Source: Oxalobacteraceae bacterium
Lineage (GTDB): Bacteria > Pseudomonadota > Gammaproteobacteria > Burkholderiales > Burkholderiaceae_D
Direction of reading: 5' to 3'
Assembly (NCBI GenBank): GCA_021151485.1
Contig: JAGKXB010000025.1
Span: forward strand, 1-31,475
DNA: 31,475 nucleotides
The translations under genes were made by a program, and so were the position numbers. Below, one piece after another: positions 1 to 31,475 of the stretch. The notes beneath the pieces are model-generated. The model saw nothing but the letters and a program-made list of their open reading frames with translations, had not been told where the DNA came from and ran no database searches. The stretch's first letter is position 1, and the number at the start of each line of letters is the position of its first letter.

Positions 1-73
1 GAACAGGACCGTGAAACGACTTCGCGCCAATGATAGTGCGTCAACACGTGTGAAAGTAGGTCATCGTCAGGCT
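1..73 (+). rRNA. rrf: 5S ribosomal RNA, 3' part
   Basis: The first ~73 bases match the 3' two-thirds of a beta-proteobacterial 5S rRNA: the segment with CCGTGAAACGACTTCGCGCC, then GATAGTGCG, then GTGTGAAAGTAGGTCATCG, ending near CAGGCT. The 5' part lies outside the window, so this is the tail of an rRNA operon running on the plus strand. A strong terminator follows within 15 bases, as expected for the last gene of an rrn operon. The exact 3' end is uncertain by a few bases. Confidence 0.88.
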
Positions 74-82
74 CCTTAATCT

Positions 83-121
83 AAAACCCCCTAGCTAATT
101 CAAAATAAGCTAGGGGGTTTT
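83..121 (+). terminator. Intrinsic terminator of the rRNA operon
   Basis: A perfect 14-bp inverted repeat (83-96 AAAACCCCCTAGCT; 108-121 AGCTAGGGGGTTTT) with an 11-base loop. It starts ten bases after the 5S end and finishes in a run of T. The A/T tracts on both sides make it potentially bidirectional, so it could also stop antisense reading from the IS remnant on its right. Confidence 0.9.
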
Positions 122-189
122 GCTTTGTGCAAACAAAAATCCTCAGAAACAATCCACACATCTCGCATACTTGTCAAAATTGGTGTAGT

Positions 190-549
190 GCCGCCGATTG
201 CCATGTTGGGTCGGTCATGATTGTAAGTCTGCAGCCAGCGGGTTGCAAAATTCTGTACTGCGTCAAGCGTCTCGAACAGGTGATGAGCCCTATTCACATC
301 GTACCGTGCGGTTGTAACGTTCAACGTAAGCGTTCTGATGCGGTTGTACAGGCTGAAAACTTGATGCGGATACCTCGCCGTCGCCCAAGCCAAGGTCATT
401 ACACTGATGTACTCAGGGCCGTGATCATAACGGGTGACCAGTGGTTTACCACGCCATTCAATGATCCTGTCAATAAAGCGAATCACCCTTTCAGATGGCG
501 GCGAGAAGTCAACCTCAATACCAAGTCCCTCGCAGTTGTAGTCGTCTGT
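190..549 (-). pseudogene. IS3-family transposase OrfB, C-terminal remnant
   Basis: The minus-strand translation contains OrfB (rve integrase core) landmarks: DDYNCEGLGIEVDF, VIRFIDRIIEWRGKP, GPEYIS, then HHLFETLDAVQNFATRWLQ and YNHDRPNMAIGG. The expected catalytic stretch QPHQNAYVERYNRTVR is present but in another frame around 300-345, followed by a stop, so at least two frameshifts interrupt the gene. The N-terminal side stops exactly where the IS21 terminal repeat begins (550), which dates the IS21 insertion after this element. Frame after about 190 runs into unrelated sequence and the rRNA terminator, so the true C-terminus is lost or unrecognisable. Not functional. Confidence 0.85.
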
Positions 550-576
550 TGTCACCAGCGGATGTAAATTGATACA
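550..576 (+). repeat. IS21 left terminal inverted repeat
   Basis: Starts TGTCACCAGCG and ends TAAATTGATACA. It agrees with the reverse complement of 2226-2252 at roughly 22 of 27 positions, including the shared TGTC..CAGCG and AAATTGATACA blocks. This sets the left edge of the element. Confidence 0.82.
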
Positions 577-650
577 GCTTGGCGATTGAAAAGTGATACA
601 CCGATTTGAGAAGATGGCTGCTTTTTGAGGTGGCCTTGATTACAAACGAG

Positions 651-1415
651 GTGTATGTGGAGATTAATTACTGAAGAAGCATGGTTGGAGTTTGCGAAAA
701 ATTGCCGAAGAAGTTGGTTGTTCTGTGAATACAGTACGACGCCATTTGATGTCTGAAGGCAAGCCGCAATATCAGCGCAAGGTAAAACGGGCAACGAAAT
801 TGGTCGCGCATGAGGCCTATCTGCGTGGGAGGCAGGAATCAGCCAAGCCGTTATGGATACCGGCCACGGTGCTGTATCGTGAAATTGTTGAGCGTGGTTA
901 TAAGGGAGGGCAGAGCCAGTTGCGTGCTTTCATGCGGATGCTTAAACCTGCTCAGGGAATGGAACCATTGGTGCGTTTTGAAACAAGGCCTGGTGAGCAA
1001 ATGCAAGTGGACTGGGTTGAGTTTCGCAAAAGGCACGATCCACTGCATGCGTTCTGCGCCGCATTAGGCTACAGCCGCGCCAGCTATGTTGAATACGCCA
1101 AACACAGCGGTTTTGTCATCAATCTATGCCGTTATCGGGCCAAGACCAAAGGCAAGTTTGAACGTTTCAATGGTTATCTGCGGCGATCATTTTACATACC
1201 GATGACCTCGCGTTTAGCGCAAGGATGATTAAAGCTGGATGTGGTGACGGCCAATGTGGAAAACGCACTGGCTAGCCGATGTTGCCAACGAACGTATTCA
1301 CGGTACAACGGAAGTGAAGCCAAGCATGCGGTTATCTGGAGTTGGCGATACCAGCGCAACATACGCTTGCTGCGTATGAACAACTACTTAAGCAAGTTGC
1401 GCAAGGAGTAGCGGC

Positions 1416-1419
<4 letters not shown>
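651..1419 (+). pseudogene. istA: IstA transposase of IS21 family, frameshifted and internally deleted
   Basis: The translation shows an N-terminal helix-turn-helix (SLRKIAEEVGCSVNTVRRHL), the linker PLVRFETRPGEQMQVDW with the first catalytic Asp, HAFCAALGYSRASYVEY, and the C-terminal RAKTKGKFERFNGYLRRSF carrying the catalytic Glu region. Between SYVEY and AKHSGF about 55-60 residues containing the second catalytic Asp are missing. A one-base loss near 669 breaks the N-terminus (frame from GTG 651 reads MYVEINY before it), a TGA stands at 1226, and the frame changes again near 1265 (WLADVANERIHGTTEVKP is in a third frame). The tail EQLLKQVAQGVAA ends at the TGA that overlaps istB. Dead transposase. 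Confidence 0.86.
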
Positions 1420-2198
<779 letters not shown>

Positions 2199-2225
2199 AA
2201 AACACGTATACAAAAATGAACGGGG

Positions 2226-2252
2226 TGTATCAATTTTAAATCGCTGTTGACA
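2226..2252 (-). repeat. IS21 right terminal inverted repeat
   Basis: Reads TGTATCAATTTTAAATCGC then TGTTGACA on the plus strand; its reverse complement matches the left end at 550-576. It lies 27 bases after the istB stop. The sequence immediately outside (TTGCTG) does not repeat the sequence outside the left end (GTCTG), so the target duplication is gone or the junction has been rearranged. Confidence 0.82.
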
Positions 2253-2518
2253 TTGCTGATCAACCTAGTCAATTGTGGGTAGCGGATATGACGTATGTGC
2301 CGACATGGGCGGGCTTTCTTTACCTGGCTCTGGTGACAGATGTGTTCAGCCGCAAAGTGGTCGGTTGGGCTTTTGATGACAGAATGACCAGTGATTTGGT
2401 ATTGAGTGCGTTAAACATGGCATTGCTGACCAGAAAACCAGCGTCAGTGATTCATCATTCTGATCAAGGCAGCCAATACCTTTATTTTTTCTCTGTCCAT
2501 TTCATCTACCTATTTTGA
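2253..2518 (+). pseudogene. IS3-type transposase OrfB fragment, plus strand
   Basis: An open stretch on the plus strand encodes the start of an rve integrase core: PSQLWVADMTYVPTWAGFL (first catalytic Asp), YLALVTDVFSRKVVGWAF, and SVIHHSDQGSQY (second catalytic Asp). It lacks the N-terminal third and stops being recognisable right after GSQY at about 2487, where AT-rich sequence follows; the catalytic Glu is missing. It abuts the IS21 right end exactly and points opposite to the surrounding IS3 element, so it comes from a different IS3-family insertion that was later cut. Not functional. Confidence 0.82.
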
Positions 2519-2565
2519 AAATACCCCATAGGGTACGGTTGAAATACGTAGTTACACAGAATTAT

Positions 2566-2676
2566 TTACAGGCCCACGGCCAACGGTTAAGGCTTTTCAC
2601 GTACCAGGCGCTGGCGTGGTTTGATCCGCAGGTTCAGTGCTAGTTTGCGGTAAATCGAATAGACACGCTTGTGGTT
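2566..2676 (-). pseudogene. IS3-family OrfB, N-proximal fragment
   Basis: The minus strand reads NHKRVYSIYRKLALNLRIK, then a basic stretch PRQRLVREKP, a TAA, and PLAVGL. This is the conserved block before the integrase core of IS3-family OrfB proteins. It sits downstream of orfA in the same orientation, with most of the OrfB N-terminus deleted between them. It continues logically into the remnant at 190-549 (DDYNCEGLGIEVDF), about 25-30 residues later in intact relatives. Basis: motif recognition; small fragment. Confidence 0.72.
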
Positions 2677-2680
2677 CTAG

Positions 2681-2940
2681 CTAAATTGCTAGGGCCTTCG
2701 CAACAATCTCGGCCTTCAAGCGTTCTTCGGTGAGCATCTTTTTGAGGCGACGGTTTTCATCTTTCAACTCCTTCATGCGGGCCATGAGCGAAGCATCCAT
2801 GCCGCCAAACTTGGAGTGCCAATTGTAAAAGTGGTGTTGCTGATGCCATGCTCGCGGCTCAGCTCGGGGACCGGTGAACCGCCTTCAGCTTGCTTGAGAA
2901 TGGCGATGATCTGGCTATCGGTAAAACGGGATGTCCTCAT
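2681..2940 (-). pseudogene. IS3-family transposase OrfA, frameshifted
   Basis: From ATG 2938-2940 the minus strand reads RTSRFTDSQIIAILKQAEG then GSPVPELSREHGIS, an HTH_Tnp_1 DNA-binding domain. One T is missing in the run at about 2826-2830, after which the correct product (YNWHSKFGGMDASLMARMK, ENRRLKKMLTEERLKAEIV) is in the next frame, ending at TAG 2681. The leucine-zipper-like second half is thus detached from the HTH by the frameshift. OrfA normally pairs with OrfB to form the transposase via programmed frameshifting; the downstream OrfB is deleted here. Confidence 0.83.
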
Positions 2941-3030
2941 GTAGAACTTTCAAAAATCTGAGTTTAGAAAATTCTACTTTTAAACCTGATCATTTGGTGG
3001 GAGGATTACCAGGCAGTCTTTAGATAAAAA

Positions 3031-3061
3031 AAATCCCACTGACCTACGTACAGTGGGATTT
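3031..3061 (-). terminator. Terminator downstream of the pilin gene
   Basis: A perfect 11-bp stem (AAATCCCACTG 3031-3041; CAGTGGGATTT 3051-3061) with a 9-base loop lies about 20 bases after the pilin stop. On the minus strand it is followed by a run of eight T, so it is a standard intrinsic terminator for the pilus operon or for the separately transcribed pilin gene. It also insulates the operon from the IS remnants. Confidence 0.88.
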
Positions 3062-3082
3062 TTCATATTTGTATCGCTTCAA

Positions 3083-3772
3083 TTAAAACGATTGACACAC
3101 AGTGTAGTTAGCAGTATCGACATAAGACGTTGCCAGTGCTGTGGCAACTTTTACGGAATTTGCTAAACCTGCTCCTGTTTGTGCCGATGAATATACGCTT
3201 CCGGTGTTAGGGATGCCGTCATCCATCGCAATATCAAGCTGCCGTGCCAGTTTTCCTGGAATTGCACTACTGCAAATCACATGCAAGCCTGAAGTCGTTG
3301 TTGGTGTTGTTGGATGCAGGGTGTTCGAATTAGAGGTAATCCCCAAATAACCACCAACAGCATTTTTCGCTTGTCCAGAAGTGTAAGCACCAGTTGCTAA
3401 TTCTGCCAATCTAACGTGTTGCCAGAATAAGGAGGATTTGTTGGTTGCAACAGGAGTGGCAGCACCGGTCCAGTCAACATTGTCAATCAATCCATTGCCA
3501 GCATTCACTGTACTGACAGTCGCGCCTGTTGGCAAATGATTGGCAACATCAGCATCATCACCTGGAACGGCTTTAAATTTGTCAACATAGGCGTTGTACA
3601 TGGTTTGTACAGATTGAAATTCACCTTGCAGGGCTTTGACTTTTGCACTGTCGACCAATGCTTGTCCCTTTAGTACACCACCCAACAACAATCCAATAAT
3701 CACTAAAACAATGGCAATTTCTACCAATGTGAAGCCGGAATGACGGGTAGAAAGTTTGCGGTGCATTAACAT
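3083..3772 (-). CDS. Major type IV pilin-like protein (prepilin)
   Basis: A 229-residue prepilin. The leader ends RHSG|FTLVE: Gly13 at -1, Phe at +1 and Glu18 at +5, followed by a hydrophobic alpha-1 helix (IAIVLVIIGLLLGGVLKG), the signature cleaved and N-methylated by PilD-type peptidases. Two C-terminal cysteines (HVICSS and YTVCQSF at the very end) could close the disulfide D-region usual in pilins. I chose ATG 3772 over the upstream TTG because GGAG lies seven bases before it. It is the last gene of the minus-strand cluster, 72 bases after the histidine kinase, and directly precedes a strong terminator, which suits a highly expressed structural subunit. MSHA-type or T2SS-like major (pseudo)pilin is the best call; the exact subfamily is unknown. 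Confidence 0.85.
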   Translation of the reverse strand: MLMHRKLSTRHSGFTLVEIAIVLVIIGLLLGGVLKGQALVDSAKVKALQGEFQSVQTMYNAYVDKFKAVPGDDADVANHLPTGATVSTVNAGNGLIDNVDWTGAATPVATNKSSLFWQHVRLAELATGAYTSGQAKNAVGGYLGITSNSNTLHPTTPTTTSGLHVICSSAIPGKLARQLDIAMDDGIPNTGSVYSSAQTGAGLANSVKVATALATSYVDTANYTVCQSF

Positions 3773-3803
3773 AATATTCTCCAAAAGTTTTAAACCTGAC
3801 TTG

Positions 3804-3809
3804 AGTATA
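3804..3809 (-). promoter_or_regulatory. Possible -10 box for separate pilin transcription
   Basis: The minus strand reads TATACT about 32 bases before the pilin start codon, a 5/6 match to a sigma-70 -10 box. No good -35 box lies at the normal distance, so an activator (perhaps the adjacent response regulator) would be needed. Weak evidence; the gap between kinase and pilin is the only one in this end of the cluster with room for a promoter. Confidence 0.25.
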
Positions 3810-3844
3810 AGCTCAGAAAATTAAAACTAGGGAGTAAAAAAGTT

Positions 3845-4945
3845 TTACACAGGAAACATTTTGGGTTTGGGGAGGGTGATGAAGAAGATGATTTCTTGCT
3901 CACGTGCATCCGCAGTTAGATCGCCTCCTGCTTCGCGTAAGCTATTTCTGGCCTGATAAAGTCCTAGGCCTAATCCACCGGGGCGGCTGCTAGCGTATGG
4001 CTCAAAAAGTTTCTCCGGTGAAAATTTTGTTGTGCTTGGTAAACGTGGCATGTTAATTTTGACGATGATATGTGGTGATTGAGGTTGGTGCATTACATCA
4101 ATCATCAAAGAGAGTTCGGGGCGCGTACGCAACATTGGCGCCACATTGGCGAACATATTGTCTAGCGCGCGATCGAGTAAGTCGGGTCGAATGAAAATCT
4201 CTGCTTCGCCGTTGATGGTAACGCCAATTCCGGCTAATTCGGCAGCGTGACAAATCGCATGTTTGATATGCAGTCTTTGTGGTTCTGGCGTGTCATTGTT
4301 GTGGGCGGCAGCCAGAATACGTTCGGCACGTGCTGCTGCATGAGATGCGCTGATAGTCATGCGCTTTGCGATCGCCAACAAGGCCTCTTCATCTTGGCTG
4401 GAGGATAAATCTGCGGCAATCCACATGACCCATTGCGCCAAATTACGTAAATCATGCTGCAAATACAGCGTCAATCGTGCTTGTTCAGCCAATGCTGCGG
4501 ATAAAACGACGACTTTGAGATGAATTGCCGCATCAATTTGTAGTTGAAACACTGCAGCAAGATGTTCTGCAAATAAGCGCGCTTCACCACGGTTTGCTTT
4601 GGGGTAGAGTTGAAAAGTCAAATGAATATCGTCATTCGCTGTAATTTCAAAACAAAAAGGCGCGTTGCCTTCTTGCCGCTTACCAAAAATTTGGTTGACT
4701 GGCAATCCGAACCAATTTCCCACACAGACGAGTTCTGCGATACCACCTTTGGATAGTGCGGGCCAGGCTGCTGCGGGTAAATCTAATGGGTTAGGATCAA
4801 TGGCAGCGTCGCCAGAGGAGCGTAGTGCGGTTAATGCTTGGCGATGCCGTCTGGCCAGTTTAGTTAAACGCCATAGCGCAGCCATTAAGGTAAGGCCAGC
4901 AACAACAAAAATGAGGACGAGACTAGCGGCTATGTTGGATCCCAT
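3845..4945 (-). CDS. Sensor histidine kinase of the pilus cluster, G1 box degenerate
   Basis: A 366-residue protein with one N-terminal membrane helix (about residues 5-25), a poorly conserved middle part, a phospho-acceptor motif LQHDLRN (His164), an N-box LDRALDNMF (Asn263) and a G2 box PGGLGLGLY (about 322-330). The usual DxGxG G1 motif between N and G2 boxes is replaced by KINMPRLP. The gene probably starts at ATG 4945 (MGSNIAAS), which overlaps the response-regulator end by 23 bases; an upstream in-frame extension would give an unlikely 95-base overlap and no membrane-targeted N-terminus. The overlap with the response regulator indicates translational coupling and a cognate pair. It resembles PrsK-type kinases only in general form; signal unknown. 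Confidence 0.8.
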   Translation of the reverse strand: MGSNIAASLVLIFVVAGLTLMAALWRLTKLARRHRQALTALRSSGDAAIDPNPLDLPAAAWPALSKGGIAELVCVGNWFGLPVNQIFGKRQEGNAPFCFEITANDDIHLTFQLYPKANRGEARLFAEHLAAVFQLQIDAAIHLKVVVLSAALAEQARLTLYLQHDLRNLAQWVMWIAADLSSSQDEEALLAIAKRMTISASHAAARAERILAAAHNNDTPEPQRLHIKHAICHAAELAGIGVTINGEAEIFIRPDLLDRALDNMFANVAPMLRTRPELSLMIDVMHQPQSPHIIVKINMPRLPSTTKFSPEKLFEPYASSRPGGLGLGLYQARNSLREAGGDLTADAREQEIIFFITLPKPKMFPV

Positions 4946-5516
4946 ATTTCTTAATGTAGTAGTACAAATGTTCGCGTGCCAATCCCAATCGTTTCGCAGC
5001 TTCAGTGACATTGCCACAGGCTGAGCTGAGCGTACTACGGACTAATTGTTCTTCGATTGCAGCAGAGGCTTCTTTGGGACCATCGGCTAGTTTGACGGTA
5101 ATTTGTATTCTTGTCTCTCCCACAATATGAAGTTTTTCTTCTTGGCGTAAAAATAGCTGAGCACGTTGTAGGGCTATTTTGATGGCATTAAGCGGCACGG
5201 GTTTGGTAAGAAAGTCGAAAGCCCCGTGACGTATTGCTTCGTAAGCGGCAGATTCTTCTTTTTGTCCGGTTAGAACGATGATTTTGCTATTTGGTGCACG
5301 CGTTATTAATGCATCAATCAGTAATAATCCTTCGCTTATACGACTAGTTGCGGGAGGAAGACCAAGGTCTAGTAGGATCAGAGCTGGTTGCGGTGTAATA
5401 ACCAGCGCTTCTTGACGTGAATGTGCGCATATCGTTTGATAGCCTTCCGACTCTAGTGCACTGGCTAAATAAATTGAGAGCGCAGGATCATCTTCGATGA
5501 TTAAGAGAGTGTTCAT
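4923..5516 (-). CDS. Response regulator, receiver plus Fis-type HTH
   Basis: A 197-residue regulator. The receiver domain (1-~120) has the acidic pair E8/D9-D10, phospho-acceptor Asp50 in LILLDLGLP, the Thr of IVLTG and Lys of FLTKPVP. The C-terminus (about 160-193) is a Fis-type helix-turn-helix, SACGNVTEAAKRLGLAREHL. There is no sigma-54 AAA+ domain between them, so it is an NtrC-like output without the ATPase, comparable in layout to RegA/PrrA- or PrsR-like regulators. Its start overlaps the pseudopilin stop by one base (TAATG) and its end overlaps the kinase start, so the three genes are probably co-translated. Likely DNA-binding control of the pilin or pilus operon; target not shown. Confidence 0.87.
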   Translation of the reverse strand: MNTLLIIEDDPALSIYLASALESEGYQTICAHSRQEALVITPQPALILLDLGLPPATSRISEGLLLIDALITRAPNSKIIVLTGQKEESAAYEAIRHGAFDFLTKPVPLNAIKIALQRAQLFLRQEEKLHIVGETRIQITVKLADGPKEASAAIEEQLVRSTLSSACGNVTEAAKRLGLAREHLYYYIKKYGIQHSR

Positions 5517-6247
5517 TATGGCAACTTACCTGCTTGGATCATGCGATTAAACAAGATATTAGGAGACAGCCAAATGACTTGATCATCGAACTCTCCTCCA
5601 GGATTTGCTGTACCAGCTTTGGATGGAGAGTGGCTGACAAATATGGCGTTATTATTTACATTCGCTTTTTCGTCTTTGCTGGTTGCAGCTTTGGATGCAT
5701 TTTTGCCTAATGAAAACACCACGGCAACCGCATTACTTGTGAGGGTTTGCGCTGTTCCACAATTAGTGCTTGTTATGCCTATAGAACTATTGCAAACATA
5801 CAAATCCGAAGCAAGTGTGCTGGTGATGGCGGTTGTCGCCGCATTGGTATTGTTTGCTTTGGTAACAGCATAACGAATGCGGTTGGCCTTTAATTGCCAA
5901 CCGTCTCTTAAATATCCTTGGTCATCAACACCTGACAGGCCAAGCGTCACGGCAGGGAGATAGCCATTTTTGTAAGCGTTGGTGCAAACACCTCCACCCA
6001 CTGGGCTTTCTATACCATTTGATGTGCTGGATGCTGGGCAGGGTAGTCGCCCATTGGTTGCTGCATAGCCAATTAATGCATCGCGTGCTTCATTTAGTAG
6101 GGTTTCTGTTTCTTGTATCCGTTGTACTTCCTGACGGCTGGCAACCACGCCCAACCCACCGCCAAGCAATAATCCAGCAATTAACAATACGATGGCCATT
6201 TCGACCAAAGAAAAACCTTGATATTGGTGGCATGTGTAATGTTTCAT
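5516..6247 (-). CDS. Pseudopilin / minor pilin with LPCP motif
   Basis: A 243-residue prepilin-like protein. Leader MKHYTCHQYQG|FSLVE (Gly11 at -1, Phe12 at +1, Glu16 at +5) is followed by a hydrophobic helix (MAIVLLIAGLLLGGGLG). The mature part has EARDALIGYAATNGRLPCPA after the helix and, near the end, QVIWLSPNILFNRM. The same two motifs occur in the PilX-like protein at 7211-8197, suggesting an assembled pair. Besides the leader cysteine there are four cysteines that could form two disulfides in the periplasm. Gap to the upstream Ig-like gene is 55 bases; the stop overlaps the response-regulator start. Likely a minor subunit for pilus priming or tip assembly. Confidence 0.83.
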   Translation of the reverse strand: MKHYTCHQYQGFSLVEMAIVLLIAGLLLGGGLGVVASRQEVQRIQETETLLNEARDALIGYAATNGRLPCPASSTSNGIESPVGGGVCTNAYKNGYLPAVTLGLSGVDDQGYLRDGWQLKANRIRYAVTKANNTNAATTAITSTLASDLYVCNSSIGITSTNCGTAQTLTSNAVAVVFSLGKNASKAATSKDEKANVNNNAIFVSHSPSKAGTANPGGEFDDQVIWLSPNILFNRMIQAGKLP

Positions 6248-6302
6248 GACGATGTTTACTTGTGAAATGAGTGAGGGTAATGAGTGAAATTAAAAAGCCA
6301 AT

Positions 6303-7160
6303 TTAGGGAACAGGTGTTGGTGGCGTTGAAATACAACGCACCATGTCTGCGCTAGGCGCGGTATAGCTAAACCCTGGCGTTGCTCCGGTGCCGGAGTATG
6401 CGCCGCCATTCGGAAAAAGGCTGGCATTACCATCTTCAAGATAATTGGTTGCATTACTGGTGTCTGTGCTGCTGATCCTGGTTTGGTTGTTTGTGCGACT
6501 ACCACCGAAGAATAGAGCGGCATAACAAGGTTGGCCATTCCATGAGGCGGTGGGATTATATGTTTTTGTTGAGTTCACTGTGATGTTGATTGCGTTCGAA
6601 ATAATTGAACCCGGATAAGTACTACCTATACTCACTAGTGCTTTGATGGTGTATGTTCCACCTTTTACATTTTGCCAACTCATAGCGCAGACGTTGAAGC
6701 CGGATGTACAACCACCAATTCTCGTGTTGCCGCTATAAAAACTGATCGAATTAATGGTAGAAGTGGTTGCGGTTGTTGTCGCAATGAGTGTGATGTTGGC
6801 CGGGGATTTATAGCTAGCATTGTTGGTTGGGGTAATGATTGTAATGGTTGGTTCTGTGCCCCACGTATAACTTCCCCAACCTTTGCTGTGACAATGTGGT
6901 GGCCTTCCACAATAGACCATTGTGCCGGAAGGTAAGATACGACTAACGATGTTGTTGGTGAGACTTAGCATGCACGTTGCTACGACATTGTCATGATATT
7001 TGCTGCGGTTATTTGTGCTTATGTCTTTCGCCGCTATTTCTCCAGGTTGGTTGCATCCCTTTTTGGCAGCGTCTTCTACGGATGTGTGATCATACGCCCA
7101 GACAGATTGATTTACCTGGATGAGCGTGACGAGAGCCATCATCCAAACCCATAGAAGCAT
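6303..7160 (-). CDS. Exported Cys-rich protein with Ig-like domain
   Basis: A 285-residue protein I do not recognise as a named family. The first ~22 residues form a signal peptide (MLLWVWMMALVTLIQ, then SVWA as a likely cleavage site). A segment at about 105-195 (ITIITPTNNASYKSPANIT, then NSISFYSGNTRIGG and YTIKALV) is typical of bacterial Ig-like (Big) domains in surface proteins. The mature chain has eight cysteines, an even number that suits disulfide bonding outside the cytoplasm, and is rich in Thr, Asn and Ser. A clear AAGGAG lies six bases before the ATG. It sits between two minor-pilin genes in the assembly operon. Inference: pilus-tip or surface adhesin, or a secreted cargo of the system. 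Confidence 0.72.
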   Translation of the reverse strand: MLLWVWMMALVTLIQVNQSVWAYDHTSVEDAAKKGCNQPGEIAAKDISTNNRSKYHDNVVATCMLSLTNNIVSRILPSGTMVYCGRPPHCHSKGWGSYTWGTEPTITIITPTNNASYKSPANITLIATTTATTSTINSISFYSGNTRIGGCTSGFNVCAMSWQNVKGGTYTIKALVSIGSTYPGSIISNAINITVNSTKTYNPTASWNGQPCYAALFFGGSRTNNQTRISSTDTSNATNYLEDGNASLFPNGGAYSGTGATPGFSYTAPSADMVRCISTPPTPVP

Positions 7161-7210
7161 GAGATTCTCCTTGTTTTACTATTTTTGTTGTTTATTGGGT
7201 TGTGTAATTC

Positions 7211-8197
7211 TCAATTAACCACTGTCTCTATAGTTTGTGTGTACAGCAATTGATCTTTCCAATTGGTATACACATTTATTTGTTTAGTACTCCAAGTCGA
7301 CACAGGACACAAACTAGCGATGTTATCCATTCCTTTATTGCCAGACGCTGTGATCCATCCAGCAGAAAATGCTGGGTCTGATGATTTGGTTTGTCGACAA
7401 GTGGTGAGATTATCCAGCATGGTATTGATATCATTTTTAAAAGCATCGCGTTTGGTAATACGTGAAAATAAATCGTTTGATGTAATCCACAATGCGCGAT
7501 CATTGTTAATGCTGTTGGTGTCATGAATGCCATTGTGGCTATTGTTATAAAGACTTTCTGGCGTCGAAATAACGAAAGTCGTATTGCCGGTGCCAAGACT
7601 GCCGCTATTTTCTAAAAAATTACTGACGGTATTATTGGCGGTTGTATTCCCGCCGCACTCACTGCCGGCAAGCGTATTACGGGATTGGCCTTTAACCATG
7701 CTGCCCGGGGAAAAAATGATGGCCCAGGGGGTATTGTGATTGCCAGCACTAGCAAGTGTTGATCCATCCACGTTTTTGATTTCAAATTGGCCGATGGTGT
7801 CCCAGTTTAAAACAGTAGTTTTGGGATTTTCTTTGGCCCGTCCTGAGACGGCATACCATAAGCATGTTCCAGATCCATCGCGTAAAGGCGGCATCCCCAG
7901 GGTTTTCCAGGGTAAGTGTCCAATAACCGATACGTTTTGGGTGCCACAGGATGTTTCTGCGATGCCATCGTTGTCACTATCTGGACAGGGTAAATAACCA
8001 AATACATCGTTTGGATTTCTATCCTGATACGTGGCGGCATAACCGATTAGCGCTTCTTTGGCTTGCATGAGCGTACTTGTCGTCACTTTGTCGCGTGCCG
8101 CACGATTATTGTTGAGAAATTTGAGCGCAGCGAATCCACTCATGGTAACGGCAATCACCAGCATGATAAGCAGCGCACCGCCTTGTTGCTTTTTCAT
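7211..8197 (-). CDS. PilX/GspK-like minor pilin
   Basis: A 328-residue protein with a short basic leader and MKKQQGG|ALLIMLVIAVTMSGF, lacking Glu at +5, as in PilX- and GspK-type atypical pilins. After the helix it carries QAKEALIGYAATY and YLPCPDSDNDGI, and later DRALWITSNDLFSRI, both shared with the pseudopilin at 5516-6247 (see that entry). It is longer at the C-terminus and has several cysteines in the second half. Its ATG overlaps the MshK-like stop by four bases (ATGA), so translation is coupled. A role at the pilus tip complex or in priming assembly is inferred from PilX/GspK behaviour. Confidence 0.78.
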   Translation of the reverse strand: MKKQQGGALLIMLVIAVTMSGFAALKFLNNNRAARDKVTTSTLMQAKEALIGYAATYQDRNPNDVFGYLPCPDSDNDGIAETSCGTQNVSVIGHLPWKTLGMPPLRDGSGTCLWYAVSGRAKENPKTTVLNWDTIGQFEIKNVDGSTLASAGNHNTPWAIIFSPGSMVKGQSRNTLAGSECGGNTTANNTVSNFLENSGSLGTGNTTFVISTPESLYNNSHNGIHDTNSINNDRALWITSNDLFSRITKRDAFKNDINTMLDNLTTCRQTKSSDPAFSAGWITASGNKGMDNIASLCPVSTWSTKQINVYTNWKDQLLYTQTIETVVN

Positions 8198-8634
8198 TTA
8201 ACTTTGATGGCGTTGGTAGGGAGTCTTTTGTTGCGCTCACCCGAAACTGTGTCTAACGTTTCGCCGACTTGCACGGGTTTTCCGTCGATAGTGACGTGAT
8301 CATTGATGATGCGTATAGTCGGCTGATTTCCTTGTATGGCTGAAGTAGCCGACTTTGTTGCGTTGATCTCTTTATTGTTAATCCAGGCGATATTTTTACC
8401 GTCTTCACGCTTAATAAAACCCGTGATGGTGTAGCGCTGGGTATTGGCCAAATTGTTGGCAAATTGATTATTGCCATTGCGTGCAGATACCAATGCTGCG
8501 CGTTCTGCGGGAGAAAAGAAAATGGTATCAAGTGGTGGTGATGCGGCCACCATGTTGGTATGAATGAATAACAAGGACAAAACTAAACATGGCATTGGCT
8601 TAGGTATGTGTGCGGGTATATGCGTAGTGTGCAT
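8194..8634 (-). CDS. mshK: MshK-like periplasmic pilus/secretion protein
   Basis: A 146-residue protein with an N-terminal hydrophobic export signal (MPCLVLSLLFIHTNMVAAS) and a small periplasmic domain: FSPAERAALVSARNG, then YTITGFIKREDGKNIAWIN and HVTIDGKPVQVGETLD. The pattern of a repeated short beta-strand unit with a DGK/GE turn is that of MshK / GspB / PilP-like accessory proteins that bridge the inner-membrane assembly to the secretin. AAGGA stands eight bases before the ATG; a second Met at residue 14 could be the start. Position after the PilO-like gene matches mshK in MSHA operons. Sequence conservation in this family is low, so the symbol is by analogy. Confidence 0.66.
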   Translation of the reverse strand: MHTTHIPAHIPKPMPCLVLSLLFIHTNMVAASPPLDTIFFSPAERAALVSARNGNNQFANNLANTQRYTITGFIKREDGKNIAWINNKEINATKSATSAIQGNQPTIRIINDHVTIDGKPVQVGETLDTVSGERNKRLPTNAIKVK

Positions 8635-8678
8635 ATTGATTATCCTTATTAGCCTTAACTTTTGAGTTTCTTAATTTT

Positions 8679-9263
8679 TCAATTCTTCGATTGAAGAGAA
8701 AATAACCTTAAAGCACATTTAATTTCTAATTTTGTTGTGCTGTTGAGTGTCATGTCGCATTGATTAACACGGAAAGGTGCGTTCCAGCTGGTATTTAACT
8801 TATGCACAAATGACAAAAATTCCTCTTCGTGTAAATCGGATAACTCTATGCTTAATTCATGACGCAGTACATTTGCCTGGGATCCTTGTGGTGTGCTACC
8901 AGATTCTGACAGTGGTCGCGGTGTTTCTAGAGAGTAGCGCAATGTTAAAGGTAGTTTTAAATCACGATACAGTGTTTCAAATTGCTCAACCCAGTTGGCT
9001 CGATTAGGGTTGCCAACCAAGCCTATAGTGATCAAATGATCGAATTCTGCCTGATGGTTCTTGAGCATATTCAAGTTATCAGTCAGTGTTCGTGTTTCAG
9101 TTTGTTTGGTTTGTACAGTCGCTTCTGTTTCTGCCAACGCCTCTTCCCGGGCTGTATTGTAGTGAAGTAAAGCGACAATCAATCCGATGGATAGCAGACT
9201 CGTCAGTGCAAATAAAACCAGCGCATTCTTCGCTAATTTAAGCAATGGTAAATATTTTTTCAT
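8679..9263 (-). CDS. mshJ: PilO/MshJ-like inner-membrane protein
   Basis: A 194-residue bitopic protein: short cytoplasmic tail, one membrane helix (NALVLFALTSLLSIGLIVALL, about 13-33; quoted only in part here as ALVLFALTSLLSIGLIVA), a periplasmic coiled-coil (about 35-75, heptads with ETEATVQTKQTETRTLTDNL) and a C-terminal alpha/beta domain. This is the architecture of PilO, GspM and MshJ, which pair with PilN/GspL-like partners to build the alignment complex between platform and secretin. It follows the PilM/N-like gene after only six bases. Two cysteines near the end (NQCDM and IKCAL) could form a disulfide. Confidence 0.76.
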   Translation of the reverse strand: MKKYLPLLKLAKNALVLFALTSLLSIGLIVALLHYNTAREEALAETEATVQTKQTETRTLTDNLNMLKNHQAEFDHLITIGLVGNPNRANWVEQFETLYRDLKLPLTLRYSLETPRPLSESGSTPQGSQANVLRHELSIELSDLHEEEFLSFVHKLNTSWNAPFRVNQCDMTLNSTTKLEIKCALRLFSLQSKN

Positions 9264-9269
9264 GATGGT

Positions 9270-10715
9270 TTATTTTTGCTGGCCATTCATTTTTGGTAAC
9301 GTTTTCCAGGGAACGCTTACGCACCAGCGATCTTCTATCTGCGGATTTTCATTGATGGAGCCTCCTTTAATCGCTGCATTACGTGCACTTGCTTCGGGGT
9401 CTTGCAGCAACTTGATGCCCGGGGTGCGCGTGAGTGCCGTCGAAATGCGTTCTCGTGCATCGGTTCTTGCCTGAGAAGAAAGGGTATTGGGTAACAAAAT
9501 CGTGAGTTGCAATAAAGCGGTGCGTTTAGTCGTGGTTGCAGCAGTTTGGGCGGCATTGGATTGGGTATTTTGCGTATTGTTTTTGCAAAGACTATCTTTT
9601 CCTGGGGCCACATAAAAAGAAAGTGTTTTAACACGTGCCTCGGGCAAATCAGCAATCGCGCTAGCCGCTAGTCGCAGAAAATCTTCGGGGGCGGGAGCTG
9701 CATCAATTTCATCAGATTTAAATTGTATGGCGCGGCGTATGAGTTCTGGATCGGTTTTTGATTGTGTAAGACGTGATGAAAGCTGTTGATTTTCACGTGA
9801 TGCTTTTTGCAATTTTGTTTGCAAACCTTGCTCTTGCCCTTGTTGGTCTAACAGGGTTTGAATGCCGTCTTGCCCATATATGCCTGCAGCTAACAAACTC
9901 GCCAATGCACCAGCGTAAGCGGCACGCTGAATATTCCTGACCAGGTAAGAAGTGCGTACAGGAATTGGTGCCAGTTGCGCAATGGGAGAGGTAATCAGGT
10001 GATCAAATAAGGGGTATAGCCCATCCGTCTTATTCTTACGCAGAAATACTTTGGGTACGGGTAGTAAGGTCAATCCGGCGTTGCTCAGGGGTGTTTCGAC
10101 CAAAGTTTGGTCACCTAAAAATAAAACCGGAGGAGCATGCCCACGCTCAAAAATATGCTGATTTTCAATATACAAACGCGTGATGAGAATTTCGCTAGCT
10201 GGACTGCTTTCCTCGGTATTCACGCAACGTGTCAGTATGGGGACCTTATCCTTAACAACCAAAATACGTAATTCATGCTTGTTAGGCAATGCGATGAGTA
10301 CGTCCGGCGTTTTCAAAGATTTGGACAGCATGACTAGCAAACTTGTTATTCCCCATACGCCGGCAATCGGTGTAGAAATAGACGCTAGCAAAGGGGCAAT
10401 CTCTTTACTTGTCGTTAAGCCAGTCAGTACTAATTTATTCGTTTTGTTGGCACCGGCTTTGCGTATGCTTTTAATTGGATAAGCCGCACGGTAAGTACTT
10501 TCTGTATAGGTGTTGGCGAGTCGTCGTTCTATGTACAGATTTTTGTCATTGCCAGATAAGTGTGGCAGATCAATTGCTTCTAAGGATTCTTCGGGCAGAT
10601 TAACCAGCACCCATAGTGTTCCTTTATTGGAGGGCGTTGTTGTCGGTTTCCATTCCGTGGTTGTTTTTTCAAAATAATGGCTACCGAGGGTGTCAATCAG
10701 AAGAACAGTTTTCAT
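9270..10715 (-). CDS. mshI: GspL/PilM-PilN-like (MshI-type) inner-membrane protein
   Basis: A 481-residue protein. The N-terminal ~260 residues look like the actin-like cytoplasmic fold of PilM/GspL (starts MKTVLLIDTLGSHYF; segments WVLVNLPEESLEAIDLP, TPDVLIALPNKHELRILVV). One membrane helix follows (about 268-285, AAYAGALASLLAAGIYG), then a coiled-coil (GQEQGLQTKLQKASRENQQL) and a periplasmic ferredoxin-like part. It thus joins the roles of separate PilM and PilN proteins, as in MshI and GspL. It would connect the assembly ATPase in the cytoplasm with the PilO-like partner encoded next. One base separates it from the platform gene. Conservation to named families is weak; placed mainly by architecture and order. 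Confidence 0.7.
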   Translation of the reverse strand: MKTVLLIDTLGSHYFEKTTTEWKPTTTPSNKGTLWVLVNLPEESLEAIDLPHLSGNDKNLYIERRLANTYTESTYRAAYPIKSIRKAGANKTNKLVLTGLTTSKEIAPLLASISTPIAGVWGITSLLVMLSKSLKTPDVLIALPNKHELRILVVKDKVPILTRCVNTEESSPASEILITRLYIENQHIFERGHAPPVLFLGDQTLVETPLSNAGLTLLPVPKVFLRKNKTDGLYPLFDHLITSPIAQLAPIPVRTSYLVRNIQRAAYAGALASLLAAGIYGQDGIQTLLDQQGQEQGLQTKLQKASRENQQLSSRLTQSKTDPELIRRAIQFKSDEIDAAPAPEDFLRLAASAIADLPEARVKTLSFYVAPGKDSLCKNNTQNTQSNAAQTAATTTKRTALLQLTILLPNTLSSQARTDARERISTALTRTPGIKLLQDPEASARNAAIKGGSINENPQIEDRWCVSVPWKTLPKMNGQQK

Positions 10716-10716
10716 G

Positions 10717-11916
10717 TCAAAGTTTTATTTTGCTGATAGTGTCGTAAATTGGCCCAAGCACAGCCAGCATAATCCAGCCCAGAATCACACCAAGTACCAC
10801 AGTTAGAATCGGTTCTATCATGGCTTGGACACGGGCAATGGATTCATTAATATCTCGGTTATAAAAATAGGCAATATTTTTCAGCGCACCATCTAAATCT
10901 CCTGTCTCTTCGCCGATTTTTAACATGCGTATGACTAGAGATGGAAACAGACCTTGTGCGGCAAATCCCATGGTTACGGAGGAGCCATCGTTGATGCTTT
11001 TATACGCTTCATCGATTGCTTTTCTAATGACCAAATTAGTCGATGCACCACGGCAATAAGCAATTCCATCAAGCAAAGGAATGCCGCTGCGATAAGTTAG
11101 ACCTAAGGTATCGCAAATACGCGCCAGAATAATTTTCTTGGTAACAGGTCCAAGTGCAGGGAAGCGTAATGCAACGTCATGCAATATAAATTTGAAACGA
11201 GGATTAAATTTCGCACCCAACCATACGAAAAGAATGAGGGTTGGGGGGGTGAGTAGTATCAACCACCAGTAGTCAACGCAGAAACCAGAAACCCAGATCA
11301 ACACAACCGTTTGTATCGGTATTTCCTGCCCCATATTGGCAATAAATTTGACAATTTGCGGAACGATAAAAATCATCAAAAATAAAACCACTGCACTGAT
11401 GATAATCGTGACAAAAGTGGGATAAATGAGTAATTGCTTGGTTTTGGCCGCCAGTTCGTCTTGCCATTTTAAAGAGCGGCAAATTTCTTGCATCACACTT
11501 GGCAATTGTCCGATTGCTTCACCAATTCGGACGAGATTAATCACCAATTCTGGAAAAACATCTGGGTTGCTAGCAAAGGCTTCTGACATGCTAGAACCAG
11601 TGTCAATTTTTTCATGCAGTTGTCCGCATAGTTCACGCATCTCCGGTGTATCGCCGGAGTTGCGTAGATCGGCAAGAATAGACAGGACTGAAACACCAGC
11701 GCGTAGCAACATTTCGATTTGGCTCAAAAAGTTAATGAGCTCACGTCGTGACATTTTACGTATCGTGCGTGCTTTGCTTTTTAATTCGTCTGCTTGAATT
11801 AATTCAAGATGGGTTTTTTTAAGTTGAGCATCTAAGTCAAATTCATTCAGCGCTTCCAGTTCGCCTTTGATGATTTTGTTTTGTGCATTAACCGCGCGAT
11901 AACGATACAGTGCCAT
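10717..11916 (-). CDS. mshG: Type IV pilus / T2SS platform protein (PilC/GspF/MshG)
   Basis: A 399-residue polytopic inner-membrane protein with two T2SSF domains. The start MALYRYRAVNAQNKIIKGE is the classic GspF/PilC N-terminus. Domain 1 covers about 67-190 (REL INFLSQIEMLLRAGVSV) with helices around 170-190 and 215-240; domain 2 covers about 270-392 (ICDTLGLTYRSGIPLLDGI, then GEETGDLDGALKNIAYFYN) with a final helix near the C-terminus. The platform protein sits under the growing pilus and is turned by the assembly ATPase encoded just upstream (41-base gap). Length and motifs are normal for the family. Confidence 0.93.
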   Translation of the reverse strand: MALYRYRAVNAQNKIIKGELEALNEFDLDAQLKKTHLELIQADELKSKARTIRKMSRRELINFLSQIEMLLRAGVSVLSILADLRNSGDTPEMRELCGQLHEKIDTGSSMSEAFASNPDVFPELVINLVRIGEAIGQLPSVMQEICRSLKWQDELAAKTKQLLIYPTFVTIIISAVVLFLMIFIVPQIVKFIANMGQEIPIQTVVLIWVSGFCVDYWWLILLTPPTLILFVWLGAKFNPRFKFILHDVALRFPALGPVTKKIILARICDTLGLTYRSGIPLLDGIAYCRGASTNLVIRKAIDEAYKSINDGSSVTMGFAAQGLFPSLVIRMLKIGEETGDLDGALKNIAYFYNRDINESIARVQAMIEPILTVVLGVILGWIMLAVLGPIYDTISKIKL

Positions 11917-11957
11917 TAGCTCATTCCATTCGTATCAATTCTGAATTGATTTCCTGA

Positions 11958-13697
11958 CTAGCCTTTGAGTCGCTCGGTTAAGTCAACAACGCGTCCGACT
12001 TCTTCCAAAGTAGATAGTCCATTGAGTACGCATCGAATCCCATCTTCTACAATCGGAACAAAACCACGGGAGATTGCATAATCAGTCATTTCTTGAATGC
12101 TCGCACTGCGAGCGACCAATTCATCTAGACCAGTGTCAAAGCGTAAAATTTCCATAATCGCTAACCGTCCTTTGTATCCACGATTGCCACAAGCTGGACA
12201 GCCAATTGCTTTGAAAATAGTGCGCTCATCATTGGGTTGTAGGCCCAATACCCTGCGTTCTTGGTCGTTCGGGGTGTGAATTTCTTTGCATTTTTGACAT
12301 AGTTTGCGAACCAGTCGTTGAGCAATGATGCCAATAATGTTGCCGGACAAAATACTGGGTTTGACACCTAAATCCATTAAACGAGGAACGGAGCGGATTG
12401 CTGAATTGGTATGCAAAGAAGAAAACACCTGATGGCCAGTCATGGCGGAGCGTACAGCCATTTCCGCCGTTTCTTGATCACGAATTTCGCCTACGAAAAT
12501 GATATCGGGGTCTTGCCGCATCAGTGAGCGAATACCGCTGGAAAAATCCAATTTCTGTGCAACGGCAACGGAGGTTTGTCGGATCATTGGTAGCGGATAT
12601 TCCACTGGATCTTCCAACGTCATGATATTGACGCCGACATCGTTTAAGTGATTTAGTACGGAATAGAGCGTGGTTGTTTTCCCAGAGCCAGTTGGGCCTG
12701 TTACGAGAAGGATGCCATCTGGTCTTTCTAGCATTAACTTCAAAAGAGAAAGTTGGAAGTCTGGCAGGCCCAAATTATCTAAGGGAACGACGCTCAGTTT
12801 GCGATCAAGAATCCGGAAAACAAAATTTTCGCCATGTATCGTTGGTTGCGAGGCAGCACGGAAATCAATTTGACGTCCAAATAAAGTCAGCGAGATGCGA
12901 CCATCTTGTGGTGCTCGCGTTTCCGCGATATTCATAGAGGCCAAAATCTTGAGGCGCACCAGCATCGCAGTCCAATTTGCTTTGGTAAAAGAGCGAATTT
13001 CTCGTAATACGCCGTCGATACGGTAACGAATACGCAAAAAATGCTCTTCCGGTTCAAGATGGATGTCGGACGCACCACGACTTACTGCATCTGCCAACAC
13101 GGCATCGACTAAACGAACGATAGGGTGGCTATAGGACGCACCTGCTTGGGTCAGGGCGATCAGATCAAGCTCGCCACTTTCTAACTCGAGCAAGATTCCT
13201 TCAATCGACAATTCACGATCATAAAAACGATCAATTGCTGCGAGTACTTCCGCTCTTGGCGTAATGTGCCATAAAGGCCGAATGCGTTGCCCAGACTGTG
13301 ATCCTGCGCGCGCCAGGAGTGCAGCAATTGCATCACGTGCCACGATATCGTCTGGGTTGGCCGTGGCGATCAGTAAACTGCCTTTTTCACTGTTAAAACT
13401 GACGGGAAACAAAGTATGTTTGAGCGCAACGGATTTGGGAATCAATTCCAACGCGACCGCATCGGCAATTGCTGCTGAAATATCAACTGATTCGTATCCT
13501 ACGGTTTCCGATACGGCCTCGCGCATCGCATCTTCAGTGATGAAGCCTAAATCCAGCAGCATTTCACCTAGGGGTTTGCCCAGTTTCTTTTGCTGCTGTA
13601 GTGCAATACTTAATTGGTCTTGACTGATATAGCCGCGTTCGATTAATACATCGCCAAGACGCTTTTTAGTCGGTTGAGTAGTGTTTATCCCAGTCAT
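11958..13697 (-). CDS. mshE: Pilus/T2SS assembly ATPase, MshE type with c-di-GMP-binding N-domain
   Basis: A 579-residue GspE/PilB-family ATPase. Residues 13-36 (RLGDVLIERGYISQDQLSIA..) and 42-65 (PLGEMLLDLGFITEDAMREA..) form two 24-residue MshEN motifs separated by five residues, the arrangement that binds c-di-GMP in MshE. The motor domain has Walker A GPTGSGKT (334-341), Asp box LEDPVEYP, Walker B DIIFVGEIRD (Glu404) and His box SSLHTNSA. A tetracysteine zinc site is formed by C467, C470, C500 and C503. It powers pilin extraction and polymerisation at the inner membrane. Its start overlaps the TPR gene's end by four bases (ATGA). Normal length; no sign of damage. Confidence 0.93.
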   Translation of the reverse strand: MTGINTTQPTKKRLGDVLIERGYISQDQLSIALQQQKKLGKPLGEMLLDLGFITEDAMREAVSETVGYESVDISAAIADAVALELIPKSVALKHTLFPVSFNSEKGSLLIATANPDDIVARDAIAALLARAGSQSGQRIRPLWHITPRAEVLAAIDRFYDRELSIEGILLELESGELDLIALTQAGASYSHPIVRLVDAVLADAVSRGASDIHLEPEEHFLRIRYRIDGVLREIRSFTKANWTAMLVRLKILASMNIAETRAPQDGRISLTLFGRQIDFRAASQPTIHGENFVFRILDRKLSVVPLDNLGLPDFQLSLLKLMLERPDGILLVTGPTGSGKTTTLYSVLNHLNDVGVNIMTLEDPVEYPLPMIRQTSVAVAQKLDFSSGIRSLMRQDPDIIFVGEIRDQETAEMAVRSAMTGHQVFSSLHTNSAIRSVPRLMDLGVKPSILSGNIIGIIAQRLVRKLCQKCKEIHTPNDQERRVLGLQPNDERTIFKAIGCPACGNRGYKGRLAIMEILRFDTGLDELVARSASIQEMTDYAISRGFVPIVEDGIRCVLNGLSTLEEVGRVVDLTERLKG

Positions 13698-15046
13698 GGT
13701 GATCCAGTATTATTTCCAGGATTATTTAATACATATTTGCGTAATTCTTGGACACGTTGTCTTATCGCACCGCGATTGATCGTGTTGTCTGTTGGCTTAC
13801 TTAATTGGATTGCTTTTTCATAAGATAAGATGGCCGCACTGGATTTGCCTAGGTGATCTAATGCTACCGCCAGATTGTAGGTGTAAAGCGCATGATCTGG
13901 TGCCAAATTAGCTGCTCGGAAGAAAGCTTGTTGTGCTTCACTCCAGCGTTTTTGACGTGCTAATAAATTACCCAACGCATAGTGTAGTTCGGGTGACGTT
14001 TGTTTTAATTCCAATGCTTGTTTTAAATGGCCTTCTGCGGCGACAGGGTCTGTTGCTGCCGACAAACTCAGTAAACCGGCTGTGGCGTTAGAATTTTCAG
14101 GGTCTTCACGCAATACTTGTTGATACAGGTCGAGTGCGCGTGATGTTTGTGATTTGCGATGCGCAATAATCGCCAAACCAAGTAATGCGTCTTTTTCGTG
14201 TGGGCGCTTATTCAGTACAGAGATATATTTGCGCTCTGACTCATCTAATTTTCCTTCGGTTAGTGCAGCATAAGCTTCTTTTAGTGGGTCAGCGTTTGTG
14301 CTGGTGGTTAATGCAATTGCTGGGCTGACTATATTGGTTTTTGGCGCAACTTTTGCTTTGGATGATGGCATAACCGATGCCATAGAAATCGCAGATGCCG
14401 TAGAGATGTCGTCGCTAGTTTTGTGCAACGTATTTTCTTGTTTGACATTCGGTTGCTTAACGTTATGTTTATTTTTACTGATTACGGGATGTGGGTTGGT
14501 GACGCTGTCGGGAGTGCCGACTATGGCGCTGTTTTTTGTCGTGGATGCAGGTGTTTTTGTGCCAGCCTCTTTATTTACGGGGGGCTTGTGCATGTCAAGT
14601 ACAGCTGCTGAGACTGTATTTTGCTTGGACATATTGACTGGCACTGTTTTGGCGGGGGCGTGTGTAATCGTCGGCGTATGCACTTCGATCGTTTCATCTG
14701 CTGGCGTTTGTAAATAGAACCAGGTGCCGGCAAATGAAACCAATATGGCGACCAACAACAATGTGAGTAAAATCAAACGGTTACGTTGTGGTTGGGTTGT
14801 TGCAGAAAAAATGGCTTGAGCAGCACGTGCCCCTGCAGTATGTTGTTTAACGGAGGATGCGCCGTTTTTATCCGATGTTGTTTCAGATTGTCCAGTAGAT
14901 TGTCCAACAGATGTATTAAGAGATTCATCTGCAGTTTGGCTGGCAACCGGATTCATTGGATCAATAGTAAGCTCTTGCTTGACGTTGCTCACGTTGTCAG
15001 CATTGCTTTGTTGGGCATGTTTTAAGGCGTCAAATAGCAGGCTCAA
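13694..15046 (-). CDS. mshN: TPR-repeat membrane protein, MshN-like
   Basis: A 450-residue bitopic protein. It starts MSLLFDALKHAQQSNAD, the N-terminal pattern common to MshN/GspB-associated proteins, has one membrane helix at about 90-112 (LILLTLLLVAILVSFAGTWF) and a low-complexity Thr/Ser/Lys-rich periplasmic linker (about 115-250). The C-terminal part (about 255-440) holds at least four TPR units (AYAALTEGKLDESERKYISV; ALLGLAIIAHRKSQTSRALD; ELHYALGNLLARQKRWSEAQ; ALYTYNLAVALDHLGKSSAA). TPR proteins in these operons scaffold the machine and may help secretin placement. Starts 43 bases after the secretin stop and overlaps the ATPase gene. Confidence 0.84.
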   Translation of the reverse strand: MSLLFDALKHAQQSNADNVSNVKQELTIDPMNPVASQTADESLNTSVGQSTGQSETTSDKNGASSVKQHTAGARAAQAIFSATTQPQRNRLILLTLLLVAILVSFAGTWFYLQTPADETIEVHTPTITHAPAKTVPVNMSKQNTVSAAVLDMHKPPVNKEAGTKTPASTTKNSAIVGTPDSVTNPHPVISKNKHNVKQPNVKQENTLHKTSDDISTASAISMASVMPSSKAKVAPKTNIVSPAIALTTSTNADPLKEAYAALTEGKLDESERKYISVLNKRPHEKDALLGLAIIAHRKSQTSRALDLYQQVLREDPENSNATAGLLSLSAATDPVAAEGHLKQALELKQTSPELHYALGNLLARQKRWSEAQQAFFRAANLAPDHALYTYNLAVALDHLGKSSAAILSYEKAIQLSKPTDNTINRGAIRQRVQELRKYVLNNPGNNTGSP

Positions 15047-15089
15047 GGACGTTCTTCTTCGTGATGATTGATGATTGTGATGAGATTAA

Positions 15090-16829
15090 TTATTGCAACT
15101 CTGTACCAAGGGTTGTCTTAAATTGACGTAATACATCATATTGGCGTTCTTGGTCAAGAATAATTGGCCGTAGGAAAATGACTAATTCCGACTTGGTATT
15201 GGTGTCATCACGCCCTTTAAAAAACTCACCAATACCAGCTAGATTAGCAAGGCCGGGAATTTGGTTTGTCTTGCCTGAGCGCGAATCTTGCATCAATCCG
15301 CCAAGAACGGCGATTTCTCCGTTGCGCACGCGCAAAATGGATTCCATTTCGCGCGTTTGGATTTGTGGAATTAAGTTTGTGACATTGTTTTGTTTTAATA
15401 CAGGATTAGGGTCACTGACATAGTTGGTGATACGAGTAATGGTGGGCCGCATATTGAGCGTGACTTCATTATCGTTACTGATTTGTGGTGTCAGGTAGAG
15501 TAAAAAGCCAACGGGTACAGTATGTACGCTAGAGGTGTAGGTGGCGGGAGTTGCGGCCGTTGTTGCGGTAGCGGCAGTTCCAGGAGTGACGTCAATGGTA
15601 AAGTATACCGTTTCATCAACAACCTTGAGCAAGCTGGTTTGATTATTGAGGACGGAAAGTTTGGGGCTGGATAGTACGTGTAATTTACCAAATGTTTCTA
15701 GGAGTTTAATAGAGGCCGAGATGTCTACTTTGCCGCCCAATGCGCCTTGATAAAGATAACTGAGCGTGCCCATGACGCCGCTTGTGGTCGGTGATGTTTG
15801 TGTTGCACTGAATCCTTTTGTAGAACGTAAGATGGACCAATCTATACCCTGTTGATATTGATCAGATAAGCTGACTTCAACAATCGTTGCTTCAATCAAG
15901 ACTTGGCGCTTGGCATTTGCCATAATTTTGTTAAGAAACTCTTGTATGCTCAAATGCTGACGTGATGTTGCACGCACACTAATGATGCCAGTTTCCGGAT
16001 TGGCAATAATAGAGGCTGCTTCACGATAATTTGTTTTGCGTGTACTAGCACTGGATACTGGAGTTGTGGTGCCTTGAGTCGGTAGGGGGCTTGGTATATT
16101 AGAACTAGATCCCAAGGTTTTCAAAGCGGCCGTGACTTTATCCATGGATGATTCGGCGGCTGGTGTGATGGTCGAATCATTGTTGCTTTCAGGAATGACT
16201 TTGTCCGTTTCGCGCAATAAGTCTTTCAGATTTTCTACTAATGTTTTCCAAAAATAATTATTGGACTCGTTATCAATATTGGCAGTCGAAGTACTGCCAA
16301 CGCCAGTGCCAGCTACGCTGGCAGAGGTAGTGATGCTATTTTTTGATTTGCGCGCAATGTTGGGGTAGTCAATTTGATAACTTTTCAAGTAAGGCGTGTC
16401 TGGCATGATAGTGAGATTGCGGCCACGCAATTCATAACGCATGTCTATTTGTCGACCAACTGCATCTAAAATCTCAGGCAGGGTCCGATCAATTAAATTC
16501 ATGGTGACAGCGCCAGTGATATTAGGATGAATTTCAATGTTCAATTTTGCATCACGTGCAATCGCAAACAAAATATCTTGCGCTGGTACATTAATCACAA
16601 CCACGCTATAGCGCTCAGCTCCTTTGGAGGCGACTGGTGGCGGTGGCAAGGGGGCGGCCTCTGCTAAAGGAGGAGTAGTACTGGTAGGTGGATTTTTGGG
16701 TAATGCAATATGCATAGGGGATGGGGCGAATTTTTGAGGTAAATTGTTGCACCCACTCACTGCGCTGAGTATCCCGCATAGCACTATGCTTCGCATGAAT
16801 ATGAGGGAAGATGAAAATGGCTTATTCAT
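15090..16829 (-). CDS. mshL: Outer-membrane secretin lipoprotein, MshL/PilQ/GspD type
   Basis: A 579-residue secretin. From ATG 16829 the leader (IVLCGILSAVSGC) is a lipoprotein signal with lipobox SAVSGC and Cys27 as acylation site; an upstream in-frame start would bury this signal, so I prefer 16829. Domains in order: STN-like (about 95-155, ILFAIARDAKLNIEIHP), a Ser/Thr-rich linker, N1-type secretin repeat (about 275-330, SIQEFLNKIMANAKRQVLIE) and the C-terminal beta-barrel domain (about 390-565) with VPVGFLLYLTPQIS and GEIAVLGGLMQDSRS, ending ELVIFLRPIIL. It forms the gated ring in the outer membrane through which the pilus leaves. 75 bases downstream of the MshM-like gene. Confidence 0.92.
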   Translation of the reverse strand: MNKPFSSSLIFMRSIVLCGILSAVSGCNNLPQKFAPSPMHIALPKNPPTSTTPPLAEAAPLPPPPVASKGAERYSVVVINVPAQDILFAIARDAKLNIEIHPNITGAVTMNLIDRTLPEILDAVGRQIDMRYELRGRNLTIMPDTPYLKSYQIDYPNIARKSKNSITTSASVAGTGVGSTSTANIDNESNNYFWKTLVENLKDLLRETDKVIPESNNDSTITPAAESSMDKVTAALKTLGSSSNIPSPLPTQGTTTPVSSASTRKTNYREAASIIANPETGIISVRATSRQHLSIQEFLNKIMANAKRQVLIEATIVEVSLSDQYQQGIDWSILRSTKGFSATQTSPTTSGVMGTLSYLYQGALGGKVDISASIKLLETFGKLHVLSSPKLSVLNNQTSLLKVVDETVYFTIDVTPGTAATATTAATPATYTSSVHTVPVGFLLYLTPQISNDNEVTLNMRPTITRITNYVSDPNPVLKQNNVTNLIPQIQTREMESILRVRNGEIAVLGGLMQDSRSGKTNQIPGLANLAGIGEFFKGRDDTNTKSELVIFLRPIILDQERQYDVLRQFKTTLGTELQ

Positions 16830-16904
16830 TGACGGTAATAAATAGAGAGTATTTTTACTAAATTGAATAGATAAGAGTAAAGGTAATGAGACCAAATAAT
16901 TGCC

Positions 16905-18413
16905 CTACCGCAACTGCCATGGTACATCGCAAACTTCTTTCCAGCTACGAATAATAGGTTTGCCAATACGTGATTTTTCTGGCAAGGCGGCAATTGCTGC
17001 TTTCGTTGCATCTAGCGTAGGGTAGCTGCCGAAATAAATAGCAAGACGTGTTCTTTGTGGCTGCATTTGGATGCCGTAGGTAGAGCGTTTGATATATGTT
17101 TTTCCTGGTGGCAAACTTCTTTCTACTGCTGCAACCAGTTCTGTCGCATCCACATCGGCAGCGATGCGTATAGTGGCAACTTGGATGGTGTAGTGACCTA
17201 GTTTGGCTTGTTCTTGCGCGTATTGAAAGCTTTGTTTGATACGTTGATTAACGACGACATTGATATTTTTATTTTTGTTGGGCGTGGCTTTATTTTGATT
17301 GACGTTGTTTTTGTTGCTATTTTTGTCATCGTCGTCCATGTCATTATCATGATTTGCGGCGGTGGCTGTGGGTGTGATCGGCGATACAGATTTTATTGAT
17401 GCTATGGGCGTTACTGGCGCTGCAGAGATTGTTGCTGCTGTAATTGGCGCAGCTGGTTTGATTGGCGCTGCTGTTTTTTGTAAATAATTCGTCAGATAAG
17501 CTGCGCTTGCCGCACTCACCATCACAGCAGCGAGTAGGCTTAATAACCACTTGATGTTCGTTCTTGGTGTTGGTTCACCTGGTATTGATGTTGTTGAAAA
17601 GTTGGGCCCAAGATCTCGTATGGCAAGTTGCACATGTTTGAGTTTGACTTGTCTTTTTTGATCCGCATAAGCAGCAAGTAGTGCTTTATCGGCCAACAAA
17701 TTGATGCGTCGTGCCCGGCCTTTGGCATCATTCAACAAGCAGCGTTGCGCGCTCCACGAAAACATGCGGCCACCGCGCCATCCGGCGACTCGCAGTCTGT
17801 GTTCCAGATAGGCGATTGCATCTTCTTTTGATAGATTTTGTAAGTTCAGTCGATAAACCACACGGTCACGTACTTGTCGCAGGTGTGGCGCTTCTAGCAA
17901 TGTATTCAGTTCTGGTTGACCAAAAAGAACAATTTGAACCAGCTTGTGATTCCCCGTTTCCAGATTGGACAAACGTCTCACTTCCTCAATCGATTCTGCT
18001 GGCATGGTATGGGTTTCATCGATCAGAACGATGACTTGCCTACCTTGCATATGGCGCTTGAGTAATTCTTGCTGCAATACTTCTAGCAATGCACCTTGAG
18101 TGGTGACAGGAATGTTGATGCCTAAATCTCTGGCGATGACTTCAATGATTTCATCGCGCGAAAATGAGGGGTTGGGTAGATAAACGGTATCGACGTGATT
18201 GGGCAGGCGAGAAAGAAGAATGCGGCTCATCAATGTTTTGCCACAACCAACTTCGCCAATGACCAGCACGATTCCCTCTGCTTGCAAAGTCGCATGCATT
18301 AATCCTGTACTAAATACACCTTTGTCTTTGCCCTCAAAGAAGAAACTGGGATCTGGGGTAATAGAAAAAGGCGGTAATGTAAGGCCGAAATAATCAAGAT
18401 AGAGAGAAGACAT
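16905..18413 (-). CDS. mshM: MshM/ExeA-type AAA ATPase with C-terminal SPOR domain
   Basis: A 502-residue protein, first gene of the cluster. Residues 1-270 are an ExeA/MshM-like AAA ATPase: YFGLTLPPFSITPDP, Walker A GEVGCGKT (53-60), Walker B VIVLIDETH (D132/E133) and FGQPELN. A membrane helix lies at about 286-306, followed by an Ala/Pro/Thr stretch and a charged Asp/Asn/Lys-rich linker (345-385). Residues about 405-490 look like a SPOR domain: HYTIQVATIRIA, then RLAIYFGSYPTLDATKAAIA and a closing KPIIRSW. SPOR domains bind denuded glycan of septal peptidoglycan; ExeA normally carries another peptidoglycan-binding module. A GAGG motif three to four bases before ATG is the ribosome site. Role: peptidoglycan remodelling or positioning for secretin assembly. 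Confidence 0.84.
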   Translation of the reverse strand: MSSLYLDYFGLTLPPFSITPDPSFFFEGKDKGVFSTGLMHATLQAEGIVLVIGEVGCGKTLMSRILLSRLPNHVDTVYLPNPSFSRDEIIEVIARDLGINIPVTTQGALLEVLQQELLKRHMQGRQVIVLIDETHTMPAESIEEVRRLSNLETGNHKLVQIVLFGQPELNTLLEAPHLRQVRDRVVYRLNLQNLSKEDAIAYLEHRLRVAGWRGGRMFSWSAQRCLLNDAKGRARRINLLADKALLAAYADQKRQVKLKHVQLAIRDLGPNFSTTSIPGEPTPRTNIKWLLSLLAAVMVSAASAAYLTNYLQKTAAPIKPAAPITAATISAAPVTPIASIKSVSPITPTATAANHDNDMDDDDKNSNKNNVNQNKATPNKNKNINVVVNQRIKQSFQYAQEQAKLGHYTIQVATIRIAADVDATELVAAVERSLPPGKTYIKRSTYGIQMQPQRTRLAIYFGSYPTLDATKAAIAALPEKSRIGKPIIRSWKEVCDVPWQLR

Positions 18414-18421
18414 AGCCTCGC

Positions 18422-18451
18422 ATCCTATGGCTTTAGTTTGCTCTGTGTCAA
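18422..18451 (-). promoter_or_regulatory. Candidate sigma-70 promoter of the pilus operon
   Basis: On the minus strand a consensus -35 TTGACA (18451-18446) is followed after 18 bases by TAGGAT (18427-18422), a 4/6 -10 box. Transcription would begin only two to three bases before the MshM-like ATG, giving an almost leaderless mRNA, so either translation is leaderless or this is a chance match. No better pair is visible in the 210-base divergent region between this gene and the PhaM-like gene. Confidence 0.3.
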
Positions 18452-18623
18452 TTCATAAAAGCAATTTTTGCAATGTGCTATCGGAAAATACGATTTTTAT
18501 TGCAAAGAAATAATGATTAATAATGTCGGTAAGATAGCGGGTGCAGATTGTAGATTATCGGTCATAAGGTATTGTATTAATTGGCGATTAAAGTGCGGTG
18601 GGATATGTTTGTTGGAGGCAGCT

Positions 18624-19253
18624 ATGTCAGGAAATAAATCGAAGTCTTTATCGGGTGCTACTACCAATTCCTCCAACCCTACTAACACTAGTACTAATAC
18701 GACTAATTATGCGACTCACAGTATGAATCCGAGTGCGGCGGCCTCGCTGGATTTCGTGAAAAATCTTTGGGGTGGTATGCAGATTCCTGACTTTACCCAT
18801 GCGGCAGGTATGAACATCCCTACGGTGTCGATGCAGGATTTGGATAAAAAAATTGAAGATTTAAAAACTGTCGAATCTTGGTTGCAAGTCAATATGAGCA
18901 TGTTGCATAGCACCATACAGACGCTGGAGGCGCAGCGGGTAACATTGGCAACTTTGCAATCGATGAGTGCAACGCTTGCGGGTGTCGCTCAACAAAGTGA
19001 GATTGAAAAGGGTCAATCGGATAGACACGCTCAACTTGACCAGCCAACTGCTTGGTGGAATGTGTTACAAGACCAATTTAGGGCAGTATTGAGTTCGGTG
19101 GTGCCTGATACTAGCGAAAACGGTGTGACAAAAGTTGCGACGCCTAAGCCACAAAGTGGAAAAAAGTCAGTGAAAAGGCCAGCCACAACCGTAACCAAAA
19201 CAGCAGCAAAACTACCAGCGCCGCGAGCTGCAAGCAAAAAAGCAGTGGAATGA
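18624..19253 (+). CDS. phaM: PhaM-like polyhydroxybutyrate granule-associated protein
   Basis: A 209-residue protein. The N-terminal conserved block reads SLDFVKNLWGGMQIPDF, then PTVSMQDLDKKIEDLKTVES and WLQVNMSMLHSTIQTLEAQR with LATLQSM, which is the PhaM pattern known from Ralstonia-type beta-proteobacteria. The C-terminus is Lys/Pro/Ala-rich (GKKSVKRPATTVTKTAAK), like the DNA-binding histone-like tail of PhaM. PhaM activates PHB synthase PhaC and tethers granules to the nucleoid. Start at ATG 18624, not the longer upstream frame, because GGAGG (18614-18618) lies six bases before it and conservation begins there. The insert SSNPTNTSTNTTNYATHSMN after the first Mets is low-complexity. Single gene, divergent from the pilus operon and convergent with rpoH. 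Confidence 0.82.
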   Translation: MSGNKSKSLSGATTNSSNPTNTSTNTTNYATHSMNPSAAASLDFVKNLWGGMQIPDFTHAAGMNIPTVSMQDLDKKIEDLKTVESWLQVNMSMLHSTIQTLEAQRVTLATLQSMSATLAGVAQQSEIEKGQSDRHAQLDQPTAWWNVLQDQFRAVLSSVVPDTSENGVTKVATPKPQSGKKSVKRPATTVTKTAAKLPAPRAASKKAVE

Positions 19254-19377
19254 GTCTAGTGAGATGAGTGCTCTTCGCTAGGTTGTGTAAGCCCAGCTTC
19301 TTTGCTGTGGGTGGCCTCTATGATTACTCTCAAATCGGTGTTGAGCTTGCTGAGCGCTGCGTTGCACATCGATTTGG

Positions 19378-20277
19378 TTAAACATAGGCCGCTAATGCGG
19401 TTTTCATCTTCTTTAATGCGCTGGTTTCGATTTGACGTATGCGTTCTGCTGATACGCCAAACTCATCGGCCAGGGTGTGCAAAGTGGCGCCCGAGCCGTC
19501 ATCATTAGCCAGCCAGCGTGCTTCTACAATTCGACGTGAGCGTGGGTCCAGTTTGCTGAGCGCAGATTCCAAGCCTTCTGAATGCAGACGTGTGACTTGC
19601 TGTGCCTCCAATACCTTGCTCGGTTCACTCAAATCACTAGAGAGATAGGCAATTGGTGCAAAACGATCGTCTTCATCATCATTTGGCGCTTCTAACGCAA
19701 TATCGTGGCCCGTCAGACGGGTTTCCATTTCAATGACTTCTTCCGGTTTGACGTTCAGTGTTTTAGCCAGCTCATCAACCTGTCCTGGTGTCATCGTATC
19801 CAGGCCTTTTTTGTGGCTACGCAGATTGAAAAACAACTTGCGTTGTGCTTTGGTCGTGGCGACCTTCACCATGCGCCAATTTTTAATGATGTATTCGTGA
19901 ATTTCTGCCTTGATCCAATGCATTGCGTAGGAAACCAGGCGTACGCCCTGGTTAGGATCAAAGCGTTTGACTGCTTTCATCAAACCAATATTGCCTTCTT
20001 GAATCAGATCGGCATGTGGTAAACCGTAACCCAGATAACCACGCGCGATGGAAACGACCAAGCGCAGATGGGACAAAATCAATTCTTGCGCTGCAGCCAG
20101 ATCGTTATGGTCACGTAGGCGAGTGGCCAGAGAAATTTCTTCTTCATGGCTCAAGATCGGCAAACGATTGGTGGCGGAGATATAGGCATCAAGATTACCT
20201 AAATTACTAGAAAATCCGAGACTCAAAGCAATATTACCAACCGGTGACAGTGCAGATTGTGCAGAAGCTTCTTTCAT
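19378..20277 (-). CDS. rpoH: RNA polymerase heat-shock sigma factor RpoH (sigma-32)
   Basis: A 299-residue group-3-like sigma-70 factor. Region 1.2-2: YISATNRLPILSHEEEISLA, then ILSHLRLVVSIARGYLGYGL, DLIQEGNIGLMKAVKRFDP and SYAMHWIKAEIHEYIIKNWR. The RpoH box ATTKAQRKLFFNLR is intact, which separates it from other sigma factors. Region 4 HTH: TLHTLADEFGVSAERIRQIE. Start at ATG 20277 is set by GAGGA about six bases upstream; the upstream TTG has no ribosome site. It directs transcription of chaperone and protease genes on heat shock. 101 bases separate it from ftsX, and that gap carries a perfect CIRCE operator, so it probably has its own HrcA-repressed promoter in addition to read-through from ftsYEX. 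Confidence 0.95.
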   Translation of the reverse strand: MKEASAQSALSPVGNIALSLGFSSNLGNLDAYISATNRLPILSHEEEISLATRLRDHNDLAAAQELILSHLRLVVSIARGYLGYGLPHADLIQEGNIGLMKAVKRFDPNQGVRLVSYAMHWIKAEIHEYIIKNWRMVKVATTKAQRKLFFNLRSHKKGLDTMTPGQVDELAKTLNVKPEEVIEMETRLTGHDIALEAPNDDEDDRFAPIAYLSSDLSEPSKVLEAQQVTRLHSEGLESALSKLDPRSRRIVEARWLANDDGSGATLHTLADEFGVSAERIRQIETSALKKMKTALAAYV

Positions 20278-20336
20278 TTTTTCCTCATCTTCCTGTTTTA
20301 AGCGCAACGTAAAGCTTTAAAAATACGTGGAGCACA

Positions 20337-20366
20337 ATATTAGCACTCTCTTGCTTTGAGTGCTAA
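20337..20366 (-). promoter_or_regulatory. Putative rpoH promoter overlapping CIRCE
   Basis: On the minus strand TTAGCA (20366-20361) and TAATAT (20342-20337) are separated by 18 bases, giving a 4/6 -35 and a 5/6 -10 box. The -35 and spacer are entirely within CIRCE. Transcription would start about 50-55 bases before the rpoH ATG. Prediction from sequence only. Confidence 0.5.
20340..20366 (-). promoter_or_regulatory. CIRCE operator (HrcA site) upstream of rpoH
   Basis: A perfect CIRCE element, TTAGCACTC-N9-GAGTGCTAA, 62 bases before the rpoH start codon. HrcA repressor binds CIRCE and releases it on heat stress; the classic targets are groESL and dnaK. It is the only 9-N9-9 CIRCE I see in the window. 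Its right-hand end on the minus strand runs into a -10-like TAATAT, so repression by promoter occlusion is a straightforward reading. Confidence 0.95.
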
Positions 20367-20378
20367 CTGACGCTCTGC

Positions 20379-21305
20379 TTATGGGATGTTTCTCAGATGA
20401 TATTTGACCGACAGCATTGCACCTAAAAACCCCAGTGCAGCGCTGGTTACTAGTAATACGCTGATTGCCAGTGGGTCGAGGGGCATGATTTGGAATGAGG
20501 ATCCGTATAGTTGTGCAAAAGTGGCGATCGCTTGATTTAATGGGCGCAACGCTAGCATGACGATGGTGAGAGCCGCACCTGCTGAAGAGACAGAAAGTAA
20601 AATGCCAGAGTAATAAAACGGACGGTGTATGAAGGCATCTGTTGCACCGACCAATTTGGAGACTTCAATTTCGCTCAATTGCGTCAAAATTTGTAAACGT
20701 ATTGTATTAAAGATGATGGCGATTACAACGATGGCAAGCGTGCCAGCCAACATGAAAAAAGCGATTTGGAAAATATGTAGCAAAGCGGCTAGGCGCTTGA
20801 TCCAGTTGCTATCAATTTGGACGTTTTCTACGTGGGGTAATGCGCTGAGTTGTTTTTCGATATTTTCAATATCGATTTGAATATGATCGGCATTATCTAA
20901 TGTTTCCAATTGCAACACGTAGCTATCGGGCAAAGGATTGTCGCCCAGTGTGGTTAACACATCGGACAAATCACTTTTCTTTTGCAGCATGTCGAGTGCT
21001 TTTTTGCGTGGAATAAACGCGATTTTTGCATTTGGTACGATCTTGCGAATTTCGGGCGCGAGTGCTGTTGCGTCTTCTTGTGAAGTATCCATCGCCAGGA
21101 ACAGACTGATTTCTGGTGTGATGGTGATTTGTTGGGAAACGGGTTTGATGTTATCGAGTAGGGTCAAACCAGCAAACGGTAGTGTGAATACTAGGGCGAT
21201 GACTAATACATTTAAGACGAAACTGCCCGGTGCATGACGCAAATGCGTGAGCATCGTGGAGCAGGCAAATGCATGTTGCCGTAGCCATTTTAGCAATTGC
21301 TTCAT
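20379..21305 (-). CDS. ftsX: Cell-division ABC transporter permease FtsX
   Basis: A 308-residue membrane protein with the FtsX layout: cytoplasmic N-terminus (MKQLLKWLRQHAFACSTM), helix 1 (about 28-50, FVLNVLVIALVFTLPFAGL), a large periplasmic domain (about 55-175, includes NAKIAFIPRKKALDMLQK), then three helices (about 180-205, 232-255, 277-300) with the cytoplasmic loop ILTQLSEIEVSKLVGATDAF, the characteristic coupling region. With FtsE it signals to peptidoglycan amidase activators at the septum. Its ATG overlaps the ftsE stop by four bases. Normal length. Confidence 0.93.
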   Translation of the reverse strand: MKQLLKWLRQHAFACSTMLTHLRHAPGSFVLNVLVIALVFTLPFAGLTLLDNIKPVSQQITITPEISLFLAMDTSQEDATALAPEIRKIVPNAKIAFIPRKKALDMLQKKSDLSDVLTTLGDNPLPDSYVLQLETLDNADHIQIDIENIEKQLSALPHVENVQIDSNWIKRLAALLHIFQIAFFMLAGTLAIVVIAIIFNTIRLQILTQLSEIEVSKLVGATDAFIHRPFYYSGILLSVSSAGAALTIVMLALRPLNQAIATFAQLYGSSFQIMPLDPLAISVLLVTSAALGFLGAMLSVKYHLRNIP

Positions 21306-21994
21306 GCTGAGCCCTCCGTGTTGGCTGTGTTGTTTTGCTCGGCCACACTCAATTTGCCTTGGGATAAATAAATCACGCGTTGTGCATTGTTTAGCAGTGT
21401 TTCGTCATGCGTAGAAATCAAGCAAGTCACGCCTGCTTTATGAAAGTCCTTCAGTGCCGTCAAAACCTGATTAGCACTGGCGCGGTCGAGATTGGCTGTC
21501 GGTTCGTCGGCCAGAATCAGTTGTGGGCGATTTACAATAGCACGCGCAATCGCGGCACGTTGTTGTTCACCGCCAGATAGGCTTAACGGCATGGCATGCG
21601 ACTTTTCCAGCAAATTGACTTTGTCCAGCGCAGCTTCTGCTCTTTCTTTTGCTTGGGCAGTGGATTCACCTAAAACAATCAATGGATACATGACGTTTGA
21701 CAAGATGGATCTATCTGTTAAGAGTTGATGATGCTGAAAAACCAATCCTAAGTTGCGACGCCAGAAAGGTAAGGCACGTGCTTTGATCCGTGTCATGTCT
21801 TGACCATTGATGATGATACGGCCTGAACTGGGGCGTGTGATGGCGGCAATTATTTTTAGCAGCGTAGATTTGCCAGCGCCGGATGGGCCAGCTAAAAATA
21901 CAAACTCACCTTTGTCTACGGATAAGGAAATATCATGCAAGGCGGGTTTGGACTCGCCTGGATATTGCTTACTGACATGATGGAATTCAATCAT
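21302..21994 (-). CDS. ftsE: Cell-division ATP-binding protein FtsE
   Basis: A 230-residue ABC ATPase: MIEFHHVSKQYPGESKPALH, Walker A GPSGAGKST (36-44), Q-loop region GLVFQHHQLLTDRS, signature LSGGEQQRAAIARAI and Walker B LILADEPT followed by the H-loop (STHDE). The order ftsY-ftsE-ftsX-rpoH on one strand is conserved in beta- and gamma-proteobacteria and supports the call over generic LolD/MacB-like ATPases. It lies 68 bases after ftsY; the ribosome site before its ATG is weak. Confidence 0.94.
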   Translation of the reverse strand: MIEFHHVSKQYPGESKPALHDISLSVDKGEFVFLAGPSGAGKSTLLKIIAAITRPSSGRIIINGQDMTRIKARALPFWRRNLGLVFQHHQLLTDRSILSNVMYPLIVLGESTAQAKERAEAALDKVNLLEKSHAMPLSLSGGEQQRAAIARAIVNRPQLILADEPTANLDRASANQVLTALKDFHKAGVTCLISTHDETLLNNAQRVIYLSQGKLSVAEQNNTANTEGSA

Positions 21995-22062
21995 TGTGGA
22001 ATTTGATATTCTAAAATTGTGACGTGGGAAGATTAAATAATCATGCCTTACGGTTCATTTTG

Positions 22063-23016
22063 TTAGGGTAATAAAGCATCGACGAATTCTTGTGCATTAA
22101 AAGCTTGTAAATCTTCAATTTGCTCGCCAACGCCGATGAAATAAACTGGAATGGGGCGGATTTTTGCAATTGCGGCCAAGATGCCACCTTTGGCGCTACC
22201 ATCTAGTTTGGTAATGACCAAGCCTGTTAATCCCAATGCATCATCAAATGCTTGTACTTGGGCCAAGGCATTTTGACCAGTGTTTCCATCAATGACGAGC
22301 AACGTTTCATGTGGCGCCACATCCATGCTTTTGCCAATGACGCGTTTGATTTTTTTTAGCTCTTCCATTAGGTGTAGCTGGGTTGGTAATCGCCCAGCTG
22401 TATCAATCATGACGACATTCATATTGCGCGCTCGTGCAGATTGAACGGCATCAAAAGCGACAGCGGCAGGGTCGCCAGATTCCTGTGAAATAACCGTAAT
22501 GTTGTTACGTTCACCCCAAATCATTAATTGTTCACGTGCGGCTGCTCGGAAAGTATCGCCAGCTGCTAGCAAGATGGATTGCTGATGACTTTGTAAATGC
22601 TTGGCCAGCTTGCCTATGGTGGTGGTTTTGCCTGCACCATTGACTCCAGTAATCATGACAACCAGCGGCTGGTGCTTGCCCAACTCTAATGATTTTTGTA
22701 AGGGGCTCAGCAGGTCGAATAGCAGGGTTTTGAGCGCAGCTTTGACTTGCAGTGGATCGGTGAGTTTTTCGTCTTTAACTTTTTTCTTTAGTGCGCTCAA
22801 CAGGGATTCTGTTGCCACCACACCGGCATCGGCCATCAGCAGGGCAGATTCTAGCTCTTCATACAGATCGTCATCGATTTTGGCGCCGATAAATAACAAG
22901 CTCAAACTAGATGATGTTTTGGCTAAGCCCGTTTTTAGGCGGGTCAGCCAGGCATGTTTATTGGCGGGAGGGGTGTCTGATTCTACTTTTGGAGATTTTT
23001 TAAAAAAACTAAACAT
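22063..23016 (-). CDS. ftsY: Signal-recognition-particle receptor FtsY
   Basis: A 317-residue SRP GTPase. N domain about 20-105 (KTGLAKTSSSLSLLFIGAKI, DLYEELESALLMADAGV), G domain with G1 GVNGAGKT (124-131), the motif GDTFRAAAREQL, DTAGR and TKLDGSAKGG, ending EDLQAFNAQEFVDALL. It docks SRP-ribosome complexes at the SecYEG translocon for membrane-protein insertion. The long acidic A domain seen in E. coli FtsY (~500 residues) is absent; only a ~20-residue N-terminal tail (MFSFFKKSP) precedes the NG core, a length common in beta-proteobacteria. First gene of the ftsYEX-rpoH run. Confidence 0.95.
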   Translation of the reverse strand: MFSFFKKSPKVESDTPPANKHAWLTRLKTGLAKTSSSLSLLFIGAKIDDDLYEELESALLMADAGVVATESLLSALKKKVKDEKLTDPLQVKAALKTLLFDLLSPLQKSLELGKHQPLVVMITGVNGAGKTTTIGKLAKHLQSHQQSILLAAGDTFRAAAREQLMIWGERNNITVISQESGDPAAVAFDAVQSARARNMNVVMIDTAGRLPTQLHLMEELKKIKRVIGKSMDVAPHETLLVIDGNTGQNALAQVQAFDDALGLTGLVITKLDGSAKGGILAAIAKIRPIPVYFIGVGEQIEDLQAFNAQEFVDALLP

Positions 23017-23068
23017 GGTTCCGTGATTTCATGACGTACAGCTAGCAGCAAACAACACACACAACATA

Positions 23069-23107
23069 CACAACAAATAGCGACTTTGTGAGTAACTATT
23101 TGTTGTG
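23069..23107. repeat. 12-bp perfect inverted repeat between the GGDEF gene and ftsY
   Basis: CACAACAAATAG (23069-23080) and CTATTTGTTGTG (23096-23107) are exact reverse complements with a 15-base spacer. It lies 50 bases past the diguanylate-cyclase stop and 53 bases before the ftsY start on the minus strand. The stem is AT-rich and no T-run follows, so it is a poor intrinsic terminator; an operator upstream of ftsY is an alternative. Confidence 0.75.
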
Positions 23108-23158
23108 ACATACATTCATTTGCATTTTAACAGAGGGGGCGCCATGAAATTCTATACT

Positions 23159-25087
23159 TTATAAGTCACTGAAGTAGCGGAAACTGTTTTTGCCGCGACG
23201 TTTGACCTCATACATAGCCCCATCAGCGTGGCTCAGTACCGTTGAAACATCATCTCCATCGTCAGGGAAAATACTAATACCAATAGATGCACCAATATTG
23301 CAGTGATGTTCACCTATTACGACGGGTTGAGATAAGGATGCAATAATTTTCTCGGCAATTGGACTGGCATTGCGTGCATCCAGCATATTGAGCAGGATGA
23401 TAGTGAATTCGTCTCCTCCCATTCTGGCAACGGTGTCGGATTCGCGGACGCACTCATTTAAACGTTGCGCCACAATTTGCAGCAAGGCATCGCCTGTGTC
23501 ATGGCCATAACCATCATTGACGGCTTTAAATCCATCCAAGTCGACAAATAACAAGGCAAATCGTGTGCGTTCCCGTTTACTTCTTGTCGCGGCTTGTTGA
23601 AGACGATCAAGGAAGAGTGCGCGATTTGGCAAACCGGTTAATTTGTCAAAATGTGCTAGCTCTCGTAGTCTTTCTTCCATGGTTTTACGCAATGTGACAT
23701 CTTCTAACATGCCCACATAGCCAATTACATGCTGTTTGTCGTCTTTAACTGGCGTGATAATTGCATCATCCCAGTAGGTTGAGCCATCTTTGCGATGATT
23801 GATAAACTCTCCACGCCATTGTTGTTCAGATGCGAGTTTTGTCCATAAATTAGACGTGTTATCGATGGAATTTTGAGATGGCTTTTCAATTGATGATTCA
23901 TTTGACGGCAATGCGGTACCTCCTACTTCGGCAGGATATTTGCCTTGGACTTCTGTTAAGTCATAGCCAGTGTTTCGTTCGTATTGTGGGTTAACCCATT
24001 CAATACGACCAGTAGGATCTGCGATGACGACAGCGATTGGGCTAGATTCTTGCACCGTGCCAAGAATGCGGAAGCGCAGCAAGTCCTTCGCAATTTTGCG
24101 GCGATAGGTATCAACAAATGCCACCAAGATACCGATTATTAATGCAAGCAACATCACAATCGTGACAACCTGTATTTTTTGTTTTAATGGAAACAAGCTG
24201 TCGACTTCCCTCATGTTGAATACTTTCCATTCGCCAGCGGGGTCGTTCCATTCTAGGGCTTTACTTTCCAAAGCATAATGTTGGCCGGAAAGTTCAATTT
24301 CTTTTGAGTTTGGATCAAAAGGTAGTAAGTCTGGTTGATTGCTTTCAAATCGTTTGCCGAACTGTTTCAAATTATGAATGGCGGCAACACGCTCCAGATT
24401 AGACGGTGGAGTCATGGCGAATAGCCAGTTTGCTCTTGTGCTGGCAAATACAACGCCTTGTGGCGACAAAAGAATCGAGTTGCCACCTAGTTGATTTAGC
24501 TGCTTATCCAGCGGTTCACCAGGCATTTTGATCACGATTACACCAATGACGGGACTTTCTGGTGCGGAGGTTTCATACAAGGGGGCTGCGAAATACAAGC
24601 CACGTTCACCAGAGTAGGAGCCAACCGCTGCATAAACGTTATTTTGTCCATGGATGGCACGTTGGAAATAAGGGCGAAAAGCAATGCTGTTGCCCGTGGA
24701 GCTCTTACCTGTTGTTGCATGTGCGACGATTAAGCCATCCCGATTAATGACGTATAAACCATCGGCGCCAAAATGTTGTTGTGGGGATTTTAATCTTGCT
24801 AATACGGTGGGGGCATCTGCCGGTAATTTTCCATTTGCTGCATCTTTCAGGATGGGCTCATTGATGCCCAACAAGATTGCGGCGCCCATCGGCTGACTAC
24901 GTATCGTTTTGGTATTCAGGTCTAACACCACTAATTCAAGTGCGTCATTCATTTTGGCTCGGCTATCTTCTTCTGCTTTGCTTTTTAATGATTGCACGAG
25001 ACCAAAACTTGCCAGCAATCCGATAGTCAATGCGACAGAAATAATGATGCCCTGGCGCCAGGAGGGAGAATGTATAAATTGCGGCAT
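23159..25087 (-). CDS. Membrane diguanylate cyclase: Cache-like sensor, PAS, GGDEF
   Basis: A 642-residue inner-membrane protein. Helix 1 (about 14-32, IIISVALTIGLLASFGLVQS), a periplasmic dCache-like sensor (about 40-300; GLYVINRDGLIVAHATTG and RPYFQRAIHGQNNVYAAVG are typical), helix 2 (about 305-327), a PAS domain with PAC (about 345-475; VIADPTGRIEWVNPQYERNT, GYVGMLEDVTLRK), and a GGDEF domain (about 478-640). The active site MGGDEF is intact (557-561), and the inhibitory I-site R548-E-S-D551 stands five residues before it, so it should make c-di-GMP from two GTP with product feedback. No EAL domain. AAAGG seven bases before the ATG. Ligand unknown. Confidence 0.92.
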   Translation of the reverse strand: MPQFIHSPSWRQGIIISVALTIGLLASFGLVQSLKSKAEEDSRAKMNDALELVVLDLNTKTIRSQPMGAAILLGINEPILKDAANGKLPADAPTVLARLKSPQQHFGADGLYVINRDGLIVAHATTGKSSTGNSIAFRPYFQRAIHGQNNVYAAVGSYSGERGLYFAAPLYETSAPESPVIGVIVIKMPGEPLDKQLNQLGGNSILLSPQGVVFASTRANWLFAMTPPSNLERVAAIHNLKQFGKRFESNQPDLLPFDPNSKEIELSGQHYALESKALEWNDPAGEWKVFNMREVDSLFPLKQKIQVVTIVMLLALIIGILVAFVDTYRRKIAKDLLRFRILGTVQESSPIAVVIADPTGRIEWVNPQYERNTGYDLTEVQGKYPAEVGGTALPSNESSIEKPSQNSIDNTSNLWTKLASEQQWRGEFINHRKDGSTYWDDAIITPVKDDKQHVIGYVGMLEDVTLRKTMEERLRELAHFDKLTGLPNRALFLDRLQQAATRSKRERTRFALLFVDLDGFKAVNDGYGHDTGDALLQIVAQRLNECVRESDTVARMGGDEFTIILLNMLDARNASPIAEKIIASLSQPVVIGEHHCNIGASIGISIFPDDGDDVSTVLSHADGAMYEVKRRGKNSFRYFSDL

Positions 25088-25211
25088 GCTAACGCCTTTC
25101 CAATCTTTAATAATGTAAATTTAATGATGACAATTCGACTGTAGGTAATCGTATACAACAGTACAAGTATGGTTGTTTTATGGTAAATGATTCTTGGGGG
25201 AAATGCTAGCG

Positions 25212-26879
25212 TCACAGGGCTTGCTTGGGTGGTGTGATTTGCAGCAAATTGAATTTCCATAACCACATCAAAGTACGCATTCCCATTGGGTTATTTAAGC
25301 CTGCGGCGATTAACAGCTTTTGCACGGTTTGAGTTTGTTGACCTAGAATCGTGAGCAAAATTTGTGGCCCTTCTTGTGCTAACAAGGTGGGGTGGAATGC
25401 GTAGTTCGCCATCGCAAGTTGCAGCAAATCACGTAGGCGTATCTGAGCATCTGCTTGGGGGGTGACTATCCAGTTGCCTTGCACGGTTTGGCTGGGAAAA
25501 TGCGCAAAACGGCTAAAAGGGTCGGAGCGTGTTACCCATGGCTCTATTGTCATCATTGATTGCGTTTTTGCATTGGTACGAATTTTGCCTAACTCTTCGG
25601 CTAGCTGTGCATAGCGTTGTAGGATGATAGGCCAATCAAACATGGCTTGTGTGCGTGCCAAACCCGCTGCGCCCATGGCGGTGCGTAATGCGGGTTGGGT
25701 TGCTAATTGCGTGAGTGCTGCGGTGAGGGAAACTGGGTCAATGACTGTCGCTAAACTGGTGCGACCGATATACAGATCGTAAGTGTCCATCTCCAATCCA
25801 TGATATTGCGCTAAATCATTGCCCATGCCGGCGGGCGGGAGAATGGTGGGAATACGGAAGCCATCAATCCCATCACGCACGGTATCTTTGTAACCATTCC
25901 AGTCACTGACTACAACCGGTAGTCCTGCTGCCATTGCTTCTACTGGCGTCAAACCAAAGGTTTCTTGAATATTGTCAGAAAGTGAAACAAAGACATCTGC
26001 GCCTTGCCACGCCTGGCGATAGCGTGTTTCATCGTTGCCATTGATCCAAATAAATCGCACGGAAGGCGCCAATGTTTTTTGTGCAGCTAAAAAGCTGTTA
26101 CGGATACTGTCATTGGGGAACACGCCGGCTTCTATGCAAACGATGGGCGTAGCGGTGCGTTGGGCGACTTGTTCCAATGCCTGATACACCGGAGCAGGAT
26201 TGGCTTTGGCATGAAAAGACAGGCGTCCGGCAAATAAAAATACGACTTCATTGTCATTACAAGCCAACACCTGACGTGCTTGCACGCGTTGCTCTGCTTT
26301 TGGTGTGTAAGCCGGACAATTTACGCCAAGTGGAATCACCGGCAGTTGTGGTGTATTGAAGCGCGTAGCCCCAGTTTGGTTGGCCCACCAGGTTTTCATT
26401 TCGTCATGCATTTGCTGGACTAAATCTAGTGCGGCTTGCGAAATACAGATCAAAGCATCCCAGGGTTTGAATGGCGGCAACACAAGATCCGCAACTTGAT
26501 CCATCGCACCCGCCGATGAGAGCGTAAACGTCACGCCCATGATGCTAAACGCCGCGGGGTTGTAAGCATTGCGGGAAAAAGCGATCTCTTTGGCGGTTGG
26601 AGAAGGGTAGTACAGGCATCCAGATGAGGCGGCCAAATTGTGCCAATCAGGGATGTTGATCCATTGCAACTTACCGCTAAAGCCATCTTGTCTAAGCTGG
26701 TTGAACATGGTTTGCGCATTTTGTCTTCCTGGCCCCACGCCTTGCAACGTGGCTTCTGGCCAAGTGCGTGCCATGCCGCGCATAAAGGCTTTGCCGGCGC
26801 TTTGGCGGCCCATGATTTTATTGGCGGTTGAGTAAGCATCGCCAGCGTAATAAATGGCGAAATTGTTAGGATGTGTCAT
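25212..26879 (-). CDS. Glycosyltransferase family 4-like protein
   Basis: A 555-residue soluble GT-B glycosyltransferase. The N-terminal donor-independent half starts NFAIYYAGDAYSTANKIMGR; the C-terminal nucleotide-sugar half begins near 210 (NEVVFLFAGRLSFHAKANP) and contains the EX7E pair in ETFGLTPVE (E306, E314), followed by AMAAGLPVVVSDWNGYKDTV. After about 430 an extra ~125-residue C-terminal region (starts near TRSDPFSRFAHFP) is not part of the usual GT4 fold and I do not recognise it. Acceptor unknown; polysaccharide, glycolipid or protein glycosylation are all possible. 47 bases downstream of the Lrp-type regulator gene on the same strand, perhaps co-transcribed. Confidence 0.8.
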   Translation of the reverse strand: MTHPNNFAIYYAGDAYSTANKIMGRQSAGKAFMRGMARTWPEATLQGVGPGRQNAQTMFNQLRQDGFSGKLQWINIPDWHNLAASSGCLYYPSPTAKEIAFSRNAYNPAAFSIMGVTFTLSSAGAMDQVADLVLPPFKPWDALICISQAALDLVQQMHDEMKTWWANQTGATRFNTPQLPVIPLGVNCPAYTPKAEQRVQARQVLACNDNEVVFLFAGRLSFHAKANPAPVYQALEQVAQRTATPIVCIEAGVFPNDSIRNSFLAAQKTLAPSVRFIWINGNDETRYRQAWQGADVFVSLSDNIQETFGLTPVEAMAAGLPVVVSDWNGYKDTVRDGIDGFRIPTILPPAGMGNDLAQYHGLEMDTYDLYIGRTSLATVIDPVSLTAALTQLATQPALRTAMGAAGLARTQAMFDWPIILQRYAQLAEELGKIRTNAKTQSMMTIEPWVTRSDPFSRFAHFPSQTVQGNWIVTPQADAQIRLRDLLQLAMANYAFHPTLLAQEGPQILLTILGQQTQTVQKLLIAAGLNNPMGMRTLMWLWKFNLLQITPPKQAL

Positions 26880-26926
26880 GGTGAATAGTGATTGTGAAGT
26901 AGCGTGTGATATGAGGGAAAGAGCGA

Positions 26927-27394
26927 CTAATAAACTGGAATGGCTGTTTTTTCAATGACCTTGTTAAGCACAAAGCTTGAATGTACGCCCGTTACGCCTG
27001 GGATTTTGGTGATTTTTTGCAGCAAGAGTTTTTGATATTCCTCCAAATCTTTGACGATGACTTTTAGCTGGTAGTCGGCAGATTGGCCGGTAATGAGTAG
27101 ACATTCCAAAATTTCAGGAATCGCCATGATTTCCTTTTCAAATGATCCAAATCGTTCCGTCGTGTGTTTGTCCATGGATATTTGGATGAGCGCGGTCAAC
27201 CCAAGATCCACTTTTTTGGGATCTAGCAGGGCGCGATAGCTTTTGATAATCCCACGCTCTTCCAGCGCTTTGACGCGTCGCAGACAAGGCGAGGCGGAAA
27301 GGCCGACTCTTTCGGCCAGGTCTTGGTTGCTGATTTTCCCCTCTTCTTGCAGGATGGCCAGGATGTGTTTGTCGTAAGAATCAAGATCGTTCAT
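26927..27394 (-). CDS. Lrp/AsnC-family transcriptional regulator
   Basis: A 155-residue regulator. The N-terminal helix-turn-helix is DSYDKHILAILQEEGKISNQ, then DLAERVGLSASPCLRRVKAL; the C-terminal RAM domain (about 70-150) has TALIQISMDKHTTERF, ECLLITGQSADYQLKVIVKD and VTGVHSSFVLNKV, the ligand-sensing and oligomerising fold. Lrp-type proteins sense amino acids, often leucine. The gene is divergent from leuA with a 182-base spacer holding two palindromes, so control of leuA and of itself is a natural hypothesis. Normal length. Confidence 0.92.
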   Translation of the reverse strand: MNDLDSYDKHILAILQEEGKISNQDLAERVGLSASPCLRRVKALEERGIIKSYRALLDPKKVDLGLTALIQISMDKHTTERFGSFEKEIMAIPEILECLLITGQSADYQLKVIVKDLEEYQKLLLQKITKIPGVTGVHSSFVLNKVIEKTAIPVY

Positions 27395-27421
27395 GGCGGC
27401 TTTATTTCTTGGTATTAAATG

Positions 27422-27454
27422 CTAAATTTGTAAAAATTTAGGCAATATTATGCC
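27422..27454. promoter_or_regulatory. Palindromes in the lrp-leuA divergent region (candidate Lrp sites)
   Basis: CTAAATTT-GTAA-AAATTTAG (27422-27441) is a perfect 8-bp inverted repeat, and GGCA-ATATTA-TGCC (27441-27454) abuts it. Both are AT-rich dyads of the size Lrp-family dimers bind and lie 28-60 bases before the Lrp gene start. That they are operators is inferred. Confidence 0.45.
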
Positions 27455-27561
27455 AATTAATCCTTATTATTCGTTTATTTTGCAATAAAAAACTGCATCG
27501 CTGGCTATAAAATACTCTTTATCCAATGCCGAAATTTTATGCAAGTTGAAACAAGTTTAAT

Positions 27562-27567
27562 AAGGAG
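27562..27567 (+). promoter_or_regulatory. Ribosome binding site of leuA
   Basis: AAGGAG nine bases before ATG 27577 fixes the leuA start at MLKDPQKKYQ. A TATAAA at 27506-27511 might be the -10 box of its promoter, but no convincing -35 stands at 16-18 bases. I see no leader peptide with Leu codons or attenuator hairpin between 27512 and 27576. Confidence 0.8.
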
Positions 27568-27576
27568 TGCCCCACC

Positions 27577-29238
27577 ATGTTAAAAGACCCACAAAAAAAA
27601 TATCAGCCATTTCAGACCATCAATCTCACTGATAGGACTTGGGTGAATAAAACAATTACCGCTGCGCCGATTTGGCTTTCGACCGATTTGCGAGACGGCA
27701 ACCAATCGCTTTTTGATCCCATGAATGGCGAAACCAAGTTGAAGTTTTTCAATGAGTTGATTCGCGTTGGCTTGAAAGAAATCGAAGTGGGTTTTCCTGC
27801 TGCTTCTGATATCGACTTTAAATTTGTTCGCCACATCATTGAAGAAAATCGTATTCCCGATGATGTCACGCCGATGGTGATGACACAGGCCCGAGAAGAT
27901 TTGATCAAAAAGACTGTGGCATCTTTGCAAGGCGCCAAACGGGCGATTGTACACATCTATAACGCGACCGCTCCCGCTTGGCGAGAAATCGTGTTTGGCA
28001 TGAGCGTTGAGCAAGTCATTGCGTTGGTGAAAAAGCAAGTCCAGTGCTTAAAAGACCTTACCGATCAGCATCCTGAAACAGAATGGATATTGCAGTACTC
28101 GCCAGAAACATTTTCTGCCACCGAATTAGAGGTGGCCTTGCTGGCTTGCAATACTGCCATTGAAACTTGGGACGCTGGTCCAGGCAGAAAAATCATTATC
28201 AACTTGCCCACTACGGTGGAAAACACCACGCCCAATGTCTTTGCCGATCGCATCGAATGGATGGATAGAAATCTGGCGCGCAGAGACGCCGTCGTGTTGT
28301 CCGTGCATCCGCACAACGATCGCGGCACCGGCATCGCCACGGCGGAACTCGCCATTTTGGCCGGCGCGCAGCGGATTGAAGGCTGTTTGTTTGGCAATGG
28401 CGAGCGTTGCGGCAATGTGGATTTGGTCACCTTGGCGCTGAATCTCTATACCCAAGGCATTCATCCGCAGCTTGATTTTTCGAATATCAACAAAGTCGCC
28501 AAGATCGTAGAAGAATGCACCAAGCTTCCCATTCATCCACGTCATCCTTATGTTGGTGATTTGGTCTTCACCGCTTTTTCCGGTTCGCATCAAGATGCGA
28601 TTAAAAAAGGATTCGCCGTGCAAGCGGGGCGTGAATTATGGCAAGTTCCTTATTTGCCGATCGACCCAAAAGATTTGGGCAGAACGTACGAAAGCGTGAT
28701 CAGAGTCAACAGTCAATCCGGCAAAGGTGGCATCGCTTATTTGCTGGAAAGAGACTACGGCATCGTGATTCCCCGCAAATTGCAGGTGGAATTTAGCGCC
28801 GAAGTGCAAAGAATCACCGATAGCTCCGAATCCGAAATCACCTCAGCCGAGCTTTATCAATTATTTGAAAAAACCTATTTCCACCAAGCCACCGACGAAT
28901 CCGCCGCCATCGCCTATCAAAGCCACAAAACGGGTGAATCTGATATCGATGGTCAGCAATGGATAGAACTTTCCGTGTCGATTAATGGCATCGCCAGTAA
29001 ATTGGTTGGCAAAGGCAGCGGCCCAATCGAAGCAGCGGTGGATGCGCTTGCCTTACCAATCGAAATCATCGGCTACGAAGAGCGCGCCATTGGCTCCGGC
29101 GCCAACGCAAAAGCCATCGCGATTGTGGAAATCAACCATCAAGATGGCTACACAAAATTCGGCGCTGGTTTGGATGTGAATATTGTGAGTGCTTCTGTTA
29201 AGGCGATTATTTCGGCTGTGAATCGGTTGGGGGTTTGA
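27577..29238 (+). CDS. leuA: 2-isopropylmalate synthase, long (type 2) form
   Basis: A 553-residue enzyme that condenses acetyl-CoA with 2-oxoisovalerate, the first step of leucine synthesis in the cytoplasm. The HMGL-like TIM barrel (about 30-310) has the metal Asp in STDLRDGNQSL (D40) and the metal His pair in LSVHPHNDRGTG, with NGERCGNVDL closing the site. After a linker (about 310-430) comes the LeuA regulatory dimer domain (about 440-550, WIELSVSINGIASKLVGKGS and GAGLDVNIVSASVKAI), which binds leucine for feedback inhibition. Length and the start MLKDPQKKYQPF match the type 2 (yeast/actinobacterial-like) group rather than the ~520-residue E. coli type. Single gene, divergent from the Lrp-type regulator. 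Confidence 0.95.
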   Translation: MLKDPQKKYQPFQTINLTDRTWVNKTITAAPIWLSTDLRDGNQSLFDPMNGETKLKFFNELIRVGLKEIEVGFPAASDIDFKFVRHIIEENRIPDDVTPMVMTQAREDLIKKTVASLQGAKRAIVHIYNATAPAWREIVFGMSVEQVIALVKKQVQCLKDLTDQHPETEWILQYSPETFSATELEVALLACNTAIETWDAGPGRKIIINLPTTVENTTPNVFADRIEWMDRNLARRDAVVLSVHPHNDRGTGIATAELAILAGAQRIEGCLFGNGERCGNVDLVTLALNLYTQGIHPQLDFSNINKVAKIVEECTKLPIHPRHPYVGDLVFTAFSGSHQDAIKKGFAVQAGRELWQVPYLPIDPKDLGRTYESVIRVNSQSGKGGIAYLLERDYGIVIPRKLQVEFSAEVQRITDSSESEITSAELYQLFEKTYFHQATDESAAIAYQSHKTGESDIDGQQWIELSVSINGIASKLVGKGSGPIEAAVDALALPIEIIGYEERAIGSGANAKAIAIVEINHQDGYTKFGAGLDVNIVSASVKAIISAVNRLGV

Positions 29239-29275
29239 GAGGGTAGGTTTGTGCTGATTGTTTTTTCGCTATCAC

Positions 29276-29428
29276 ATGCTTAGCAAAGTCATCGTGTTTG
29301 CATGGGTTAATGATGAGGAAACCAAGCGTGCTTATGAAAGTGGCCAGCCGCCAGATGATTGGAATCAACTACTGCTTAAGGCCCGTGCTGCAGGGCTGTG
29401 CCTGCAACAAAACAACATCAAAACCTAA
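29276..29428 (+). pseudogene. YhaV-type toxin remnant
   Basis: A 50-codon frame, MLSKVIVFAWVNDEETKRAY then ESGQPPDDWNQLLLKA, ending AAGLCLQQNNIKT. FAWVNDE.TKRAY and PPDDW are diagnostic blocks of YhaV (RelE-superfamily mRNA interferase) C-termini, but the intervening ~15-20 residues and the first ~80 residues are missing, and the tail is altered. No PrlF-type antitoxin gene is found next to it. It lies 38 bases after leuA and is best read as a deleted relic of a toxin-antitoxin locus. Confidence 0.68.
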
Positions 29429-29479
29429 AAATGGTAAGACATTAAAACCTATAAACGGCATAGCGAAATAGCGGGGGGT

Positions 29480-29578
29480 ACGCAGCGAATGGCTTATATG
29501 GAGGCATTGGAAAAAGCTAGTGCCGAGCAAGACATTGTGCCGTTTGCTGAGTTTTTGGGGGATTGGTTTCGTAATTGA
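29480..29578 (+). pseudogene. Fic-family protein C-terminal remnant
   Basis: The frame ending at TGA 29576-29578 reads TQRMAYMEALEKASAEQDIV then PFAEFLGDWFRN. The pattern Y-x-ALE-x-AS-x-x-x-DI-x-PF-x-x-FL is the usual end of many Fic/DOC-domain AMP-transferases. The catalytic HPFxxGNGR part is absent, so only the tail survives. It follows the YhaV relic by about 50 bases, with no recognisable coding between. Call rests on one short motif. Confidence 0.5.
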
Positions 29579-29602
29579 GCCGCGTTGCAAGCAAATACAG
29601 TA

Positions 29603-30853
29603 CTAGCTAGTCGCCCAAAATGCCGCTATTGCAATACGGTGTTCCAACAATTCCCGCAATTCCGTAGTCAGAATCGGTGCAATTTCAACAAACGCTGCTT
29701 TGACGCGGCGATACGTTGCTTGAAGTTCTTGCTCGGCTTGTTCGATTGTTTTAATACCAAAGTAGCGATGGTCAGCAAGCATGGCCTTTTTGCTCACTTC
29801 AGTCCAGCCAGTAGAAACCTGCATGACTAGCCGTTTGGGATCTTCGTCAGGATTGGGTACGACATCGAATGCGGGTGATAAACGCCATCGGCATTCTTCC
29901 TGGTTATACATAACGGCATGATTGCGCGGATGGTCGTCGTCATTGCCGACGATGGCGTTGAAAATCATGCGGCGAAATAATTCCAATTGATCTTCTGCTG
30001 GCGCGCCGATGCGTTTCAACGCTTCAGCTAGGCGTGGGTAACTGGCACCTTCGCTATCTTCCTTTGATGCGAAGGGATAGTGGATTTGCAGGAGTGACGC
30101 ACTGCTGACAGTCATGACACGTTGCTCGCCACGCCGGTCGAATCTTTTAACACGAACCACGCTACGTCCAACCGTCATCGGATGATGATGGGTTTCTGCA
30201 AAATTCATCCCCGCCTTGCGGCCCCATAGCTGTGTTGCGTGTTCAAGCAGTGCCAGATCCACGGTATCCGTATGCAGCCCTGGTTTAACAAGCCAGAAGG
30301 TATCTTCATCCTGCACCGTTGCTTTCGGCCTGGCACCGCCCATGCTTGGCGTTGCGAACAGCCTTTTGCGCAAAGCTGGATGCACCGCAGGCTGTGATTC
30401 AGTCAATGCGGTGAGCTCTGCAACCAGTTCATCAAGCCGATTTAATCGAGGGCTAGAAAGGTGGGCTATGTTGGCTTTTTTTGATGTGCCAATCGCTAAT
30501 GCGCCCCAGCGATCGCCATTACCCGCTTTGATGAGGTAATCCAAAGCCGTCGATTTTTCCGACATGCCTTCTTTTTTCCTCAATAACATTTGCCCCCAGG
30601 CATCTGGGCCTGCATCGCGTAATACATCGAACAAGCCACTGTATCGTCGCGCAATATGCGTCTCGCCTTCGATGAGTGGAAGATTGACGGGATCGATGCT
30701 CCATTTCAAACCAGCGGTGAAATAGCTGGGCGCATAGATAAATTCCCCGATGTCGCGAACATGACGATAGCGTCCTACCACCACCCATTCGCCATTATCA
30801 GGTCGTTGCAGATAGACATAAAAATCTTGTAATCGGCTAGAAATATTCATCAT
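29603..30853 (-). CDS. hipA: HipA-type serine/threonine kinase toxin
   Basis: A 416-residue HipA-family toxin. N-subdomain 1 (about 5-110) has WVVVGRYRHVRDIGEF and FDVLRDAGPDAWGQMLL; the C-terminal kinase half has GGARPKATVQDEDTFWLVKP (P-loop and nucleotide-binding Lys), RVKRFDRRG, the catalytic loop NAIVGNDDDHPRNHAV and metal Asp in LSPAFDVVP. HipA phosphorylates glutamyl-tRNA synthetase in E. coli and induces dormancy; the target here is unknown. Start at ATG 30853 because AGAGG stands five bases before it; this overlaps the hipB stop by 17 bases, a normal coupling. Appears intact. Confidence 0.9.
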   Translation of the reverse strand: MMNISSRLQDFYVYLQRPDNGEWVVVGRYRHVRDIGEFIYAPSYFTAGLKWSIDPVNLPLIEGETHIARRYSGLFDVLRDAGPDAWGQMLLRKKEGMSEKSTALDYLIKAGNGDRWGALAIGTSKKANIAHLSSPRLNRLDELVAELTALTESQPAVHPALRKRLFATPSMGGARPKATVQDEDTFWLVKPGLHTDTVDLALLEHATQLWGRKAGMNFAETHHHPMTVGRSVVRVKRFDRRGEQRVMTVSSASLLQIHYPFASKEDSEGASYPRLAEALKRIGAPAEDQLELFRRMIFNAIVGNDDDHPRNHAVMYNQEECRWRLSPAFDVVPNPDEDPKRLVMQVSTGWTEVSKKAMLADHRYFGIKTIEQAEQELQATYRRVKAAFVEIAPILTTELRELLEHRIAIAAFWATS

Positions 30854-31160
30854 CCGCACCTCTCGTTCCATTCGCCCGTGGTGTAGCTATGTGCATTTCC
30901 CATAAACGCGCTTCCAACCTGGGAGCGGCATGGCCAAGCAAACCTAAGACATTGAGCGCAGCCAAGTACAAAGAAGCCGCCGCTGCAGTATCTCCGCTTT
31001 CAATGCGCCGTAGTGTAGGACGTGAAATATCCAGGCGAGCGCATAAATCCTCTGCAGTCATATTCAAAAACACGCGCTGTTTACGTATTGTCGCTCCCCA
31101 CATTTGGAGTCTTTCTATGACGGCGCTAGGTATGTCGCCAGTCGCTCTGCTTTTTTTCAT
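30837..31160 (-). CDS. hipB: HipB-type XRE antitoxin
   Basis: A 107-residue DNA-binding protein. The Cro/CI-type helix-turn-helix is at about 22-65 (GATIRKQRVFLNMTAEDLCA, then RLDISRPTLRRIESGD), with a C-terminal part about 66-107 (LYLAALNVLGLLGHAAP) likely for dimerisation or toxin contact. It pairs with and neutralises HipA and represses the hipBA promoter. Upstream lies a 6-7-6 inverted repeat over a consensus -10 box. Slightly longer than E. coli HipB (88 residues), with a charged tail that may be the flexible degradation signal. Confidence 0.88.
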   Translation of the reverse strand: MKKSRATGDIPSAVIERLQMWGATIRKQRVFLNMTAEDLCARLDISRPTLRRIESGDTAAAASLYLAALNVLGLLGHAAPRLEARLWEMHIATPRANGTRGADDEYF

Positions 31161-31200
31161 GTGTGCTTCAATGGGTTATGTATTGAGTAATATATATTTG

Positions 31201-31219
31201 CCATTATATGTTTTAATGG
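31201..31219 (-). promoter_or_regulatory. Candidate hipBA promoter and HipB operator
   Basis: CCATTA-TATGTTT-TAATGG is a perfect 6-bp inverted repeat with a 7-base spacer, 41 bases before the hipB ATG. On the minus strand it contains TATAAT (31208-31203), a full sigma-70 -10 consensus; a 4/6 -35 (TGCACA) lies 19 bases further up. HipB-type repressors bind short dyads over their own promoter, so autoregulation is likely. No other dyad of this quality is seen in the 31161-31300 gap. Confidence 0.55.
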
Positions 31220-31280
31220 AAAATATATGTGCATTGATTTGTGGGGCGCTAAAAAAGCTGTGCAGAGCAGGATAATTGGC

Positions 31281-31331
31281 GTGCTTTGCACGAGGGGTGA
31301 TACTGGATCCCCGACTAAAGCACTCGGGGAT
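31281..31331. repeat. Palindromic repeat-like element
   Basis: Two hairpins in tandem: GTGC-TTT-GCAC (31281-31291) and ATCCCCGA-CTAAAGCAC-TCGGGGAT (31307-31331, 8-bp perfect stem). The local GC content and the string GGATCCCCGA...TCGGGGATGACGG differ from the AT-rich surroundings and look like a dispersed intergenic palindrome of the REP/MITE kind. Only one copy is in this window, so its repeat nature is inferred. A terminator role is less likely because no T-run of more than four follows. Confidence 0.5.
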
Positions 31332-31398
31332 GACGGTTTTGGGAGCACGAAGGTATGGTATTTAGTCGAACTGAAGTTGAAGTTGCCTACTTTTGACG

Positions 31399-31414
31399 GA
31401 CACATTAATGTGTC
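31399..31414. repeat. 16-bp perfect palindrome at the edge of an IS3-type element
   Basis: GACACATTAATGTGTC is fully self-complementary and stands 17 bases before the orfA start codon. It may belong to the terminal region of the IS whose orfA begins at 31432, or be an operator for it. The other end of that element lies outside the window. Confidence 0.5.
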
Positions 31415-31431
31415 AGAAGAAGGAGAGCAAG

Positions 31432-31475
31432 ATGAGCAAATCGCAACCGATTTACACGCCTGAATTTCGGCAGCA
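31432..31475 (+). CDS. IS3-family transposase OrfA, N-terminal start only
   Basis: ATG 31432, behind AGGAGAG, opens a frame MSKSQPIYTPEFRQ that runs off the window end. This is the common start of IS3-family OrfA helix-turn-helix proteins (YTPEFRQQAV... in relatives). Only 14 codons are visible, so integrity cannot be judged. It could be a parent-type copy of the OrfB fragment at 2253-2518, which cannot be tested here. Confidence 0.62.
   Translation, partial: MSKSQPIYTPEFRQ

Follow-up and report, generated by a model that had tools for sequence, protein, structure and literature searches.

The window, i.e. the whole stretch of 31,475 nucleotides that was analysed, makes up all of contig C15 in a draft genome of 2.18 Mb. 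All 14 open reading frames between positions 3083 and 18413 were confirmed on the minus strand by the ORF listing and family searches, and the preliminary description of a 14-gene envelope machine held for both the genes and their families. They run in the order M-L-N-E-G-I-J-K-P-Q-A, where P, Q and A are letters coined in this analysis and not orthology calls to Vibrio mshP, mshQ and mshA. The response regulator (RR) and histidine kinase (HK) genes sit between the prepilin genes Q and A, as had been noticed beforehand. The features are as follows.

16905..18413, minus strand: M, an MshM-type AAA ATPase (PF13401; TIGR03015 at 203.9 bits, below its cut-off; homologues at the same position)
15090..16895, minus strand: L, a secretin of the MshL type (PF00263, TIGR02519)
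13694..15046, minus strand: N, an MshN-type TPR protein (TPR families of Pfam)
11958..13697, minus strand: E, an assembly ATPase with a predicted c-di-GMP-binding MshEN domain (PF00437, PF05157, NF053729; tree)
10717..11916, minus strand: G, an inner-membrane platform protein (PF00482)
9270..10715, minus strand: I, a predicted alignment-complex protein in the MshI position (position and homologues)
8679..9263, minus strand: J, a predicted alignment-complex protein in the MshJ position (position and homologues)
8194..8634, minus strand: K, a small predicted exported protein in the MshK position (position and homologues)
7211..8197, minus strand: P, a minor-pilin-like protein, shorter than its homologues (homologue comparison)
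6303..7160, minus strand: predicted exported protein with a Big_7 domain (PF17957; its residues 208-278 align with the C-terminal module found in long P proteins)
5516..6247, minus strand: Q, a prepilin (PF07963)
4923..5516, minus strand: RR, a receiver and a Fis-type HTH, no AAA+ domain (PF00072, PF02954 (HTH_8); family alignment)
3845..4945, minus strand: HK, a predicted N-terminal membrane helix, a small domain, a DHp domain with HDLRN, and a HATPase domain (ORF extends to GTG 5017)
3833..3849, minus strand: TGTAAAACTTTTTTACT, the predicted operator for RR, which overlaps the stop codon of HK (repeat matrix search)
3804..3809, minus strand: TATACT, a predicted -10 element at 40 bp from where the repeat starts
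3083..3772, minus strand: A, the predicted major prepilin (PF07963; start ATG 3772 chosen by position, ORF to TTG 3784)

Gene overlaps do exist but are fewer than was first thought, namely 4 bp for N/E, 4 bp for K/P, 1 bp for Q/RR and 23 bp for RR/HK (the last assuming ATG 4945 as the HK start), with the remaining intergenic gaps spanning 1-75 bp. Upstream, a phaM-type gene (NF043076; 18468-19253) diverges from M across 54 bp; further out lie rpoH, ftsX and an ftsY-type gene. The region downstream of A (window positions 100-2518) holds transposase remnants, among them an IstB-like ORF (1686-2198; PF01695), a fragment that is weakly integrase-like with all matches below cut-off (692-1228), and a minus-strand remnant judged by eye only (100-555).

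Among the machine genes, L lies at the cut-off of the MshL model TIGR02519 (250.2 bits), with 249.6 bits in the ORF run and, marginally above it, 252.5 bits in a second run. The MshEN domain of E is well supported, by PF05157 (44.8 bits, cut-off 23.1) and NF053729 (70.6 bits, cut-off 38). No family match above any cut-off was obtained for I, J and K; the genes at the same positions in four other genomes do align, in 4/4 for I and in 3/4 for both J and K. In the passages of Denise et al. (2019, PMC6668835) that deal with the MSH class, as in Vibrio and Pseudoalteromonas, the mandatory genes are mshA, E, G, L and M. Counterparts of mshL and mshE are present here, and candidate counterparts of mshA, mshG and mshM are seen through general families (prepilin, T2SSF and AAA). 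The sampled MSH class loci, which are not Vibrio sequences (L126-L128), are ordered L-M-(N)-E-G, as opposed to M-L-N-E-G-I-J-K in the window (N was not detected in L128); the tree places their MshE proteins in a different clade, and the embedded two-component system of the window sets it apart from such loci. Rearranged MSH clusters, compared with those of Pseudoalteromonas and Vibrio, are also mentioned, as data not shown, for two freshwater iron oxidisers in a 2013 genome paper (PMC3770913).

The locus itself contains neither a prepilin peptidase nor PilT. Part of the account in PMC6668835 indicates that MSH loci typically have no prepilin peptidase, so the lack of a peptidase and a retraction ATPase, correctly recorded in the preliminary description, is ordinary for MSH loci and does not distinguish this one. 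A search of the remaining genome for pilD and pilT, as had been proposed, returned a single Peptidase_A24 match, beside a PilB-type ATPase on contig C1, and two PilT/PilU-family ATPases on contig C87. With both functions encoded elsewhere, their absence was discarded as a hallmark of the locus.

Two prepilins, Q and A, score above the PF07963 cut-off, and the last gene, A, encodes a GFTLVE prepilin. The protein at 6303-7160 had been described as an extra Ig-like exported protein. Its ORF and Big_7 domain are indeed present, and it seems partly to be a detached C-terminal part of P: residues 208-278 correspond to the segment that directly follows the P-like part in six of the eight long P proteins compared (E 4e-5 or better), five of the eight having been picked since an earlier search had already matched them. 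The match was weak in L115 (0.002) and absent in L014. The P of the window therefore appears to be split, with the Ig-type domain on the second piece. In other loci, the space between Q and RR holds an ABC-2-permease-like gene (PF12698 below cut-off) and a conserved familyless protein of ~240 aa (L013 4852-6395, L014 13187-14666, L015 13107-14590, and other Oxalobacteraceae and Sulfuricella loci); this insert is absent in the window.

RR comprises 197 aa and consists of the receiver and the HTH only, with no sigma54-interacting AAA+ domain found. In HK, the kinase core is clear, while the match to the kinase family PF02518 is below cut-off. The small HK domain (residues ~46-160), predicted alone, reached a pLDDT of 93.6, and its best PDB match in Foldseek was DosP, at E 0.14. 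Regulators of the RegA/PrrA/ActR type are composed of a receiver and a Fis-type HTH without AAA+. RR has a like layout, but its score on NF033791 is 60.3 bits against a cut-off of 250, outside that family. PilS/PilR control pilA through sigma54; unlike that pair and PrsK/PrsR, the window system has an RR without AAA+ and no sigma54-type site before A. Similarity to the PEP-CTERM kinase PrsK extends over the kinase core (39.8 bits, cut-off 300; the model has 679 positions and HK 366 aa), and similarity to PrsR is seen in the receiver (108.8 bits, cut-off 502.6). PrsK-PrsR are treated together with RpoN-dependent PEP-CTERM genes in a passage of PMC9850573.

The same operon, with RR-HK ahead of the last prepilin, was found in four relatives among 148 genomes searched. 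Scanning genome contigs with the C-terminal part of RR yielded 262 stretches and 114 relatives, 80 being kept. The 80 were pooled with the window, the four relatives and the loci L104-L148; after removal of the duplicates L024, L031 and L060 (identical to L015, L014 and L016), the pool gave 94 RR loci. RR and HK are adjacent in 82 of the 94, and a prepilin gene follows by strict criteria in 64, a count in which many loci end at contig ends and the window itself missed the overlap limit used. The RR loci include ones from Oxalobacteraceae, Comamonadaceae, Rhodocyclaceae, Sulfuricella, Lysobacteraceae, Pseudohongiella, other Gammaproteobacteria and Desulfobulbaceae/Desulfocapsaceae. Syntrophaceae(-like) and Syntrophorhabdus loci have RR-HK-A with a different machine order, and those of Nitrospirota mostly have RR-HK without a recognised prepilin. 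Seven Nitrospirota loci, some from organisms named magnetotactic (L065, L072, L074, L076, L081, L086 and L089), carry RR-HK of the same family with no adjacent recognised prepilin. In one genome (G338), RR-HK-A-A and other prepilin-like genes lie on contig C13 (L104), apart from the machine genes on contig C12 (L107).

Since RR-HK-A is found again in Betaproteobacteria, Gammaproteobacteria, Desulfobulbaceae/Desulfocapsaceae and Syntrophaceae-like loci, RR-HK is no chance neighbour. The case in which the two-component system would be a local accident, absent in close relatives, was rejected, as the arrangement is found across many genera. RR-HK-A is nonetheless a minority form. RR occurs in 10 out of 274 genomes of the family (8 out of 44 genera), in 12 out of 300 genomes of the order, compared with 169 having an MshL-like secretin (E up to 1e-45), and in 4 out of 321 genomes of the class, compared with 160. 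The 12 matches in the order comprise five within an MSH locus (G000, G101, G518, G556 and G591), six outside and one protein of 479 aa. In the three class genomes apart from that of the window, RR is separated from the machine genes, beside prepilins on another contig in one and without prepilins in two. Among 70 fetched stretches that lack the compact RR, a hand-picked, non-random set in which L124 and L139 are one locus, 52 had machine genes of the subtype (E above 600 bits). Among the sequences compared, the machine order is not peculiar to the window, and the regulator type is the unusual part.

A repeat resembling TGTAAA-N7-TACA lies between HK and A; its consensus is TGTAAAAAAAnCnTACATC, in which GTA-A and AC are the most fixed positions. 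It was scored in 69 loci, which are related and hold 35 different 17-mers; 14 of the 83 RR-HK loci, having no recognised prepilin within 700 bp, were kept out of the statistics. Each locus was compared with dinucleotide shuffles of itself, using a matrix that left out the tested group; for the other groups, the full matrix had served to place the sites. The real score was reached by no more than 4 of 100 shuffles in 68 of the 69 loci, and by none in 60, the window included. The halves of the repeat are complementary at 4.65 of 8 positions, compared with 2.47 when one half is shuffled, a symmetry that is partly there by construction because the sites were first seeded by a symmetric pattern. 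In many loci, the repeat starts with the HK stop codon. Of the 69 loci, 55 have a -10-like hexamer (at least 4/6 matches to TATAAT, including A2 and T6) at a distance of 39-43 bp from the start of the repeat, as against 2-12 in other 5-bp bins. This places the repeat near -45, presumably where an activator would touch the sigma70 polymerase.

Among the 14 loci kept apart, a site of at least 14 bits was found near the HK end in five (L033, L048, L059, L077 and L101) and in none of the other nine. L104 has RR-HK-A and no repeat (score -1.5), and L105 and L106, with the same family code, have RR without the repeat. It was likewise not found upstream of M in the 18 loci inspected (best score 0.4), nor, at 14 bits or more, in the 30 fetched stretches L119-L148, all without the compact RR. 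In the genome of the window, the 18-mer occurs once exactly and twice with two mismatches. No pilin gene lies behind either of the mismatched copies in the stretches inspected, and one of them is ~5 kb from pilBCD. In L037, a second prepilin copy downstream (12290) has a full repeat of its own (24.9 bits). No sigma54-like site (-24/-12 promoter) of 9/11 or better was present in any of the 69 compact loci, window included. In searches of an open-access library, no listed title or abstract opening described this two-component system or the repeat.

Other Burkholderiales have the same machine order together with an NtrC/PrsR-type regulator (RR54, 437-536 aa) upstream of M, identified by family in L124 and L143 and elsewhere by a profile built from these two; in L140 it is seen only as an NtrC-type fragment within the stretch. 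In 15 stretches, a different kinase (HK54) follows Q on the opposite strand. These loci (RR54 ... Q-HK54-A) share the machine order and the pilin slot with the window and differ in the position of the regulator, in the opposite-strand kinase (558-585 aa in the three measured) and in having a sigma54-type site. Such a site, scoring 9-11/11 and located 64-92 bp before the prepilin motif, was found in 11 of the 12 loci with the A gene in view. In the twelfth (L185) the score is 8/11, which is not above shuffles (20/200 as good). Repeat scores were below zero in all 12. A further 11 A genes, in eight loci with neither two-component system in view, also had no repeat; in two of them there is a sigma54 match of 9/11, though it lies at 153-155 bp.

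Regulator and promoter type accordingly appear to change together between equivalent loci. The match is not statistically independent, since the MshE tree (122 rows, with a weak backbone) has at least three changes between regulator types but only one independent pair on well-supported branches, too few for significance, in a run where the promoter trait was set equal to the regulator type and which measures the number of independent comparisons only. The best reading of these sequences is that the compact system is interchangeable with the sigma54 system, the independent swaps being few. The receiver tree, of 80 rows and 128 columns, places the compact RRs (42 rows) and the RR54s of the loci (31 rows) each on one side of a branch, with SH-aLRT values of 93 and 99, respectively; they therefore look like two separate families. 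An origin of the compact RR within the locus, through AAA+ loss from a neighbouring sigma54 regulator, was rejected on account of these separate groups.

In another family of the order, six genomes have RR without MSH genes within the fetched stretch. In five of these, the next gene after RR encodes a spore-coat-U-like subunit, as judged by translation; Pfam confirmed SCPU in both cases tested and an usher in the single case tested. The repeat at these genes beat at least 198 of 200 single-base shuffles in L112, L113 and L114, while of the remaining two loci one was marginal (12/200 as high) and one had none (34/200). In the sixth genome (L109 10006-10911), the RR homologue has the palindromic repeat TGTCAAAACTTTTGACA (0/200 shuffles), and a phasin gene comes next in place of a pilin. 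The RR-SCPU-usher run of L113 ends in a 71 aa protein (5922-6137) with a HisKA-like domain only (19.7 bits, below cut-off), possibly a stripped-down phosphodonor for RR.

Taken together, we read the 14 genes as the locus of a predicted type IVa pilus of the MSHA type, where the compact two-component system likely switches on the likely major prepilin A through the conserved promoter repeat, and we give this a probability of about 0.72. It may instead be an ordinary MSHA locus with a passenger two-component system that regulates something else, as could be argued from the fact that most genomes with MshL-like secretins have no RR (12 versus 169 of 300, and 4 versus 160 of 321). That RR-HK-A adjacency is kept over distant groups, and that the repeat goes with RR, makes this decidedly improbable. 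We also regard it as improbable that the repeat is the site of another, global regulator (a CRP/Fnr- or LexA-like dimer) while the two-component system acts elsewhere. TGT-N11-ACA repeats are common among the sites of many dimeric regulators; against such a reading, the repeat is missing at A in the 12 sigma54-type loci and at the 11 A genes with neither system found, and a repeat-like site occurs at three of the five spore-coat-U-like genes adjoining an RR homologue.

A type II-like secretion apparatus with pseudopilins and no pilus, which was the other half of the initial proposal of a distinct, locally regulated pilus or secretion subtype, is very improbable. The core parts are homologous to those of the T2SS, and E scores high on the GspE and PilB models, yet it is below both cut-offs (479.7 bits on TIGR02533 GspE, cut-off 630.25). 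The MshL-type secretin, the MshEN domain and the predicted promoter of the prepilin itself speak against secretion, which is unlikely because a separate GspE-type ATPase, above its cut-off, is encoded on contig C65 and the last gene encodes a GFTLVE prepilin. What stands of the proposal is an MSHA subtype with a two-component system beside the pilin.

Under the pilus-switch reading, HK, with one predicted membrane helix and its sensing part presumably in the cytoplasm or membrane, would phosphorylate RR, dimers of which would bind the repeat ~45 bp upstream of the transcription start of A and recruit the sigma70 polymerase to this pilin gene. The machine genes would be expressed separately from A, E is predicted to need c-di-GMP for pilus assembly, and the functions of PilD and PilT/PilU would be supplied in trans. 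A wider reading, to which we would give even odds, is that RR represents an undescribed family of compact, AAA+-free response regulators serving as dedicated pilus switches. TGTAAA-N7-TACA and a sigma70 promoter would then accompany RR in different phyla and in two pilus classes that are unrelated (type IV and chaperone-usher-like), with repeated exchange against the sigma54 regulator in MSHA loci and the pilin promoter rebuilt each time.

For mostly environmental bacteria, the locus offers a sequence-level hypothesis, with a defined predicted operator, of how the expression of an MSHA-type pilin may be controlled. It also presents a natural experiment, in that similar pilus operons appear to shift jointly in regulator and promoter type (sigma54 or predicted sigma70), and through such paired operons the evolution of sigma-factor use would become directly testable.
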